Source of the DNA: a virus
Direction: 5' to 3' (one strand)
Virus record (IMG/VR): IMGVR_UViG_3300021963_007290
Span: 1 to 64,000 of that record
Length of the DNA stretch: 64,000 nucleotides
In this document: positions 1 to 64,000 of the stretch, in pieces
Layout of the letters: each line of letters begins with the position of its first letter
Position numbering within the stretch: the first letter of the stretch is position 1
Made by a program: the position numbers and the translations under genes
The notes under the pieces: generated by a model
The model's database searches: none
What the model saw: only the letters and a program-made list of their open reading frames with translations
Told to the model about the DNA's origin: nothing

Positions 1-680
1 TGGGTATCCAATATATTGATTGTGGCACTTCTGGGGGTGTTTACGGTCTGGATCGTGGATACTGTCTTATGGTTGGGGGCGGAAATACTGCAGTCGCCAC
101 TTGTTCGCGCATTTTTAATGCCCTTGCCCCAGGAATCAACTCTGCCCCAAGGACTGAGCATGACACGGACATAACATCTGCAGAGCATGGTTGGTTGCAT
201 TGTGGTGGTCCAGGAGCAGGACATTTTGTGAAGATGGTGCATAATGGTATTGAATATGGTATTATGCAGGCATATGCCGAAGGATTCAACATCATCAAGA
301 ATGCCAACAACGGAGCACAATATGTCAGAGAGGGAGATGCAGAAGTTGCTCCAATGGCAGATCCAGAAAGTTATTGCTATGATATTGACGTTTCTGAGGT
401 TGCTGAGTTATGGCGTCGTGGTAGTGTGGTTGGCAGTTGGTTACTCGATCTTACTGCTGCTGTGCTACGGAGTGACAAGGGACTTTCTAAGTTCTCTGGA
501 GGGGTATCCGACAGCGGTGAGGGTCGGTGGACGGTTAATGCTGCTGTGGATCTGGGGGTTCCCGCTCCTGTCATTACCACTGCGCTTTATGAAAGATTTA
601 ATAGTCGCAATCTGGGTACTTTCGCTGCCAAGGTTTTAAACGGTATGAGGTATATGTTTGGGGGACATCACGTTAGATAA
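1..680 (+). CDS. gnd: 6-phosphogluconate dehydrogenase, 5'-truncated by window edge
   Basis: Oxidative decarboxylation of 6-phosphogluconate to ribulose-5-phosphate with NADPH production, cytosolic, pentose phosphate pathway. The frame is open from base 3 (GIQYIDCGTSGGVYGL...), before the first internal ATG at 69, so the start lies to the left of the window. Seen here: the YIDCGTSGG motif, GYCLMVGGG, and the substrate-binding stretch HCGGPGAGHFVKMVHNGIEY with the catalytic Lys-Met-Val-His-Asn. The protein ends in GMRYMFGGHHVR, typical of the short (about 300 aa) Gnd form. Cyanophages are known to carry gnd as an auxiliary metabolic gene supplying NADPH and pentoses for dNTP synthesis; the CP12-like gene at 56481 fits the same scheme. 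Confidence 0.93.
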   Translation, partial: GIQYIDCGTSGGVYGLDRGYCLMVGGGNTAVATCSRIFNALAPGINSAPRTEHDTDITSAEHGWLHCGGPGAGHFVKMVHNGIEYGIMQAYAEGFNIIKNANNGAQYVREGDAEVAPMADPESYCYDIDVSEVAELWRRGSVVGSWLLDLTAAVLRSDKGLSKFSGGVSDSGEGRWTVNAAVDLGVPAPVITTALYERFNSRNLGTFAAKVLNGMRYMFGGHHVR

Positions 681-687
681 ATAAATA
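676..687 (+). promoter_or_regulatory. possible T4-type late promoter
   Basis: The sequence GATAAATAAATA overlaps the end of gnd and lies about 30 bases before the ATG at 715. It resembles the T4/cyanophage late box (TATAAATA). It is AT-rich and could be chance. Confidence 0.35.
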
Positions 688-714
688 AAACAAAAGTAAT
701 TACTTAATAATAAA

Positions 715-1257
715 ATGGCTACCGCAACCTTTACATTTGGTGGATCTGGTGCAATAGGTACATTGTTCCGAGTTGAAATGACTTTTACTGGAATATTAGG
801 AACTGGTCCTGTTGGATCTTTGGATACTATACAAGGAAAAACCATAACCCAAGTATTAACAAGAGATATTGCTAATGGTAATGTTGTTATAGGTCCAGGA
901 AGTGGTTGGGTTCCTACTTACGAGAGTGGAACTGCTTTTGTGGGAACAAAGGCAGGAATTATATCACCGTTTACTAACGCAACTTTATGTGAGTACCTTT
1001 CTTGGAGATCACAAAATACTAGTTCTCATCCATCAACGGGATATTCTTTTGATCTTTGGTATGATCAAGGAAATGGAACTGCTCAAAATATTCTTTCTGG
1101 AATATCTAATAATAGTGCTGCTGCAACTTGGGCTCAGTTGAGAGATGCTGGTGCTTTACCAGTTAGCAGTAATTATTGGACTGTTGTATATGACTACGAT
1201 AATAAATATCCAATTGCATGGAGAAGGGGTGGAACTGTTACCGTGACCCTTGCTTGA
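715..1257 (+). CDS. hypothetical protein, possibly structural
   Basis: A 180-aa protein rich in Gly, Thr, Ser and aromatic residues, with no transmembrane segment or signal peptide. The alternating hydrophobic/polar pattern suggests a mostly beta-strand fold, as in phage appendage or decoration proteins. I recognise no family. It sits between gnd and the glycan island, about 30 bases after a possible late box, which would fit a virion protein expressed late. Structural role is inference only. Confidence 0.7.
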   Translation: MATATFTFGGSGAIGTLFRVEMTFTGILGTGPVGSLDTIQGKTITQVLTRDIANGNVVIGPGSGWVPTYESGTAFVGTKAGIISPFTNATLCEYLSWRSQNTSSHPSTGYSFDLWYDQGNGTAQNILSGISNNSAAATWAQLRDAGALPVSSNYWTVVYDYDNKYPIAWRRGGTVTVTLA

Positions 1258-1316
1258 TTTTTTATTTGGATCGCTGTATAATTGCAGTTACTCTATAATT
1301 GTAAATCTGAGTTAAA

Positions 1317-1529
1317 ATGACTATTGCGGAAAAATTTAAAAAAGACATCAGCACCTTAAAGTCGGCAGCTTCTGGTGAAATATATTTGGATGTTAAAAAT
1401 CCAAAATTGTTTAAAAAACTTCGTAGATTTTATGAAAATGAAGGTGTAGTTTTCTCCGGAGATCCTTTGGATGATTATGAAATTTTAATTGATTGTTTAA
1501 ATGAGGATCTTGAAAGAGTTTATAGTTGA
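1317..1529 (+). CDS. hypothetical protein (70 aa)
   Basis: Small charged protein (Lys/Asp/Glu-rich, starts MTIAEKFKKD) with no recognisable domain. It is the first gene of the long plus-strand glycan run. Its 3' end could overlap the next gene if that gene used the upstream ATG at 1501. Function unknown. Confidence 0.6.
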   Translation: MTIAEKFKKDISTLKSAASGEIYLDVKNPKLFKKLRRFYENEGVVFSGDPLDDYEILIDCLNEDLERVYS

Positions 1530-1539
1530 GAATAAATTT

Positions 1540-1872
1540 ATGCATGAAGAAAGGCCGTGGGGTTCTTTTGAAACTTTAGTTGAATCTGAAACTTATAAAG
1601 TAAAAAAAATAACTTTAAATCCAAATAAATCATTCTCTCTTCAATATCATAATTATAGATGGGAAGATTGGGTTATTGTTGAGGGTTCTGGTGTAATTAA
1701 TGATGGATTTAAAATCAGAAACTGTGCGTTGGGGGATAGATTTCACATCCCCCCTAAAAATATACATAGGGCAACATCAGGAAATGATGGATTGGTTTTT
1801 ATAGAAATCCAAAGAGGAATTTGTAAAGAAGAAGACATAGTTAGATTGGAAGATGATTTTGGAAGAATTTGA
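1540..1872 (+). CDS. cupin protein, mannose-6-phosphate isomerase type II-like
   Basis: A 110-aa single-domain cupin. It has the RPWGSFE opening and the [17 protein letters not shown] core seen in the C-terminal isomerase half of bifunctional ManC enzymes, followed by [11 protein letters not shown]. Metal ligands would be the His in QYHNYR and in NIHRA. Its likely role is fructose-6-P/mannose-6-P interconversion, feeding GDP-mannose to the next gene, gmd. No pyrophosphorylase half is present. The start at 1540 is chosen because family members begin just before RPWG; an in-frame ATG at 1501 overlaps the upstream gene. A sugar isomerase or epimerase-like cupin of other specificity is possible. 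Confidence 0.75.
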
Positions 1873-1873
1873 T

Positions 1874-2887
1874 ATGAAAAAAATTGCACTAATTACAGGA
1901 ATCACGGGGCAAGATGGATCGTATCTCGCTGAACTATTGCTTGAAAAAGGTTATGAGGTTCATGGGATTATCAGGAGAGCATCCCTTATTAACACTCATC
2001 GTATTGACCACATCTATAATTTTATTCATCTCCATTACGGTGACCTTACTGATTCTACCAATCTTATAAGGGTAATTCAGAAAGTTAAACCAAATGAGAT
2101 TTATAATCTTGGTGCCCAGAGTCATGTAAAGGTATCTTTTGAAATACCTGAATATACTGGGCAAGTTGATTCCCTTGGAACACTTCGCATTCTTGAGGCA
2201 GTTCGTATTCTTGGAATGGAGAATGATGTTCGTATCTATCAGGCATCTACTTCAGAACTTTACGGCAAGGTTCAAGAGATTCCTCAAACAGAAACAACTC
2301 CTTTCTATCCCAGGAGTCCTTATGGTGTTGCTAAGATCTATGGTTATTGGATTGTCAAAAACTATCGTGAGGCATATGGAATGTATGCTTGCACGGGGAT
2401 TCTTTTTAATCATGAATCTCCTCGTCGTGGGGAAACATTTGTTACTCGTAAGATTACCAGAGGTTTCAAAGCAATGTCTGAGGGTAAGCAAACGGTGCTT
2501 AAACTGGGTAATCTGAATGCTCTTCGTGATTGGGGACACGCAAAAGATTATGTTGAGGCAATGTGGTTAATGCTTCAACAAGATGAACCTGATGACTTCG
2601 TGATTGCTACTGGAAAACAGTACTCGGTTCGTGAATTTGTAGAGAGATCAGCACCTTACTTTGGAATGGATATTGAATGGCAGGTTGATGTTTATGGTAA
2701 TGAAATTGGAATTGATAAGAATTCTGGATTAGTACGTGTAATTGTGGATCCTAAATATTTTCGACCTGCTGAAGTAGAGACCTTATTGGGTGATGCTACT
2801 AAGGCAAAACAGAAACTTGGATGGGAGCCTAAGATTTCTTTTGATGAACTTGTAAAGGAGATGTGTGAAAATGAGACAGGAAATTGA
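1874..2887 (+). CDS. gmd: GDP-mannose 4,6-dehydratase
   Basis: Converts GDP-D-mannose to GDP-4-keto-6-deoxy-D-mannose, the branch point to GDP-fucose, colitose, perosamine and rhamnose. 337 aa, normal for the family. Seen: N-terminal Rossmann [12 protein letters not shown], catalytic T126/E128 in TSELYG, Y150 and K154 in [10 protein letters not shown], and the family signature [17 protein letters not shown]. The start at 1874 has a GGAAGA ribosome site 8 bases upstream; an upstream in-frame ATG at 1853 lies inside the cupin gene. It is followed by fcl and a ColD-like gene that would use its product. Confidence 0.95.
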
Positions 2888-3488
2888 TGAATGGTGGGCA
2901 GCCGAAGGGGATAAAACCCTCAGAATTTCATATCGACTAAATTCAAATTCGGTTGTTTTTGATTTGGGTGGATATGAAGGAGATTACTCTAATAAAATAT
3001 ATTCAAAATATAAATCTAACATTTATGTCTTTGAACCTTTGCCAAAATTTTCTTCTTTAATTAAAAGTAAATTTGAAAATAATGAAAAAATTAGAGTATT
3101 TGATTATGGAGTTGGTGGAAAAACAGAAGAACTTGAATTAGCTATATCTGATGACGCATCTTATTTGGTATCTCCAAGATCCATTGAAAATGTAGATAAC
3201 TTAGTTATTGAAAAGGTAAAAATTAAATCTTTTAACGATGCCTATGATGAAACTGGAGTTGATAATATTGATTTGCTAAAGATTAATGTTGAAGGTGCAG
3301 AATATGATATTATGCAAAATATATTTGATAACAATTTAACTACTAAAATTAATAATTTTCAAATTCAATTCCATAATATAAATGAAAATTCTGAAAAGAT
3401 GCTACTTGATATACGAAGAAAATTATCTAAAACGCATAGTCAAGATTGGTGCTTTAATTGGGTTTGGGAAAATTGGAGTTTAAAATGA
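2871..3488 (+). CDS. FkbM-family methyltransferase
   Basis: 205-aa S-adenosylmethionine-dependent methyltransferase of the FkbM type, a family that often O-methylates sugars. Seen: [13 protein letters not shown] (SAM-binding loop), YVFEPLP, and the late FkbM motif [20 protein letters not shown] 2871 has GGAG at 2857-2860 with good spacing; a GTG at 2865 is the alternative. It overlaps the end of gmd by 17 bases and the start of fcl by 4. Its place between gmd and fcl suggests methylation of a deoxysugar or glycan terminus; the substrate is inferred. Confidence 0.85.
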
Positions 3489-4414
3489 AACATGATTCTA
3501 AAATTTTAGTTGCTGGTGCTTATGGAATGGTTGGCAGAGCAATTGTTAGAAATCTTGAAAAAAATGGATATACAAACATCATCAAAGGAACTAGGGATGA
3601 TGTAGATTTCACAGATCAAGATGAAACTGAAAGGTATTTGTGCTCAGAAGAACCCGAATATGTTTTTCTTGCTGCCGCTAGAGTTGGTGGCATTATGGCG
3701 AATAAAAACTATAAGGCAGATTTTTTAACTGAGAATCTTCAAATCCAAACCAATATTATTCAAAGTTCTTATAACTTTGGTGTTAAGAAACTTCTGTTTC
3801 TTGGTTCTTCTTGTATCTATCCTAAGTTTGCAACTCAACCAATTACTGAAGATCAGTTGATGACGGGTCCTCTTGAACCGACAAATGATGGATATGCTCT
3901 TGCTAAAATTGCAGGAATTAAAATGTGTCAAGCATATACTGAGCAATATGGGTTTAATGCTATTTCATTAATGCCAACAAATCTTTATGGGCCTAATGAT
4001 AACTTTAATCCAGAGACCTCTCACGTTCTTCCTGGATTTATTACTAAGTTTCATAAGGCAAAAGAATCTGGTGAAATTCCTCTTATGTGGGGAGATGGAT
4101 CACCTTTCAGGGAATTTTTACATGTAGATGATCTTGCGGATGCCTGCCTTTTTCTTATGGAAAATTACGATAGACCAGAAATTATTAATGTTGGTACTGG
4201 CAAAGATATTACAATTAAAGAATTGGCAAAAACTATTGCTAAGGTTGTTGGATATGAAGGGGACATTGCTTGGGATACAACCAAACCCAATGGAACTCCA
4301 AGAAAACTTTTAAATGTGGATAAACTATATAATCTTGGATGGAAACATTCTATAGAACTGGAAGAAGGTTTAGAAAAAACTTATAATTGGTATTTGGAGA
4401 ATTGCAATGCATAA
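3485..4414 (+). CDS. fcl: GDP-L-fucose synthase (3,5-epimerase/4-reductase)
   Basis: NADPH-dependent epimerase/reductase that turns GDP-4-keto-6-deoxymannose into GDP-L-fucose. 309 aa. Seen: GAYGMVGRAIV nucleotide loop, C110 in SSCIYP, Y137/K141 in DGYALAKIAG and H180 in ETSHVLPGF. These align with E. coli Fcl C109, Y136, K140 and H179, so the epimerase acid/base pair is intact. ATG 3485 overlaps the preceding stop (ATGA), with GGAG upstream; a TTG at 3458 is unlikely. Because a ColD-like gene follows, a ColC role (GDP-colitose synthesis) is the main alternative. Confidence 0.92.
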   Translation: MKHDSKILVAGAYGMVGRAIVRNLEKNGYTNIIKGTRDDVDFTDQDETERYLCSEEPEYVFLAAARVGGIMANKNYKADFLTENLQIQTNIIQSSYNFGVKKLLFLGSSCIYPKFATQPITEDQLMTGPLEPTNDGYALAKIAGIKMCQAYTEQYGFNAISLMPTNLYGPNDNFNPETSHVLPGFITKFHKAKESGEIPLMWGDGSPFREFLHVDDLADACLFLMENYDRPEIINVGTGKDITIKELAKTIAKVVGYEGDIAWDTTKPNGTPRKLLNVDKLYNLGWKHSIELEEGLEKTYNWYLENCNA

Positions 4415-5570
4415 GTGGCCATTAATGAAAGATAACATGACTCTTATGGATAGAGTCCGAATGGCAAAGTTCTGTATGACCTCCGATAGGTTTACAAATG
4501 GACTTAAAGTTAGAGAATTTGAATCTGCTTGGTCTAAGTGGGTTGGTTCAAAGTATTCTCTTTATGTTTCTTCTGGAAGCACTGCCAACTATCTTTTGAT
4601 CGCAGCAGTCAAAGAAATCTATGGACTAAGGGATGGTGATAAGGTAGTTGTTCCTGCTTGCACATGGGTAACCAATGTCAATCCAGTATTTCAACTTGGA
4701 TTCCAACCAATATTCTGTGACGTAAACATTAATACCTTTACTTATTGCGAGCAAGATCTTAAGTTTATTGCTCAGAAGCATTCTGATATCAAGATGGTCT
4801 TTACCACGCACTTGATGGGGTTCCCAGCACCAGTTGAGAGGTATAAAGAGATCTTTCCAAATGCTTTGTTCCTTGATGATGTTTGTGAATCTCATGGTTG
4901 TCTGAATCCTGATGGAACTAAAGTTGGATCTGATAGTTTGGGTGCAACCTTTAGTTTTTACTTTGGACATCACATGTCAACTATTGAAGGTGGAATGATC
5001 TGCACAAACGATCATAGAATTTATGACATGATGCGTTTGAAGAGAAGTCATGGTTTAGCAAGAGAATCTGATAATAGGGATGTTTATTATGAAACTTATT
5101 CGGATTTAAACAAAGAATTTCTTTTCGTAACTGATGGTTATAATTTTAGAAATCATGAGTTGGGAGCTGTATTGGGATTGTCCCAACTCAAACGACTTGA
5201 TAGTATGATTGAACGGAGAAATGAAAACTATGAAAAATTTGTAAAGATTCTTTCAAATCATTGCAGTAAAGTTTATGTTCCTATTAATTCAAATAGATTA
5301 AGTAGTTTTTGCTTTCCTTTAATTTTTAAAGATAAAACTATCTCCGATCAATTTAAAGCATTATGTCCAATATATGGAATAGAACATAGACCTATAATTG
5401 GTGGAAATTTACTAAAGCAGCCATACTTAAATCATTATAAAATTACAACAATGAAGAGTAATCTTGATGTTGACACTATTCATGAGAATGGGATATACTT
5501 GGGGAATAATCATTTTATTGGAAATAAAGAGTTAAAACTTCTTGATAAAATCTTAAGTAAATTGCAGTAA
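4407..5570 (+). CDS. DegT/ColD-type PLP enzyme, likely GDP-4-keto-6-deoxymannose 3-dehydratase
   Basis: 387-aa member of the DegT/DnrJ/EryC1/StrS fold. In ordinary sugar aminotransferases the PLP lysine lies in a TKN..TGEGG motif; here the same place reads GHHMSTIEGGM, so the lysine is replaced by His188. E. coli ColD, the 3-dehydratase of GDP-colitose synthesis, also uses a histidine at position 188. Other PLP-site residues look intact (VSSGSTANYL, PACTWVTNVNP, LDDVCESHG). With Gmd upstream supplying the ColD substrate, removal of the C3 hydroxyl is the likeliest reaction. Overlaps fcl by 8 bases. An RfbH-like 3-dehydrase is an alternative; a normal aminotransferase is unlikely. Confidence 0.85.
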   Translation: MHKWPLMKDNMTLMDRVRMAKFCMTSDRFTNGLKVREFESAWSKWVGSKYSLYVSSGSTANYLLIAAVKEIYGLRDGDKVVVPACTWVTNVNPVFQLGFQPIFCDVNINTFTYCEQDLKFIAQKHSDIKMVFTTHLMGFPAPVERYKEIFPNALFLDDVCESHGCLNPDGTKVGSDSLGATFSFYFGHHMSTIEGGMICTNDHRIYDMMRLKRSHGLARESDNRDVYYETYSDLNKEFLFVTDGYNFRNHELGAVLGLSQLKRLDSMIERRNENYEKFVKILSNHCSKVYVPINSNRLSSFCFPLIFKDKTISDQFKALCPIYGIEHRPIIGGNLLKQPYLNHYKITTMKSNLDVDTIHENGIYLGNNHFIGNKELKLLDKILSKLQ

Positions 5571-5572
5571 TT

Positions 5573-6370
5573 ATGAGTTTTTCTATTAATCATCTTGGCA
5601 ATAATGGGCATCTTGGAAATCAAATGTTTCAATATGCATTTGTAAAGTCAATGTCCATTAAGCATAAAAGAATATTTTGTATTCCTCCGACAGAGGTTTT
5701 TGGTAAGCATTATTACCAAGATCTCTTTAGCAATATTGATGAGGCATTTGATATTAAATGTAAACGTTCGATGACTGATTATGGAAATCTTGTCGAACGA
5801 TTTTTTCATTTTGATGAGGATTTATTTGAAAATCCTCCAGAGCAAGATATTAATTATGTTGGATTTTTTCAGAGTCAGAAGTATTTTAAGCACATTGAGG
5901 GGGAATTGAGAAATGAAGATTTCCAATTTAAAAGAGAAATTCAAAATGCATGTGAACCAATTGTTGCCGAGATGCATAACAGTGATTGCATTGGAATACA
6001 CATAAGAAGAAATGATTTTCTGAAAAATCCAAATCATCCAGTGCAACCAAACTCATATTACGAAAAGGCATTGTCTGAATTTGATAAGGATCTTCCTGTA
6101 TATGTTTTTTCGGATGATCCGGAATGGTGTATGCAACAAAAGATGTTCGATGAAGATAGATTTTCTGTATCTGAGGTTGGGGATGCCTACATGGATTTAT
6201 ATCTTCTTTCTCAATGTACTCATCACATTATTTGTAATAGCACTTTTGGTTGGTGGGGGGCTTGGTTAGCTGATAGTATAAATGTTATAGCACCTAAAAA
6301 TTGGTTTGCTGGTGATTGTAAAGATCATGACACTAAAGACCTGTATTTAAAGCACTGGAAAGTAATATGA
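5573..6370 (+). CDS. GT11 family (alpha-1,2-fucosyltransferase-like) glycosyltransferase
   Basis: 265 aa, cytosolic. Seen: N-terminal HLGNQMFQYAF, the donor-binding GIHIRRNDF (HxRRxD) motif, VYVFSDDPEWC, and the C-terminal CNSTFGWWGAWL block, all diagnostic of GT11. Transfers L-fucose or a related GDP-deoxysugar to galactose in known members. A paralogue lies at 10765. It starts 2 bases after the ColD-like gene and overlaps the next start by 4, so it is probably cotranscribed with the genes making its donor. The acceptor is unknown. Confidence 0.9.
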   Translation: MSFSINHLGNNGHLGNQMFQYAFVKSMSIKHKRIFCIPPTEVFGKHYYQDLFSNIDEAFDIKCKRSMTDYGNLVERFFHFDEDLFENPPEQDINYVGFFQSQKYFKHIEGELRNEDFQFKREIQNACEPIVAEMHNSDCIGIHIRRNDFLKNPNHPVQPNSYYEKALSEFDKDLPVYVFSDDPEWCMQQKMFDEDRFSVSEVGDAYMDLYLLSQCTHHIICNSTFGWWGAWLADSINVIAPKNWFAGDCKDHDTKDLYLKHWKVI

Positions 6371-7740
6371 CCAAATTAGTTATCTTTGATTTAGATGGTG
6401 TTCTTATTGATAGTAAAGATTATCATTATGAAGCATTAAATAAAGCACTTGGACAACAATATGCTATCAATAAAGATGAGCATGTGAGCATTTATGATGG
6501 TCTCCCCACTAAAGCAAAATTAGAACTCTTGACCAAGCACAAAGGTCTTCCTGTAGATCTTTATGATAAAATTTGGAAAGATAAGCAAGAAGAGACACTT
6601 AAAATCTTTAATGACTGTGTTGCAAAGGACTATGAGTTGATGGGGTACTTTCAACAACTTGTAGATGCGGGATATAAGATTGCTGTTGCATCTAACAGTA
6701 TTCGGAATACTGTAAAGATTATTCTTTTGCGTCTTGGTCTTCTGGAATTTGTAGATATGTACGTCTCTAATGAGGACGTTGTTCGTAACAAACCATTCCC
6801 AGCAATGTATTGGAAATGCATGACTGCTCTTGGAGCACTCCCTGCAGATACTGTGATTGTTGAGGATAGTCATATTGGTCGTCAAGGTGCTCTTGATAGT
6901 AAGGCATATTTGGTTCCTGTAGAGAATCGCAAAGATCTTAATCAAGTAAAAATTGATCGCATTAAAAAAATTTTAAATGGGACAAAACAAAAAGTTACGT
7001 GGGAAAGTAAAAATATGAATGTTCTTATTCCCATGGCAGGAGCTGGCAGCAGATTCGCCAGTCAAGGATATACTTTCCCTAAGCCTTTGATTGAAGTTAA
7101 AGGCAAACCAATGATTCAAGTGGTTGTTGAAAATCTGAATATTAAAGCAAATTATACCTTTATTGTTCAGAAAGAACATTATGAAAAGTATAATCTTAAT
7201 TATTTACTTCCCCTGATTGTTCCTGGATGTAATATTGTTCAAGTTGATGGACTTACGGAAGGTGCTTGTTGCACTACTCTTCTTGCAAAGGAGTTTATCA
7301 ATAACGATGATCCTTTAGTGATGGCAAACTCTGACCAGTTTGTTGAGTGGAACTCTAATGAAACTCTCTATGCTTTCCAGAATGGTGAGATAGATGGTGG
7401 CATTGTGACCTTCCCTGCAACTCACCCAAAGTGGTCTTATGCTAAACTTGGTGAAGATGGTTATGTATCTGAAGTTGCTGAGAAGAAGCCCATTTCTGAA
7501 CACGCTACGGTAGGTATTTACTATTGGAAGAAAGGATCTGATTATGTGAAGTATGCTGAGCAGATGATTGAGAAAGATATTCGTGTGAACAATGAATATT
7601 ATGTTTGCCCAGTATTTAATGAAGCAATTGTTGATGGCAAAAAGATTCGCATCAAAGAGATTGATAAAGAAGGTATGTGGGGAATTGGAACCCCAGAAGA
7701 TTTAAATTATTTTTTAGAGCATTATAAGGGAGAGGTTTAA
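6367..7740 (+). CDS. HAD phosphatase / sugar nucleotidyltransferase fusion
   Basis: 457 aa in two halves. Residues 1-215 form a HAD hydrolase: FDLDGVLIDS nucleophile motif, VASNSIRNT, and VEDSHIGRQGA. From residue 217 (MNVLIPMAGAGSRF) it is an NTP-transferase of the dTDP-glucose/GDP-mannose pyrophosphorylase type, with FPKPLIEVKGKPM and a metal-binding VMANSDQ. It probably makes an activated sugar and removes a phosphate in the same pathway. The exact sugar cannot be read from sequence. Overlaps the GT11 stop by 4 bases. Confidence 0.85.
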   Translation: MTKLVIFDLDGVLIDSKDYHYEALNKALGQQYAINKDEHVSIYDGLPTKAKLELLTKHKGLPVDLYDKIWKDKQEETLKIFNDCVAKDYELMGYFQQLVDAGYKIAVASNSIRNTVKIILLRLGLLEFVDMYVSNEDVVRNKPFPAMYWKCMTALGALPADTVIVEDSHIGRQGALDSKAYLVPVENRKDLNQVKIDRIKKILNGTKQKVTWESKNMNVLIPMAGAGSRFASQGYTFPKPLIEVKGKPMIQVVVENLNIKANYTFIVQKEHYEKYNLNYLLPLIVPGCNIVQVDGLTEGACCTTLLAKEFINNDDPLVMANSDQFVEWNSNETLYAFQNGEIDGGIVTFPATHPKWSYAKLGEDGYVSEVAEKKPISEHATVGIYYWKKGSDYVKYAEQMIEKDIRVNNEYYVCPVFNEAIVDGKKIRIKEIDKEGMWGIGTPEDLNYFLEHYKGEV

Positions 7741-7743
7741 ATT

Positions 7744-8535
7744 ATGTTTGACATTCGCAAGTATGGTAGAGTTTACCCATTCAAATTTCATAATATTGAA
7801 ACTGATATAGAAAATAATAAAAAATATATTTCTAACGTCACAGAAGAAATATACCATACAGGTTATCCATGTAATTCTTATTGGACTTTTGAGTTTATTG
7901 ATATAATATCAAAATATATAAACTTTGATGATGTTAAAACTATTTTTGATGTTGGTAGTAGAGATTGCTATCAGAGTATCGAATTTAGCACTTGGTTTAA
8001 AAATTCTGAAATATATGCATTTGAAGCAAATCCCGAAGCATATAATACATGTTTAAATGTCTCTAATTCTTATAATAATATTAATGTTGTGGGAAAGGGG
8101 GTTGGAGAAAAAAATTGTAAATTGGATTTTTATATAAGTGATGGAAATCCAGGATCATCATCTTTATTGGTAGTCGAGCAAAAAAACATTCCAGAGTGGG
8201 GAAGACAGGTTAGATCTCATGTGGTTGATGTTGTTAGAATAGATGATTGGTGCGAAAGTAATAAAATCAATTTTCCTGATATTCTCTGGGTTGATGTGCA
8301 AGGATATGAGAATGAGGTTTTTAGAGGTTGTGAAGGTGTTTTAGATAATGTAAAGGCAATTCAAACTGAAATTAGTTTTGGTGAAAATGATTATGTGAAT
8401 GGAACAGAATTTCATTCTTTACATTCTTATCTTGAGAGTAAAAATTTTGAACTTGTTGGTGCAATTTTCCATGAATGTTGGAATGGAATTGGCGAAATAG
8501 ATGTAGTATATGTTAATAAAAGATTTAAAATATGA
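7744..8535 (+). CDS. FkbM-family methyltransferase
   Basis: 263 aa. Seen: IFDVGSRDCYQSIEFS SAM-binding loop, IYAFEANPEAYNTC, then DILWVDVQGYENEVFRG, the FkbM acidic motif. The preceding GGGAGAGG supports the ATG at 7744. Second FkbM gene of the island; likely glycan O-methylation, target unknown. It overlaps the next gene by 4 bases. Confidence 0.82.
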   Translation: MFDIRKYGRVYPFKFHNIETDIENNKKYISNVTEEIYHTGYPCNSYWTFEFIDIISKYINFDDVKTIFDVGSRDCYQSIEFSTWFKNSEIYAFEANPEAYNTCLNVSNSYNNINVVGKGVGEKNCKLDFYISDGNPGSSSLLVVEQKNIPEWGRQVRSHVVDVVRIDDWCESNKINFPDILWVDVQGYENEVFRGCEGVLDNVKAIQTEISFGENDYVNGTEFHSLHSYLESKNFELVGAIFHECWNGIGEIDVVYVNKRFKI

Positions 8536-9191
8536 AAATACACTGCATAGGAGATAGTCACTCTGCAGTTTTCAGTGGAGAAGAGAAGATGCAACCAGTT
8601 TGGCCGGATAGGGCATCAAACTTAATTCCATATTTTGAATCTTATCGAATAGGACCATCAACTGCTTATCAACTTCATAATAAACAGTCCATTATAGAAT
8701 CTGTATTACTTAATCCAAGTGTAAATGAAAATGATAAACTTATGTTTTGCTTTGGTGAAGTTGACATTAGAGCACACTTGATAAAGCAATCAAATTTACA
8801 AAACAGAAGTATTAATGATGTTGTATGTGAGTGTGTTTCTAGATATGTAAATGCTCTTTTGTACTATAAAAAATTTAATAAGGAAATATTAATTTGGGGT
8901 CCAATTGCATCTTGGTCGGATAAAAAACCATATATAGATTTTCAAACTAAAGAACCTGGACCTTCTTATGGATCTAATATAGAAAGAAATAACGTAACTA
9001 AAATTTTCAATCAATATCTAATTGACCTTTGTGTAGAAAATAACTTTCAGTTTGTATCTATTTTTGAAAAAATGTTAAATAATGATGGAACAACAAATCC
9101 GTATTATATTATGGACCATATTCATTTATCTCAAAATGCAATGCCTTTAATTATTAATGAGTTAAAAAATAAAAATATAATTAGTAATTAA
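8532..9191 (+). CDS. SGNH/GDSL-like hydrolase or acyltransferase domain protein
   Basis: 219 aa. The N-terminus IHCIGDSHSAVFSG carries the GDS block with the nucleophilic Ser, and MDHIHLSQNAMP near the C-terminus supplies the DxxH of the catalytic triad. CFGEVDIRAHL may be block III. SGNH proteins in polysaccharide clusters usually add or remove O-acetyl groups. No signal peptide, so action is probably cytosolic on sugar intermediates. Confidence 0.72.
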   Translation: MKIHCIGDSHSAVFSGEEKMQPVWPDRASNLIPYFESYRIGPSTAYQLHNKQSIIESVLLNPSVNENDKLMFCFGEVDIRAHLIKQSNLQNRSINDVVCECVSRYVNALLYYKKFNKEILIWGPIASWSDKKPYIDFQTKEPGPSYGSNIERNNVTKIFNQYLIDLCVENNFQFVSIFEKMLNNDGTTNPYYIMDHIHLSQNAMPLIINELKNKNIISN

Positions 9192-9192
9192 A

Positions 9193-9894
9193 ATGAAATT
9201 TACTTTTGGAATTATTACAGATGGAAATTCTGATAACAATTTAAATCTAGTTATAGATAGCATAGAAAAACAATACATTTCAACTTTAGATTATGAAATT
9301 ATTGTAATAGGAAATAGTAAAGTAGATAGAAAAAATACTTTAGTGATGCCATTTGATGATAGCATTAAAAGTAAATGGATAACTAGAAAAAAAAATTTAA
9401 TAACTAAAAATGCAAAATATGAGAATATTGTTTATATGCATGACTACATTGCTTTGGAAGATAATTGGTATGAAGGATATTTAAGTTTTGGTGAAGAATT
9501 TAAAGTTTGTACGAACGTACTTCTTAATGCAGATAATACTAGGTGGCGTGATTGGGTAATCTGGCCACACAATCTTAACGAAATGGATGATATTGTAAAC
9601 CCAAGTAGGGAATGTATATTTTCTTATGATATTACTCATTTATCAAAGTATCAATATATTTCTGGATCATATTGGATTGCAAAAAAGCATGTAATGATTG
9701 AGTTTCCTTTAGATGAAAAATTATCTTGGGGTGGAGGTGAGGATGTTAGTTGGTCTAAAGAAGTAAGAGAAAAATACGATTTTTCCATTAATATTAATTC
9801 CACATGCAAGTGTTTAAAAATGAAAAATAAACCATTTGAAATAGCGAGTGAAGAGATGAATGAAAAACTTAGAAATTTTAATAAGTTGAAATAA
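9193..9894 (+). CDS. glycosyltransferase, GT2/GT-A-like
   Basis: 233 aa. Opens with FTFGIITDGNSDNNL and DYEIIVIGN, as in GT-A folds; MHDYIALEDNWYE looks like the nucleotide-sugar DxD region, and LSWGGGEDVSWSKEV is a GGGED-type acceptor motif. Very AT-rich. Function within the glycan island is inferred; donor and acceptor unknown. Confidence 0.7.
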   Translation: MKFTFGIITDGNSDNNLNLVIDSIEKQYISTLDYEIIVIGNSKVDRKNTLVMPFDDSIKSKWITRKKNLITKNAKYENIVYMHDYIALEDNWYEGYLSFGEEFKVCTNVLLNADNTRWRDWVIWPHNLNEMDDIVNPSRECIFSYDITHLSKYQYISGSYWIAKKHVMIEFPLDEKLSWGGGEDVSWSKEVREKYDFSININSTCKCLKMKNKPFEIASEEMNEKLRNFNKLK

Positions 9895-9943
9895 TAGGAA
9901 TGGATATTAAAATCGTTTTAAAAACTTTATATTAAATATAACT

Positions 9944-10744
9944 ATGATAAAATTTAATTTATACGGTAATAATTTTACTCATTTGACTGGAGGAAATTTA
10001 GGTTATTCTACACACGGAAAAAAGTCAAAATATATTGAATGGGTTTTTGATGAATCATCCGATATTAGTTTTTATATTGATGATTCTTTAAGGCAAGCAT
10101 TTTCGCATAAAAATTCTAAGAAAAAATATGGATGGTTATTAGAATCAAAATACATTACTCCAGGAATTTATCAAGATGTTAGATCCAATTATGAAAAATA
10201 TTTTGAAGTATTTGAATCCATTTTTACTAACAGTAAAGAATTGACTAAAATTGATTCTAGATTTAAATGGTGTTTAACTTCTTCAACTTGGATTAAAAAT
10301 CCAAAAGTGTATGAAAAAACTAAAATGATTTCTATGATCTCTTCAAACAAAAAAATGTGTGAGGGTCATATTGAAAGATTGAAATGGGTTGAAAAAATAG
10401 GAGACCAAGTAGATCTTTATGGAAGGGGATTTAATGAAATAGAAAATAAAGAAGAAGGTCTTTGTGACTACATGTTTTCTGTTGCTATTGAAAATGGATC
10501 TTATGATGGATTTTTTACTGAGAAGATATTAGATTGTTTTGCTACGGGAACCATTCCTGTATATAAAGGAGCGCCAGATATTGGTGAATATTTTAACACC
10601 GATGGAATAATTCAGTTATCTGAAGAATTTGATGTTTCTGAGGAAATATATAAATCTAAACTTGAGGCAGTATATGATAATTTTGATAGATTAAAAAAAT
10701 ATCCAACGGGAGAAGATTTTATCTATACAAATTACTTTTTGTAA
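9944..10744 (+). CDS. GT10 family (alpha-1,3-fucosyltransferase-like) glycosyltransferase
   Basis: 266 aa. The C-terminal half has the GT10 signature FTEKILDCFATGTIPVYKG, preceded by MFSVAIENGSYDGF. This is the conserved GDP-fucose-binding motif of bacterial alpha-1,3/4-fucosyltransferases. A 49-base AT-rich gap precedes it, without a clear ribosome site. With two GT11 genes in the same island, several distinct fucose-type linkages may be made. Confidence 0.82.
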   Translation: MIKFNLYGNNFTHLTGGNLGYSTHGKKSKYIEWVFDESSDISFYIDDSLRQAFSHKNSKKKYGWLLESKYITPGIYQDVRSNYEKYFEVFESIFTNSKELTKIDSRFKWCLTSSTWIKNPKVYEKTKMISMISSNKKMCEGHIERLKWVEKIGDQVDLYGRGFNEIENKEEGLCDYMFSVAIENGSYDGFFTEKILDCFATGTIPVYKGAPDIGEYFNTDGIIQLSEEFDVSEEIYKSKLEAVYDNFDRLKKYPTGEDFIYTNYFL

Positions 10745-10764
10745 AATTGTAAAACATATAAAAA

Positions 10765-11571
10765 ATGATATCATTCAATTATCTTGGAAATTATGGACGA
10801 CTTGGAAATCAAATGTTTCAATACGCTTCTTTAAAAGGGATTGCGAGAAAACATGGTTATGATTTTTGTATTCCTCCAAAAGAAAACTTTGGAACCAAAG
10901 ATTCAAAAGTCCGTGATTCTAATTGTGACATTTATGATGTATTTAACTTGGGAAAAGAAAATGTCATTATTACTACAAATAATACAAAATTAAAAGAATC
11001 AACATTAAATTTTGATGAGGATTTATTTGAAACGTGTCCTGACAATATAGATCTTGATGGTTACTTTCAATCTGAAAAATATTTTAAACACATTGAAAAT
11101 GAAATACGAAAAGATTTTTCTTTTGATGAACATCTTTTATTGGATGCGACTAAATTTCTTGCTGAATTTTATTCTGGACAAGATGTAATATCTTTACACA
11201 TTCGTAGGACTGACTATTCGGAGTTTCCAAATCATCATCCAATTTGTTCGTTAGAATATTATGATGAGGCAATTTCACTCCTTCCCCAAGAATGCCCGAT
11301 AATTGTTTTTACAGATGATCCTCAATGGTGTAGAGAACAAAGTTTTTTTGATGGAGATAGATTTATTATTTCTCAAGATAATTCTGTAGATTTTGATTTA
11401 TGTTTAATGACATGCTGCGATTATCATATTATAGCTAATAGTTCTTTTAGTTGGTGGGGTTCTTGGCTTTCTAAGAGTAAACTTACAATATCCCCCAAAA
11501 AATGGTTTGGATCTGCATATTCTGATTGGAAGATAGAAGATCGAATTTTAAAGGAATGGGTTTCAATATGA
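10765..11571 (+). CDS. second GT11 family fucosyltransferase-like protein
   Basis: 268 aa, clear paralogue of 5573-6370: GRLGNQMFQYAS, SLHIRRTDYSEFPNHHP, IIVFTDDPQWCREQ, NSSFSWWGSWLSKS. Overlaps the next gene by 4 bases. Divergence between the copies suggests different acceptors or linkages rather than a recent duplication. Confidence 0.9.
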   Translation: MISFNYLGNYGRLGNQMFQYASLKGIARKHGYDFCIPPKENFGTKDSKVRDSNCDIYDVFNLGKENVIITTNNTKLKESTLNFDEDLFETCPDNIDLDGYFQSEKYFKHIENEIRKDFSFDEHLLLDATKFLAEFYSGQDVISLHIRRTDYSEFPNHHPICSLEYYDEAISLLPQECPIIVFTDDPQWCREQSFFDGDRFIISQDNSVDFDLCLMTCCDYHIIANSSFSWWGSWLSKSKLTISPKKWFGSAYSDWKIEDRILKEWVSI

Positions 11572-12203
11572 AAACATTAAATGATTATTTTGAAAAAATT
11601 TTTTGCATTAATTTGGATAAACGATTTGATAGATGGAAAGAATCTAGAAATGAGTTTGAAAAGCATAATTTGCAAGTTGAAAGAATAACTGCAATTGATG
11701 GAAAAATTCAAAATGTGAATACAAATTTAAAACCTGGGGAATTGGGTTGTATACTATCACATTTAAAAGTAATAAAAAAAGCAAAGAAGGATAATCTAAA
11801 AAACGTATTGATTCTTGAAGATGATGTTGAATTTGATAAAAATTTGAATCAATTATTTTTTGAATACGAAAGTCAATTGCCAAAGTGGGATATGTTGTAT
11901 TTTGGTGGCAATCATTCTTTTAATAATGTTTATATGCCCAAGCATAACGAGCCAATAAAGGTTTCGGAAAATGTATATAAAATAAGACAAATATATACAA
12001 CACATTGTTATGCGATTGATAATTCACTTTATGATATGATTATAGATAATGTTTCTCAAATGAGGTCGCCATTAGATGTAATATATTCAAGTATACATTC
12101 AAAATGTGAAACATATTTACTTAGACCTCATTTGGCCTGGCAAAGAAATGATTATTCTGATATAATGGAAAAAAGTGTTGATTATAGTTTTTTAAAAAAA
12201 TGA
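11568..12203 (+). CDS. GT25 family (LPS-type) glycosyltransferase
   Basis: 211 aa. Seen: FCINLDKRFDRWK, the ERITAIDG block, GELGCILSHLKVIKKA, and LILEDDVEFD with the metal-binding EDD. This is the GT25 layout of LPS beta-galactosyltransferases. ATG 11568 overlaps the preceding TGA; an upstream in-frame ATG at 11526 lies inside GT11. The protein ends immediately after the SVDYSFLKK tail, shorter than many homologues. Confidence 0.85.
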   Translation: MKTLNDYFEKIFCINLDKRFDRWKESRNEFEKHNLQVERITAIDGKIQNVNTNLKPGELGCILSHLKVIKKAKKDNLKNVLILEDDVEFDKNLNQLFFEYESQLPKWDMLYFGGNHSFNNVYMPKHNEPIKVSENVYKIRQIYTTHCYAIDNSLYDMIIDNVSQMRSPLDVIYSSIHSKCETYLLRPHLAWQRNDYSDIMEKSVDYSFLKK

Positions 12204-12916
12204 CTCCAAAAGTTTCTATTGCAATTCCCACATTTGAATCTTACGGAAAAGGTTCTGAATTTCTTGATGATCTCCTTAGAACTATAGAGATACAGACCTT
12301 CAAAGATTTTGAAGTTGTAATATCTGACCATAGTGAAGACAATGAAATTTTTGATAAGGTAGGTGAATTTGAAGATCGAATTAATTTTTGTTATTCTAAA
12401 AATAAAAATGACAAAGGAAATGGTCCTGCAAATACCAATAGGGCCATTGATATGTGTTCTGGAGACATTATAAAAATAATGTTTCAAGATGATTTTTTTT
12501 ATGATGATGAGGCACTTCAAAAGATTTATGATGCTCTAAGTGAAAGTGATAAAATGTGGTTACTTAATGGATGTAACCATACTGCTGATCATGGGAATTC
12601 TTTTTATTGGGATTTTTACCCAGAGTTTAATGATAAACTTTTAGATGGAGTTAATACGATTAGTTCTCCTTCTGTGGTTGCCTTTAAGAAGGAAGTTACA
12701 AGAAGATTCGATCCATCTTTGACTTTTTATATGGACGTTGATTTTTATTATGGAATGAAACTTGATTATGGAATGCCAATACTGTATAATGATATATTGA
12801 TTTCAAATAGATTTCCAAGTGATTATTCCGTAACAACAAACGTATCAAATAAAAATAAAGAGTATTATGAAAGGACTGAATCTGAATACTGTAAGAAAAA
12901 ATATAACCTCATTTAA
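12200..12916 (+). CDS. GT2 family glycosyltransferase
   Basis: 238 aa. N-terminal VSIAIPTFESYGKGSEF and FEVVISDHSED (UDP-sugar binding), then IMFQDDFFYDDE, the DxD-type metal motif. Starts by ATGA overlap with the preceding gene. Typical small GT-A enzyme of polysaccharide loci; specificity unknown. Confidence 0.85.
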   Translation: MTPKVSIAIPTFESYGKGSEFLDDLLRTIEIQTFKDFEVVISDHSEDNEIFDKVGEFEDRINFCYSKNKNDKGNGPANTNRAIDMCSGDIIKIMFQDDFFYDDEALQKIYDALSESDKMWLLNGCNHTADHGNSFYWDFYPEFNDKLLDGVNTISSPSVVAFKKEVTRRFDPSLTFYMDVDFYYGMKLDYGMPILYNDILISNRFPSDYSVTTNVSNKNKEYYERTESEYCKKKYNLI

Positions 12917-13613
12917 TGCACCATACGATCACCATGTAATTGAAAATTTTCTTCCAGAAGATATTGCTGAAAAAGTATCTGGTGAATTTTTTGAGTTTAA
13001 TGATGATCGTTGGTATTGCTATGATAATCCACTAGAAAATAAAAGAACAATACAGGATTGGAGTAAATTTCCTAAAAATACATATTCACTATTTCAGTAT
13101 TTTTGCTCTCAGCAATTTGTAGAGTTTGTTAAAGAAATAACAGGAATACAGAATCTTTATCCAGATTATGGACTTCATGGTGGTGGATGGCATATGCATG
13201 GGAGGGGTGGAAATTTAAATGTGCATAAAGATTATTCTATTCACCCAAAGTTAAACTTACAAAGAAAACTAAATCTTATAATTTATTTGTCTAAGGATTG
13301 GAATATATCTTGGGGTGGTGGATTGGAATTATGGTCTCATAATCAAGATACAAATAGACCATTAAAAAAGGAAAGGGTGGTAGAATGTATTTACAATAGA
13401 GCTATTTTATTTGATACCACACAAAATTCTTGGCACGGACTTCCTAATCATTTGACATGTCCAGAAAATGAGTATAGAAAAAGTTTAGCTATATACTATT
13501 TGACAGATCCTGTCGGCAAGGTAGAAGAAAGAACAAGAGCATTATATGCTCCAAGAGAAGAACAAGAAGAAGACAGTGATATTTTAAATTTAATTCAAAA
13601 AAGATCTATGTAA
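12867..13613 (+). CDS. 2OG-Fe(II) oxygenase (prolyl-hydroxylase-like)
   Basis: 248 aa. Double-stranded beta-helix dioxygenase with HKD (about residue 119, in LNVHKDYSI) and a distal His in NSWHGLP as iron ligands, and RKSLAIYYL at the 2-oxoglutarate site. Uses O2 and 2-oxoglutarate to hydroxylate a substrate. The ATG at 12867 overlaps the preceding gene by 50 bases; a later non-ATG start is possible. Embedded among glycosyltransferases, so it may hydroxylate a sugar or a glycan-linked protein. Confidence 0.82.
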   Translation: MKGLNLNTVRKNITSFNAPYDHHVIENFLPEDIAEKVSGEFFEFNDDRWYCYDNPLENKRTIQDWSKFPKNTYSLFQYFCSQQFVEFVKEITGIQNLYPDYGLHGGGWHMHGRGGNLNVHKDYSIHPKLNLQRKLNLIIYLSKDWNISWGGGLELWSHNQDTNRPLKKERVVECIYNRAILFDTTQNSWHGLPNHLTCPENEYRKSLAIYYLTDPVGKVEERTRALYAPREEQEEDSDILNLIQKRSM

Positions 13614-13627
13614 ATTTGGAGAGTAAA

Positions 13628-14278
13628 ATGATTGATTTTGTAATTCCTTCGATAGGAAGACCAACTATAATGAGGTCTGTTAAATCTTTGATTAATCAAG
13701 GTGCTATGTTTAGACCAAAGATTCCAGATTGGAAAGCTTTTGTCGGATTTGATGGACTTTCTAAAAAGCAAGTTGATCAAAATTTTTTGTTTGATGATAA
13801 ACGAGTTACTTATTTATTTTCTGAAAATAAATTGGGAGTTGTAGGAGATTGGGGGGAAGGATATTCTAAATCTAATGCAGGTCTTGTTAGAAATTGGATA
13901 ATTTCCAAGATCAATTCATCAAACGAATGGATTGCATTTTTAGATGACGATGACACTGTAAGTAATTATTATGTTGATACTTTTTACCTAGAAACTCAAA
14001 CTAAACAATTTGATTGTTGTGTTTTTAGAATGAGATATGATGCTGGTGGGGAAAAACTTATACCTCCTCTCGGAGTTAATGAAATTATTGAAAATCAAGT
14101 TGGAATTTCTTTTTGTGTTAACAAACAATTTTTGAAGAATAGTGGAGTGAAATTTGTGAATGACATTAGAGAAGATTATAAATTCTTGAAGGATTTGCAA
14201 AATGCTGGAGCTAAAATTCATATATCAAATTACGTTACTTATCATGTAAATAGCATTACTTATGATTATATTTTGTAG
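13628..14278 (+). CDS. GT2-like glycosyltransferase
   Basis: 216 aa. IDFVIPSIGRPTIMRSVKSL, WKAFVGFDG, then IAFLDDDDTVSNYYVD with the catalytic/metal Asp run, all GT2 features. ATG 13628 has GGAGAG 5 bases upstream; a TTG at 13616 is the alternative. Paralogous to the next gene. Confidence 0.8.
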   Translation: MIDFVIPSIGRPTIMRSVKSLINQGAMFRPKIPDWKAFVGFDGLSKKQVDQNFLFDDKRVTYLFSENKLGVVGDWGEGYSKSNAGLVRNWIISKINSSNEWIAFLDDDDTVSNYYVDTFYLETQTKQFDCCVFRMRYDAGGEKLIPPLGVNEIIENQVGISFCVNKQFLKNSGVKFVNDIREDYKFLKDLQNAGAKIHISNYVTYHVNSITYDYIL

Positions 14279-14286
14279 AAACTATT

Positions 14287-14919
14287 ATGATTAATTTTAT
14301 TGTTCCTAGTGTAGGCAGAAAAACATTAACAGATACTTTGAATTCTTTAGTAAATCAAATTAATAATGAATGGGAAGCTTGGGTTGGATTGGATGGCATT
14401 TGTGAAAGTGAATTTGATAAAGGTATTTTATTGAATGACAGCAGAATACATTATGTTTTTATTAAAGATAGGTTAGGTGATTTTGATCATAATCCTGCAG
14501 TTGAAAGACCAACTGGAAATGCTGGTAGAGTTAGAAATTATTTGATTTCTTTAATTGATAATGAATATGATTGGATTGGATTTGTCGATGACGACGATAC
14601 TTTAAGAGAAACTTACATTGATAAATTGATAGAAGAAATTCAATATACTTCTTTTGATTGCTGTATTTTTAGAATGATTCATGATGATAGAAAGAATAAT
14701 AGGACAGTGATTATTCCTCCTTATGGAATGAATCAAGTGGCGCAAAATTTTGTTGGAATATCGTTTTGTGTAAGTAGATCTTTTTTGAATAGGACCGGAG
14801 TTAAATTCACTAGTTCTTCTTTTGAGGATTATACAATGTTAGAATCTATACATAATGCAAATGGTGAGATTTACATGTCAGAGCATTTGGTGTATGATGT
14901 AAGACCCGCAGGAGATTGA
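14287..14919 (+). CDS. GT2-like glycosyltransferase, paralogue of the preceding gene
   Basis: 210 aa. INFIVPSVGRKTLTDTLNSL, WEAWVGLDG and WIGFVDDDDTLRETYID match the preceding gene block for block. Both also share FDCCxFRMxxD and VGISFCVxxxFLxxxGVKF. A local tandem duplication that diverged is the simplest reading. Confidence 0.8.
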   Translation: MINFIVPSVGRKTLTDTLNSLVNQINNEWEAWVGLDGICESEFDKGILLNDSRIHYVFIKDRLGDFDHNPAVERPTGNAGRVRNYLISLIDNEYDWIGFVDDDDTLRETYIDKLIEEIQYTSFDCCIFRMIHDDRKNNRTVIIPPYGMNQVAQNFVGISFCVSRSFLNRTGVKFTSSSFEDYTMLESIHNANGEIYMSEHLVYDVRPAGD

Positions 14920-14920
14920 T

Positions 14921-16048
14921 ATGGTTGTTTGTCCAAAATTTGTTACTATTCCAAGTTCTTGGGGTGTATTGAGAAAAACAATGCAACCAAAAGAAAATTA
15001 TGGTATGTCTTTTGGTAAGACATTTGATGAAACATATGATTATGATACTTTATTTTCTGGTGTTTTGAAAATAGAGGATACTCTTGTTATTACAGCTCCT
15101 CCTTTTTTAAATCTTTCTGACTTTATAAAAGATAACGTAATAATCACGGATGGTCAAAATGATATAAGTTTGACTTTTTATGATCTTGATAGGTCTGGTC
15201 TTGCCATTGGAAAAATATCTAAAGATGCAACTCATATCTATTTGAAATATAAAAATGAAGATCCATTGAAAATTGAAATTGAAGAATCATTCATACATAA
15301 GTTTTCAAATAAAAAAGTATTGTTCACAATGTTTAAAAATGATCCAAAAGAATGGATGTTAAACTGGGTTCAATATCACAATGAAGTTTATGGTATTGAT
15401 GGATTTGTTTTGTTCTCCAATAATACAGACAAATATACTTGTGAAGATATAGAAAATTATTTGCAATCTAATAATTATGAATTGGTGATAGTTGATTGGC
15501 CAATGAGATGGGGAGTACATGGTCCACCATGGGATTCTGATTTTTGTAAAATAGTTGGACTTCAATATTTGAAATATAAATTTGTATATAATTCTGAATT
15601 TGTGTTAAATTTAGATATTGATGAATATTTTGTTTCTAAGTATTCTATTGATGAAATTATTGAAGGAATGATCAATCAACAAAAAGATTCTATTAATATG
15701 GAATCTAAAAATATTTCCAGATACACTGTTGAAAAATCTCTCAAATTGAGTGATTATTATTGGTATCATGATGATGATATTGATATAAACAAAATGATTA
15801 AGTGGGTCACGCTTCCAAAATATTCAAGACAATATCCTTGGTCTACTCATTATATTTTTAGTCCAAATCGAGATGAAACGCAAGATTTTTATTATGCACA
15901 TCTAGCAATTCTTACTGGAGAACATCATATTAAAAACAGTACAGAAGTTGCAAAGCAAAGATTTATTATTAGAGAATCTGGAAATAAGGAGGATATTGTT
16001 TTAAGAGAAAACTTTAAAAAAATGAAAAGTACTATTAACGTATCATGA
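14921..16048 (+). CDS. glycosyltransferase, GT92/GT2-like
   Basis: 375 aa. Residues 1-125 show no clear domain. The rest (VLFTMFKNDPKEWMLNWVQY, DGFVLFSNNTDKY, NLDIDEYFV) resembles GT92 or the related GT-A fold, with DIDEY as the metal motif. GGAG lies just before the ATG. It overlaps the next gene by 4 bases. Specificity unknown. Confidence 0.7.
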   Translation: MVVCPKFVTIPSSWGVLRKTMQPKENYGMSFGKTFDETYDYDTLFSGVLKIEDTLVITAPPFLNLSDFIKDNVIITDGQNDISLTFYDLDRSGLAIGKISKDATHIYLKYKNEDPLKIEIEESFIHKFSNKKVLFTMFKNDPKEWMLNWVQYHNEVYGIDGFVLFSNNTDKYTCEDIENYLQSNNYELVIVDWPMRWGVHGPPWDSDFCKIVGLQYLKYKFVYNSEFVLNLDIDEYFVSKYSIDEIIEGMINQQKDSINMESKNISRYTVEKSLKLSDYYWYHDDDIDINKMIKWVTLPKYSRQYPWSTHYIFSPNRDETQDFYYAHLAILTGEHHIKNSTEVAKQRFIIRESGNKEDIVLRENFKKMKSTINVS

Positions 16049-16860
16049 ATATAGACAGAACTGAAAAAAATAAATCTGCATATAAGCTCAATGGGTTTGG
16101 TCCCATTTACTGCATTAATCTTGATGGGCAACCAGAGAGATGGGATTATATGAAAACTCAATTTGATTATTGGAATATTGTAGATTATACTCGTATCTCC
16201 GCTTATGACGGTAGAGAAGATGATTTAAGTGATATTATTAAAGGAACTTACCCAGAACTGATGACTTCTGGTGAAGTTGGATGTGTTACTTCTCATCTTA
16301 AAGCTATAAAACATTGGTATGAAACTTCCGATAGTCCTTACGCAGTCATTATGGAAGATGATTGCAACATTGATATTGCAAAATTTTGGAATTTTTCTTG
16401 GAAAGATTTTATTTCAAGGGCACCTTATGCTTGGGACATAATTCAACTCGCAATTATTTGCACTGGGGATATATATGTTCCAATTCATACGAGATTTGTT
16501 AATGATTTTTCTACCGCTTGTTATGTAATTACAAGGCACCATGCTCAAAAGTTATTGAAATATCATGTAAGAGGGGAAAAATATAAACTTGATAATGGAG
16601 TTAAACCTCGTCCAGTTGCAGATGATTTAATTTATAACTCTGGATGCACTTATGCTTGTCCATTGTTGTTATATAATCTTAAATTGGGATCATCAATTCA
16701 TCCAGAGCATATTGATATCTTCCATAAAAATTCTCATGATGGACTTTTAAATTTTTGGTCTCAGAAAGGATCAGAAATGACTCTTGAATCGATCACTAAT
16801 TATGATCCGTTTTTGGGTCGGATAACCGAACCATCTGGAGCAAAACGGGCAACCCCTTGA
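16045..16860 (+). CDS. GT25 family glycosyltransferase
   Basis: 271 aa. YCINLDGQPERWDYMK, RISAYDGRED, GEVGCVTSHLKAIKHW, VIMEDDCNID: the GT25 motif order. The C-terminal domain resembles that of the trifunctional protein at 28206. Last gene of the glycan island; its stop codon lies inside the -35 box of the porin promoter. Confidence 0.87.
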   Translation: MNIDRTEKNKSAYKLNGFGPIYCINLDGQPERWDYMKTQFDYWNIVDYTRISAYDGREDDLSDIIKGTYPELMTSGEVGCVTSHLKAIKHWYETSDSPYAVIMEDDCNIDIAKFWNFSWKDFISRAPYAWDIIQLAIICTGDIYVPIHTRFVNDFSTACYVITRHHAQKLLKYHVRGEKYKLDNGVKPRPVADDLIYNSGCTYACPLLLYNLKLGSSIHPEHIDIFHKNSHDGLLNFWSQKGSEMTLESITNYDPFLGRITEPSGAKRATP

Positions 16861-16890
16861 CAATTTCAAAAGCACCCTGTATGATAAATA
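16857..16890 (+). promoter_or_regulatory. porin promoter: sigma70-type with overlapping late box
   Basis: TTGACA (16857-16862), exact 17-base spacer, TATGAT (16880-16885). The -10 box runs straight into GATAAATA (about 16883-16890), a T4/cyanophage-type late box. The same overlap occurs at psbA and psbD. Confidence 0.85.
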
Positions 16891-16893
16891 CAT

Positions 16894-16930
16894 CGAGTTG
16901 AGTCGTAACAAAACTTAACTCGTTTTTCTT
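16894..16930 (+). terminator. terminator-like hairpin in the porin leader
   Basis: CGAGTTGAG (16894-16902) pairs with CTTAACTCG (16914-16922), with one G-U pair and an 11-base loop, followed by TTTTTCTTT. It stands just after the expected transcription start and before the porin ATG. It may end the glycan operon or act as an attenuator. Confidence 0.55.
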
Positions 16931-16954
16931 TAGTAAATTATTTTCTAATCGATT

Positions 16955-18436
16955 ATGAATTTTCTCAAACAACTGATGCTTGTCCCTGTTGCTTTGGGTC
17001 TTGTTGCTCCTGCTGCTACTGCCGCAGAACTCAATATTGAGGATGTCAGCAAGTACTCTTCTGTTGAACAGGTAACAAGCGTTACTCAATTCTCTGATGT
17101 TCAACCTACCGACTGGGCATATCAAGCACTCACTAATCTTATTGAGCGTTATGGTTGCGTAGCAGGTTATCCTAACGGCACCTATGGTGGTGGTAAGGCA
17201 ATGACTCGTTACGAAGCAGCAGCACTGCTGAATGCTTGCCTCGATCGTGTAACTGAAGTCACCGATGAGCTTCGTAAACTTCAGGCAGAATTCAAAGAAG
17301 AACTGATTGTTCTCCGTGGTCGTGTAGATGGTTTGGAAGCAAAGGTTGGTGTTCTTGAGGCAACTCAGTTCTCTACCACTACCAAACTGAAGGGTGAGGC
17401 TACCTTTGTTCTGGGTGGAGTTCCTGGACTTGAAACTAATGCTGGTGGAAACGTTGGCAACACCGCATTTAATTATGATGTCCGTCTGAACTTTGACACT
17501 TCGTTCACTGGTCGTGATCTCCTTCGCACTCGTCTGCGTTCTGCTAACTTCAGCAGTGATCCTTTCGGTTCTTCGTCTTCCCTGTTCAAACTGGACAAGG
17601 CAGACAACACTACTGCTCTGACTGGAGACAATGTTGTTCTTGATCGTCTCTACTATCAGTTCCCTGTGGGTGATAGTGTGACTATTACTGCTGGTCCTAA
17701 GGTTCGTAACACTGAGATGGCATGGGTTCCTTCTGCTTATAAGTCGGAAATCCTTGACTTCTTCCAAGTTGCTGGTGCTCCTGGTGTCTATAACAAGGCA
17801 ACTGGTGCTGGTGTTGGTGCTCAGTATGTTGGCAAAGGTGGATTCGTTGCTGGTCTGAACTATGTTGCCGAGAATGGTGAAGATAGTTCCACTGGTGTCT
17901 TTGATTCCGAAGGTGCTCTGAACTTCATTGCTCAGGTAGGTTACAAAGGATCTAACTGGGGTGTTGGTGCTGGTTATCGTTATGGTTCTGAGGGCACCCG
18001 TCCTCGCACCTACAATGGTCTCCTTGGTGCCTCTGGTGCTCTTGTAGATGGTCAAGAATCCAATGCCATTGCTCTTAACGCATATTGGCAACCTTCTGAA
18101 TCTGGTTGGGTTCCCTCCATCAGTGCTGGTTACGGATATAACTTCGTAAATGGTACTACTGGTGCTACCGATGCAACTGATTCGGATTCCTGGTTCGTTG
18201 GTCTTCAGTGGGCAGATGCGTTTGTTGCTGGTAACACTGCTGGTGTTGCTGTTGGACAGGCACCTTCTGCTGAAACCGCTGGTGTATCTGATGCTACGAT
18301 GCTTGAGTTCTTCTACAAGTTCCAAGTTACTGACAACATCAGCATCACTCCTGCTCTGTTCTACGTTGAAAACAATCAGCGTTATCAGGACAGCAGCAAG
18401 TGGGGTGGTGTAATCCAGACCAAGTTCACGTTCTGA
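16955..18436 (+). CDS. cyanobacterial SLH-domain outer-membrane porin
   Basis: 493 aa. Signal peptide at residues 1-23 (MNFLKQLMLVPVALGLV, cleavage near ATAA-ELN). An SLH domain at about 45-110 (FSDVQPTDWAYQALTNL, GYPNGTYGGGKAMTRYEAAA) would bind peptidoglycan-linked polymer. A short coiled coil follows at 95-130, then a beta-barrel to the end, closing in TKFTF with the C-terminal Phe needed for outer-membrane assembly. This is the layout of Synechococcus/Prochlorococcus Som-type porins. Base composition is visibly richer in GC than the glycan genes, suggesting host origin. Strong own promoter and own terminator make it a single-gene unit. Confidence 0.92.
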   Translation: MNFLKQLMLVPVALGLVAPAATAAELNIEDVSKYSSVEQVTSVTQFSDVQPTDWAYQALTNLIERYGCVAGYPNGTYGGGKAMTRYEAAALLNACLDRVTEVTDELRKLQAEFKEELIVLRGRVDGLEAKVGVLEATQFSTTTKLKGEATFVLGGVPGLETNAGGNVGNTAFNYDVRLNFDTSFTGRDLLRTRLRSANFSSDPFGSSSSLFKLDKADNTTALTGDNVVLDRLYYQFPVGDSVTITAGPKVRNTEMAWVPSAYKSEILDFFQVAGAPGVYNKATGAGVGAQYVGKGGFVAGLNYVAENGEDSSTGVFDSEGALNFIAQVGYKGSNWGVGAGYRYGSEGTRPRTYNGLLGASGALVDGQESNAIALNAYWQPSESGWVPSISAGYGYNFVNGTTGATDATDSDSWFVGLQWADAFVAGNTAGVAVGQAPSAETAGVSDATMLEFFYKFQVTDNISITPALFYVENNQRYQDSSKWGGVIQTKFTF

Positions 18437-18459
18437 TAAATCACTCATAATCTGAGTGG

Positions 18460-18486
18460 AACCACCTCTTCTTGGGGTGGTTTTTT
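18460..18486 (+). terminator. intrinsic terminator after the porin gene
   Basis: AACCACC (18460-18466), 9-base loop, GGTGGTT (18476-18482), then a T run. Confidence 0.85.
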
Positions 18487-18487
18487 A

Positions 18488-18517
18488 TTGACTACATAAA
18501 ACAGATTACTTTTTAAT
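18488..18517 (+). promoter_or_regulatory. possible promoter for the epimerase gene
   Basis: TTGACT (18488-18493), 18-base spacer, TTTAAT (18512-18517), directly after the porin terminator. The -10 is weak and ends 2 bases before the ATG, so a transcript would be leaderless or start inside the gene. Confidence 0.35.
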
Positions 18518-18519
18518 AT

Positions 18520-19458
18520 ATGAAGGCATTAGTAACTGGTGGAGCAGGTTTTATTGGTTCCAATCTTGTAGATAAACTTTTAGAAATGGGTCATGAGGTT
18601 GTTGTAATTGACAACGAGAGTTCTGAATGTAATGGGGAGTTTTACTGGAATGAAAGCGCGATTAATGCTAAATTTGATATTGCCGATTATATTAATACTC
18701 GGCCTCTTTACAATGATGTTGATGTAGTATTTCATCTTGCCGCAGAGGCAAGAATTCAACCTGCAATTGAAAATCCCATTCGTGCAGTAACTACTAATTG
18801 TGTCGGTACTTGCACAGTTCTTCAATGTTCAAGAGAGGCAGGAGTTAAGAGAGTTATATACTCCTCCACATCTTCTGCGTATGGTAGAAATGAACCTCCA
18901 TGCATAGAAACAATGACTGAGGATTGTTTAAATCCATATTCAGTATCAAAGGTTGCGGGAGAAAAACTCTGTAAGATGTATTATGAATTGTATGGATTAG
19001 AAACGATTATATTCAGATACTTTAATGTTTATGGTGAACGTCAACCACTCAAGGGACACTATGCTCCTGTAATTGGATTGTTCCTGAGGCAAGCAGAAGA
19101 TGGAGAACCACTGACGATTGTGGGAGATGGTGAACAACGTAGAGATTTCACTCATGTATCTGATGTTGTAAATGCAAACATCATGGCGTCTTGTTCAAAA
19201 TATTCTAAAGGAACAACTGCAGATCCAAGAACTTTTGGTCAGGTTTATAATGTTGGAACTGGAAAAAATCATTCAGTAAATGAAATTGCCAATATGATTT
19301 CGGATAATCAAGTAAATATATCTGCAAGACCTGGAGAATCCAGAGAAACTCTTGCCGATAATAAAAAGATGCTCCATACGTTTGGATGGTCTCCAAAAGT
19401 ATCAATTGATACTTGGATTGAGACGCAGGTTAGGAAACCCGTACAGATTGGTTCTTGA
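18520..19458 (+). CDS. NAD-dependent sugar epimerase/dehydratase
   Basis: 312 aa, extended short-chain dehydrogenase. VTGGAGFIGSNLVDKL (NAD site), SSTSSAYG, NPYSVSKVAGE (YxxxK), RYFNVYGERQ and DGEQRRDFTHVSDVV are typical of UDP-glucose/UDP-GlcNAc 4-epimerases. It probably supplies a nucleotide sugar to the glycan island, although the porin unit separates it. The exact substrate is not determined. Confidence 0.87.
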   Translation: MKALVTGGAGFIGSNLVDKLLEMGHEVVVIDNESSECNGEFYWNESAINAKFDIADYINTRPLYNDVDVVFHLAAEARIQPAIENPIRAVTTNCVGTCTVLQCSREAGVKRVIYSSTSSAYGRNEPPCIETMTEDCLNPYSVSKVAGEKLCKMYYELYGLETIIFRYFNVYGERQPLKGHYAPVIGLFLRQAEDGEPLTIVGDGEQRRDFTHVSDVVNANIMASCSKYSKGTTADPRTFGQVYNVGTGKNHSVNEIANMISDNQVNISARPGESRETLADNKKMLHTFGWSPKVSIDTWIETQVRKPVQIGS

Positions 19459-19483
19459 CAAAACTTTACAAACCCTATATACT
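19455..19483 (+). promoter_or_regulatory. hli promoter
   Basis: TTGACA (19455-19460), 17-base spacer, TATACT (19478-19483); near-consensus sigma70. The -35 begins at the epimerase stop. Confidence 0.85.
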
Positions 19484-19487
19484 ATTG

Positions 19488-19503
19488 TTGTAAATCGTTA
19501 CAA
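19488..19503 (+). repeat. inverted repeat at the hli transcription start
   Basis: TTGTAA, 4-base centre ATCG, TTACAA, just after the -10 box. It could be an operator or a 5' stabilising hairpin. The half-sites equal those of the palindrome at 32613. Confidence 0.5.
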
Positions 19504-19510
19504 AACTACA

Positions 19511-19714
19511 ATGACAGTAACAACGAATGAATTTGGTCAGCAAAATATGTGGGCCAAGGAACCTGAAATGGTTTATCAGGAATATCACCGCAAGGGTCTT
19601 ATGACCCCTATGCAAACTACCGAGATGTATAATGGACGTTGGGCAATGGTCGGCATTATTGCTGGTGCTATTTCTTATGCTATCACTGGTAAGCTCTTCT
19701 TCGGAATCTTCTGA
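19511..19714 (+). CDS. hli: high-light-inducible protein
   Basis: 67 aa, single transmembrane helix, thylakoid. The chlorophyll-binding motif EMYNGRWAMVGIIAGAI is the one-helix Hli/LHC signature. Hli proteins bind chlorophyll and carotenoid and protect photosystem II during D1 replacement. The true start is the ATG at 19511, 28 bases after a strong -10; an in-frame upstream ATG at 19352 lies in the epimerase gene. Overlaps the next small ORF by 1 base. Confidence 0.95.
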   Translation: MTVTTNEFGQQNMWAKEPEMVYQEYHRKGLMTPMQTTEMYNGRWAMVGIIAGAISYAITGKLFFGIF

Positions 19715-19800
19715 TGACTGAACTTATTTGGACAGTGACTTCGGTTGCTTTTTTAGTGACTCTATGCTATGCTGTGGAGAACCTTGCTGAAACTTACTGA
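19714..19800 (+). CDS. 28-aa single-helix membrane peptide
   Basis: MTELIWTVTSVAFLVTLCYA plus a short polar end (VENLAETY). ATG overlaps the hli stop by 1 base and its TGA overlaps the next ATG. One hydrophobic helix, size of small photosystem or cytochrome b6f subunits, but I cannot assign it to one. Expression is inferred from the overlaps on both sides. Confidence 0.55.
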   Translation: MTELIWTVTSVAFLVTLCYAVENLAETY

Positions 19801-20000
19801 TGATTGGAAATCTTGAACCAGAAGAAAATGTAATGTCTAAAAGTAATTGGTTAGTAGATCTGACAATTGCTCTTCAACAACTTCAAGACGAATGCGATTG
19901 GTCTAGCGATGATGAACTTAAAGTTTGCATCGCAGGCACCTTAAAAAAAGACAAATTTATTGTTATTCAAAACACTACTAAAAGAGGAGAAACAAAATGA
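19800..20000 (+). CDS. hypothetical protein (66 aa)
   Basis: Acidic N-terminus, then WLVDLTIALQQLQDECDW and a Lys-rich C-terminus. An internal ATG at 19833 is an alternative start. It is cotranscribed with hli and overlaps the second hli gene by 4 bases. No family recognised. Confidence 0.6.
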   Translation: MIGNLEPEENVMSKSNWLVDLTIALQQLQDECDWSSDDELKVCIAGTLKKDKFIVIQNTTKRGETK

Positions 20001-20116
20001 AATTCGGATTCACCCCTGAGGCAGAGATCCTCAATGCTCGCCTGGCAATGCTCGGTTTCGTCGTTGCTGTAGGCACATATCTCACCACTGGACAAATTAT
20101 TCCAGGTGTTTTCTGA
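19997..20116 (+). CDS. hli: second, short high-light-inducible protein
   Basis: 39 aa. FTPEAEILNARLAMLGFVVA is the Hli chlorophyll-binding motif (ExxNxRxAMxGF), followed by YLTTGQIIPGVF. GAGGAG 6 bases upstream is a good ribosome site, and the ATG overlaps the preceding TGA. Too short for default gene finders but clear by motif. Confidence 0.92.
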   Translation: MKFGFTPEAEILNARLAMLGFVVAVGTYLTTGQIIPGVF

Positions 20117-20133
20117 AATTAGGAGAGTAATTT

Positions 20134-20652
20134 ATGGAACCTAATAAGCGTCTTGCTGAATATGAATTTGTCTTCCGTGAAAACGGAGAATTCATAACTA
20201 AAAAAACATCAGAAGTTATTGGTGGCAAAAGAGTAATTATCTTTAGCCTTCCTGGTGCTTTTACTCCAACTTGCACTAACTATCAACTTCCTGGATTTGA
20301 TGATCTTTATGATGAGTTCAAGAAGCAAGGTATCGATGACATCTACTGCATTTCTGTAAATGATGGATTTGTCATGAATGCCTGGGCAAAAGAACTCGGT
20401 ATTGAAAATGTAAAAATGATTCCAGATGGTAATGCAGATTTTACCGATTACATGGATATGCTTGTTGGTAAGTATAACTGTGGATTTGGTGAAAGGTCTT
20501 GGCGTTATGCAATGGTAGTTGATGATATGGTTGTCGAGAAAATGTTTATTGAAAAGGGTAAGTGCGATGACGCAACTGAAGATCCTTACGAAGAAACAAC
20601 CCCAGTCAAACTCCTTGAATATGTAAAATCAAGGCAAACAGTTTCTGTTTGA
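20134..20652 (+). CDS. peroxiredoxin (Prx5/AhpC-TSA family)
   Basis: 172 aa thiol peroxidase. The peroxidatic Cys47 lies in PGAFTPTCTNYQLPGF, the Prx5-type active site, with FVMNAWAKELG and a conserved SWRYAMVVDD following. Reduces H2O2 and organic peroxides with thiol donors; the glutaredoxin at 30485 could serve. AGGAG precedes the ATG. It closes the hli operon and is followed by a terminator. Likely protects during phage-driven photosynthesis. Confidence 0.92.
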   Translation: MEPNKRLAEYEFVFRENGEFITKKTSEVIGGKRVIIFSLPGAFTPTCTNYQLPGFDDLYDEFKKQGIDDIYCISVNDGFVMNAWAKELGIENVKMIPDGNADFTDYMDMLVGKYNCGFGERSWRYAMVVDDMVVEKMFIEKGKCDDATEDPYEETTPVKLLEYVKSRQTVSV

Positions 20653-20663
20653 AATATGAAACA

Positions 20664-20690
20664 AAGGAGGGTTTATTCCCTCCTTTTTTT
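20664..20690 (+). terminator. intrinsic terminator after peroxiredoxin
   Basis: AAGGAGGG (20664-20671), loop TTTATT, CCCTCCTT (20678-20685), then TTTTT. Confidence 0.9.
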
Positions 20691-20697
20691 ATAAATA
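20690..20697 (+). promoter_or_regulatory. T4-type late promoter for the peptidase/lysozyme cassette
   Basis: TATAAATA, the exact T4 late consensus, starts in the terminator T run and lies 25 bases before the ATG at 20723. It fits late expression of wall-active proteins. Confidence 0.75.
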
Positions 20698-20722
20698 CGG
20701 GTAGGTTGTTGAGATATAAAAA

Positions 20723-21400
20723 ATGAAAATAGATCTGCATGATTTTTTCGTGCATTACGATGAAGAGAATCCAAAACATAAGGCAGCAATTGATGAATTG
20801 GAATCAAAATTGCCACCTGAGTTTTTAGATGATCAAGCAAATTGGGTTAGAATTTTTAGAACAAAGATAGCAAAAGCAATATTAGATGTTCCTTGGTTTC
20901 CCCAAACCGACAACTTTACTCAACCAAATAGAACATGCAATTCTTCATGCTCTGCAATGTTCTTAGAATATTTCAAACCAGGAACTCTTAAAGGTCCAAA
21001 GGGAGATGATCAATATTTGAGAAAATTATTTTCTTTTGGCGATACTACAGATCATGGAGCACAGACAAGAGCACTTCAATCATTTGGACTTAATTCCGAA
21101 TTTAGAAATAACTTAGGATTTGCAGATCTTGATAGGGAATTGAAAGAACAAAGACCAGTTGTAATTGGAGTTAAGCATAGAGGATCATTGTCATATCCTA
21201 CTGGTGGACATATGGTTGTTGTAATTGGAAAAACCCCCACGGGTGATTATGTTGTGAATGATCCGTATGGATCTTGGAATGACAGATATACTGGTCCCGT
21301 GACAAATGGTAGGGGTGCTATTTACAAAGTCAATGATTTGAAGTATCGTTGGTTATGTGATGGTCCGAATGCGGGATGGGGTAGAGTATGGAAACCATAA
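20723..21400 (+). CDS. C39-like cysteine peptidase domain protein
   Basis: 225 aa. Core: VPWFPQTDNF, TCNSSCSAMFLEYF (nucleophilic Cys), GGHMVVVIGK (His) and VVNDPYGSW (Asn/Asp), the order of peptidase C39/NlpC-like papain folds. No signal peptide. It is followed by an overlapping GH24 lysozyme under one late promoter, so a role in peptidoglycan cleavage at lysis or entry is likely. Whether it cuts peptide or wall cross-links is unknown. Confidence 0.8.
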   Translation: MKIDLHDFFVHYDEENPKHKAAIDELESKLPPEFLDDQANWVRIFRTKIAKAILDVPWFPQTDNFTQPNRTCNSSCSAMFLEYFKPGTLKGPKGDDQYLRKLFSFGDTTDHGAQTRALQSFGLNSEFRNNLGFADLDRELKEQRPVVIGVKHRGSLSYPTGGHMVVVIGKTPTGDYVVNDPYGSWNDRYTGPVTNGRGAIYKVNDLKYRWLCDGPNAGWGRVWKP

Positions 21401-22020
21401 GATTTGAAGATGCAGCAGAAAGCTTTAAGGGTTTGCCGCATCAAAAGAAGGCATGGGATTTTTTGCAAAAATCAATTCATAAAGAAATCTTAGATGAGTT
21501 TGCAAGAATTTATAGAGATGGACCAAAGGTAAATTATCTTGTCGATCTTCCAAAATCTGGTGTTGATTTGATAAAGCAGTTTGAAGGATGTGAATTGAAG
21601 GCATATTACGATCCTCTTTCTGGTGGATTGCCCATTACAATTGGGTGGGGTTCTACGAAGAGATTGAATGGAACTTCCTTCAGAATTGGAGATAGAATTA
21701 CGCAGCAAGAAGCAGATGAACTTTTTGCTAAAACTTTAAAGAAAGAATATCTTCCAGCATTGCAAAAGATTCCATTTTGGAATGAAATGAGTGAGAATCA
21801 AAAAGGAGCACTTCTTTCCTTTTGTTATAATATGGGACCCAACTTCTACGGGAATAAAAATTTTGCAACTATCTCATTTGTTTTGAAAAATAAACAATGG
21901 CATAAAGTTCCAGAAGTACTTTATATGTACAGAAATCCAGGTACATCAGTGGAACCTGGACTGGCAAAACGTAGAAAAGCAGAGGGATACCTCTGGGAAA
22001 TGGGAATGAAAAATAAATAA
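21388..22020 (+). CDS. T4-type lysozyme (GH24 muramidase)
   Basis: 210 aa. Residues 1-58 are an extra helical N-terminus; from 59 on it is GH24: E66 in KQFEGCELKAYYD, D75, then PITIGWGST with T84. The Glu-Asp spacing of 9 equals T4 lysozyme E11-D20. GALLSFCYNMG and LAKRRKAEGYLW are family motifs. Hydrolyses the MurNAc-GlcNAc bond. It overlaps the C39 gene by 13 bases. Could be the endolysin or a virion-linked enzyme. Confidence 0.9.
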   Translation: METIRFEDAAESFKGLPHQKKAWDFLQKSIHKEILDEFARIYRDGPKVNYLVDLPKSGVDLIKQFEGCELKAYYDPLSGGLPITIGWGSTKRLNGTSFRIGDRITQQEADELFAKTLKKEYLPALQKIPFWNEMSENQKGALLSFCYNMGPNFYGNKNFATISFVLKNKQWHKVPEVLYMYRNPGTSVEPGLAKRRKAEGYLWEMGMKNK

Positions 22021-22038
22021 CTAAACAACATAAAAATC

Positions 22039-23205
22039 ATGGAAGATCAAATAGCATTACAAGGTGATGAAAATTTAAAATCGAGTCAGCAAGCACAGGA
22101 TCTTTCTCCCTATTCTCCTGGTTATGCTGCTCGTTTTCCTGGTGGATACACACCAGTAGGTGAGGGAGTAGATAACACTCCAGTAGAAACTGCACCATCA
22201 AGTAATGTTGGTGTAGTTGAAGTTACGACAGATACAGATCTTTCTAATCCTGCATTGGAATCTTTTGGATCTTCTGGGGATAATGTGATTTTGAGAAACA
22301 TCACCCCAGCAGAAGCATTCAAAGCTTATGGAATAGATATCACACCAGTTCAGACAAATGGAATCTCTTTTAATCCTGATACTATATCTTTTGGGAGTGG
22401 GAATAATGTTGACGACAGCATTGTTGTTGGCGATCTACCAGAACAAGAACCGCCTGTAGACCCCCCCACTCCACCAGTTGATCCTCCCGTGGACCCCCCT
22501 GTTCCACCAGTTGATCCTCCCGAAGATCCAGAGGAACCTGAAGATCCAGAAGATCCAGAAGATCCAGAAGATCCAGAAGATCCAGAGGAACCTGAAGATC
22601 CAGAAGATCCAGAAGATCCAGAAGATCCTGAGGAACCTGAAGATCCAGAAGATCCAGAGGAACCTGAAGATCCAGAAGATCCAGAAGATCCAGAGGAACC
22701 TGAAGATCCAGAAGATCCCGAAGACCCTGAGGATCCAGGCAGAGGTAATCCTGGCAATGATAAAGAAGTTGGAAACTCACCTTGGGATGGAGAAACTGGA
22801 GCATCAGATAATCCAGGCAAAGGCAATCATCAAGATGGACAAGACCCCGAATCAAACCAACCTCCAGGTGATTCAAAAAATGACGGAGGACAAGATAATA
22901 ATTCTGAAAATCCTCCTAATAATGGAGGAGGTAAAGGAGGAAATAATGGATGGGGGAATGGAGATCAAGATCCTCCAGGTAATTCTGGACCTCATAACAA
23001 CGCTGAAAATGATGGAAATTCAATTGCAGATGTTATTGATCGATTTGTAGAAGAACATCCAGGGCATAATTTCTATCAAGACATTATTGAAAATGAAATT
23101 TACGAAGATCAATACATTGATAATTCTTATGATGTAATAGATGACTTCAGTTCACATATGCCAGAAATTCCTTATGAAGAATCTTCTTATTTCGATCAAA
23201 GTTGA
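22039..23205 (+). CDS. acidic, Pro/Glu/Asp-repeat protein
   Basis: 388 aa. Residues 1-135 are Ser/Thr/Pro-rich. Residues 137-235 begin with Pro/Val/Asp-rich PPVDPP units and continue as tandem PED/PEEPED repeats, strongly acidic and certainly disordered. Residues 236-330 are Gly/Asn-rich, and the C-terminus is acidic. An upstream ATAAATAA could be a late box. No family recognised. By position in the late cassette it could be a virion linker or decoration protein; that is inference. Its end overlaps the convergent nuclease gene by 10 bases. Confidence 0.75.
   Translation: MEDQIALQGDENLKSSQQAQDLSPYSPGYAARFPGGYTPVGEGVDNTPVETAPSSNVGVVEVTTDTDLSNPALESFGSSGDNVILRNITPAEAFKAYGIDITPVQTNGISFNPDTISFGSGNNVDDSIVVGDLPEQEPPVDPPTPPVDPPVDPPVPPVDPPEDPEEPEDPEDPEDPEDPEDPEEPEDPEDPEDPEDPEEPEDPEDPEEPEDPEDPEDPEEPEDPEDPEDPEDPGRGNPGNDKEVGNSPWDGETGASDNPGKGNHQDGQDPESNQPPGDSKNDGGQDNNSENPPNNGGGKGGNNGWGNGDQDPPGNSGPHNNAENDGNSIADVIDRFVEEHPGHNFYQDIIENEIYEDQYIDNSYDVIDDFSSHMPEIPYEESSYFDQS
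22516..22737 (+). repeat. tandem GAAGATCCA/GAGGAACCT repeat coding PED/EEP units
   Basis: A run of 9-base GAAGATCCA units, interrupted regularly by GAGGAACCT, codes Glu-Asp-Pro blocks. Third-position identity between units points to recent slippage expansion. Confidence 0.9.
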
Positions 23206-23552
23206 TCAGTCATATAAGGTTCTGCTAACCCTTCATTAATTAATTGTTCGTTGAGGGTATTAGGTTCTCCAACAAAATATAACCAACCCAGTAATCTTCC
23301 GTACTTTTCTTCTTTTACGAATTTTACGATTAACTCTTTACCCTCAATATTACTCAAACGGTCTTGCATCCATGCTTTGGATTTGAGACCTTTTTCTTTT
23401 TCTTCTGGATTTGTAGTTCTTGTTTCTGGAGTATTGACTCCTGCTAAACGAACTTTATCACAAAGAGTCAAATGAAACCCTAAATCGATTTCAACCTCAA
23501 CAGTATCACCGTCAATAACTCTTTTAATGCTTTTTACTTTGTAGTCGTACAT
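23196..23552 (-). CDS. thermonuclease-like (SNase) nuclease
   Basis: 118 aa OB-fold nuclease. KRVIDGDTVEVEIDLG, R35 in VRLAGVNTPE, T41 and E43, and R86 in KYGRLLG match staphylococcal nuclease catalytic positions (R35, T41, E43, R87); D40 is replaced by Asn. ATG 23552 has GGAG about 8 bases upstream; an in-frame earlier ATG at 23573 lies upstream of that site. No signal peptide, so likely intracellular, perhaps degrading host DNA or RNA. Last gene of the short minus-strand run. Confidence 0.85.
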   Translation of the reverse strand: MYDYKVKSIKRVIDGDTVEVEIDLGFHLTLCDKVRLAGVNTPETRTTNPEEKEKGLKSKAWMQDRLSNIEGKELIVKFVKEEKYGRLLGWLYFVGEPNTLNEQLINEGLAEPYMTDQL

Positions 23553-23701
23553 TTTTTTGCTCCTTTTTTCCAAACTCTACGAATTGAAGAACGAACTTCT
23601 GGTGGTTGAAGTTTGCTCCTGACGTTTCTGTTTTCATTAAAAAAACCATCATTGGTCAGAAGACGAATGATGATTATGATCGGAAGAATTAGTTTCTTCA
23701 T
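23534..23701 (-). CDS. 55-aa basic protein with hydrophobic N-terminus
   Basis: MKKLILPIIIIIRLL followed by a Lys/Arg-rich tail. It overlaps the nuclease start by 19 bases and the upstream 52-aa ORF by 53 bases. The N-terminus looks like a signal or anchor. Coding status uncertain because of the large overlap. Confidence 0.35.
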   Translation of the reverse strand: MKKLILPIIIIIRLLTNDGFFNENRNVRSKLQPPEVRSSIRRVWKKGAKKCTTTK

Positions 23702-23807
23702 TATCCCAGATAAGAACTTTATAGATTACCCAAGATGTTCCAGCTAAACCGACTGAAAGAAGAATAATAACAGACCAAACAACATCTCCACCAGTTAATG
23801 TATTCAT
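23649..23807 (-). CDS. 52-aa single-pass membrane protein
   Basis: One transmembrane helix (about residues 9-33, VVWSVIILLSVGLAGTSWV) followed by an acidic, His/Ser-rich tail. ATG overlaps the end of the preceding 139-aa gene by 4 bases (ATGA type), supporting translation. No family recognised. Confidence 0.6.
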   Translation of the reverse strand: MNTLTGGDVVWSVIILLSVGLAGTSWVIYKVLIWDNEETNSSDHNHHSSSDQ

Positions 23808-24223
23808 TTTTTATGTTTTAGTGAATCAGCAATACCTAAAATAGAACCAGAAATTGAATATAATTCTTGAATGTAACTTGTTTTATCAAATTCCTCAAGA
23901 GAACTGTATTCCCCAAAAGTTCTTTCGATATTTATGGCAGATTGTAATAATTCTTTTAAAAGATTTTCTTCTTTTGAGGTGATTGCATCACCTACAACGT
24001 CTGGAAAAACATCAGCAACATATGCCATTCTTGCACATGTTTGATGGGGATATTCGTTTTTATTTAAATGAATTGCTATATCTTCTACGATACTTCCAAG
24101 ATCATAAGTCCATTCTGCAATTTCTTTCCTTTTTTTGGAATTGAAGAATTTATCTTTGAGATCTTTTAATGAAGAACCGATAGAAATTAAAATACCAATT
24201 GCTTCTAATGTTTCAATTATCAT
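23804..24223 (-). CDS. hypothetical alpha-helical protein (139 aa)
   Basis: Mostly helical; opens MIIETLEAIGILISIGSSLK with a hydrophobic N-terminal helix, then a soluble domain containing HQTCARMAYVADVFPDVVGD and an ISGSILGIADSLKHKK end. ATG 24223 is preferred over upstream frame extension, which would overlap the basic 37-aa gene. Function unknown. Confidence 0.65.
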   Translation of the reverse strand: MIIETLEAIGILISIGSSLKDLKDKFFNSKKRKEIAEWTYDLGSIVEDIAIHLNKNEYPHQTCARMAYVADVFPDVVGDAITSKEENLLKELLQSAINIERTFGEYSSLEEFDKTSYIQELYSISGSILGIADSLKHKK

Positions 24224-24237
24224 AGTATTTAAATAAA

Positions 24238-24351
24238 CTATTTTTTCTTCCCACCGTTCTTTGCTTTCTTGGCAGTAGCATTGCCAGAATTTTGTTTTGA
24301 CTGCTTTCCGCCAGCAGAACCTTTTTTGCCCTTGTTTGCAGATTTTGCCAC
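24238..24351 (-). CDS. 37-aa strongly basic peptide
   Basis: GTG start with GGAG 7 bases upstream and a TATAAATA late box further upstream. MAKSANKGKKGSAGGKQSKQ and the rest contain about 13 Lys and no acidic residue. It resembles small nucleic-acid-binding or histone-tail-like peptides, but I cannot assign it to a family. Being first behind a late promoter suggests abundance late in infection. Confidence 0.6.
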   Translation of the reverse strand: MAKSANKGKKGSAGGKQSKQNSGNATAKKAKNGGKKK

Positions 24352-24376
24352 TGCGGTGCTCCAAATAACACTCAAA

Positions 24377-24384
24377 TATTTATA
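24377..24384 (-). promoter_or_regulatory. T4-type late promoter, minus strand
   Basis: Reads TATAAATA on the minus strand, 25 bases before the GTG of the 37-aa gene; divergent from the psbA promoter. Confidence 0.7.
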
Positions 24385-24431
24385 AAAAGGTGGTTTCTAT
24401 TTATACTGTGCCACTTAGGCAATTGGACCTA

Positions 24432-24465
24432 TTGACAGGGATTGCTGACAGTGTTATTATAAATA
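24432..24465 (+). promoter_or_regulatory. psbA promoter: sigma70-type with overlapping late box
   Basis: TTGACA (24432-24437), 17-base spacer, TATTAT (24455-24460), overlapped by TATAAATA (24458-24465), the exact T4 late box. This should allow early host-sigma and late gp55/gp33 transcription of psbA from nearly the same start. Confidence 0.85.
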
Positions 24466-24503
24466 CATCAACAAGTTAAGGAATGTAAAGTTTCTTAAAG
24501 ATT

Positions 24504-24609
24504 GTGCTCCCGTTAACCGAGACCTAAGGGAGGGTAAATACGTCTCTCATATCCCCGCTGAGGGTGCGGGGAGCATAGTAACTCCACCATGTCCCTGATG
24601 GTCTTACTA
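24504..24609 (+). ncRNA. structured psbA leader RNA (candidate PhotoRC-type motif)
   Basis: The 157-base leader can fold into a junction: P1 GTGCT/AGCAT (24504-24508 with 24572-24576), P2 GAGAC/GTCTC (24519-24523 with 24542-24546), P3 CCCCGC/GCGGGG (24553-24558 with 24566-24571). A second hairpin follows: TAGTAA and ACCAT pairing with ATGGT and TTACTA (24576-24609), then six T. CTCCC (24507-24511) can instead pair with GGGAG (24528-24532), giving an alternative fold. Weinberg and colleagues described PhotoRC-I/II RNAs upstream of psbA, PhotoRC-II in a cyanophage; I infer membership from position and structure, not from alignment. Confidence 0.6.
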
Positions 24610-24622
24610 CTTTTTTAAAACA

Positions 24623-25702
24623 ATGACTGCTACAATTTCACAACAACGACAATCGAATACTTGGGAACAGTTCTGCAATTGGATTACTTCTACCAATAAC
24701 CGCATCTATGTTGGTTGGTTTGGTGTGCTGATGATCCCTTGTTTGCTTGCTGCCACGACTTGCTTCATTATCGCATTCATCGGTGCTCCCCCTGTGGACA
24801 TTGACGGCATCCGTGAACCCGTTGCTGGTTCTCTAATGTACGGAAACAACATCATCTCTGGTGCCGTTGTTCCTTCTTCTAATGCGATTGGTCTGCACTT
24901 CTATCCCATTTGGGAAGCTGCATCTCTTGATGAATGGCTTTATAACGGTGGACCTTTCCAACTTGTTGTATTTCACTTCCTCATCGGCATCTATGCTTAT
25001 ATGGGACGTGAATGGGAACTTTCTTACCGTCTAGGTATGCGTCCTTGGATCTGCGTTGCTTACAGTGCTCCTGTTGCTGCCGCATCTGCTGTATTCCTGG
25101 TCTATCCTTTCGGTCAAGGTTCTTTCTCTGATGCGATGCCTTTGGGTATCTCTGGCACCTTTAACTACATGCTTGTCTTCCAAGCAGAACATAACATCCT
25201 GATGCACCCCTTCCACATGCTTGGAGTTGCTGGTGTGTTCGGTGGTTCACTCTTCAGTGCTATGCACGGTTCACTGGTGACTTCTTCACTGGTTCGTGAA
25301 ACTACTGAAACCGAATCTCAGAACTATGGTTACAAGTTCGGTCAAGAAGAAGAGACCTACAACATTGTTGCTGCTCACGGGTATTTCGGTCGTCTGATCT
25401 TCCAATATGCTTCGTTCAACAACTCTCGTTCACTGCACTTCTTCCTTGCTGCCTGGCCTGTTGTAGGCATCTGGTTTACTGCTCTTGGTGTTAGCACCAT
25501 GGCATTCAACCTGAATGGTTTCAACTTCAACCAGAGCATCATTGATGGTCAGGGTCGTGTGCTCAACACTTGGGCAGATGTTCTGAACCGTGCTGGACTG
25601 GGAATGGAGGTAATGCACGAGCGCAATGCTCACAACTTCCCTCTGGACCTTGCTGCTGCTGAGTCAACTCCTGTTGCTCTCACTGCACCTGCCATTGGTT
25701 GA
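24623..25702 (+). CDS. psbA: photosystem II D1 protein
   Basis: 359 aa, five transmembrane helices, thylakoid; binds the primary donor chlorophylls, pheophytin, QB and the manganese cluster. Unmistakable: N-terminal [72 protein letters not shown], and C-terminal [17 protein letters not shown] with the processing site after Ala344. No intron. Phage-encoded D1 replaces photodamaged host D1 during infection. GC-richer than neighbours, as for a gene acquired from the host. Confidence 0.99.
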
Positions 25703-25728
25703 TATAAAACTGAATAACTGATATAATT

Positions 25729-25755
25729 AAGAGGGTATAACAACCCTCTTTTTTT
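25729..25755 (+). terminator. intrinsic terminator after psbA
   Basis: AAGAGGGT (25729-25736), loop ATAACA, ACCCTCTT (25743-25750), then TTTTT. Confidence 0.92.
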
Positions 25756-25878
25756 ATGTCTCATAATCCTCAGCACGAACCTATGGAACCCTGGGTAATC
25801 TGGGCAGGCATAGGTATGATGATATTTACGATCCTTGTATTTGTTCTGTTCACTCTCGGTCAGATTTATTGGGGATGA
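25756..25878 (+). CDS. 40-aa single-helix membrane protein between psbA and psbD
   Basis: MSHNPQHEPMEPWVIWAGIG leads into a transmembrane helix and ends in QIYWG. The ATG follows the psbA terminator T run directly, with no ribosome site in range, so expression would depend on read-through. The size and topology match small photosystem subunits, but I recognise none. Confidence 0.5.
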   Translation: MSHNPQHEPMEPWVIWAGIGMMIFTILVFVLFTLGQIYWG

Positions 25879-25891
25879 GCACTAATACCCA

Positions 25892-25925
25892 TTGACTTCT
25901 TTGTTAAGAAGTGTTAACATAAATA
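25892..25925 (+). promoter_or_regulatory. psbD promoter: sigma70-type with overlapping late box
   Basis: TTGACT (25892-25897), 17-base spacer, TAACAT (25915-25920), with CATAAATA (25918-25925) overlapping the -10. Same composite layout as psbA and the porin. Confidence 0.75.
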
Positions 25926-25946
25926 TGTTAAATCAATGAGGAGGCT

Positions 25947-27008
25947 ATGGTTTCATCTACGCTCACACAATCAAATTCACAAAGGGGGTGGTTCGATGTC
26001 TTGGACGACTGGCTTAAGAGAGATCGTTTCGTTTTTGTTGGCTGGTCTGGACTTCTTCTTTTTCCCACTGCTTATCTTGCTCTTGGTGGTTGGCTTACTG
26101 GGACAACTTTCGTTACGAGTTGGTATACTCACGGGTTGGCAAGTTCCTATCTGGAGGGTGCAAACTTTCTTACTGCGGCAGTTTCTACTCCAGCAGATTC
26201 TATGGGTCATTCTCTTCTGCTTCTCTGGGGTCCTGAGGCTCAAGGGGATATCGTCAGGTGGTTCCAACTTGGGGGACTCTGGCCTTTTGTGGCACTCCAC
26301 GGAGCTTTCGCTCTAATTGGATTCATGCTTCGGCAATTTGAGATTGCCCGTCTTGTAGGCATTCGTCCTTACAACGCAATCGCATTCTCTGGTCCTATTG
26401 CAGTATTTGTTTCCGTATTCCTGATGTATCCACTGGGTCAATCCAGTTGGTTCTTTGCTCCCTCATTTGGAGTCGCAGCAATCTTCAGGTTCCTTCTGTT
26501 CCTTCAGGGTTTCCACAACTGGACTCTCAACCCCTTCCATATGATGGGAGTTGCTGGTATACTGGGTGGAGCACTGCTCTGTGCCATTCACGGAGCAACT
26601 GTAGAAAACACTTTGTTTGAAGATAGTGAACAAGCAAATACGTTCAAGGCATTTGAACCGACGCAAGAGGAGGAAACTTACTCTATGGTTACGGCAAACA
26701 GGTTCTGGTCTCAGATTTTTGGTATTGCCTTTAGTAATAAGCGTTGGCTACATTTCTTTATGTTATTTGTTCCCGTTATGGGTCTTTGGACTTCTTCTAT
26801 TGGGATTATCGGACTGGCTTTGAATCTTCGTGCTTATGACTTTGTAAGTCAGGAGATTCGTGCTGCTGAGGACCCTGAGTTTGAAACGTTCTACACCAAG
26901 AACATTCTACTCAATGAAGGTCTTCGTGCTTGGATGGCACCAGTAGATCAACCTCATGAGAACTTTGTGTTCCCCGAGGAAGTTCTGCCAAGAGGTAACG
27001 CACTGTGA
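25947..27008 (+). CDS. psbD: photosystem II D2 protein
   Basis: 353 aa, five transmembrane helices; D1's partner in the PSII reaction centre. [29 protein letters not shown]-type [37 protein letters not shown] and the terminal [20 protein letters not shown] with PRGNAL are D2 signatures. AGGAGG precedes the ATG. Separate promoter from psbA. Cotranscribed with a GTG-started 44-aa ORF overlapping its stop. Confidence 0.99.
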
Positions 27009-27139
27009 ACCCTCAGTATATTCTATACTTGGTTCTCTTTGTATTTGCTTTAATCGTTATTCTCAATGAGGATCACGATAATGATGATGACCAAGATGGG
27101 GGCATTTTGCAACCCGTCTATTCCCAAGGACAAAGTTGA
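27005..27139 (+). CDS. 44-aa membrane peptide overlapping the psbD stop
   Basis: GTG start overlaps the psbD TGA (GTGA), suggesting translational coupling. [20 protein letters not shown] is one hydrophobic helix, followed by a His/Asp-rich acidic stretch ([11 protein letters not shown]) and a short tail. Coupling to psbD suggests a thylakoid location; no family recognised. Confidence 0.6.
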
Positions 27140-27148
27140 AAATAAATA

Positions 27149-27175
27149 AAGGAGTTCCAAAAGAACTCCTTTTTT
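27149..27175 (+). terminator. intrinsic terminator after the psbD operon
   Basis: AAGGAGTTC (27149-27157), loop CAAAA, GAACTCCTT (27163-27171), then T run. Confidence 0.92.
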
Positions 27176-27250
27176 ATGCTCCTAATACTCGCAACCTTTA
27201 TTGCCTTCGGGATTTTTATGTTTGTATTGTCCATTGCACAAGACATATAA
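27176..27250 (+). CDS. 24-aa hydrophobic mini-ORF
   Basis: MLLILATFIAFGIFMFVLSI plus AQDI. The ATG sits at the end of the terminator T run, as with the 40-aa ORF after psbA. No ribosome site. It could encode a tiny membrane peptide, but coding is doubtful. Confidence 0.3.
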   Translation: MLLILATFIAFGIFMFVLSIAQDI

Positions 27251-27279
27251 TTATAATTATGTAAAACTTTTATATTTTT

Positions 27280-28170
27280 ATGAAACTCTGGATGTTATGT
27301 AATCGTCTCACAAAGGAAACTTACGAGAGAGATCGATTTATAGAAGAATCAAATAAGTATGGTATCGATTTTTCTGTAGTTTATGCGGACGAAATTGATT
27401 TAATTGTTTCTCGGGATGATAGGAAATCAATTCGATATCTTAATGATGCCGTTGCTCTCCCCGATGTAGTTCTTGCTCGGACAGGAAGTAGCACTGGATA
27501 TTATAATCTTTCCGTGCTTCGTCAGTTTGAAAGGTTGAATGTTCCTACACTTCCCAATTCAAATTCAATTGAAGCCGCAAAGGATAAGATGTATGCCATG
27601 CAAATCTTTGGGCAGGCCGGACTTCCTATTCCTAAAACAATGCTTACTCGTTTTCCAAGTAATAGTGATTTGGTTGAAAAGCAAGTAGGGTTTCCTTGTG
27701 TTATGAAAGTTGTCACAGGATCTCATGGTGCTGGAGTTTACCTTTGTGAGAACGCAAAACAATTTGAGGATCTTTCGGAACTTATTTCATCAATAGATTT
27801 TAAAAGTTCTATGATTGTTCAAGAATATATTGATCAATCGAGGGGACGAGATATTCGTGTAATTGTTGTTGGTGGTAGAGTAATTGGTGCAATGCAAAGG
27901 AAATCAGTTGATGGATCTTTTAAAGCGAATATATCCAGAGGTGGAGTGGGAGAAGGTATAGAAGTAGATGATCAGATGGAACTTTTGGCAATTCAAGTTG
28001 CTAAAGTTCTTGATCTTGATATTGCCGGTGTTGATCTTTTATTTCATGAGGATGGATATAAAATCTGTGAGGCAAACTCTGCTCCGGGGTTTAGGGGATT
28101 TGAAGAAGCACTTGATATCAATGTTCCGCAGAAGATTTTTGATTATGCTAAGCTTAGATCTAAAGAATAA
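27280..28170 (+). CDS. RimK-like ATP-grasp ligase
   Basis: 296 aa. ATP-grasp core with NSIEAAKDKMYAMQIF, PCVMKVVTGSHGAGVYLCEN (glycine loop), IVQEYIDQSRGRDIRVIVVG, and the Mg-binding IAGVDLLFHEDGYKICEANS with PGFRG. The order matches RimK, which adds glutamate to the C-terminus of ribosomal protein S6, and related acid-amine ligases. No proteobacterial-style operon is present. The substrate in the phage is unknown: a host protein tail, a glutamate polymer or a small peptide are all possible. Confidence 0.87.
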   Translation: MKLWMLCNRLTKETYERDRFIEESNKYGIDFSVVYADEIDLIVSRDDRKSIRYLNDAVALPDVVLARTGSSTGYYNLSVLRQFERLNVPTLPNSNSIEAAKDKMYAMQIFGQAGLPIPKTMLTRFPSNSDLVEKQVGFPCVMKVVTGSHGAGVYLCENAKQFEDLSELISSIDFKSSMIVQEYIDQSRGRDIRVIVVGGRVIGAMQRKSVDGSFKANISRGGVGEGIEVDDQMELLAIQVAKVLDLDIAGVDLLFHEDGYKICEANSAPGFRGFEEALDINVPQKIFDYAKLRSKE

Positions 28171-28205
28171 ATAAGATAAAAAATCAATAAAACTATCGAT
28201 TTACT

Positions 28206-30455
28206 ATGAGTGAAGATATTAGTATTTTATTTTTGGATGAAAATAAAGAAAAAATTTGGGAAACTGATTATATTGTAGATACGTTAATGCCACTATCTGC
28301 AAATAAAATAGCATCATTTTTAAGTGTAGTTGATGGAATTTATACAATAAATGAAATCAAATATGATATTTTAGTTTTTAACTGCAGAAAACATACTTTG
28401 AATGATGTTTTATATGTTGTAAAAAAAGTAAATCCAAAGATAATAATTTCATTGTCCGATGAATACAAACATGAAGATTTGAATGAATTTAATGTTTTGG
28501 GTAAATATTGTAATTTATTTTTAAGGCAATATCATCATAAAGGATATACTTACACAGAAAATACTTTTCATATTCCATTGGGTTATTGTAATGGAGCTGG
28601 AATTAATTTTATGGATAGGTTGCCAACCCCATTAAATGAATTTAAAAAACCAAAAGATAGGCAATATTCTTGGTCTTGGATGGGTGATCTAAAAGCTGAT
28701 AGGTACGATATGCTAATGGCTTTTGCTGCAATACCAAAACAGTCATATTCTGTTCATACCATCTCAAAAGATGAAATGATTGATAAGTATTTAAATTCTG
28801 TGTTTGTTCCTTGCGGTAGAGGTAATTCAACTTTAGATTGTTACAGATTGTATGAAGCATCAATGTGTGGTGCAATTCCAATCGTTGCCGGTCCTGCACA
28901 TGAAATAGAAAGCACTTTCAAATATGAAAATAACCCACCATGGATTTTTGTTTCTGATTGGAATGAAGCCGTTCATGAATGTACAGTTCTTTTGACTAAT
29001 TTTAAAAAATTAGAAAAGAAGCAAGAAGAAATTTTAAATTGGTGGAAATGTAGGATTATGACAATATCTGAGAAAATATCAGATGCTTTAAAAAAAGATC
29101 TTCCAGATAATGATGTTGAACGTGATATTAAAATAGATCATTATTGGCAGAGAGATGATTTATTTGATGAAGATTGGTTTTCTTATCAAAATCTATACAC
29201 AAGAGTTGCCAATGAGTTCCCAAATGGAAGTAAATTTGTGGAGGTCGGATGTTGGAAAGGAAGATCCACGTCATATCTTGCTGTAGAAATATCAAATTCA
29301 AAAAAGGATATTGATTTTTATTGTGTGGATACTTGGGAGGATTCGGAAATTTATAAAAAGTTTTTGAATAATATGCGACCAGTTGAAAAAAATTATTTTC
29401 CATTGAGAATTAGTTCTGAAGATGCATCCAAAAAATTCAAAGATCGATCTTTAGATTTTGTATTTTTAGATGCATCTGAAGATTATGAAAATGCAAAGAA
29501 AGACATTGAAAATTGGTTGCCAAAAATTAAGCCCGGTGGAATACTGGCGGGACATGATTATTATCCAGAAGGAATGCATGATTGGTTTCCCGGAATCAAA
29601 CAGGCTGTTAATGAAACTTTAAGTGGATTTTATACCGAAGATCTATGTTATGTTTATAGAGTTCCTTATGATGACAAGAAAAAGTTTGAAGAGTTTCCTT
29701 CTGTGAATTTTATTAGTATTGAAGAAACTCAAGATCGAAGAGATTTACTTTATGATAAATTTGAACAATATGGAATTACCAAAGTTACTCCGCACATTTA
29801 TAAGAAGTATGATGATAATGAGCATGTAATAAAATCAGATTTACTTAATAGATTAAGTATGGGAAGTAGAGGACCAGTAACTTCTCATTTAAAAACTATT
29901 AAAAAATGGTTAACTGAAACTGACGAATTATATACCATAATTTGCGAAGATGATTTGGGATTTGATACTGTTAAATATTGGAACTTTACGTGGAAACAAT
30001 TTTTTGAATCTATCCCAGAAGATTGGGGTTGTGTTCAATTATGTTTACTTAGAGAACATTATCATACATTTTCTATAGGACTTAGAAGTAGATGTTGGTG
30101 TGATTGGTCTGGATGCATCTATTTGATAAGTAGAAAACATGCACAGAAAATAATTGAAACATATTATCCAGATGATGAATTTAATTTAAATTATTCCGGA
30201 AAAGATTTGGGAATTAGGCCAGAATGGGCTAGAGTTCCTGTAATTGAAACAATCATTTACTCAGATTTGTCCAAAGTTTACATGTGTCCATTATTTGTTG
30301 AAGATGTGAACCAATGTCCATCGAGTTATATTGATGCTATGGGAGTTAGGACAGGGGAGACAAATCAATATCATCATGTTTCTTATCACGAAACGATGCG
30401 ATGGTGGAGAGAATATGCTTGCACGAAACAAGCAAATGAGTTAAAATGCAATTGA
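28206..30455 (+). CDS. three-domain glycosyltransferase / methyltransferase / GT25 fusion
   Basis: 749 aa. Residues 1-290: exostosin/GT47-like domain with CGRGNSTLDCYRLYEASMCG and AIPIVAGPA. Residues about 320-470: class I methyltransferase (Methyltransf_24 type), FVEVGCWKGRSTSYLA, FVFLDASEDYENA, GGILAGHDYYPEG. Residues about 495-749: GT25 domain, NFISIEETQDRRDLLYDKF, GPVTSHLKTIKKW, IICEDDLGFD, akin to the gene at 16045. No stop or frameshift between parts. Probably builds and methylates one glycan end. It lies apart from the main island, next to the RimK-like gene. Substrates inferred only. Confidence 0.83.
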   Translation: MSEDISILFLDENKEKIWETDYIVDTLMPLSANKIASFLSVVDGIYTINEIKYDILVFNCRKHTLNDVLYVVKKVNPKIIISLSDEYKHEDLNEFNVLGKYCNLFLRQYHHKGYTYTENTFHIPLGYCNGAGINFMDRLPTPLNEFKKPKDRQYSWSWMGDLKADRYDMLMAFAAIPKQSYSVHTISKDEMIDKYLNSVFVPCGRGNSTLDCYRLYEASMCGAIPIVAGPAHEIESTFKYENNPPWIFVSDWNEAVHECTVLLTNFKKLEKKQEEILNWWKCRIMTISEKISDALKKDLPDNDVERDIKIDHYWQRDDLFDEDWFSYQNLYTRVANEFPNGSKFVEVGCWKGRSTSYLAVEISNSKKDIDFYCVDTWEDSEIYKKFLNNMRPVEKNYFPLRISSEDASKKFKDRSLDFVFLDASEDYENAKKDIENWLPKIKPGGILAGHDYYPEGMHDWFPGIKQAVNETLSGFYTEDLCYVYRVPYDDKKKFEEFPSVNFISIEETQDRRDLLYDKFEQYGITKVTPHIYKKYDDNEHVIKSDLLNRLSMGSRGPVTSHLKTIKKWLTETDELYTIICEDDLGFDTVKYWNFTWKQFFESIPEDWGCVQLCLLREHYHTFSIGLRSRCWCDWSGCIYLISRKHAQKIIETYYPDDEFNLNYSGKDLGIRPEWARVPVIETIIYSDLSKVYMCPLFVEDVNQCPSSYIDAMGVRTGETNQYHHVSYHETMRWWREYACTKQANELKCN

Positions 30456-30484
30456 ACTAAATAAGTTTTCTTTCAAATTGAAAT

Positions 30485-30736
30485 ATGAAATTTACTGTAT
30501 ATTCAAAAAATGGTTGCCCTTATTGTGAAAAAATTCAAAAGGTCTTAGAAATATCTAAACTAAATCATACAGTGCATTTTTTAGATTGCGATTTTACTAA
30601 GGAAGAGTTTATTATTGAATTTGGTGAAAATAAATCTTTTCCTCAGGTAATTTTGCATGATCATACTGGTGATGTTTATTTGGGTGGATGTATTGAAACT
30701 GTAAAATTTTTAAAAGAACAAAATATTGTAAATTAA
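30485..30736 (+). CDS. nrdC: glutaredoxin
   Basis: 83 aa. CPYC active site (C11, C14) in SKNGCPYCEKI, SFPQVILHD (cis-Pro) and YLGGCIETVKFL are glutaredoxin motifs. Reduces ribonucleotide reductase and other disulfides; T4-type phages call this NrdC. Supplies electrons for deoxynucleotide synthesis or peroxiredoxin turnover. Confidence 0.9.
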   Translation: MKFTVYSKNGCPYCEKIQKVLEISKLNHTVHFLDCDFTKEEFIIEFGENKSFPQVILHDHTGDVYLGGCIETVKFLKEQNIVN

Positions 30737-30739
30737 TTA

Positions 30740-30940
30740 ATGTCTAATAATGAGAAAAGGCATCTAAATAAGAAAGAACCACATATTAATCGTGGTTTTG
30801 AGTTAATGTTACGTCACAATAGTAGGAGGGAGATTGCTGCACCCAAAACCTTTTCTTTTAGTTTTGGAAAAGTGATATCTCTCCTCAATAGAGAGATACA
30901 AGTAAATTTTGATTTCGGTTTGAATATCAAAAAAAAGTAA
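30740..30940 (+). CDS. hypothetical basic protein (66 aa)
   Basis: Starts MSNNEKRHLNKKEPHINRGF; Lys/Arg-rich with SFSFGKVISLLNREIQ in the second half. Three bases after glutaredoxin. No domain recognised. Confidence 0.6.
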   Translation: MSNNEKRHLNKKEPHINRGFELMLRHNSRREIAAPKTFSFSFGKVISLLNREIQVNFDFGLNIKKK

Positions 30941-30961
30941 CTCTCTACTGGAGGAAAAAAC

Positions 30962-31201
30962 ATGGAAACTCTGCCATTTATTGTAACATTTACAATAATG
31001 TTTACCTTGATGTTTTTTGTCCTTGGAGGAATTGTGGGATGGATAGCAAAGGACTTTTTAAACGAAAAGTTTTTTAAATTACCTCATAACATACACCCAG
31101 AAATGCTTGACGAAAACGGAAACATATTGCCAGATGAAACCTTAGCTGTAAATTTTTACCCTGAAAAATACTATGACTACGAAGACGAAGACGAAGATTG
31201 A
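30962..31201 (+). CDS. single-pass membrane protein with acidic tail (79 aa)
   Basis: Transmembrane helix at residues 5-30 (FIVTFTIMFTLMFFVLGGIV), then a soluble part ending in YYDYEDEDED. GGAGG upstream. The acidic tail is coded by the same bases as the basic start of the next gene in another frame. Function unknown. Confidence 0.7.
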   Translation: METLPFIVTFTIMFTLMFFVLGGIVGWIAKDFLNEKFFKLPHNIHPEMLDENGNILPDETLAVNFYPEKYYDYEDEDED

Positions 31202-31754
31202 ATGGTCCATACCAAAATTACAACCAAATCCATTCATGCATGAAATTCTTGAAGCAGTTTCTAAGCAAAGGACAGTTGCACAAAAAGTAGAAACACTTCA
31301 AGCATATAAAAACCCTGCTCTCACCACAATTCTTATCATGAATTTTGATGAGAGCGTAATTTCTATTCTTCCAGAAGGAGATGTTCCTTATGCTGGAGTA
31401 GATGAACAAACTTCTGTTGGTGGAAATCTCACCGATCTTGTAAATAGTAAAGCTAAAAATCAAGGTTTAAAAACTAGTGGTTACTATGGAACAGAAGATT
31501 TTGTAGAAGATAAAAATAAAACTTCCATTCGCAATGAGTATCAGAATTTTTATATTTATTGTAGAGGTGGAAATAATGGAATTACTCAGATGAGAAAGGA
31601 AACAATGTTTATTAACATGCTTTCTGGACTTCATCCTTTTGAAGCGCAAATTATGATTTTGGTGAAGGATAAGAGATTGCAAGATAAATACAAAATAACG
31701 AGAGAGATTGTATCTCAGGCTTATCCTGAAATTACTTGGGGAGGTCGGTCTTGA
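31173..31754 (+). CDS. conserved cyanophage protein of unknown function (DUF6433-like)
   Basis: 193 aa soluble protein: PNPFMHEILEAVSKQRTVAQ, LQAYKNPALTTILIMNFDES, ILPEGDVPYAGVD, GLHPFEAQIMILVKDKRLQ. I recall this pattern as a widely conserved cyanomyovirus family (DUF6433) without known function; that memory is not checked. It overlaps the preceding gene by 29 bases. Position among replication and nucleotide genes suggests an early or middle role. Confidence 0.75.
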   Translation: MTTKTKTKIEWSIPKLQPNPFMHEILEAVSKQRTVAQKVETLQAYKNPALTTILIMNFDESVISILPEGDVPYAGVDEQTSVGGNLTDLVNSKAKNQGLKTSGYYGTEDFVEDKNKTSIRNEYQNFYIYCRGGNNGITQMRKETMFINMLSGLHPFEAQIMILVKDKRLQDKYKITREIVSQAYPEITWGGRS

Positions 31755-31780
31755 ATGCAAACCTGGAGGTAGATATTGCT

Positions 31781-32086
31781 ATGGAATCATGGTCTTCCGA
31801 AGAAAAAGCTAATTTACCTTCCAAGTATGGTTGCACCATACTGCTTGAAAGAGCAAGCATGGAACAATTGAAAGATCCTTCATGGCCATTAGATGCTTAT
31901 ATTATAAAGTATAAGCTTGACGATAAAATCTACATGGATCTTTGTAGAGGTTCAAGAGTTAAGATATTTGATTTATATTATGATAAATTTGGAACAGGAG
32001 TCATTCAAGATATTGGATGGGGATACGGAAAAATTAACCCCAAACTCTGGGGATATAAATCACCAGATAGTAAGAAAAAGAGATGA
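31781..32086 (+). CDS. hypothetical protein (101 aa)
   Basis: ATG 31781 has GGAGG 10 bases upstream; the TTG at 31736 overlapping the previous gene is less likely. Contains GCTILLERASMEQLKDPSWP and VKIFDLYYDKFGTGVIQDIG. It ends Lys-rich (SKKKR). Followed by an overlapping ATG. No family recognised. Confidence 0.65.
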   Translation: MESWSSEEKANLPSKYGCTILLERASMEQLKDPSWPLDAYIIKYKLDDKIYMDLCRGSRVKIFDLYYDKFGTGVIQDIGWGYGKINPKLWGYKSPDSKKKR

Positions 32087-32286
32087 AAGGATTTTTAAAT
32101 AAACAGGAAAAAGTTAGTAACGTTCAGGCGATTATTAATGAAGCTGAAGTTGTTAAATTGATTAAGAAATATAAGAAACTTAAAAAATTTAAGAAGTCAA
32201 ATATACACGAAATAAATAAACTCGACGGAAGAGAAGATATTATAGACGAACTTATAAATGAATATATGGAGAATAATCCAGAATAA
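32083..32286 (+). CDS. hypothetical Lys-rich protein (67 aa)
   Basis: ATGA overlap with the preceding gene and 1-base overlap with speD. Central KLIKKYKKLKKFKKSN basic helix, then an acidic end. Coiled-coil-like; function unknown. Confidence 0.6.
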   Translation: MKGFLNKQEKVSNVQAIINEAEVVKLIKKYKKLKKFKKSNIHEINKLDGREDIIDELINEYMENNPE

Positions 32287-32612
32287 TGGGCAAGCATTAC
32301 TTACTTAATCTCTACGGATGCTCATTCGTTCTTTTGAACGATGAGCATTTTCTTATTGATCTACTTGAAAATGCAGCAGCAGCAAGTGGAGCAACTGTAT
32401 GTCAAACGATTTATAAAAAGTTTGATCCTCAGGGAGTTACAGTAATTTGTTTGCTTTCAGAAAGTCATATCAGTATTCACACATGGCCAGAAGAAGGAAA
32501 GGCAGCATGTGATGTTTATACTTGTGGTGATTGCCAACCAAAAATTGGATGTGATATAATCATCCAACAACTTTACGCAACTAATCATACATTAAGTTAT
32601 ATTGAAAGGTAA
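32286..32612 (+). CDS. speD: S-adenosylmethionine decarboxylase proenzyme
   Basis: 108 aa, class IB prokaryotic type. Self-cleavage at Glu59-Ser60 in LSESHISIHTWPE makes the pyruvoyl cofactor; CDVYTCGD holds the catalytic Cys. Provides decarboxylated SAM for spermidine synthesis; polyamines help pack DNA. Known auxiliary gene in cyanomyoviruses. Confidence 0.93.
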   Translation: MGKHYLLNLYGCSFVLLNDEHFLIDLLENAAAASGATVCQTIYKKFDPQGVTVICLLSESHISIHTWPEEGKAACDVYTCGDCQPKIGCDIIIQQLYATNHTLSYIER

Positions 32613-32630
32613 TTGTAACAAGTGTTACAA
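32613..32630 (+). promoter_or_regulatory. NtcA-type palindrome
   Basis: Perfect 18-base palindrome TTGTAACAAGTGTTACAA. It contains GTA-N8-TAC, the consensus of NtcA, the cyanobacterial nitrogen regulator that responds to 2-oxoglutarate. It lies 6 bases before a TTGACT -35 box, about 50 bases before the expected start, one helical turn further than the classical -41.5. Confidence 0.65.
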
Positions 32631-32636
32631 ACTGAC

Positions 32637-32665
32637 TTGACTACATAAATAATGAGGATTAGAAT
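32637..32665 (+). promoter_or_regulatory. promoter of the riboswitch locus
   Basis: TTGACT (32637-32642), 17-base spacer, TAGAAT (32660-32665). The start would be near 32672, right at the first base of the riboswitch. CATAAATA within the spacer may be a late box. Confidence 0.75.
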
Positions 32666-32670
32666 GCCTC

Positions 32671-32732
32671 TACGTTCATTTGCTATCCGCAAATAGCAAA
32701 CGGAAGTAAGCCGACTCGGAACGGATCGTTCA
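32671..32732 (+). ncRNA. glutamine-II riboswitch (downstream-peptide motif)
   Basis: CGTTCA (32673-32678) and CGGAAGTAAG (32701-32710) flank a hairpin TTTGCTAT/ATAGCAAA (32679-32686 with 32693-32700). This is the glnA/DP glutamine aptamer core. The loop segment ATCCG (32685-32689) is fully complementary to CGGAT (32722-32726), giving the DP pseudoknot close to the start codon at 32736. As named by Weinberg, such RNAs precede a short ORF; here one of 50 codons. Glutamine binding was shown for this class by Ames and Breaker. Control is likely at translation. Confidence 0.85.
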
Positions 32733-32735
32733 TCT

Positions 32736-32888
32736 ATGGAAGCACTCATTCTAACTTGTTTACAAGCACAATTGATTGTTTCTCGGGTTAATGCACACTC
32801 ATTGCCAAAGCAGGTCCGAAATGATTTGATTTGGGAAGTGAAGCAAATATCTCCGAAGGAGTGCAAAATAGACGCAAAAGCCGACTGA
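32736..32888 (+). CDS. 50-aa 'downstream peptide' under the glutamine riboswitch
   Basis: MEALILTCLQAQLIVSRVNA opens the peptide, followed by a helical, charged part and a Lys/Cys end (ISPKECKIDAKAD). This is the kind of small protein that DP riboswitches regulate in marine cyanobacteria and their phages. No Shine-Dalgarno sequence; the start region is part of the RNA structure. Function unknown; in nitrogen-linked contexts such peptides could inhibit an enzyme (speculation). Confidence 0.8.
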   Translation: MEALILTCLQAQLIVSRVNAHSLPKQVRNDLIWEVKQISPKECKIDAKAD

Positions 32889-32927
32889 AGGAACGCTCTT
32901 TAACCTAAAAACTAAGGAGAAAACCTA

Positions 32928-33086
32928 ATGTCACAAGCAACCTATAGAGGTTGTCAGTATAATACCGACACACCTAAAGAAGAATATCGTAAGTGGTATT
33001 CTAAAACACATGCACCAGCACATCCACAAAATACATATCGTGGAATTGCTTATCGTCCTTGTAATAATGGTGAGGTGGCAAAATGA
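32928..33086 (+). CDS. small YRGxxY-repeat protein (DUF4278-like, 52 aa)
   Basis: Two copies of a YRG motif: ATYRGCQYN at the N-terminus and NTYRGIAYRP near the end, the pattern of the cyanobacterial DUF4278 family. AAGGAG precedes the ATG at good spacing. Same transcript as the downstream peptide. Unknown function. Confidence 0.75.
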   Translation: MSQATYRGCQYNTDTPKEEYRKWYSKTHAPAHPQNTYRGIAYRPCNNGEVAK

Positions 33087-33190
33087 TTGTCAAATTAAAT
33101 CCTCTTCAGATTATTAAAGATAAAAAAGAAAAAGACGAAAAACTTAAAGAAGCACAATTGAATATGGCAAAGCAACCACAAGTTGCTTAA
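33083..33190 (+). CDS. 35-aa Lys-rich peptide
   Basis: MIVKLNPLQIIKDKKEKDEK, then a helical end. Starts by ATGA overlap with the YRG protein (good coupling signal) and is followed by a terminator. Unknown function. Confidence 0.6.
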   Translation: MIVKLNPLQIIKDKKEKDEKLKEAQLNMAKQPQVA

Positions 33191-33196
33191 TAAATT

Positions 33197-33226
33197 AGAG
33201 AGGGACTTGACTCCCTCTCTTTTTTT
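33197..33226 (+). terminator. intrinsic terminator of the riboswitch operon
   Basis: AGAGAGGGA (33197-33205), loop CTTGAC, TCCCTCTCT (33212-33220), then TTTTTT. Confidence 0.95.
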
Positions 33227-33259
33227 GTGTAAAATGTACATGTCGAACAAATATATTTC

Positions 33260-33409
33260 ATGGATAACGAAAAGGTTTCGTGGATAATCGAAAACATGGA
33301 AATTCTTCTTTCAATGCTTAAAGAAGAAGTTAAAACCGAATCAAATGATTTTCAAACTTTTCTTCCACCAGATCTTGATGATGACATTGAATACTACGAG
33401 GAGGATTAA
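33260..33409 (+). CDS. hypothetical acidic protein (49 aa)
   Basis: Starts MDNEKVSWIIENMEILLSML, ends in DDDIEYYEED. Followed after 2 bases by the next ATG, with GAGGAGG in its own end as ribosome site for that gene. No family recognised. Confidence 0.6.
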   Translation: MDNEKVSWIIENMEILLSMLKEEVKTESNDFQTFLPPDLDDDIEYYEED

Positions 33410-33411
33410 AA

Positions 33412-33600
33412 ATGTACGAAACATTAACTGAATTTGAAAGAGCACTTGCTCGATTTGGAGATAAAGTTCAATATATTGTTGGACTTGAAGTATCTGATAA
33501 AATGTCTCCCGAAGTTGCATATCAGGAGATTAAGGATATGATGAAAGAGCTTAAAAAACTTCGCAAAAAGGAAAAAGATAGTTGGGAGATTGACGAATGA
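33412..33600 (+). CDS. hypothetical helical protein (62 aa)
   Basis: MYETLTEFERALARFGDKVQ, amphipathic helices with a Lys-rich segment (MMKELKKLRKKEKD). GAGGAGG at good spacing before the ATG; ATGA overlap with thyX. Unknown function. Confidence 0.7.
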   Translation: MYETLTEFERALARFGDKVQYIVGLEVSDKMSPEVAYQEIKDMMKELKKLRKKEKDSWEIDE

Positions 33601-34271
33601 ATACAAAACTGATTGCTATTACTCAAGGTGCTGGAGATCTGATTGAACAGAATGCTCAAGAAGTAATCTCTTACATTGCCCGTGTCAGCAACCCAAACAA
33701 TCAACTGAACTTCGATACTTCTGCTGGATTGCTGAAGTATTGCATCAAGCATGAGCACTGGAGCATCTTTGAACATGCCTTCATGACCCTTGAGATCAAC
33801 ACTACCAGGGGTATTGCTGCCCAGATTCTCCGGCATCGTTCCTTCACCTTCCAGGAGTTCTCACAGAGGTATGCTGATAGCTCCTTGCTTGGGGATATTC
33901 CTGTTCCCGAACTTCGTCGTCAGGATACCAAGAATCGTCAGAATAGTATTGATGATGTAGATCCTTATATTCTCCAAAAATATGAAATGTTGAATCAGGA
34001 TTATTTCAAACGGGGAATGGATCTGTATAAGCAAATGTTGGATGATGGTATTGCTAAAGAATGTGCTCGATTCATTCTTCCCCTTGCAACTCCCACACGA
34101 ATTTACATGACTGGTTCTTGTCGTTCTTGGATTCATTATATTCAACTTCGTTCTGCAAACGGAACACAGCAGGAACATATGGATATTGCTAAAGAATGTC
34201 AATGTATTTTTGCTGGACAATTCCCCAATGTTGCGGAAGCATTGGACTGGAGTACGCATAATAAATATTGA
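33597..34271 (+). CDS. thyX: flavin-dependent thymidylate synthase
   Basis: 224 aa. Signature RHRSFTFQEFSQRY (ThyX motif RHRx7S), HEHWSIFEHAFMTLEIN at the N-terminal side, and GSCRSWIHYIQLRSANGTQQ at the dUMP site. Methylates dUMP to dTMP with FAD and methylene-tetrahydrofolate. Replaces the ThyA used by T4 in cyanophages. Feeds DNA synthesis. Richer in GC than its neighbours. Confidence 0.95.
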   Translation: MNTKLIAITQGAGDLIEQNAQEVISYIARVSNPNNQLNFDTSAGLLKYCIKHEHWSIFEHAFMTLEINTTRGIAAQILRHRSFTFQEFSQRYADSSLLGDIPVPELRRQDTKNRQNSIDDVDPYILQKYEMLNQDYFKRGMDLYKQMLDDGIAKECARFILPLATPTRIYMTGSCRSWIHYIQLRSANGTQQEHMDIAKECQCIFAGQFPNVAEALDWSTHNKY

Positions 34272-34290
34272 TACACATTATTGTTAGAAA

Positions 34291-34542
34291 ATGGCAACAT
34301 ATCCTGTTATAAACACTAAAACTGGTGAGCAAAAAGAAGTGGAAATGAGTGTCCATGACTGGGATCAATGGAAAACATCCAACCCAGAATGGACACGGGA
34401 CTGGTCCGATCCATCAACTTGCCCTTCTGCGGGGGAGGTTGGTGAATGGAGAGACAAGCTTGAAAATAAACATCCAGGTTGGAAGGAAGTTCTTGATAAA
34501 AGTGCAAAATCTGCTGGATCCAAAAATCAAATTAGAAGGTAA
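34291..34542 (+). CDS. conserved hypothetical phage protein (83 aa)
   Basis: Begins ATYPVINTKTGEQKEVEMSV, similar to a small phage family that resembles the N-terminus of FmdB-like regulators but without zinc cysteines; middle NPEWTRDWSDPSTCPSAGEV, end KSAGSKNQIRR. Short soluble protein between thyX and phoH. Function unknown. Confidence 0.7.
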   Translation: MATYPVINTKTGEQKEVEMSVHDWDQWKTSNPEWTRDWSDPSTCPSAGEVGEWRDKLENKHPGWKEVLDKSAKSAGSKNQIRR

Positions 34543-34550
34543 GAAACTCT

Positions 34551-35309
34551 ATGGCAAGAAAAAGAAGGGGACCTCAAGAAAACCAAGTTGGAGTTGGACT
34601 TACTCCCAAACAACTTAGAAGAAAAAAACCAATTAACTTAGACCTTTTAAAAGACATTTCCCCTTTAACTGATAATCAAGAACGATTGTTCAATGCATAT
34701 GAGGAGAATAAAAATCTTGTAGCATATGGTGCTGCTGGAACAGGAAAAACATTCATCACACTTTATAATGCTCTTTGTGATGTATTGGATGAAAGATCTC
34801 CTTACGAAAAAATTTACTTGATTAGATCATTGGTTCCAACGAGAGAAATTGGATTTCTTCCAGGAACTCATGATGATAAAGCAGATCTTTATCAAATACC
34901 ATATAAGAACATGGTAAAAGCAATGTTCGATGTGTTTGATGAAGCCGCAGAGGAAATGCTTTATGCAAACCTAAAGACACAGGGAACGATTAGTTTTTGG
35001 TCAACTTCTTTCATCCGTGGAACGACATTTGACAATGCAATTATTATTGTGGATGAGTTTCAAAACTTGAATTTTCACGAACTTGATAGTATAATTACAA
35101 GAGTCGGTGAACACTCCAAGATCATGTTCTGTGGAGATACAAAACAAAGTGATCTTACAAAGCAATATGAAAAAACTGGAGTTAATGATTTTATGAAAAT
35201 CTTGCAGTTAATGCCTTCTTTTGAAATGATTCATTTTGAAGTTGAAGATATTGTAAGATCTGGACTTGTTAAAGAATACCTTACTAAAAAAACGGAGCTT
35301 GATCTTTAA
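34551..35309 (+). CDS. phoH: PhoH-like ATPase
   Basis: 252 aa. Walker A GAAGTGKTF, RSLVPTREIGFLPGT, Walker B IIIVDEFQNL, and MFCGDTKQSDL form the PhoH/superfamily I helicase-like core. Common in marine phages; role debated (phosphate stress, RNA or DNA processing). The stop overlaps the next ATG by one base. Confidence 0.93.
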   Translation: MARKRRGPQENQVGVGLTPKQLRRKKPINLDLLKDISPLTDNQERLFNAYEENKNLVAYGAAGTGKTFITLYNALCDVLDERSPYEKIYLIRSLVPTREIGFLPGTHDDKADLYQIPYKNMVKAMFDVFDEAAEEMLYANLKTQGTISFWSTSFIRGTTFDNAIIIVDEFQNLNFHELDSIITRVGEHSKIMFCGDTKQSDLTKQYEKTGVNDFMKILQLMPSFEMIHFEVEDIVRSGLVKEYLTKKTELDL

Positions 35310-36007
35310 TGTTTACACACGTTGATTTGAATCTTCCCCAACTTAAAAGGGAAACTATAGATGGAATTCGATATTATAAAATCCCAGAACAAGAAAATCT
35401 CCAAAGGCTGGTGTCGATTACTTCTGTCACCAGCCATTATAATAAAGAAAAGTTTGCTGAGTGGAGAGAGAAGGTAGGGGAAAAAGAAGCAAATCGTATC
35501 TGTAAAGAATCTACTTCTATTGGAACAGATGCTCATACACTTACTGAGCAATACCTAAGAAATCTTGATTGCAATTCTGATGTTCTTCCAATGTCTGAAA
35601 TGCTATTTCAGATTATGGTTCCTGCTTTGAATAATATAAATAATATTCACGCACTTGAAGGTTCCCTTTATAGTTCATCCCTTGGAATTGCTGGAACCAC
35701 CGATTGTATCGGAGAATATACTGGAGATAACGGAATACCAGAATTAGCAATAATTGACTTTAAAACCTCAAAGTATCCAAAACCAAGAAAATGGATTGAA
35801 GATTATTTCGTCCAATGTTGTGCGTATGCATGTATGCTTCATGAATTGACAGGTCTTTCTGTTAAGAAATTTGTTATCATTATGGGTTGCCGAGACGGTG
35901 AACTTCGTGTTTATGAAGAGTACGATAAGAAAAAATATTTTAATCTGTTGCTTAAGTATATCAAAAAATTTGTCAATGATAAGGTAATGGATTATGAGCG
36001 TGTTTGA
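35309..36007 (+). CDS. PD-(D/E)XK nuclease
   Basis: 232 aa. SITSVTSHYNKEKFAEWREK, TSIGTDAHTLTEQYL, then GIAGTTDCIGEY (Asp) and LAIIDFKTSKYPK with the D-(x)K catalytic pair, and YFVQCCAYACML (Q helix), the RecB/Cas4-like exonuclease arrangement. Shares cysteines with Cas4-type proteins only weakly. Likely DNA end processing next to recombination genes. Confidence 0.82.
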   Translation: MFTHVDLNLPQLKRETIDGIRYYKIPEQENLQRLVSITSVTSHYNKEKFAEWREKVGEKEANRICKESTSIGTDAHTLTEQYLRNLDCNSDVLPMSEMLFQIMVPALNNINNIHALEGSLYSSSLGIAGTTDCIGEYTGDNGIPELAIIDFKTSKYPKPRKWIEDYFVQCCAYACMLHELTGLSVKKFVIIMGCRDGELRVYEEYDKKKYFNLLLKYIKKFVNDKVMDYERV

Positions 36008-36305
36008 TAACTTCTTAAATTTAAATATAAAAGACACCATGGACAAAGAAGTAAAGCAAGAACTTAAAAAAGTATTACAAGAAAAATTTTATTGTCCGTC
36101 CAGGTTTGCTCAAGAAATTGAGAAAGTTGTTCAAGAAGAAAAAGTTTCTTACATTGATGCTATCATTTATTTCTGCGATAGAAATAAAATTGATTTGGAA
36201 TCAGTTCCAAAACTTCTTTCAAAACCATTGAAAGAAAAGATTAAATGCGAAGCAATTCATCTCAATTTTCTAAAGAAAACCTCTAAAGCACGATTGGTAT
36301 TTTGA
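35994..36305 (+). CDS. 33: gp33-like late transcription co-activator
   Basis: 103 aa. RFAQEIEKVVQEEKVSYIDA, then VPKLLSKPLKEKIKCEAIHL and the LNFLKKTSKARLVF end match T4 gp33 (RNA polymerase flap-binding late co-activator). Works with gp55 and the sliding clamp to open TATAAATA late promoters, many of which occur in this window. Overlaps the nuclease gene by 14 bases. Confidence 0.85.
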   Translation: MSVFDNFLNLNIKDTMDKEVKQELKKVLQEKFYCPSRFAQEIEKVVQEEKVSYIDAIIYFCDRNKIDLESVPKLLSKPLKEKIKCEAIHLNFLKKTSKARLVF

Positions 36306-36898
36306 ATCTTAATCCGTTAGAATGTTATAGGACTTATATTGCAATTAAGAATCACTTTACTCAGAAAAAATATGATTTTCACAAATACAATGGTAAAGTG
36401 AAAGCTTCTTTGCAATCTTTTTACAATCGAAAAGACAGGTTCTGGTTTGAAAAAATGTCCAGAACAAAAACTGAAGAAGAAATTAAAAACTTTTTTGTTG
36501 CCAATTTTGCATCTTGTGATGATCCCCAGACCTTATGGATTGGGGAAATCATTAAGAATGGAGAGCAGAACTATAAGAACTGGCAAAAGAAACTTCAATC
36601 TTTAACTTACATCTTCAAAGAAGAGTTGGATGTTATATTTTCTGATGGAGATTTTGTTTCCAACTTTAAAGTCATCGGATCTAAACATCCACGTATAATT
36701 AAACTTTATCTATCTGGAAAAGTTTCATTAGAAACGCTTGTTATTCTCAACAGGGTTTTAAAATACAAATCAAATTATGACAAGAATCTTATCGATCCAA
36801 TATGGGAATTTACTTCCATGAAGATAGAAAAGTATTCTCCTTTTATACATATTGACATGGATAAGTACAAAAATATAATTAAGGAGTTTATCAAGTGA
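36302..36898 (+). CDS. 59: gp59-like helicase loader
   Basis: 198 aa, TTG start overlapping the gp33 stop (TTGA). MNLNPLECYRTYIAIKNHF, YNRKDRFWFEKMSRT and the C-terminal EFTSMKIEKYSPF follow the T4 gp59 layout. Loads gp41 helicase on gp32-coated DNA. Adjacent to gp32, as in other cyanomyoviruses. Confidence 0.87.
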   Translation: MNLNPLECYRTYIAIKNHFTQKKYDFHKYNGKVKASLQSFYNRKDRFWFEKMSRTKTEEEIKNFFVANFASCDDPQTLWIGEIIKNGEQNYKNWQKKLQSLTYIFKEELDVIFSDGDFVSNFKVIGSKHPRIIKLYLSGKVSLETLVILNRVLKYKSNYDKNLIDPIWEFTSMKIEKYSPFIHIDMDKYKNIIKEFIK

Positions 36899-37227
36899 GT
36901 TTTTTTAATTCGGAAATTGTACGAGCAGAAATGACTGAGATTACAATTCTCCAGGAAGATATCTATAAAAATATTTTTAAATTCCCAACAATGACTTTGG
37001 ACGAAAAAAAGTTCCATGTTGGATTACTTGAAAAACTTCTTGAAAAGCAAAGAATTTTATATACCAGATTATCTCTTTCTGATGACCCAGAAGCAATTGA
37101 ATTTAAAGAAAAAATTCAAAGGCAAGCAGTGATGATGGGAATGCAAGAGAATATAGATATTGGTGTCATTTTTAATAATATGGAATCCATGATTAAAGTC
37201 ATGAAAGATGTTTTAAAGAGGGCTTGA
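36895..37227 (+). CDS. DUF1825-like protein
   Basis: 110 aa, GTG start overlapping the gp59 stop. SFFNSEIVRAEMTEI, LGLLEKLLEKQRILYTRL-type helix and IGVIFNNMESMIKVMKDVL resemble the cyanobacterial DUF1825 family (SFFDSEIVQ..., LMEKYR..., F..M). Function unknown. UvsY was considered because of position, but the opening motif favours DUF1825. Its stop lies in the gp32 promoter. Confidence 0.6.
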   Translation: MSFFNSEIVRAEMTEITILQEDIYKNIFKFPTMTLDEKKFHVGLLEKLLEKQRILYTRLSLSDDPEAIEFKEKIQRQAVMMGMQENIDIGVIFNNMESMIKVMKDVLKRA

Positions 37228-37252
37228 CATCCCTTCTTGCCACTGGTAGGAT
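37224..37252 (+). promoter_or_regulatory. gp32 promoter
   Basis: TTGACA (37224-37229), 17-base spacer, TAGGAT (37247-37252); leader of about 37 bases without a clear ribosome site, which would suit gp32 translational autoregulation. Confidence 0.8.
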
Positions 37253-37295
37253 AAAGTCGTCGTAAAGGCCAAATCTCAAACAATCCGTAAAACAC

Positions 37296-38240
37296 ATGTC
37301 TGATTTTTCTAAACTCAAAAAGCAATCTTCTCTTGGTTCTCTCACCGAAAAACTGGTGAAAGAAGTTGAAAAACTGAATAGTGGAAATGGTACTGATGAT
37401 CGTCTCTGGAAACCTGCAATGGGTAAGGACGGTGTTGGTTCTGCCGTTATCCGATTCCTTCCTGCTCCCCCCGATGAAGATCTTCCTTGGGTGAAGATGT
37501 ACTCTCATGGATTCCAAGGTCCTGGTGGATGGTACATCGAAAATTCTCTCACCACAATTAGCAAAGAAGATCCCGTTGCAAAACTCAATCGTGGTCTTTG
37601 GAACACTGGCGATCCTAAAGATCAGGAAACAGTCCGTAAGCAAAAGCGTAAACTGTCCTACTACAGCAACATCTACGTTGTAAAAGATCCCGCAAATCCT
37701 CAGAATGAAGGTAAAGTATTTCTCTTCAAGTATGGTAAAAAGATCTTTGATAAGATCCTGAATGCAATGCAACCAGAGTTTGAAGATGAAGAACCAATCA
37801 ATCCTTTTGATTTCTGGAGTGGTGCAAACTTCCGTCTCAAGATTCGTAAGGTTGAAGGTTACTGGAACTACGATAAGTCCGAGTTTGATTCTGCTGGTCC
37901 TCTTCTTGAAGATGACGAAGCAATGGAAGCAATTTGGAAGAAGGAGTATTCTCTTTCTGCCATTCTTGCTCCCGATCAGTTTAAGTCCTACGAGGAACTT
38001 GAGAAGCGCATGAATTATGTTCTTGGCATCAATCGTGTTGCTCCTAAGTCATCTACTCATGAAGAGGAAGAGGAGTATGAATCTTATGCCCCCAAGAAAA
38101 CCAGTGAAGAAGATGTCCTGAGGGAACTTGAGAATTCTTACAAGAAGAGTAAGGATGTTGCTCCTGCAAAACAAACTGATGCAGAAGATGAAGATGAAGA
38201 TGATTATCTTCGCAAGTTCCAAGGTCTTCTTGATGATTGA
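37296..38240 (+). CDS. 32: gp32 single-stranded DNA-binding protein
   Basis: 314 aa. N-terminal basic LKKQSSLGSLTEKLVKEVEK for cooperativity, core OB fold with IRFLPAPPDEDLPWVKMYSH, GPGGWYIENSLTTI and VFLFKYGKKIFDKI, and a long acidic C-terminus (DAEDEDEDD, LRKFQGLLDD) that binds partner proteins. Coats ssDNA in replication, recombination and repair. Own promoter; terminator lies in the convergent gp53 gene. Confidence 0.96.
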   Translation: MSDFSKLKKQSSLGSLTEKLVKEVEKLNSGNGTDDRLWKPAMGKDGVGSAVIRFLPAPPDEDLPWVKMYSHGFQGPGGWYIENSLTTISKEDPVAKLNRGLWNTGDPKDQETVRKQKRKLSYYSNIYVVKDPANPQNEGKVFLFKYGKKIFDKILNAMQPEFEDEEPINPFDFWSGANFRLKIRKVEGYWNYDKSEFDSAGPLLEDDEAMEAIWKKEYSLSAILAPDQFKSYEELEKRMNYVLGINRVAPKSSTHEEEEEYESYAPKKTSEEDVLRELENSYKKSKDVAPAKQTDAEDEDEDDYLRKFQGLLDD

Positions 38241-39026
38241 TTAATCAACATCAAAATTAGTTACTCTCTTCAAGGTTCTGGTCACAAACTGACCAGAACC
38301 TTTTTTGTATTCAAGTGATTCATCAATATCGTTGAATATGATATTTAAATAAGATGGTTTTAAAACATATATTAATCTTTTTTCTTCTTGCAATCTAACT
38401 TCATATTGATAGTTTGTAATTTCTTTTACAACATCTGTGTATACAACATCTTGTTGCAAATCGGGATCATAAAAATTGAAATAATATTGTTTTAATTTTA
38501 AATAATTTGGATTGTCTATGATTACATTTTGAAAGATAGGTTCTCCAAGTGGAGTGACTCCAGTTTGTTGTCTTTCTACAGTTTGTCTATCTAAATCAAT
38601 AAATTTATCCGAGATTATAGTTCCTTCTGGAATTAGAATATTTCCTGCAGTATCTTTAACCTCACGGGATTCATAATGATGGATATCATATAATGCTTCA
38701 TAGTTTCCATATTTCTCCAGTAAATAATTCTCAAAGTTTTTTTCAGACAAAGGCCACTCTGAATAGTAATCAATAATATTATTGCATAGTAATATCACCC
38801 AATCTAAATTTGGGTCCTTATAAATTTCATTTGCTATAATATCTGGTCTATCATCACCTTTGATTGTATATCTATCAAAGAAAGTAACTTCCTGATAAAT
38901 GTCATCTCTCAATCTAACTCTTGTAAAAAGATTTTTAACTTTAACATAATCAGATATTCCTATTTTATCTGGACCTCTTACAATATATTCAAAATCTGGG
39001 ATTTGTTGAAAATAGTTTCTACTCAT
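38241..39026 (-). CDS. 53: gp53 baseplate wedge subunit
   Basis: 261 aa. FQQIPDFEYIVRGPDKIGIS, NLFTRVRLRDDIYQEVTFFD, PDIIANEIYKDPNLDWVILL and the EWPLSEKNFENYLLEKYG block match the T4 gp53 wedge protein (LysM-like C-terminal region in T4). Abuts gp32 tail to tail: stops at 38240 and 38241. The 3' end carries the gp32 terminator hairpin. Confidence 0.92.
   Translation of the reverse strand: MSRNYFQQIPDFEYIVRGPDKIGISDYVKVKNLFTRVRLRDDIYQEVTFFDRYTIKGDDRPDIIANEIYKDPNLDWVILLCNNIIDYYSEWPLSEKNFENYLLEKYGNYEALYDIHHYESREVKDTAGNILIPEGTIISDKFIDLDRQTVERQQTGVTPLGEPIFQNVIIDNPNYLKLKQYYFNFYDPDLQQDVVYTDVVKEITNYQYEVRLQEEKRLIYVLKPSYLNIIFNDIDESLEYKKGSGQFVTRTLKRVTNFDVD
38272..38306 (+). terminator. gp32 terminator embedded in the gp53 coding sequence
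   Basis: AAGGTTCTGGTCA (38272-38284), loop CAAAC, TGACCAGAACCTT (38290-38302), then TTTT: a 13-bp perfect stem. In the gp53 frame it codes KGSGQFVTRTL, so one sequence serves both. No T run on the minus side, so it works one way. Confidence 0.93.
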
Positions 39027-39027
39027 T

Positions 39028-40320
39028 TTAGTAACCTATTAAGTGATCTTTTCCGAATCCTTCTGTATAATCGGTATCATAAAGAGGTTCAATTTCTTGG
39101 AATTGCATATTTAATTCATAACAAACCATAGTTCCCGCACTATCATTATATGTGGCATAATTTCCTAAGGGAGTGTAATTAACTGAACATGCAATTAATG
39201 CAGCAGCTTTTGTTTCACCCGATGGTTCTGGACTGATTAAATTCATTGACGGATGTATTTCACTGCCTTTTAAATATTGAATCGTAAAAACATGTGGTGC
39301 TTTTAAAAATAATGCAGTATTATCCTTTCTTACAGCCATGTGCCTTTTGAAATATTTAATGATGAATTTAATTGCAGTAGCTTCATCCTCATCCCTCGCA
39401 CTCATTTTAAAACTAAACTGAAATGGTCTTAATTGTGGTCCTTGAAAAAGCAGCTCAAGGTTTGGGTTTAAAACTTTTGTTTTTGTTCTTGATAAGATAT
39501 CAGGAATAGATGCTGCTTGTCCAGCAAGATAATCTTTAAGTTCTTGTTGACTGGCATCTAAATTTTTAAAAAGATCTCCTATCATATCACCAGCACCTTG
39601 CCCACCCTCTTTACTCATCATCTCTCTTGATGCGTTAAATACAAAAGCGTCGATAGCAGATAGTTTTCCTTCACCCCATTGGGCAGTATTTGTATCACTT
39701 ATTGGTCCTTGTATTGCCATATAAATTGAGCTGTCAACTTTTTTATATGTAACATTGGGACTTGAAAAACTACTTACTCCACCCGCACTTGTTGGGGCAT
39801 TAAATTGTCCTTTTTCAATTTCAACCGCAGTAAATTTAATTTTATCTTGTTGATCGGACATTTGTAGTGGATATTGTAATCTACCATTAAAAGTTTTTCC
39901 AACGGGAAAAAATGCAGCAACTCCACTTGATGCATCATCAGTTGCTCTATATCCTTTATCAGATTCTATTTGCGAATCAAGAGTATTTGTGGCAGATTTA
40001 TATTGTTCTTTTTGCTTAATTGATTCTTTTTGTTCTGCTGTTCCTCTGTCTTGTATTAATTTATAAGTGTTATCTCTTGTAGAAGTTGATATAGCACTCT
40101 TTGTATTTTGATCAAGTTGATTCCAGCTATTATCTTTTGCTTGAAAATCTTTTTGATCTGCAGTTCTTGTTGCAATCACCTTTCCAGATTTATCTACAAT
40201 TTCTTGAGATCCATCTAATTTTGCGTTTACTGTCCATGGATTTTCACTTGTTCCTCCTGGTGTTCTTTGACTATATGAGGTAACTTTTCCAGATGAATCT
40301 TTATTTTCAGTCCAAGACAT
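39028..40320 (-). CDS. 48: gp48 baseplate tail-tube cap
   Basis: 430 aa. C-terminal half: NPNLELLFQGPQLRPFQFSF, FIIKYFKRHMAVRK, VNYTPLGNYATYNDSAGTMV and CYELNMQFQEIEPLY are gp48 motifs. The first 150 residues are polar and low-complexity. In T4 gp48 and gp54 cap the baseplate and start tube polymerisation. One base from gp53. Confidence 0.9.
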   Translation of the reverse strand: MSWTENKDSSGKVTSYSQRTPGGTSENPWTVNAKLDGSQEIVDKSGKVIATRTADQKDFQAKDNSWNQLDQNTKSAISTSTRDNTYKLIQDRGTAEQKESIKQKEQYKSATNTLDSQIESDKGYRATDDASSGVAAFFPVGKTFNGRLQYPLQMSDQQDKIKFTAVEIEKGQFNAPTSAGGVSSFSSPNVTYKKVDSSIYMAIQGPISDTNTAQWGEGKLSAIDAFVFNASREMMSKEGGQGAGDMIGDLFKNLDASQQELKDYLAGQAASIPDILSRTKTKVLNPNLELLFQGPQLRPFQFSFKMSARDEDEATAIKFIIKYFKRHMAVRKDNTALFLKAPHVFTIQYLKGSEIHPSMNLISPEPSGETKAAALIACSVNYTPLGNYATYNDSAGTMVCYELNMQFQEIEPLYDTDYTEGFGKDHLIGY

Positions 40321-40357
40321 GAGGAAGGTTTAGATTGGTGGTTGTTCGTAATTATAT

Positions 40358-40813
40358 TTATAGACCAAGTTCATCTTCCGTAATTATCATAAACTTGATC
40401 AATCTGTCTTCGCAAAATTGCTCTGCTGCTTTCCATTTAGCTTTATTTTTTTCATATGTCAACACCTCATTAATGTAGGTTTTATTTCTTTTTTTTACTG
40501 TTCTTTGTGGTTTAATTGTTTGCTTTTTTGGTTTTACTTCAACAATATACCTAACGGTCGTTCCACTTGATTCTTTAATTTTCATATAAAAATCTGGAAA
40601 GTATCTACGAACTCTTTCTGTAGTTGGGTCAAAATATGGAATGAAAAATTCTTCACTTCCCCATTCAAGTATATCTTCTTTTCTATCACAGTATCTCATG
40701 AACTTTAATTCCCATGAAGATCTGTATATAATATTGTTTACATCACCCTTGTATTTTTCTGGGTTTCTTGGATGAAATTTTCCTTGATGATATTTTCCTT
40801 CATTACTTCGCAT
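40358..40813 (-). CDS. 4: gp4 head completion protein
   Basis: 151 aa. GKYHQGKFHPRNPEKYKGD, IYRSSWELKFMRYCDRKEDI, YFPDFYMKIKE and VEVKPKKQT match T4 gp4, which has an endonuclease-like fold (E...D...ExK) and closes filled heads. Divergent from gp54. Confidence 0.93.
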   Translation of the reverse strand: MRSNEGKYHQGKFHPRNPEKYKGDVNNIIYRSSWELKFMRYCDRKEDILEWGSEEFFIPYFDPTTERVRRYFPDFYMKIKESSGTTVRYIVEVKPKKQTIKPQRTVKKRNKTYINEVLTYEKNKAKWKAAEQFCEDRLIKFMIITEDELGL

Positions 40814-40835
40814 ACATATTATATAAAGCTTTTTA

Positions 40836-40843
40836 TATTTATA
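40836..40843 (-). promoter_or_regulatory. T4-type late promoter for gp4-gp48-gp53
   Basis: Reads TATAAATA on the minus strand, 23 bases before the gp4 ATG. The plus strand of the same 30-base gap is AT-rich but has no exact late box for gp54. Confidence 0.7.
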
Positions 40844-40844
40844 A

Positions 40845-41666
40845 ATGGCACAAAATAAAAATCTTCAACCAATTAAATCTGCTTCAAAGGCATACCGATT
40901 AAGAGACATATTTCAAAAGCCCGCATTAACTTCTTTTTATCAGTGTTGGTTTTATCCCACTCAAAAATCAAGAGATTGGATTTCTCAAAGAGGGTATGAA
41001 TTTACGACTGCTGTTGAAAATATATCTTTACTTTGCTGTGAGGCATCATTGCCCGGATCTTCTTTAGTAACTAATGAAATTACAAGTGATTATACTGGAG
41101 TTACGGAGAAGCATCCATATAGAAGGCAGTTTATGGAAGCTGATTTTACTTTTTATGTTGATCATAACGGAGCGGATGGTGGAAAGAGTCATGAAATAAT
41201 TTGGTTCTTTGAGAATTGGATAGGTCACATCGCAAATGAATCCGTTACTGGATTAACCGATGGTAGACCAGATAGTACAAAATCAAATTATTTTTACCGA
41301 TTTGAATTTCCAAAAAACTACCAAACTGATATTTACATTAATAAGTTTGAAAGAGATTATCTGGGAACATATTTGCAATACAACTTCTTACAGGCATATC
41401 CATTAACAATCCAAGCTATGCCTGTATCCTATGATTCTTCACAATTACTAAAATGTACGGTTACTTTTAGTTACACAAGATATAATGTTTATAGAGAATA
41501 TAACTATGGAATAGTTGGTAAATTGAGAAACAATCGCGTAGTAACTGATCCATTTGCTTACTTTAATCCATTTGCTACAACTGAAAGTGAAACTATATTT
41601 GATACTTTAAGAAAGGTGGGTGGTGGAGCTTTAGAAACTTTTGGATTAGACGATACAAATTATTGA
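40845..41666 (+). CDS. 54: gp54 baseplate tail-tube initiator
   Basis: 273 aa. YQCWFYPTQKSRDWISQRG, LLCCEASLPGSSLVTNEI, YTGVTEKHPYRRQFMEADFT and NFLQAYPLTIQAMPVSYDSS are a tube-like fold shared by gp19/gp54. T4 gp54 forms the first ring from which the tail tube grows. Starts the long plus-strand baseplate operon. Confidence 0.87.
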   Translation: MAQNKNLQPIKSASKAYRLRDIFQKPALTSFYQCWFYPTQKSRDWISQRGYEFTTAVENISLLCCEASLPGSSLVTNEITSDYTGVTEKHPYRRQFMEADFTFYVDHNGADGGKSHEIIWFFENWIGHIANESVTGLTDGRPDSTKSNYFYRFEFPKNYQTDIYINKFERDYLGTYLQYNFLQAYPLTIQAMPVSYDSSQLLKCTVTFSYTRYNVYREYNYGIVGKLRNNRVVTDPFAYFNPFATTESETIFDTLRKVGGGALETFGLDDTNY

Positions 41667-41699
41667 TATATATACTATAACTGATTTGCATAAAAGATC

Positions 41700-42422
41700 A
41701 TGCCTTTACCTAAAATTAGTACCCCGACTTATGAACTAATTCTTCCTTCAACAGAAGAGACGGTTACTTACAGACCATTCTTAGTCAAGGAAGAAAAATT
41801 ACTTGTTCTTGCATTAGAAACGGAAGACACAAAACAAATTACTACAGCAATTAAAACAGTAATTAAAAATTGTATCGAGTCACCTAAAAATGTCAAGGTA
41901 GAAACTCTACCTACATTTGATATTGAATATCTATTTTTAAATATTCGTGGAAAATCTGTAGGAGAAGAATTGGAAGTTAATATCATCGCACCAGACGATC
42001 AGGTTACTGAAATTCCGGTTAAAATTGCCATTGATGATATTAAAGTAAATACCAACGAAAAGCACTCTCGTCAAATAAAAGTTGATGACAGTATTACAAT
42101 GGAAATGAAATATCCTTCATTGGATGAATTTATTAAATCAAATTTTGATGTCAATCAAAGAACTAATGTAGATCAATCATTTGATTTAATTGCTTCTTGT
42201 ATTGATAGAATTTATACATCAGAAGAGGTTTGGGATTCTTCCGATGTAACGAAGAAAGAATTAGTTGAATTTCTTGAAGATATGAATTCAATTCAATTTA
42301 AACAAATTGAAACTTTCTTTGAAACTATGCCTAAACTTTCTCATAAATTAAAAATTAAAAATCCAAAGACAAAAGTAGAAAGTGAAATTGTATTAGAAGG
42401 ACTTTCAAGTTTTTTCGCATAG
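41700..42422 (+). CDS. 26: gp26 baseplate hub assembly protein
   Basis: 240 aa, T4 gp26 family (T4_baseplate domain). YELILPSTEETVTYRPFLVK, KEEKLLVLALETEDTKQITT, and LPTFDIEYLFLNIRGKSVGE are diagnostic. Hub assembly factor in T4. Its last codons hold a slippery T TTT TTC followed by a hairpin, so part of the product may be extended into gp51 by -1 frameshifting. Ends two bases before gp51. Confidence 0.9.
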   Translation: MPLPKISTPTYELILPSTEETVTYRPFLVKEEKLLVLALETEDTKQITTAIKTVIKNCIESPKNVKVETLPTFDIEYLFLNIRGKSVGEELEVNIIAPDDQVTEIPVKIAIDDIKVNTNEKHSRQIKVDDSITMEMKYPSLDEFIKSNFDVNQRTNVDQSFDLIASCIDRIYTSEEVWDSSDVTKKELVEFLEDMNSIQFKQIETFFETMPKLSHKLKIKNPKTKVESEIVLEGLSSFFA

Positions 42423-42437
42423 CCATGTCTCACATGG
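42410..42437 (+). promoter_or_regulatory. candidate -1 ribosomal frameshift signal joining gp26 to gp51
   Basis: Slippery heptamer T TTT TTC (42410-42416) in the gp26 reading phase, 6-base spacer GCATAG (including the gp26 stop), then the hairpin CCATG/CATGG (42423-42427 with 42433-42437, loop TCTCA). After a -1 slip the ribosome reads Arg-Ile-Ala-Met and runs on in the gp51 frame without a stop. Confidence 0.65.
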
Positions 42438-42607
42438 ATCTGGAGAATTACTTCAGATTAAATTTTGCCTTGATGCAGTTCCATAAATATTCTTTGACAG
42501 AGATTGAAAATATGATGCCTTGGGAAAGGGACATTTATGTAATGTTACTTGAAGATCATCTGGAACAGCAGGAATTAGAGGCAAAGACTGGAAGAGGTAA
42601 TGGCTGA
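42425..42607 (+). CDS. 51: gp51-like small hub assembly protein / chaperone extension
   Basis: 60 aa when started at its ATG. MDLENYFRLNFALMQFHKYS, then IENMMPWERDIYVMLLEDHL, which resembles the PWE(R)xxY..LL pattern of the second part of lambda-type GT tail chaperones. T4 gp51 is much longer, so homology is by position and pattern. No Shine-Dalgarno sequence; its ATG lies inside the frameshift hairpin. The 3' end overlaps the giant gene by 8 bases. Confidence 0.6.
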   Translation: MSHMDLENYFRLNFALMQFHKYSLTEIENMMPWERDIYVMLLEDHLEQQELEAKTGRGNG

Positions 42608-45600
42608 TTCTAACCCAACAACACAATTAGTAGATAGTAGAATTGTTTCATTGTTGGGACTCCAAGATGATTTGGAGTTGTCTCATGAAGATTATTTTAG
42701 ATCTTTAAAAGAAGCTGCACTTGCTGCCAGAATGTCTGACGGCAAGTTTTCTTCTGAAGAAGTATCATTAATAACAGAAGAGTTAAAAAGAGTAAGAAAA
42801 GAAGATAAGAATATAAAGTTTCAGACAGAAAAGAAAAGGGCAAAAGCAAAACCAAAAACTCAAAAAGTATCTAATAAAAATACCAAAAAAACACCAAAAT
42901 CTACTACTCCCAGAGCAAATACAAAAGTTACTACATTATCAACTTTTGTTCAAAAGCAACAACAATCTCCTGCTACTGAGGCACCATCTGCATCTCCACC
43001 ACAAGCAACACCAACGGTTCCTCTTCTCCCCCAACCAAAGAAAAAAACTGTCGAGGTAAAGGAGAAAAAACAAAAGATTAAAAAAGAAGGTTGTTGTGAA
43101 ATTCTTGGAAAAAAATTAACCAAGATTGATTCTACTTTAGGATCTATTTTTTCAACACTTAAAGATCAGTTTTCTTTGAGAAAAAAAGATTCTGAAAGGG
43201 AACGAAGAGGTCGTGAAAAATCTGGAAGAGAAGACGCGGAAAATAAATTAGAGAAAGGAAGTGGAATCAAAGAAATAGTAAGTACTGCTAAAAATTTACT
43301 ATCTCCCTTTCAAGATCTTTTTGATAGAATAAAACGATTCATTGTATTTACTTTACTTGGTAAAGCATTTACGATGTTTATGGATTGGATGAAAGATCCA
43401 AAAAATAGACAGACGTTTAATACTATTGTTAAATTTTTAACAGATCATTGGGTATTAATTGTTGGATCTTATTTGTTATTTGGAACCAAGCTCGGTGGAT
43501 TTGCAAGAACAATTGGCAAACTTGTAGTAAAATTAGCAGTAAAGGCAGTATTTGCTACAGGAAAATTAATTGCAGTTTTAGCAAAGAGTAAATGGGGTCG
43601 AGTTGCTCTTGCTGCTGGAGCTGTAACTGCGGGGGCAGTTGCTATATCCCAAAGTGGAAAAAAGAAAGATGATAAGCAAGATGTAGAATCTTATGCCGAT
43701 GGTGGTATTATCGGTGGTCTTGGAAAGGCACTCAAATTCACTCCTTTGGGAATGGCATTTGAGGCAGGTAAGCATGGTGCCAAAGCATTTGGAAAAGGTG
43801 CTAAGGCAGTAGGAAAAGTTGCTTCCGGAGCAACTGACTTCTTAGGAAAGGGATTAAAAAAATCTTTAGATGTAGCAACTTTACCTTTAACTATTGGATT
43901 TAAGGGTCTTGCTGGTGCCTCTGAATTTTTAATGAATGGTCTAAAATCATTAGATCTTTTTAAACTTCTTGCAGGTCCAATACAATCAATAACAAAAAAA
44001 GGTGGGGATAAGGATCCCAAACTCCAGGCAGCTGGTGGAATTCCTGGATTAATAGGAACGATTGTACAAAAAACTTCTGAGGGAGTTGGCAAGAACGTTA
44101 AAGATTCTAAAAAATCAAAACAAGAAAAAAAGGATAAAGGTGCGGGATATGCTAAGGGTGGATTAATTAATCCATTAACTATGGGACTAATGGGTGCTGT
44201 CCCAGGTCTTGGAGCATTCGCACCATTGTTATCACCATTACTACAAAGTAAAAAAATTGGTGGTGATCATGGTCTCCCAGTTTCTGGAGCAGGAAAGGAT
44301 GATAGGTTATTAAAATTAAGAACTGGTGATGCAATATTAACTGAAAAAGATCAAAAACAGTTATCATCAGGAAACTTTTTAGAAAAATTTGGTGGTCCAA
44401 TTGGTGCAATGGCATCTTTCTTTTCTGGAAAAAAATCTGGAGAAGAAACAGTTGTTGCTGCTAAAAGGGGAGAAGCAGTAGTAACTCAAGAGGATCAACT
44501 TAATATATTTGAAAAAACTGGAATCAGTATACCTTCTTTATTGTCTGGAAGAAAAGCAAATAAAGTTAGTTCTGATCAATTAAAAACAAAATCTGGAAAA
44601 CGTCTTCCAGGATTCTTTAATGGAGGCATAGTTGAGGGATTTGCTGGTGGTGGAATTGTAGGTGGAGATGCTGCATATGCAAATCAAAGATATCAAGAGT
44701 TATTACAAACAACAAAGAAAAGTACAATATCTTCATATAATAAAAAGTATGGTGAAGGTGCATATGAAAAGAAATTATTAGCAAAATTAAACAAAATCCA
44801 TACTGGTCCAGACAAGTCAACTAAACCAAAACTACCTCCAGTAAAAACTAATGATGCTTACATGAAGTCCGTAAGAGAACGGGCTGGAAAAGGATCATCA
44901 ACACTTACAGTAAATGGACTTAGGATTTTTGGAGCTGGAAAAGTACTAGACAAAATAAAAGATGTTAAAACTCCTGATATAAAAATTGAAGATGTAGCAA
45001 ATAAAGCTCAATCAAAAATAAAAAAACTTGCTGCTGCAACTAAGTTCGGTGAAATGAGTGCAGAGCAAAGGGCTGATTATGAACAAGCAATAGCAAAAGA
45101 GAAGGTAGAAAGAGATAAAATTTTAAGTAGATCAAAGCAAAAAAGATCTTCTGATGAGGGCGCAAGAAAAGCATTTAGGGATATATTTGATAACCCAGAC
45201 CTAAAAAATTCACTTCATGAGAAAGTGGCATTTGGTGATATGACTTATGAGCAATTTAAAAAAGTTTATTATGGAAAACAGTCAAAAGCACCGGCAAAAG
45301 GAAATAAAGGTTATACTCCATTCAAATCAAAGTTTGCTGGAGCAAGAGATGCTGCACATGCTAAAGCAAAAAACATTACTGGAGAACCTAAGAAAGGATT
45401 TGGTTCAAAGTTAAGGAGTATTTTAAAATTCAATCCAATGATTCCTTTAATGGGATCTATTAAAACTGGATTGGAATATAGTCCTTTAGGATTGTCTGCT
45501 AAAATTGCTAAAAGAGGACTTGATACTTTAGGTCCTCTTGGCGCATCTGTTGGTGGATGGATGCAAGGAAGGTTTAATCAAGTATCAAAAGATTTAAAAA

Positions 45601-48479
45601 CTCCAAAACCAAAAGCAACTCCATTTACTGGTGTAAAATCTTCAGATTTTTATCAAGCAAATTCTCAAGCAAAGGAACAAAGTTTAGCAAATTTAACTTC
45701 ACAAAAACGACTCGATATATTGAGCAAAGAAGGTGGTGGAGTTAAAACTGGAAGAGGAAAAAGATTTACTACAGAGAATATTGCCAAGGAAAGAGAATGG
45801 CAAGGTCGTGGTGGTATGCTTGGTGGAATTAAAAGAGGATTCCAATCTTTCTTTGGTGGTGCTGATGCTCAAATTAGAAATTTAAAAGCAGATAAGGCAT
45901 CAGCAGCAAGAGTAAGGCAAGCTGGTGCTGCTTCTATCGGTAGATACTACTCTTCTTCTGATGGTAAGTATTACAAGGATTATGATGCTGCACAAAAAGC
46001 AAGGCAAGCAAGATTAGCAGCACCACCAGTGCCGAAACCATCTTTTTCAAAACCAATTGGTACTGGTAGTAATGGTGGAATAACTAAACCAGTTGGGTTT
46101 AAACCAGCAGCTCCAAAACCAATTATAGCGAGACCAAAACCAATTGGTACTGGTAGTAATGGTGGATTAAGTAAGCCAAAAGGGGGAATAAAGAAAAAAG
46201 AAGGTGGAGGATTAGTTGAAAGAAGCATTAGTGAGCAAATTAGATCTTTAAGGGGATTGAGAGCAGATTCCTTAGAAAGGCAAGGTGAAACTAATAGTGC
46301 TTATGGATTGAGAGCATTTAATCTTCAGAAAGTATTTAAAAATTTTAATACTAATGATATTTTTAAAAAATCAAAATATTCATTTAATCTTAATGATTCA
46401 TTTAAAAATTATTTTGATAAATCTAAAAATACCAATGAACAAAAGAAACCAAATCCATTTGGTCCCAATTTAGGATTAAATTTAAAACCGATAAAAACAA
46501 ATTATCAATTAAGTAAGACATCAAAAAATAAAGATCTTACAAAAATTGCTTTTAATCCAAATACTAATTTAAATAATCAGAAACCTAAAAGGCAATCAAT
46601 ATCAGACAGCCTGAAAGAACTTCGTGCAATGAGAGCAAGATCACTTGATAGGCAAGGTGATACATTGGGTGCATTAGGGGTAAGAGCATCTAATTATAAT
46701 TTACCAAAAATTGATGCAAGTAAGTTAAAAGTAGATCCTAAAAAGGCTTATGGAAGTAATTTAAATTTTGCAACTCCACCAGTAAAAGAATTGCCTAAAT
46801 TTGACCTCTCAAAAGTATCGTCAAATGTTACTACATCATTTAAACCAACACCTTCTGCACCTTTGGCAGCACCTCCTCCCCCAAAAATAGATACTGCAAC
46901 AAATTTGCCAGTTAAAACAACTACTGATGCTCCACCTCCCCCAAAAATAGATACTTCGGCAATACAAAAGAAAGCTGGTGGAGGAATAATTAATAAAGTT
47001 AAATCTGGGATAGGTGGATTTTTTAAATCAAAGGAACCTATCAAAAAAAGAGATGTTGTAAAAAAAGTTGCAGGAAAAGCAGTATCTAAAGGCGATGACA
47101 TAAAAAGTAATCTTGAAAAAATTACTAATAAATCGAAAGAAAAAAAGAAAGGTTTTTGGGGAGGTATATATGATACTGTCAGTTCAATTAACACTGGAGT
47201 AAACACTGCTAAAGCATTTGCTAAAAAAATAAATCCAATCAAAACAGCTAAAAATGCTGCTAATTTTATTGGTGGAAATATTAAAAACGTAGCAAATGTA
47301 GTTAGTAAAAAGGGTTCAAGTGTGCTATCTTCAGTGGCACAAAATCCAAAGATGCTTAAAGTTAGTGGAGCACTTGGTAAATTTGGTGGAAGAATGGTTC
47401 CTGGATTGGGTGTTGCGGCAAGTGCTGCTGATGCTGCTGCAAGGGCAGAAAGGGGAGATAAATGGGGTGCTGCTTTGGCGGGGTTGGGAGCTGGTGCCGG
47501 AGCTACAACCATAGCAACCTCTGGAGCAGCAGCAACGGGAGCTGGTGCTGTTATTCCAGCAGCTGCAGAGGCAGTGTCAATGGGTGCTGATGTTGCTTTA
47601 CTGGGAAAGGATATATGGGATATAATGTCATCCAAAGAGAATACCGCATCTCCACAAAAAAATAAAGTAGAACTTAGTAAAATTCAGAGCAAAAGTTCCA
47701 AAGATTTGACAACATCTAAAGTTAACATGATGCAAGGTGGTGGAATCGTTAAACTTCAAGGTGGTGGAGAATTAAAATCGCCAGCAATTTCATCTGCTCC
47801 ACTTCCTCCGACAATAGATCCTGCAACAAATTTACCAGTTGTAATGACTAATGATGCTCCATCTGTACCACCCATTAAACCAATACAACCAAAACCGTCT
47901 ACTCCATTAGCACCCATAAAAAAATCTGTAATGCAACAACAAGCAGATGAACTCCGTGCTATGAGAGCAAATTCAATGGAAAGGCAAGGAAGAACTTCCG
48001 AGGCTTATGGTCAAAGAGCATTTGGATCCAAAAAAGATTTTTCATCATTCTTTACACAAGGATCCGTAACAGAAAATACTGGTATGAATATGCCAGGAGG
48101 AACTGCAGATAGACAATTAACTGCATTACAACCTGGAGAATATGTAATTCCAAAACAAACAGTAAATTCATTTGGTGGGGCAAGTTTCTTTGATAACATG
48201 GTTGCAAAAACGGATTCGGATTCAAATGCAGCTAAGTTAGGAGCAAAAAGTAAGCCAAACGTTGGGGGTGGCATTAAGCCATATCCAATAAATAATTCCA
48301 AGAAACCTCAAGTTACTAACTTAGGATCTGCTAAAGAAGCAAGATCTGGTGCTCAACTTTCTCAGGGAAGAACTCAAAATGGAGCATCTAAAGAAGTATT
48401 CTTTGAAGCACCTTGTCAGGAAGGATCTGCACCGTCCGAAAGACAGAGAATAATGGATCTCTTAGGGGTAAATAGCTGA
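42600..48479 (+). CDS. giant tape-measure-like baseplate/tail protein (1959 aa)
   Basis: Residues 1-230 charged and low-complexity with a CCEILGKKLTKID block; 240-345 contain hydrophobic helices (RFIVFTLLGKAFTMFMDWM, HWVLIVGSYLLFGTKLGG). The rest alternates Gly/Ala/Lys-rich, Pro-rich and helical parts. Three copies of an LRAMRAxSxxRQG segment start near residues 1208, 1333 and 1776. Near the end, LQPGEYVIPKQTVNSFGG resembles tape-measure C-termini. Position after gp26/gp51 fits a tape measure or hub scaffold replacing T4 gp29. It shares an N-terminal module with the next protein. Exact role inferred. Confidence 0.75.
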   Translation: MADSNPTTQLVDSRIVSLLGLQDDLELSHEDYFRSLKEAALAARMSDGKFSSEEVSLITEELKRVRKEDKNIKFQTEKKRAKAKPKTQKVSNKNTKKTPKSTTPRANTKVTTLSTFVQKQQQSPATEAPSASPPQATPTVPLLPQPKKKTVEVKEKKQKIKKEGCCEILGKKLTKIDSTLGSIFSTLKDQFSLRKKDSERERRGREKSGREDAENKLEKGSGIKEIVSTAKNLLSPFQDLFDRIKRFIVFTLLGKAFTMFMDWMKDPKNRQTFNTIVKFLTDHWVLIVGSYLLFGTKLGGFARTIGKLVVKLAVKAVFATGKLIAVLAKSKWGRVALAAGAVTAGAVAISQSGKKKDDKQDVESYADGGIIGGLGKALKFTPLGMAFEAGKHGAKAFGKGAKAVGKVASGATDFLGKGLKKSLDVATLPLTIGFKGLAGASEFLMNGLKSLDLFKLLAGPIQSITKKGGDKDPKLQAAGGIPGLIGTIVQKTSEGVGKNVKDSKKSKQEKKDKGAGYAKGGLINPLTMGLMGAVPGLGAFAPLLSPLLQSKKIGGDHGLPVSGAGKDDRLLKLRTGDAILTEKDQKQLSSGNFLEKFGGPIGAMASFFSGKKSGEETVVAAKRGEAVVTQEDQLNIFEKTGISIPSLLSGRKANKVSSDQLKTKSGKRLPGFFNGGIVEGFAGGGIVGGDAAYANQRYQELLQTTKKSTISSYNKKYGEGAYEKKLLAKLNKIHTGPDKSTKPKLPPVKTNDAYMKSVRERAGKGSSTLTVNGLRIFGAGKVLDKIKDVKTPDIKIEDVANKAQSKIKKLAAATKFGEMSAEQRADYEQAIAKEKVERDKILSRSKQKRSSDEGARKAFRDIFDNPDLKNSLHEKVAFGDMTYEQFKKVYYGKQSKAPAKGNKGYTPFKSKFAGARDAAHAKAKNITGEPKKGFGSKLRSILKFNPMIPLMGSIKTGLEYSPLGLSAKIAKRGLDTLGPLGASVGGWMQGRFNQVSKDLKTPKPKATPFTGVKSSDFYQANSQAKEQSLANLTSQKRLDILSKEGGGVKTGRGKRFTTENIAKEREWQGRGGMLGGIKRGFQSFFGGADAQIRNLKADKASAARVRQAGAASIGRYYSSSDGKYYKDYDAAQKARQARLAAPPVPKPSFSKPIGTGSNGGITKPVGFKPAAPKPIIARPKPIGTGSNGGLSKPKGGIKKKEGGGLVERSISEQIRSLRGLRADSLERQGETNSAYGLRAFNLQKVFKNFNTNDIFKKSKYSFNLNDSFKNYFDKSKNTNEQKKPNPFGPNLGLNLKPIKTNYQLSKTSKNKDLTKIAFNPNTNLNNQKPKRQSISDSLKELRAMRARSLDRQGDTLGALGVRASNYNLPKIDASKLKVDPKKAYGSNLNFATPPVKELPKFDLSKVSSNVTTSFKPTPSAPLAAPPPPKIDTATNLPVKTTTDAPPPPKIDTSAIQKKAGGGIINKVKSGIGGFFKSKEPIKKRDVVKKVAGKAVSKGDDIKSNLEKITNKSKEKKKGFWGGIYDTVSSINTGVNTAKAFAKKINPIKTAKNAANFIGGNIKNVANVVSKKGSSVLSSVAQNPKMLKVSGALGKFGGRMVPGLGVAASAADAAARAERGDKWGAALAGLGAGAGATTIATSGAAATGAGAVIPAAAEAVSMGADVALLGKDIWDIMSSKENTASPQKNKVELSKIQSKSSKDLTTSKVNMMQGGGIVKLQGGGELKSPAISSAPLPPTIDPATNLPVVMTNDAPSVPPIKPIQPKPSTPLAPIKKSVMQQQADELRAMRANSMERQGRTSEAYGQRAFGSKKDFSSFFTQGSVTENTGMNMPGGTADRQLTALQPGEYVIPKQTVNSFGGASFFDNMVAKTDSDSNAAKLGAKSKPNVGGGIKPYPINNSKKPQVTNLGSAKEARSGAQLSQGRTQNGASKEVFFEAPCQEGSAPSERQRIMDLLGVNS

Positions 48480-51400
48480 TGATAACGGCAATAGTAAGAG
48501 CAGGATCTGCAATTTCAAAAGGATCAAAATTACTACCAAGAAGTGCTGCTGCAAGTAAGCCCGTTTTAGCATCTAAATCCGTTAAGTTAGCACCATCATA
48601 TCCTAAAGTAGATGCCCCTAAAAGGGGAAATGGATTGGTTAAAAGATTGCCAGATGCTTTAGATTTTGCTTCTTCTTTTGCATCTGCTTTTTCAGATCCT
48701 TCTGGAATTGATACTCCCAAGCAAAAGGTAAAAACAAAGAATTGCTGCGATACACTTGTCCCTTTAGTAGATTCCATATCAAAAAAATTAGTTGATATTG
48801 ATAAGTTATTAAAGGATGAACTTAAATTTGATAGAAAGAATAGTGACTATCAAAGAAAGAAGAAAGAGAAGGGTCAATATAAAAAACAAGAAGAAAAATT
48901 AGAAACTCCCAAAAAAATAAAGCCAAAAGCAAAACTTTCTCCAGGCGTTCCTGGAATTTCTCTTGGAGAAAGGATCAAAAGGTTTGTTATGTTCACCCTT
49001 TTAGGGTGGTTGGTAGATAAAATATTACCTCTTCTTCCAAAATTAGTTCCAGTTTTTAATGCTGTCGGAAAAGTAATAAACTTTGGTGTTGAATTATTTG
49101 GTGGTTTAGTTAGTGGTCTGTCTAAATTTTTAGAATTTGGAATTAAATTAACCAATGGATTGACCAAATCTTTGGGATTCATTGCTGGAGCAAGAACAGA
49201 ACAAGAGTTTTCTGACTTTGAAAAGAAATTTAATAGAATGGTTGATCTTGCAATCTTAGCAGCAATGCTGATTGGAGATAGTGGTAGTGATCTTTTTGAT
49301 GGGTTTGGTAAAGGTAAAGGTAAAGGGGGAAAACCATCGGCATCAAGACCAAAGCCTGGAACTGGTGGAAGATCTAAAGTAACTACAACTGGTGGAAAAA
49401 GTGCCGGTAGATTTGGTAGAATAAAAGAAAGATTTACCGATCCATTCAGACAAAAATCAAAAGTCACTACAAGTGGTGGAAGACAAACTGGACTTGGTGG
49501 AAGAATAAAGGATCTTCAAGATAAGATAACTCGACCTACTGCGAAAGTCACTACAAGTGGTGGAAAAAACACGGGCATTTTAGGTCAAATAGGAGAACTT
49601 GGAAATAAACTTAAGAAAACAGTTTCTCCAACTAAGATAACTGGAGCATCAACAAAACCTGGATTATTAAAAGGTGCTACAGAAGGGACACAAAAACTAC
49701 TTGCATCTGCTAATAAAAGCAAACTTGTAAAAGGTGCGTCAAGTGTATTTTCAAAAATAAAAGTTCCTCCTGCTGTCGGTAGAGCTGCTGGTCCAGTAGG
49801 AACTGTTTTATTTGCTGGTGTTGAATTTGCTGGAAGAAAAGCATCCGGACAAACAACATCTCAAGCAGCAGTGGGAACTGGAGCATCAGTTGCTGGTGGT
49901 CTTGCTGGTGCTGCAGGTGGTGCTAAAGCTGGTGCTCTTGTCGGTGCTGCAATTGGTGCTCCATTTGCTGGTGTTGGTGCTGCCCCTGGTGCTGTAATTG
50001 GTGGAATTATTGGTGGAATTCTTGGTGGACTTGGTGGATCTTGGGCGGCATCAAAGGTTGCTGATACCGCAACAGGTGCTAACAAAGCACAACCAAAACC
50101 AGTTGCAAAGCATAATGAGGGTGGTATTGTAAAAAATACACTTGATTTAAAAGGTTCTCTTCCAAGTTGGTTTGAATCTGCAAACAAAAAGAAAGCATCT
50201 ACAAAATCATCAATTAAAATTAATCTTCCCAAAAAGAAGAAAGCACAATCTGAAAAACCAGGAAAAGATATTGGTGGATATGGAGAAATAACAAAATTAT
50301 TCCCAGATCCAGAAGGGAAAGTTTCTGGAACAGGATCTTCTCAAGGAGGGTCAGCAATAACTTCTGCCGCACAGAAAAAGGCAGGATTTAATGTATTCAA
50401 TCCCTTTTCATGGTTTTCTAAAGCTACTTCTGGACCAGCAGCACCAGCACAACCATCTCAAAGATCATCTCAACCAAATGCATTATTTGCATTAACAAAG
50501 GCATCACAATCACTTAAGAAAATACCTTTTGTTGGTCATTTAATGGGTGCTTCTGTTGATATTGCTATGGGACAAAAGCCAGATCGTGATCTTTATCAGA
50601 CAATGGCAGATTCTGTATTATATCTTGGACAGAAAGCAGCAGAAGGACAAAGTAAAGATATACAAACAAATATTCAAAAATTGGCTACTGGTGGAATAGC
50701 TTCTATCGCAGAGTCATCTTCATCAATAACTTTAGATTCTGAAAAGGTAGCAACTAAAACCTTAAGAGATAGTTTAGCTGGTGCTATTGAAATAGGTGCT
50801 AATAGTGCTCTCAAGAATGTGAAAGATGAAATTATTTCTGCTAATGTTAGAGGAAATACTTCTCTGATCCCAAATAGTACTGAACCTAATAATAATTCTA
50901 ATAGCACTTTCAATGAAAATTCTAATTTTGGATATGATGACTCTGAGGATTCATCCGGTGATGGTTCTGATGGAAACTATGATGATACTCCACATGGACA
51001 ACCAGGAGGTGCGGTAAAAACATCATCTGGATTTAATGCTGGTAAGGGAGATAAGAGTAGAAAAATATTTTTACATTGGACTGCTGGACCACACAATACA
51101 CCTTTTAGTAATTACCATACAACATTTTTGGGTAACGGTAGTGCTGTTAGATATACTCCTTATGACAAAGATAAAGGAACTCATACTGGAGGAGCAAATA
51201 CAAATTCAGTAGGTCTTTCTATTGCTGCAATGGGTGGAGAAGGGACAGGTCCAAATAATTTTGGAAAATATCCCCCAACATCTGCTCAAGTAAGTGCTAT
51301 GGCACTTGAGGCAGCAAGATTAGCAGCTGCTTGGGGATGGGATGAATCCACGATTGATTCAAATATAAAAACTCATGGAGAATGGGAAAGATTTGGAACT

Positions 51401-54400
51401 AGTACTGGAATTCTTTCTGGGAAACCACAAAGGTGGGATTTAGATAAACTTCAACAATCTGATCCGGCAAATAGTGGAGGAAATAAACTCCGCAAAATGA
51501 TAAAGGGATATTTTAAAAAATTAAAGCAAGGAACCACTACCGACTCATCTACTGGAACTACTAAAGTAACTTCAAGTGGTGCTACTTTACGTGAGATGTC
51601 TTTATCATCTGCTATGGAATTGACTGGAGGGACTCCAAGAACCGCAGGAGGTAAACCAGGATCTGGTGGAAATATAAGTGAATCTAATAAAAAATTACTT
51701 AGCTTTATTTCTAAAGGTGAAGGTGGATATAACTCTATGAATAGAGGGGGTGCTGGAGATAGTCCGGGGGAAGCAAAAAAATATCTTGGAAGAAATTTAA
51801 CTGAAATGACAGTTGCCGAAGTAATGGCGCACCAGGCAGCTGGTAAACTTCATGCTGCAGGAAGATATCAAATTATTGCAACTACCATGAAATTGGCAGT
51901 TTCAAGATCTGGGGTAGACAAGCAATCTAAATTTGATCCAGCAACACAAGATAGATTGGGATTGGCGTTGATTTATAATGGACAAAGACCAAAATTATCT
52001 GCATATCTTAATGGTCGGAGTAATGATATTAATGCTGCTATGTTGGATTTTGCTAAGGAGTGGGCATCAGTTCCCGATCCTAGAACTGGCAAATCTTTTT
52101 ATGGTGGAACCAATGCTTCTCATCATAGTGTAGAATCTGTTAAGCAAGCTTTAATATCGGCCAAAAAGGGAGGAGGGTCAAGGGGGCAAGATACTGCATC
52201 TGGATCAAACACTCCATCCGGACCAGTTCAAAAAGGTCAAATCGTCCAATGGTTGCATGGAAATCCAAATCGTAAGGGATACGATTATGCTGGGCATGGT
52301 ACTGCAGACAATGCACATGATCACTTTAGCTTTAAGACAAGATCGGCAGCAGTAGCAGGATTCAAAGCATTGCAAAAATCTGGATTTAAACCTTATGAGT
52401 TTGAGGGATTTGGTAAAGTTGGGAAGCATTCACCAACTGGAGGTCATTTTGGTCCTGTTGGACAAAGACCAACTTATGATGATACTACTGATGGAACTGC
52501 TTTTGATATTCCTTGGGCAACTTATGGAAGTGGTCCAATTGGACCGAAAGATTATGCCAAATCAGATCAAGCGGGTAAGATAGTAGGGGCAGCATTTCAT
52601 GGATCAGAAGTTAAAAAAGGTGGATTATGGAATCTCCATGATAATGAATTTGTTATAGATAAAGATACTGTTGATTTATTTGGAGCAGATTTTTTCAGAG
52701 CAGTAAACGCAGTAGAAAATAAAGTGCAACTGCAAAAAGTATATCCAACATTAATTAGTAGAATAGAAGAATCCGCCAAAGGAAAGGCATATGTCAGACC
52801 AGAAGTTTCATATAATGAAAATACATCATCTGACATGTCTTTGGGATCTGCTTCTCAATCCAAACAAACAACGAGAGATCTTGAAACTTTCAATAAAGAA
52901 AAAGAAACTAACACTGAAGAATCTCAACAGAAAGATGATGAAAAGGAAGATAAAAAGAAACAAAAAGTACAAGTAACGTCAGCAAGTCACCCCCAAACTG
53001 GAAGTGGATTTGCAATTAAAGGAGTTACTGATGGTAATGGAAGACCTTTAATTCTTTCTAAGGGTGGAATAAAGGCATTTGGTGAAATGATGCAGGACTC
53101 AAAAGGTGCTGTAAAGGGATCTGATGTTGCAAGTGGGAAGAGAAGTCCTGCTCATAATAAAAAGGTGGGTGGAGTTCCGAATTCAAATCACTTGGGTGGA
53201 AATGCTTTAGATATTCATGGAACATCAGAACCATGGATGAGAAGGAAAGGTAAAGCATATGGATGGGTTGTCAATGATTATCCAGGGTCTCATGGTGGAC
53301 ACTTTGATTACAAAGGAGAAAATGCCGATGATTCTGGTGATACATTTGCTGCAAGATCTGCTGACGTTGTGGATGACTCTGTAACTGATTCTCCCCCCTC
53401 CGGTGGTGGTCCTTCTGGTGGTGGTCCTTCTGGTGGTGGTCCTTCTGGTGGTGGACGTTCCCTCGGAGGTTCTTCCCCTGAAGATGGATTTGTGGATGTT
53501 GATTCGGAACCATCAGAATCTTTAGTCCCTGGAGCACCAAGACCAAAAGGTGGCAAGTTTAGTCCTGCTGCACCAATGGCTAAGGGGGCAGTGGGAGTTG
53601 ATGATAAATTATTTAAAGAACTTGGGGCAAGTTCTGAAGATTGGGATATATTTAGAAATACTGTAGCACATATTGAATCTAAAGGTGCTTATGATATTGC
53701 TGGAGGAAGTGGTGGGCATTATGATGGAAGATATCAAATGGGAGAAGATGCTAAAACGGATGCCGCAAAAGTACTTGGTATCCCAAATCCTGGGCATAGT
53801 GCGGCAGATAGGGCAGCATATAGAAGTAAACCAGAACTGCAAGAAAAAATGTTTGCGGCATATACAATAGCAAATCATAGATATTTGATGAGAAATAAAG
53901 ATTATAAAAATGCATCAGTTGAAAGAAAATTGCAAATTCTTGGATATGCACATAATCAAGGAATGGGTGGAGCAGAAAAATGGTTAAGAACTGGCGAAGT
54001 TGGTGCTGATGGGTTTGGAACAAAAGGCACAAAATATACTGATGCACTTGCTGCAAACTTTAAAGCAAGAGATAAAGCAATTAAAGATGGAACATACGGC
54101 AAAGATGATAAAGATAAACCAAGTGGTAAAGATGATCCAGGTTCTACGGGATCAATTGCTGCTGGAGATTATAGTATTGACACTAAAAATGAATTTTTAA
54201 AATCTGCTGGCACTGGAAAACTTAAGCATGGTCGTGCGGGTGATGGACTGTGTACATCAAATGTTTTATACGGATTGGATAAACTCGGGCATACTTTTGC
54301 ACCACAAGGAACTGCAGGAGATTCTTCAAATCCGAGAGGATTAGTATCGCAATTAGTTGGAGGCAGTGGATTTACTTCAATTCCTGGATTGGGATCTGAG

Positions 54401-55120
54401 CAAACTATAGAGAGTCCTTATGGAAATGTAAAGGCAAGAGTCGTTCCTTTTAAAGATTATCAAGCAGCTGTAGAAAAGGGACTTATTCCAAGTGGTGCAT
54501 TTCTTTTTTCAACCAGATATAAAAGTTGGAATCAACAAACTGGAGGATCTTCAGGATTTGATACAGCAATTGCCAGAGAAGGAGGAAGAATTGCTTGGAA
54601 TGGAACTGGATCTCAAGGAAATGCAATTTATGGAGATGCCACTCAATCTGTTATTGTATTGGTTCCAAAAACAGCAATTAAAGAAAACAAAAAACCAGGA
54701 GAAGCAGCAAAACCGGGACAAGCAGCAAAACCGGGACAAGCAGCAAAACCGGGAGGAAAACCAGGAGCACCAGCAAAACCGGGACAAGCAGCAAAACCGG
54801 GAGGAAAACCAAAACAGAATTGGCTGCAATCTGCTGCAAGTAATGTTGCTGGTTTATTGACTGGAAAGAAAAAATTGGGGGTTATAAAGGCAGAAGGTGG
54901 TGGTCAAATAGATTCATCCGGAATTATTGCAAGACCAAAAAGTCCAGACATTGGGAAGTTTGCTTCTTATGAAGATCCATCTGGACCAGCACCACACATA
55001 ATTATAGTTCCTTCACCAGCAAAACAATCATCACCCGAAAAACCAAAAGGATCACCTTCGTATTCTGGAGGTCCCAAGAAATCACCACAACAAGGATATA
55101 GTTCACGTAGGAGGTCTTAA
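48479..55120 (+). CDS. giant multi-domain peptidoglycan-degrading hub/tail protein (2213 aa)
   Basis: Residues 88-190: module shared with the preceding protein (NCCDTL, RFVMFTLLGWLVDKI). 430-535: Gly/Ala-rich hydrophobic stretch. 845-1005: amidase_2-like, H866 (LHWTAG), H966, D987. 1075-1225: muramidase/transglycosylase-like, E1081 and GRYQI. 1245-1370: His-rich HDHFSF/GGHF domain, type uncertain, ending in NEFVIDKDTVDLFG. 1500-1612: peptidase M15-like, H1571/D1578 (SNHLGGNALDIHG), H1605/H1608. 1715-1860: second transglycosylase-like, E1733, GRYQMG. 1890-2060: NlpC/CHAP-like, C1925. Tail: AAKPGQ repeats. TGATG overlap with the upstream gene. Likely digests host wall at entry. Confidence 0.8.
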   Translation: MITAIVRAGSAISKGSKLLPRSAAASKPVLASKSVKLAPSYPKVDAPKRGNGLVKRLPDALDFASSFASAFSDPSGIDTPKQKVKTKNCCDTLVPLVDSISKKLVDIDKLLKDELKFDRKNSDYQRKKKEKGQYKKQEEKLETPKKIKPKAKLSPGVPGISLGERIKRFVMFTLLGWLVDKILPLLPKLVPVFNAVGKVINFGVELFGGLVSGLSKFLEFGIKLTNGLTKSLGFIAGARTEQEFSDFEKKFNRMVDLAILAAMLIGDSGSDLFDGFGKGKGKGGKPSASRPKPGTGGRSKVTTTGGKSAGRFGRIKERFTDPFRQKSKVTTSGGRQTGLGGRIKDLQDKITRPTAKVTTSGGKNTGILGQIGELGNKLKKTVSPTKITGASTKPGLLKGATEGTQKLLASANKSKLVKGASSVFSKIKVPPAVGRAAGPVGTVLFAGVEFAGRKASGQTTSQAAVGTGASVAGGLAGAAGGAKAGALVGAAIGAPFAGVGAAPGAVIGGIIGGILGGLGGSWAASKVADTATGANKAQPKPVAKHNEGGIVKNTLDLKGSLPSWFESANKKKASTKSSIKINLPKKKKAQSEKPGKDIGGYGEITKLFPDPEGKVSGTGSSQGGSAITSAAQKKAGFNVFNPFSWFSKATSGPAAPAQPSQRSSQPNALFALTKASQSLKKIPFVGHLMGASVDIAMGQKPDRDLYQTMADSVLYLGQKAAEGQSKDIQTNIQKLATGGIASIAESSSSITLDSEKVATKTLRDSLAGAIEIGANSALKNVKDEIISANVRGNTSLIPNSTEPNNNSNSTFNENSNFGYDDSEDSSGDGSDGNYDDTPHGQPGGAVKTSSGFNAGKGDKSRKIFLHWTAGPHNTPFSNYHTTFLGNGSAVRYTPYDKDKGTHTGGANTNSVGLSIAAMGGEGTGPNNFGKYPPTSAQVSAMALEAARLAAAWGWDESTIDSNIKTHGEWERFGTSTGILSGKPQRWDLDKLQQSDPANSGGNKLRKMIKGYFKKLKQGTTTDSSTGTTKVTSSGATLREMSLSSAMELTGGTPRTAGGKPGSGGNISESNKKLLSFISKGEGGYNSMNRGGAGDSPGEAKKYLGRNLTEMTVAEVMAHQAAGKLHAAGRYQIIATTMKLAVSRSGVDKQSKFDPATQDRLGLALIYNGQRPKLSAYLNGRSNDINAAMLDFAKEWASVPDPRTGKSFYGGTNASHHSVESVKQALISAKKGGGSRGQDTASGSNTPSGPVQKGQIVQWLHGNPNRKGYDYAGHGTADNAHDHFSFKTRSAAVAGFKALQKSGFKPYEFEGFGKVGKHSPTGGHFGPVGQRPTYDDTTDGTAFDIPWATYGSGPIGPKDYAKSDQAGKIVGAAFHGSEVKKGGLWNLHDNEFVIDKDTVDLFGADFFRAVNAVENKVQLQKVYPTLISRIEESAKGKAYVRPEVSYNENTSSDMSLGSASQSKQTTRDLETFNKEKETNTEESQQKDDEKEDKKKQKVQVTSASHPQTGSGFAIKGVTDGNGRPLILSKGGIKAFGEMMQDSKGAVKGSDVASGKRSPAHNKKVGGVPNSNHLGGNALDIHGTSEPWMRRKGKAYGWVVNDYPGSHGGHFDYKGENADDSGDTFAARSADVVDDSVTDSPPSGGGPSGGGPSGGGPSGGGRSLGGSSPEDGFVDVDSEPSESLVPGAPRPKGGKFSPAAPMAKGAVGVDDKLFKELGASSEDWDIFRNTVAHIESKGAYDIAGGSGGHYDGRYQMGEDAKTDAAKVLGIPNPGHSAADRAAYRSKPELQEKMFAAYTIANHRYLMRNKDYKNASVERKLQILGYAHNQGMGGAEKWLRTGEVGADGFGTKGTKYTDALAANFKARDKAIKDGTYGKDDKDKPSGKDDPGSTGSIAAGDYSIDTKNEFLKSAGTGKLKHGRAGDGLCTSNVLYGLDKLGHTFAPQGTAGDSSNPRGLVSQLVGGSGFTSIPGLGSEQTIESPYGNVKARVVPFKDYQAAVEKGLIPSGAFLFSTRYKSWNQQTGGSSGFDTAIAREGGRIAWNGTGSQGNAIYGDATQSVIVLVPKTAIKENKKPGEAAKPGQAAKPGQAAKPGGKPGAPAKPGQAAKPGGKPKQNWLQSAASNVAGLLTGKKKLGVIKAEGGGQIDSSGIIARPKSPDIGKFASYEDPSGPAPHIIIVPSPAKQSSPEKPKGSPSYSGGPKKSPQQGYSSRRRS

Positions 55121-55121
55121 T

Positions 55122-56477
55122 ATGCCTAATAATATTGCAGCTCAAGGTGGAGAATCTATTATAAGAAAGTTTGAAATTACTTCAAACTATAGTGAAGAAC
55201 CAACTGACATTAGTAGTGGAATTACAAATTTATCAATTTTTGAAAGTATTTTTGATAGTACTATAAGAGTAAGTGCTACTTATAGTGATACGGGATATGG
55301 AAATAAAAAAGCAAACAGTGAAGAAACATTTAATAATAGTGCTGGAGAAAAAACAGAATTAGTAATAGAAGATGCCTTTGGAAAAAAATTGGATTTTACT
55401 GGGGATTATCAACTTAGAACTGCCAAGAATGTTAGAGAGGCATATGGTGGAGCAGATACCACAAAAACAACCATTAGGACTTTGTTTTATTCGCAAGAAT
55501 CAATTACAAATAATTATGTAGAAAAAGATGGACACTATTATAGAGTCAGTAAAAAGTACGAACGAAAAATATCCGATAACGTTTCTACAATATTAAAAGA
55601 TGTTTTAAAAACACCCAAGGAAGTAGATGTTGATCCATCAAAAAATGATTACAACTTTTTCGGATGGAACGAAAAAGTATTTCATAAAATTTATTGGTTA
55701 GCAAAAAGAACCGTTCCAGAGGGAGTGGGGGGGCAAGGAATTTTAGCTGGATATTTATTTTATGAAACTGCAAAGGGAAGTGAAGGTACTCCAGGAGGAT
55801 ATCATTTCAAATCTATAGATCTTTTATTTTCACAAAGTCCAGTGAGAAAGATGATCTTGACAAATACTAATGAAATTCCAGCAGGATATTCAAATAAAAT
55901 ATTAAATCATGTTGAACATACAAGTGTGGATTTAGATTCTCATCTCTTAACTGGGGACTTATTTAAAAGGAAAATGGAAACATTTAATCCTTTTGATAAT
56001 AAATTTGATAATAGTGATGATTTTGATTTTCAATCTCAAAATTTAGTGACTAATAATGGAGGAAAGGAATTTTGGAAAATTGCTTCTGATATGAAAGCAC
56101 AAGATGTTGTAACAAGTTATAACTCAAAGATGTTTGATACTGGAACTACACCAACTGGATCAACTTGGGAAGAACAAAAAAAAGAATCGAAGGAAATTAA
56201 CTTTGATATGACGGAAATCATTCGTCAATCTACCAATAGAATAAATCAAATGTTAACTATTCAAATGACTGTGGTAATAGCACTTGATCTTGGAATTCAT
56301 GCTGGTGATATGATCTTTTTAGATTTTCCAGAAATATCAAATTCTGATACTCAAGAGGTAAGTAAGAACAAAAGTGGTATATATATGGTAATGGATATAC
56401 ATCATAGAATAACTGCTGAAGCAAATTTCACTTCTATTCAGGTTTGCAGAGATACTATTTACAGAAAGGGAGGTTAA
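55122..56477 (+). CDS. gp27-like baseplate hub protein (tentative)
   Basis: 451 aa. GESIIRKFEITSNYSEEPTD, ITNLSIFESIFDSTIRVSAT and later LDLGIHAGDMIFLDFPEI resemble tail-hub proteins of the gp27/phage protein D type. Perfect AGGAGG ribosome site. Lies two genes before the gp5-like OB-fold protein, its expected partner in the central spike. I cannot confirm the gp27 fold from sequence alone. Confidence 0.6.
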   Translation: MPNNIAAQGGESIIRKFEITSNYSEEPTDISSGITNLSIFESIFDSTIRVSATYSDTGYGNKKANSEETFNNSAGEKTELVIEDAFGKKLDFTGDYQLRTAKNVREAYGGADTTKTTIRTLFYSQESITNNYVEKDGHYYRVSKKYERKISDNVSTILKDVLKTPKEVDVDPSKNDYNFFGWNEKVFHKIYWLAKRTVPEGVGGQGILAGYLFYETAKGSEGTPGGYHFKSIDLLFSQSPVRKMILTNTNEIPAGYSNKILNHVEHTSVDLDSHLLTGDLFKRKMETFNPFDNKFDNSDDFDFQSQNLVTNNGGKEFWKIASDMKAQDVVTSYNSKMFDTGTTPTGSTWEEQKKESKEINFDMTEIIRQSTNRINQMLTIQMTVVIALDLGIHAGDMIFLDFPEISNSDTQEVSKNKSGIYMVMDIHHRITAEANFTSIQVCRDTIYRKGG

Positions 56478-56480
56478 CCA

Positions 56481-56693
56481 ATGGATAGTATAGAAGACCA
56501 TATTCAAAAAGATAAAAAAATCTTAGACGATCCAACAACTTCTCCACAAAATCGTAGACATATTGAAGACGAATTGGAGCAGTTGGAATCATATCATGAA
56601 AAACATCCAGAAGATCATCATGATCCATCATCTTTAGAATTGTATTGTGACAAAAACCCAGACGCTTTAGAGTGTAGAATTTACGAGGATTAA
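56481..56693 (+). CDS. cp12: CP12-like Calvin-cycle inhibitor
   Basis: 70 aa. The C-terminal SLELYCDKNPDALECRIYED fits the CP12 tail (Cys-x6/8-Cys, NPxAxECRxYED) that enters the GAPDH active site and ties it to phosphoribulokinase. The N-terminal part is helical and charged (DHIQKDKKILDD, RRHIEDELEQLESY); the N-terminal Cys pair and AWD core of long CP12s are absent. Phage CP12 is known to slow carbon fixation and favour the pentose phosphate pathway. It lies between two hub genes and shares 1 base with the next start, an unusual place. Confidence 0.75.
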   Translation: MDSIEDHIQKDKKILDDPTTSPQNRRHIEDELEQLESYHEKHPEDHHDPSSLELYCDKNPDALECRIYED

Positions 56694-59600
56694 TGTCAAA
56701 AGGTCAATTACTGTCAAATGACACAAGTGGAATTGAATTAATGTACATGTGGTTTGGTCAAATTGTTGACGATTCCACATGGAGGGGCAATTCTGCAAAG
56801 GAAGATGGATGCCATACATTGAGAACCAGAGATGATTTTCAAGGATATGGGTATAGATATAAAGTAAGAATTTTTGGAAGAGATATTCCAGATAAAGATG
56901 ATCCCCAAAAAGGAGTAACTGATGATCAATTGGTAATGGCAGAAGTTGCTATGCCGGTTACTGCTGGAAGTGGTCAGGCAGGTTCTACTCAAACTCCAAA
57001 TCTTAGGCAGGGAAATTATGTATTTGGATTTTACAAGGATGGTGTAGACGCTACAGAACCAATCATTTTTGGTGTTCTTCCAAATCATGCACAAACAAGA
57101 TTATTTGGTGGAGATCCTGACAAGGGATTTGTGCCAAGGACTGGATATGTTGGAACAGCAGAATCAAAACCAGTTTCAAATAAAAATATTTTAGGCGAAG
57201 GTCCTGATGGAGGAAATCCAATTAGTGAATCGACAGGATCTAATTATGTTTTAGATGTAAGAGATATTGACGTAAGAGACGAACAAAGAAAACATTATGT
57301 TCCTAAGACATATGATTGCGATACAAGAGGTGGTGGAAAATTTTCTGCCATTTCAAAAATAATTAATGATTTGATGAAGTTTGTAAACAAGGTTAAATCT
57401 GCATCAGAAAGTTTTTTTGGAGCAATCTCAGATACAATTAATGGATTACAATCAATAATTGAGGATGGTGCATTATTAATAGCTGATCTCATGAAAGGAA
57501 TGATAGATCAGATGAGAGGGTTTGCCTTAAATCAAATTAATAAGGGATTTTCAGCAGTTCATTCTCTTTTGCCTCCGAATAAAACTTCATTTACAAATGA
57601 AACACTTAGAGTGGCAGTTGATTTATTATTATGTGTTTTTAATAAATTAATCAAAGGTCTTTTTGATAGTGTTTTAAAACTACTTACGGATTTAGTCAAT
57701 AAAGCAGCATCTATAGCTCAATGCGTTGTTGAAAATTTTTTAGGATCTTTACTTGCGGGTATACTTGGTCCTATTGGTAGTGCATTAGATTCTATTTCTG
57801 GACTTGTTGATGGAATATCATCCTCAATATCAGGTGTTCTTAGTGGAATATTCAGTGCATTAGATACTATTTTAGGTATTTTAGATCTACTTAATTGTGA
57901 TGAAAATTTAGATTGTAGTTCTGGTGATGGATGGAGTTTTTGGTATGGGGCAGATTTCCCAACTCCATCTCCACCAAACTTTAGTGGTGCTATTCAGGGA
58001 CTTGCTGAATTTCCGGACATTGGAGAAGCAGTTGCCTCTTGTTTTGACGGTCCACTTGCATCTGGACCTCCAAAGGTTAAATTTAATGGAGGTGGTGGAA
58101 CTGGTGCAACAGGAAATGCAATAATCGGACCAAATGGGGAAATACTTGGAGTAGATATACTTGATGGTGGAAATGGATATACTTCTTCACCTACCGTAAC
58201 TCTTGAATCGGATAGTGGGGATGGAAGTGGTGCAGTTTTATATGCGGTATTGCAAGATGATAATAATTTCCTTGGAGGACAAGGTGGATCTACAAGTAGA
58301 AATCCAACGGATGATGATTTATTGTCAAAACTAAAGAATGGGGGAATATCTAAAACTCCAACAAGTGTTAAAATAAATTCAAGCGGTCCTTTACTTGTAA
58401 CAGATTCTGGACAACAAGTTTATGTCGGTGGAACTGGGGGAACAACTTTAACGGCATTTAATTCAAATGTCTCTTCCAATTCACCTGGGGTTGTTGTTCC
58501 GAGAGGAAACAGATTTACTTACAATCAAGAACCAATAACCTTAAATTTCCTTACTGAAGTTACAGAATCTGGAGATGGAAACGAAGTCAATACTAATTTT
58601 GGTCTTTTAAAAATTGGAAGTGTTGGTGGAGTTCCGGCAAGAGTTGGTGGAACTGACGGAAACGAAGTATTTTATGTTGATCCGAATTCAAATTCTTATA
58701 TCGGAATACGAGTAAATGTTGAAGAACCATTATTTGCAAATATAGATCAACCAATTATTGCTGGTCCATATAAAGGAACCTTTGAAGGAGTTGGAACATA
58801 TTCAAATGGATCTTTTGCCGGAACAGGTTTATTTAAAGCAAAAGATTCTGAAGGAAAAGACATAAGATTAACTGGAAGATTCAGTGGATTTGATAGTTCT
58901 TTATCGGGTTACGGATCTGGAACCTTTACAGGAATTGGTACAATTGAAAACGGAAGGTTTGTTGGTGATGGAATTTTTATAGCCGATGTTTCAAAAATTA
59001 TCAATCTTACAGGAAAAACTGTTGATGATGGAAATGGCAATATAACATCTCCAGATGGAACAAAAATTATTATTAATCAAGATGGAACTGGATTAGTTAC
59101 ATATTCGGATGGAACTCAAAGATCTGTTGCTGTTTTAAAAGCAAATTCTACAAGTGGATCGGAAGTTACTTCTGGAAATTCTGGAATATTTGTTACTGTC
59201 CCAACTTCAACATCAGGAACTGGTGCTGCAGGAACTGGAACTGGAACTGGAACTGGAGCAACTGGCGTTAGTGGTGCAGAAATTGGAACGGGAACTGGTG
59301 CTACTGGTGCTGGTTCTGGTGGAACAGGAACCACTACTCAACAAGTATTTTCTGGTGGATATGGTGGAAATCTTATAAAATTGAGTACTGAAACTGGTTC
59401 TAATATAATACCAGTGACTACTGAAGATGGTCTTCCAGTCACTATAAATGGCATTCCTGTAGTAGTAGGTTCAAAAACTGGAATACCATTAGTCATTGGG
59501 GCAGATTCTGATAAACCACCAGCATCTGTTGATAGCATTCAACTAACATCAAATGGAAATGCTGTCAGATCACCAATTAAAGTTGGTGGAGTTTCGGAAG

Positions 59601-60352
59601 GTGTTATTTCAAAAGGATCTTTTGCCGGTCCAAATGGATCACCAGTTCAAGAGGTAATCGTAATAGATTCTGGAGTTGGTTATTTACAGGCACCGGATGG
59701 AACAACATGTGGTTCTGGTGCTAAATTATCACCGGCAGATGGTACAATTATCTTTAATGAAAATAGTGGTTATAGTGTTTATCCGCCAAATAGTACTATA
59801 CCAGTTTTAACTGGGGATCTTGCATATCTACCTCCACAAACTATAGCAGAAGTTTATAATTCTGATGGAGATTTGTTACAAACACTTACTGGTCAAGGTC
59901 AGACAAACCCCGTTGTAATAGAAAATACAGGTTTGATTACAACCCCATCTTATAATATTGAGAAGAATAAACCAGATCCAATAAATAGTCCAGTATCTGG
60001 TGGATCTTACTTAACTTTATTGACTATCAATGATGTATTAATAGCAAACCCAGGAATTAATTATTCTCCAGATGATAAAATAACAGTTACCCCAAACAAT
60101 GGTACTATATTAACTCCAAAATATGATAAATTTGGTAGATTATCTTCTGTAGTAATAGAAAATCCGGGAATAGGATTTACTGAATTTCCAAATATTAGGG
60201 TTCAATCTGTCACTGGAATTAATGGATATATAATACCTATATTTGGAGTGGCAAGACGCGGAACAGATGTGGCAGAATTTAGTGATGTAATTCAACCAAA
60301 TGCACAACTTATCGAAGTTATTGATTGCGTAGGAAAATTTTCAAGGAATTAA
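56693..60352 (+). CDS. 5: gp5-like baseplate central spike protein (1219 aa)
   Basis: Residues 1-150: OB-fold domain as in T4 gp5/VgrG (MYMWFGQIVDDSTWRGNS, YRYKVRIFGRDIPDKDD, GNYVFGFYKDGVDATEPIIF). No lysozyme domain follows; instead hydrophobic helical stretches (about 250-410), then beta repeats: GGNGYTSSPTVT type, and MORN-like GTFEGVGTYSNGSFAGTG / GTFTGIGTIENGRFVGDG near 690-770, then Gly/Thr-rich low complexity (about 840-880). T4 gp5 pierces the outer membrane; here the lytic function may have moved to the 2213-aa protein. Confidence 0.85.
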   Translation: MSKGQLLSNDTSGIELMYMWFGQIVDDSTWRGNSAKEDGCHTLRTRDDFQGYGYRYKVRIFGRDIPDKDDPQKGVTDDQLVMAEVAMPVTAGSGQAGSTQTPNLRQGNYVFGFYKDGVDATEPIIFGVLPNHAQTRLFGGDPDKGFVPRTGYVGTAESKPVSNKNILGEGPDGGNPISESTGSNYVLDVRDIDVRDEQRKHYVPKTYDCDTRGGGKFSAISKIINDLMKFVNKVKSASESFFGAISDTINGLQSIIEDGALLIADLMKGMIDQMRGFALNQINKGFSAVHSLLPPNKTSFTNETLRVAVDLLLCVFNKLIKGLFDSVLKLLTDLVNKAASIAQCVVENFLGSLLAGILGPIGSALDSISGLVDGISSSISGVLSGIFSALDTILGILDLLNCDENLDCSSGDGWSFWYGADFPTPSPPNFSGAIQGLAEFPDIGEAVASCFDGPLASGPPKVKFNGGGGTGATGNAIIGPNGEILGVDILDGGNGYTSSPTVTLESDSGDGSGAVLYAVLQDDNNFLGGQGGSTSRNPTDDDLLSKLKNGGISKTPTSVKINSSGPLLVTDSGQQVYVGGTGGTTLTAFNSNVSSNSPGVVVPRGNRFTYNQEPITLNFLTEVTESGDGNEVNTNFGLLKIGSVGGVPARVGGTDGNEVFYVDPNSNSYIGIRVNVEEPLFANIDQPIIAGPYKGTFEGVGTYSNGSFAGTGLFKAKDSEGKDIRLTGRFSGFDSSLSGYGSGTFTGIGTIENGRFVGDGIFIADVSKIINLTGKTVDDGNGNITSPDGTKIIINQDGTGLVTYSDGTQRSVAVLKANSTSGSEVTSGNSGIFVTVPTSTSGTGAAGTGTGTGTGATGVSGAEIGTGTGATGAGSGGTGTTTQQVFSGGYGGNLIKLSTETGSNIIPVTTEDGLPVTINGIPVVVGSKTGIPLVIGADSDKPPASVDSIQLTSNGNAVRSPIKVGGVSEGVISKGSFAGPNGSPVQEVIVIDSGVGYLQAPDGTTCGSGAKLSPADGTIIFNENSGYSVYPPNSTIPVLTGDLAYLPPQTIAEVYNSDGDLLQTLTGQGQTNPVVIENTGLITTPSYNIEKNKPDPINSPVSGGSYLTLLTINDVLIANPGINYSPDDKITVTPNNGTILTPKYDKFGRLSSVVIENPGIGFTEFPNIRVQSVTGINGYIIPIFGVARRGTDVAEFSDVIQPNAQLIEVIDCVGKFSRN

Positions 60353-60355
60353 AAT

Positions 60356-61039
60356 ATGGCGATAGATATTGCAAGTCAAAAAAGAAGACCTTCTTCAGGG
60401 GCAAAGTGCAATCCTGAGCATGTTGTTTATGGAACTAAAGATGGGCAAATAGAATTTGGAAAACTTCATTACGGGTCAAGTTCTTCATTAGAATCTGATG
60501 TAACTTCTGGCGTTTATTTGCAGGCATATGATTCAAGACATTATATGTCCATGGACATTGATGGAGTCAGAAAAGGATGGACATCTTTTAGATCTCCTGG
60601 ACCTCATCAAATATGGTGTGCATCTGATGATGCAGGAACTCCAAACGCAAGCGTAACATCTGGCAATTGGCCCGGAGCAGGGTTTTTTCTTTTAGCAGAA
60701 AATGGTGATATAATTATTCGTGCTCCTAAAGGTAGAATTCGTATGTCCGCAATGGACATAGATATAAGAGCAGAAGGTCCAGATTTGACAAAGGGTTCTA
60801 TAAACATTGATTCAAATGAATCCGTAAATATTAAAACTGGAAAATTTGATGTTAAGGCAAATAAAGGTCTTACCATGTTTACTCCGAGAAATTTGGAATT
60901 AGCAACAAATACTTCTCTAAATTTTGTTGCTAATTTTACTTGTGGATTGACAGCAGCAACTCAATATAAACCAGATAAAGAAAATTTAGTTACAGTTTTA
61001 ACATATCCGATGAAAAGTAATTATACTCCCTTTGGTTAA
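60356..61039 (+). CDS. gp5 beta-helix-like structural protein (227 aa)
   Basis: Repeating short strands such as NGDIIIRAPKGRIRMSAMDI, DIDIRAEGPDL, GSINIDSNESVNIKTGKFDV and KANKGLTMFTPRNLELATN match the intertwined beta-helix of T4 gp5 C-terminus and VgrG spikes. The needle may thus be coded as a separate gene, split from the OB-fold part. Last residues NYTPFG. Confidence 0.72.
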   Translation: MAIDIASQKRRPSSGAKCNPEHVVYGTKDGQIEFGKLHYGSSSSLESDVTSGVYLQAYDSRHYMSMDIDGVRKGWTSFRSPGPHQIWCASDDAGTPNASVTSGNWPGAGFFLLAENGDIIIRAPKGRIRMSAMDIDIRAEGPDLTKGSINIDSNESVNIKTGKFDVKANKGLTMFTPRNLELATNTSLNFVANFTCGLTAATQYKPDKENLVTVLTYPMKSNYTPFG

Positions 61040-61066
61040 TACATATTATAATCTATTATTTAAATT

Positions 61067-61888
61067 ATGGGACACGCAGTAGACGACTTATCAGCATCTC
61101 ATCAGGTAACTTGTGGGGCTGGGTATCCATTCACATCCCTTCTTCTTGGACCTGCAAAAATTAGAGGATCAAGTTATATTGAAGGTCCATCAGTATTTGG
61201 TAATCCTAATATATGGCCAAATGTTTGGGCAACTGTAATGATTGGACCAAATACCAATTTAGATTCGCCACCAACATTTGCTCCAGGCGCCATGTGCTGG
61301 GGTGGTCCAGCAATTAACAATCCATATTCTTTAGCAACTATTGGAAACTCTGGTTTCTTTGGTAGTGTTGATGTTGCTGGAAATATGTGTACACAATTTA
61401 ACGTTATTGCACAGGGAGAAGTTGTTTCCAGATGTGGTGCTCACATTCTTTCGTTAAAAAAGAATTTTGACATTACACATCCAACTAAAAGGGGTTGGAG
61501 ATTGAGACATACTTGCCCAGAAGGACCAAGCAATGATGTTTATATTAGAGGGCAAGTTAGAAGTAAAGATTACATTGACCTCCCAGAATATTGGAAAGGT
61601 TTAGTTGATCATACAACCATTACAGTTAATCTTACTCCTATTGGTGCCCATCAAGATGTAATTGTAAAAAGAATTGGTGAAGATAAAGTTTATCTTCAAT
61701 CGAAAGGAGGTATGCCAATTCATTGTTTTTATCATATTTACGGCGAAAGAAAAGATGGGGAAAGATTAATTCCAGAATATCAAGGAGAAACTCCTGCAGA
61801 TTATCCTGGAAATAATGAAGAGTACTCTATTGTTGGATGGAGTTACGATAAGAGAGAAAAAGATTTCACCAATTTAAGGAGAGCATAG
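61067..61888 (+). CDS. virion structural protein, PAAR/tip-like N-terminus (273 aa)
   Basis: N-terminal 120 residues are Gly/Pro-rich with repeated GPxxIxGSSxIxG-like strands, compatible with a spike-tip (PAAR-like) or tailspike stem. The C-terminal 140 residues carry FDITHPTKRGWRLRHTCPEG, VYIRGQVRSKDYIDLPEYWK and IPEYQGETPADYPGN, a module shared with the next gene and, as I recall, with many cyanophage appendage proteins. Role in the virion inferred. Confidence 0.72.
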   Translation: MGHAVDDLSASHQVTCGAGYPFTSLLLGPAKIRGSSYIEGPSVFGNPNIWPNVWATVMIGPNTNLDSPPTFAPGAMCWGGPAINNPYSLATIGNSGFFGSVDVAGNMCTQFNVIAQGEVVSRCGAHILSLKKNFDITHPTKRGWRLRHTCPEGPSNDVYIRGQVRSKDYIDLPEYWKGLVDHTTITVNLTPIGAHQDVIVKRIGEDKVYLQSKGGMPIHCFYHIYGERKDGERLIPEYQGETPADYPGNNEEYSIVGWSYDKREKDFTNLRRA

Positions 61889-61890
61889 TC

Positions 61891-62517
61891 ATGTCATTTT
61901 CTTCAATGAGTCCAAGAACAGATGCAAAGGCTAATTGTAGACCTAAGCAACCATGGACTATTCCATTTGGAAGTTGGGCAAAACCCCTCCTCCCTTATAC
62001 TGGAGACGATAATTTAAAGTTTAATCCTTTTACGGGTTGTCCTTTATATTGGCACAATTATATGTACGTTACAGACCTTAAATGGTCTGGTGGTATTTTG
62101 TCTGCAAAAGGACGTTTTTGGGATTCTAAAAAATCTTTTGATATTCCTCATCCAACAAAAGATGAGCATCGTTTAAGATACATTACCCTTGAAGGTCCAG
62201 ATGCTGAGGTTTATTATCGAGGAACTTTAAAAGATAATTCCTACATTGAGCTTCCAGATTATTGGAAAGGTTTGGTAGATGAAGAAACTATTGGTGTGAC
62301 TTTAACTCCAATTGGTGTCTATCAAGAATTATTTGTAGAAAGAATTGAATGGGGATCGAGAGTCAAGATTAAAAATAATGCTGGTGGTCCAATCCATTGC
62401 CATTATGTTGCCTATGGTATTAGAAAAGATACTCCTAAAAATATTCCAGAGTATCCAGGCTTGACACCAGATGACTATCCAGGAGATAATAAAGAATATA
62501 ATATTAATAGTATTTGA
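61891..62517 (+). CDS. virion structural protein with the HPTK-type module (208 aa)
   Basis: After a distinct 75-residue N-terminus, FDIPHPTKDEHRLRYITLEG, VYYRGTLKDNSYIELPDYWK and IPEYPGLTPDDYPGDNKEYN repeat the C-terminal module of the preceding gene. Likely paralogue with a different attachment domain. The stop overlaps the oxygenase start (TGATG). Confidence 0.75.
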   Translation: MSFSSMSPRTDAKANCRPKQPWTIPFGSWAKPLLPYTGDDNLKFNPFTGCPLYWHNYMYVTDLKWSGGILSAKGRFWDSKKSFDIPHPTKDEHRLRYITLEGPDAEVYYRGTLKDNSYIELPDYWKGLVDEETIGVTLTPIGVYQELFVERIEWGSRVKIKNNAGGPIHCHYVAYGIRKDTPKNIPEYPGLTPDDYPGDNKEYNINSI

Positions 62518-63194
62518 TGTATAAAGTTCATGAAATGTTTCCCCTGATTGTATATCAGGGTGAGGTTGAATGCCACCAAAAATTTAAAGAGGAACATTTA
62601 GATTCTCTGAGATCTTATTGGTTTGATGGATATCAAAATGAAAGTCCAGAATACTCTGGACGAATTTTCGCACATTTGAATTCGGAGTATAGTCCTTTCT
62701 ATAAAGAACTTAGAACACACATTGACAACTATTTTCAATGTTTGAATATTGATCACACGAAATTAGATTATCATATTATTAAATCTTGGGTTGGATATCA
62801 TGCTAATGATGAAACCCCATCAATTAAACCACATACTCATAATGAATCCAATCTAAGTTTTGTTTATTATTTGAAATCTGATGAAACTTCAGATAAACTT
62901 TGTATTGCACAGCAAGAAAATAAAAATGAATGCGTAGAGGACATTTTTCAAACGGCAATGCAGAGAAATTTAATTACGGGATATAACAAATACAACTGCA
63001 ATTACTATACAGTTACTCCAATTGAAGGGACTGTCGTAATTTTTCCCAGCAATATTGGTCACTTCACTCAAAAATTTACTGAAAGAAAGGATGAACGTAT
63101 TGTAATTCCAGGTGATGTTAGGGTAACTTTGAAACGAGAGCATCCTGATTACCACCAAGGATCAACGCATCCTTCTCAGTGGCTGGAACTTTAA
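62517..63194 (+). CDS. 2OG-Fe(II) oxygenase
   Basis: 225 aa. VHEMFPLIVYQGEVE start, SWVGYHANDETPSIKPHTHN with H-x-H/N (HTHNESNLSFVYYL), and FPSNIGHFTQKFTERKDERI with the distal His and 2OG-binding Arg. Family common in cyanophages (2OG-FeII_Oxy_5 type). Its substrate is unknown; neighbour structural proteins suggest protein hydroxylation. ATG 62517 preferred over the TTG 62514. Last 77 bases overlap the convergent gene. Confidence 0.87.
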   Translation: MYKVHEMFPLIVYQGEVECHQKFKEEHLDSLRSYWFDGYQNESPEYSGRIFAHLNSEYSPFYKELRTHIDNYFQCLNIDHTKLDYHIIKSWVGYHANDETPSIKPHTHNESNLSFVYYLKSDETSDKLCIAQQENKNECVEDIFQTAMQRNLITGYNKYNCNYYTVTPIEGTVVIFPSNIGHFTQKFTERKDERIVIPGDVRVTLKREHPDYHQGSTHPSQWLEL

Positions 63195-63912
63195 GCACTT
63201 GATCTGGGCAGGATTCTTCCCAGATCTTTCTGTATTCAGATGCCCACATTTCATTTCTATGCATCCAATCCATATCATAATCAAGTGATATGTGGTTGGA
63301 TCCGATGTATCTATCAATATAAGATCGAATCAAAGTTTCTCCAAGAGAAATGTCTCCCCAATTATTATTGTGCATTTCTTGTGCTTTTTCGTATAGTTTG
63401 AAATATTCTTTCATATAAGTTCCAGTTCCATATGCAAAATAATCAACATATGATTCTTCTACTTCACATGGACCTGGATGAACTTTCCATGCAGGAATTA
63501 CAATATCTTTATTTGATTTAATATTAAAATTTCTTATAGAAAAGTCACTTCTACATCTTATGACAATATCATAATCTTCTGGATTAAATAAAAATAATCC
63601 CAGATAAACTGTGAACCATTGTTGTAAAATTCTATAGGACCATTCTCTTCCATTGATTTCAAGTCCATTTTGTTTAAATTCAAAATCAGACAAATATTGT
63701 TTATCTTGAAATAGATGTCTTTTTGGTTTATACAGATCAATAACTCTTTTTGTGTCTATATTAACCATTCCAGAACCTTTATAAAGTTCAGAATATTGAT
63801 ATGAACTTATAAATACGTCTGCATTATATTTGTCTATTATATTTTCTTTTGTATTTGGGAAGTGGGTTTCCCAGTTTCTCATGTACCCAGTAAGGACCAA
63901 TGCGACTTTCAT
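63118..63912 (-). CDS. glycosyltransferase-like hypothetical protein (264 aa)
   Basis: Starts VALVLTGYMRNWETHFPNTK, then VFISSYQYSEL, FNPEDYDIVIRCRSDFSIRN and WMHRNEMWASEYRKIWEESC. This pattern (first strand, later RxRxD) occurs in a family of surface-polysaccharide-associated proteins with a GT-A-like fold. Not linked to the main island. Convergent overlap of 77 bases with the oxygenase gene. Confidence 0.65.
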   Translation of the reverse strand: MKVALVLTGYMRNWETHFPNTKENIIDKYNADVFISSYQYSELYKGSGMVNIDTKRVIDLYKPKRHLFQDKQYLSDFEFKQNGLEINGREWSYRILQQWFTVYLGLFLFNPEDYDIVIRCRSDFSIRNFNIKSNKDIVIPAWKVHPGPCEVEESYVDYFAYGTGTYMKEYFKLYEKAQEMHNNNWGDISLGETLIRSYIDRYIGSNHISLDYDMDWMHRNEMWASEYRKIWEESCPDQVLKVPATEKDALILGGNQDALVSKLP

Positions 63913-63919
63913 GAGGGGC

Positions 63920-63948
63920 TTGACGACGGGCAGAGGGTGTAGTACAAT
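63920..63948 (+). promoter_or_regulatory. strong sigma70-type promoter leading out of the window
   Basis: TTGACG (63920-63925), 17-base spacer, TACAAT (63943-63948). Divergent from the 63118-63912 gene. No late box overlaps it, unlike the psbA, psbD and porin promoters. Confidence 0.8.
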
Positions 63949-63979
63949 ATGTAGGTACTCAACTGACGGACCCCCCTCA

Positions 63980-64000
63980 ATGCAAGTGGATAGAGAAGTC
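63980..64000 (+). CDS. start of an unidentified gene, cut by window edge
   Basis: ATG about 25 bases after the expected transcription start; seven codons visible (MQVDREV). No ribosome site; too short to identify. Confidence 0.35.

Follow-up and report, generated by a model that had tools for sequence, protein, structure and literature searches.

A predicted wall-anchored SLH porin of T4-like cyanophages with a psbA/psbD-class promoter and a recurrent PstS neighbour

The viral DNA analysed here (64,000 nt, positions 1 to 64,000 of IMG/VR record IMGVR_UViG_3300021963_007290, hereafter the window) encodes an SLH porin whose phage relatives form a single clade of host-derived genes, whose promoter is of the same class as those of psbA and psbD, and whose counterparts in many related phages are followed by pstS. 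We consider it somewhat probable that this is a captured porin of the Som/OmpM type with a dual role, in which it would fasten outer membrane and wall together and let in phosphate and other inorganic solutes. The window belongs to a T4-like cyanophage record of 102,866 bp and carries genes for gp32, a helicase loader, head closure, baseplate, tail tube cap, PhoH and thymidylate synthase as well as psbA and psbD; the virus is one of freshwater picocyanobacteria. The porin gene adjoins many glycosyltransferase and sugar genes, and the region upstream of it (2865-16860), a long low-GC stretch of glycosyltransferase and methyltransferase genes, is apparently a surface-glycan island. The features of the porin unit and of the two photosynthesis genes are listed below.

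16857..16890, plus strand: composite promoter TTGACA-N17-TATGATAAATA, sigma-70 -35/-10 hexamers overlapping a T4-type late box (NATAAATA)
16894..16922, plus strand: 5'-proximal mRNA hairpin (CGAGTTGAG...CTTAACTCG)
16955..18436, plus strand: gene of the SLH porin (493 aa and stop codon)
16955..17023, plus strand: probable signal peptide spanning roughly residues 1-23, judged from the sequence itself (MNFLKQLMLVPVALGLVAPAATA)
17087..17239, plus strand: SLH domain spanning roughly residues 45-95, with 92% conservation across the phage homologues
17240..17365, plus strand: coiled-coil stalk, about residues 96-137 (AlphaFold helix 85-136)
17378..18433, plus strand: 16-strand OprB-type beta-barrel, residues 142-493, with C-terminal Phe
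17708..17800, plus strand: loop L3 (strands 5/6), residues 252-282, likely pore constriction if strand 1 runs outwards from the periplasm, 92% conserved
18442..18486, plus strand: small hairpin (18442-18458) and intrinsic terminator (10-bp hairpin at 18459-18483 with T tail)
24432..24465, plus strand: second composite promoter, upstream of psbA
24623..25702, plus strand: psbA (D1), same promoter class as the porin
25892..25925, plus strand: third composite promoter, upstream of psbD (25947-27008)

The reading frame contains no internal stops, and the description of its product as a full Som-type porin in the initial annotation is borne out. Pfam places an N-terminal SLH domain (PF00395) at residues 46-89 (E 7e-9) and OprB (PF04966) at residues 106-493 (E 7e-16), both above cut-off, and the NCBIfam model por_somb (NF033921, "iron uptake porin") spans residues 40-493 with 304 bits against a cut-off of 100; a signal-like stretch at the N-terminus and the C-terminal Phe can be read directly. 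The AlphaFold2 model, built from 25 viral homologues and of moderate confidence (mean pLDDT 63), has a 52-residue helix at 85-136 followed by 16 strands, the last ending at residue 492, and the best Foldseek matches among solved structures are Pseudomonas putida OprB (4gey), followed by general porins and by OmpM1 (8byt/8bym). PHROGs contains no family for this porin. The domain order is that of the cyanobacterial proteins SomA/SomB, Slr1841 and Slr1908, above the cut-off of whose family model the window porin scores, while OmpM1 of Veillonella parvula, which is not viral, shares the SLH domain, stalk and 16-strand barrel as a fold match with sequence similarity confined to SLH and stalk. The phage porin is probably trimeric, and on the modelled fold its insertion would be expected to change membrane permeability. 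The label of S-layer protein, which stands for an extracellular lattice protein lacking an outer-membrane barrel, does not fit it, since Pfam and the model both give it such a barrel. Antisense to the whole gene lies a 550-aa open frame (16796-18448, minus strand), which looks like a by-product of the codon bias of the porin.

The unit is also self-contained, as had been proposed: it has its own promoter, beginning at 16857, and its own terminator, reaching to about 18486. The promoter (TTGACA-17-TATGAT, 16857-16885) matches 11 of 12 consensus positions, and its -10 box TATGAT continues into ATAAATA, a late box for which the cyanomyovirus consensus is NATAAATA (PMC2984593). With sigma-70 hexamers overlapping this box it fits the composite early/late (middle-like) class of T4-like cyanophages; overlapping early and late promoters have been proposed as a middle mode in RB49 and S-PM2 (PMC2984593). 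By comparing porin upstream regions we derived the composite pattern TTGAC[AT]-N16-18-TANNNTAAATA, which occurs at exactly three sites in the 102,866-bp record, namely those of the porin, psbA and psbD, compared with none for the reversed pattern in the same record and none in first-order simulations of 128 kb. Across 20 records 27 such sites were found, 25 of them upstream of an SLH outer-membrane gene, psbA or psbD (16-strand porin 6, small-barrel SLH gene 3, of which one sits 530 nt upstream of the gene, psbA 13, psbD 3, unassigned 2). Of 59 unique porin upstreams 29, about half, have the pattern in a slightly looser form, and the others have the late box alone, often directly after a tRNA-Gly(TCC) gene. 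The codon usage of the porin agrees with this shared promoter class, for among 47 window genes scored, psbA and psbD aside, it ranks first in psbA/psbD-like usage, with gp32 next; its GC content is 0.47, against roughly 0.27-0.38 in adjoining genes. In the window a PhotoRC-II RNA (RF01717, 24495-24586) lies between the composite promoter and psbA. In two other phage records the psbA match is interrupted, by a gap of about 870 nt in L167 (S-SRM01, near 207175) and of 210 nt in L176, each gap resembling an intron or an inserted element.

The porin transcript would begin close to the leader hairpin, which occurs at the same place in most homologous leaders with differing stem sequences, and which is more stable (mean z -2.2 in 31 leaders) than control regions (-0.45 in 33); Rfam holds no family for this leader, and the hairpin, near the expected 5' end, may stabilise the mRNA. 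A differing N-terminal segment and a longer leader were observed in the phage porins of L019, L056 and L077. At the other end, the terminator region folds with a dG of -22.5 kcal/mol (z -5.0, equalled by 0 of 200 shuffles); a simple terminator scan overlooked it. A terminator lies 3' of the gene in 37 of 55 unique porin homologues, compared with 0 of 55 shuffles.

Searching phage genomes for SLH porins, a check that had been suggested, returned 294 IMG/VR loci encoding porin relatives, and among 50,697 phage records two full-length matches, both from Synechococcus phage S-SRM01, together with four SLH-only matches. The phage porin is thus missing from most isolate genomes yet common in environmental cyanophages, and the earlier remark that porins are not standard phage cargo is half right, holding for most isolates and failing for environmental cyanophages, S-SRM01 itself having a copy already annotated "porin". 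This protein (QPX48248.1) is a full-length homologue, 68% identical and with the same composite promoter, in a gene neighbourhood that differs from that of the window phage; no discussion of it came to light in the open-access literature searched. Identity to the window porin is at least 68% among the full-length phage homologues listed and 93% in a near relative of the window phage, L009, compared with 60-65% for the closest cyanobacterial SLH/OprB porins; in the host order 390 of 399 genomes have SLH porin relatives, the best at 65%. A phylogeny with host porins, likewise proposed at the outset, places the phage porins in one clade nested among freshwater Cyanobium/Synechococcus porins (SH-aLRT 99 in one tree, 100/100 in another). 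Unlike those porins, the window porin is phage-encoded, belongs to a monophyletic group of its own within the family, and combines a composite early/late promoter with psbA-like phage codon usage. dN/dS among phage porins is 0.15-0.29, indicating purifying selection; conservation is highest among the long segments in the SLH domain and L3 (92%), compared with 58-64% in L1, L6 and L7. The porin is therefore a host-derived gene maintained on a phage genome by purifying selection, as auxiliary metabolic genes are. It resembles psbA, psbD and pstS in its host origin and its retention in many phages, and the first two also in promoter class, and differs from all three in encoding an outer-membrane protein instead of a photosystem or periplasmic one. 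Near the porin of L040 a tmRNA gene is predicted (4430-4901) within a phage tRNA array.

The only "bacterial" entry in the phage clade, an apparent actinobacterial copy (L085, 76%), proved to be a phage contig in a MAG, its porin being flanked by genes for a sigma factor and the ribonucleotide reductase small subunit and by tRNA-Gly. Two MAG contigs, L085 and L127, go under the names Microbacteriaceae and Bifidobacterium breve but encode a cyanophage porin and cyanobacterial porins; they are mis-binned contigs in public genomes. That the window gene is a recent, functionless host gene, or that the record is chimeric or misassembled, might be suggested by a GC content above that of the neighbours and by the abundance of porins in the hosts. 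Host contamination or a chimera was rejected on the surrounding T4-like genes, the 294 viral loci and the deep single phage clade, and together with the purifying selection, the psbA-like codon usage, the phage-type promoter and the reassignment of L085 these already contradict this explanation, to which we attach almost no credence.

A pointer to what the channel may carry is its neighbour. Among unique phage porin loci, 20 of 50 carry PstS downstream of the porin, mostly at a distance of 120-160 nt and behind the porin terminator, compared with 1 of 52 loci of the small-barrel SLH proteins described below (p 8e-7). A PstS gene on the same strand, 228-342 nt downstream, also accompanies 9 of the 17 host porins that are nearest to the phage clade, compared with 1 of 87 other host porins (p 8e-8). 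Both are Fisher tests, in which relatedness among loci is corrected only incompletely. On the porin tree the presence of PstS changes 11 times or more, so the linkage is not an accident of one clade. Since the neighbour is common to the closest host group and to many phage homologues, the simplest reading of these sequences is that phages probably captured porin and pstS together. In the window phage itself pstS is missing from the 102.9-kb record, which may be a fragment; the near relative L009 has one. A motif seen in front of phage pstS, CTTAACCNNNNCTTAG, occurs in 33 porin-type locus records and in none of the small-barrel or host loci; we call it Pho-box-like only. A three-repeat Pho-box score did not rise above shuffles for the majority of the gaps between porin and pstS, nor did it pick up a signal in front of the porin, and control of the porin by PhoB is therefore not claimed. 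In L057 (4991) and L058 (5807) the same motif stands some 190 nt before the porin. No paper on cyanophage porins with PstS was found in the open-access text searched. The earlier suggestion that the porin increases nutrient uptake gains real support from the PstS linkage in phages and closest hosts alike.

A second kind of protein occupies the same genomic slot. S-PM2, S-CREM1 and 150 IMG/VR loci encode an SLH domain, stalk and small barrel ending in Phe; the model of this barrel is weak (pLDDT 57) and matches OmpA, OmpX, OmpW and PagL-type barrels; it probably has eight strands and is probably confined to viruses. It was found in none of 299 genomes of the host order, in a search whose positive control worked, and the idea that it arose from the large barrel was rejected, there being no profile similarity to the 16-strand family (probability 0.1%). 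A small-barrel relative, L187, scores with por_somb in the SLH/stalk part only and below cut-off. The S-PM2 "putative S-layer protein" (p170) and the S-CREM1 "iron uptake porin" thus share SLH, stalk and similar genomic slots with the window porin and differ from it in their small, unrelated barrel, and both labels are corrected accordingly; the window porin, which lacks the small-barrel domain of our alignment A6, is not of the S-PM2 type. Exactly one SLH gene was present in each of the 20 records examined, and both forms occur in two common settings, either behind the composite promoter or after tRNA-Gly(TCC) with a similar leader. In some small-barrel loci (e.g., L193 and L195) TTGACA lies inside a terminator-like hairpin just past the stop codon, with a TATATAAT-like box after it, so that the terminator seems to overlap the next promoter. 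Since small barrels are poor channels, as reported for a 10-strand case (PMC10628300), the feature common to both forms is a wall-anchored barrel, and uptake is not the whole story of the slot.

A dual role is favoured on the following grounds: Synechocystis SLH/OprB proteins are involved in inorganic-ion transport and in stabilisation of the outer membrane (PMC8707739), Veillonella OmpM1 is an SLH porin acting as tether and nutrient channel (PMC10628300), and the SLH gene of S-PM2 is among the earliest and most abundant transcripts of that phage (PMC2984593). Against it stand the low permeability reported for cyanobacterial SLH porins (PMC9705863), the lack of pstS in the window record, and the position of the porin amid glycan genes. 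In the scenario that we propose, a T4-like cyanophage lineage would have taken the porin once from Cyanobium-like hosts, probably along with the adjoining pstS. Early in infection host RNA polymerase would use the sigma-70 half of the composite promoter and later a gp55-type polymerase the overlapping late box, so that the porin may be made in quantity throughout infection, as would psbA and psbD. The product would pass to the outer membrane and fold there as a 16-strand channel, its periplasmic SLH domain gripping the peptidoglycan layer, and would stand in for host SLH porins once host synthesis is shut off. The outer membrane would thus stay attached through the phage porin, and inorganic solutes, phosphate first and perhaps iron, could keep entering for phage DNA synthesis.

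The same observations can be weighted towards the anchor, in that selection may have acted on an anchor that holds the outer membrane in place against the wall up to programmed lysis, with the pore secondary. This account is supported by the exchange, within one slot, of the 16-strand porin and the SLH protein whose small barrel is unrelated (OmpA/OmpX-like, at low confidence), by the alternative contexts common to both forms and by the single SLH gene per record, and loss of Slr1908 causes hypervesiculation (PMC8707739) as loss of OmpM causes detachment of the outer membrane (PMC10628300). It leaves unexplained, however, why conservation in L3 equals that of the SLH domain and why PstS is linked specifically to the channel form, and we judge it unlikely, though worth serious attention.

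Porins on phages are not confined to this family: the temperate phage PA-2 encodes the Lc porin in Escherichia coli lysogens, and BFVD contains OmpC-like and OprO/P-like phage porins, all of other porin families and with no SLH anchor reported. The PA-2 case lends itself to the further explanation that the phage fills the outer membrane with its SLH protein, which would displace host porins serving as phage receptors, a replacement raised by the initial annotation, or would hide the cell from other phages or grazers. To our knowledge no cyanophage receptor is an SLH porin, which speaks against such a role, and neither the PstS linkage nor the conserved L3 is explained by it. The variable parts of the porin are the exposed loops L1, L6 and L7, as a receptor swap would have it, but variable loops are usual in porins; the glycosyltransferase and sugar genes beside the window porin also fit, and a protective role has been proposed for the S-PM2 SLH protein (PMC2984593). 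Superinfection exclusion or a receptor swap of this kind appears improbable to us.

We return to the captured porin as probably both tether and solute entry. A wider reading, which we put forward tentatively as plausible but short of probable, is that T4-like cyanophages carry a dedicated outer-membrane maintenance cassette, always consisting of one SLH barrel per phage, either the PstS-linked channel or a virus-only closed barrel, and often under a promoter of the psbA/psbD class. The protein family and one phage copy, in S-SRM01, were already known; as far as our tools show, the single-origin phage clade, the psbA/psbD promoter class, the PstS linkage in phages and hosts, and the interchangeable barrels are new.

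Accounts of how phages take over cyanobacteria have centred mainly on genes for photosynthesis, carbon and periplasmic phosphate. A phage-borne, wall-anchored porin with a promoter of the psbA/psbD class and a PstS neighbour would mean that infection includes control of the outer membrane itself, and the phosphate route would then be complete, from outside the cell through the porin and onwards through the periplasm by PstS. Being rare in cultured marine isolates and common in environmental records, the porin also offers testable markers. If the cassette reading is true, anchoring of the envelope and entry of phosphate would rank with photosynthesis among the central parts of cyanophage takeover.
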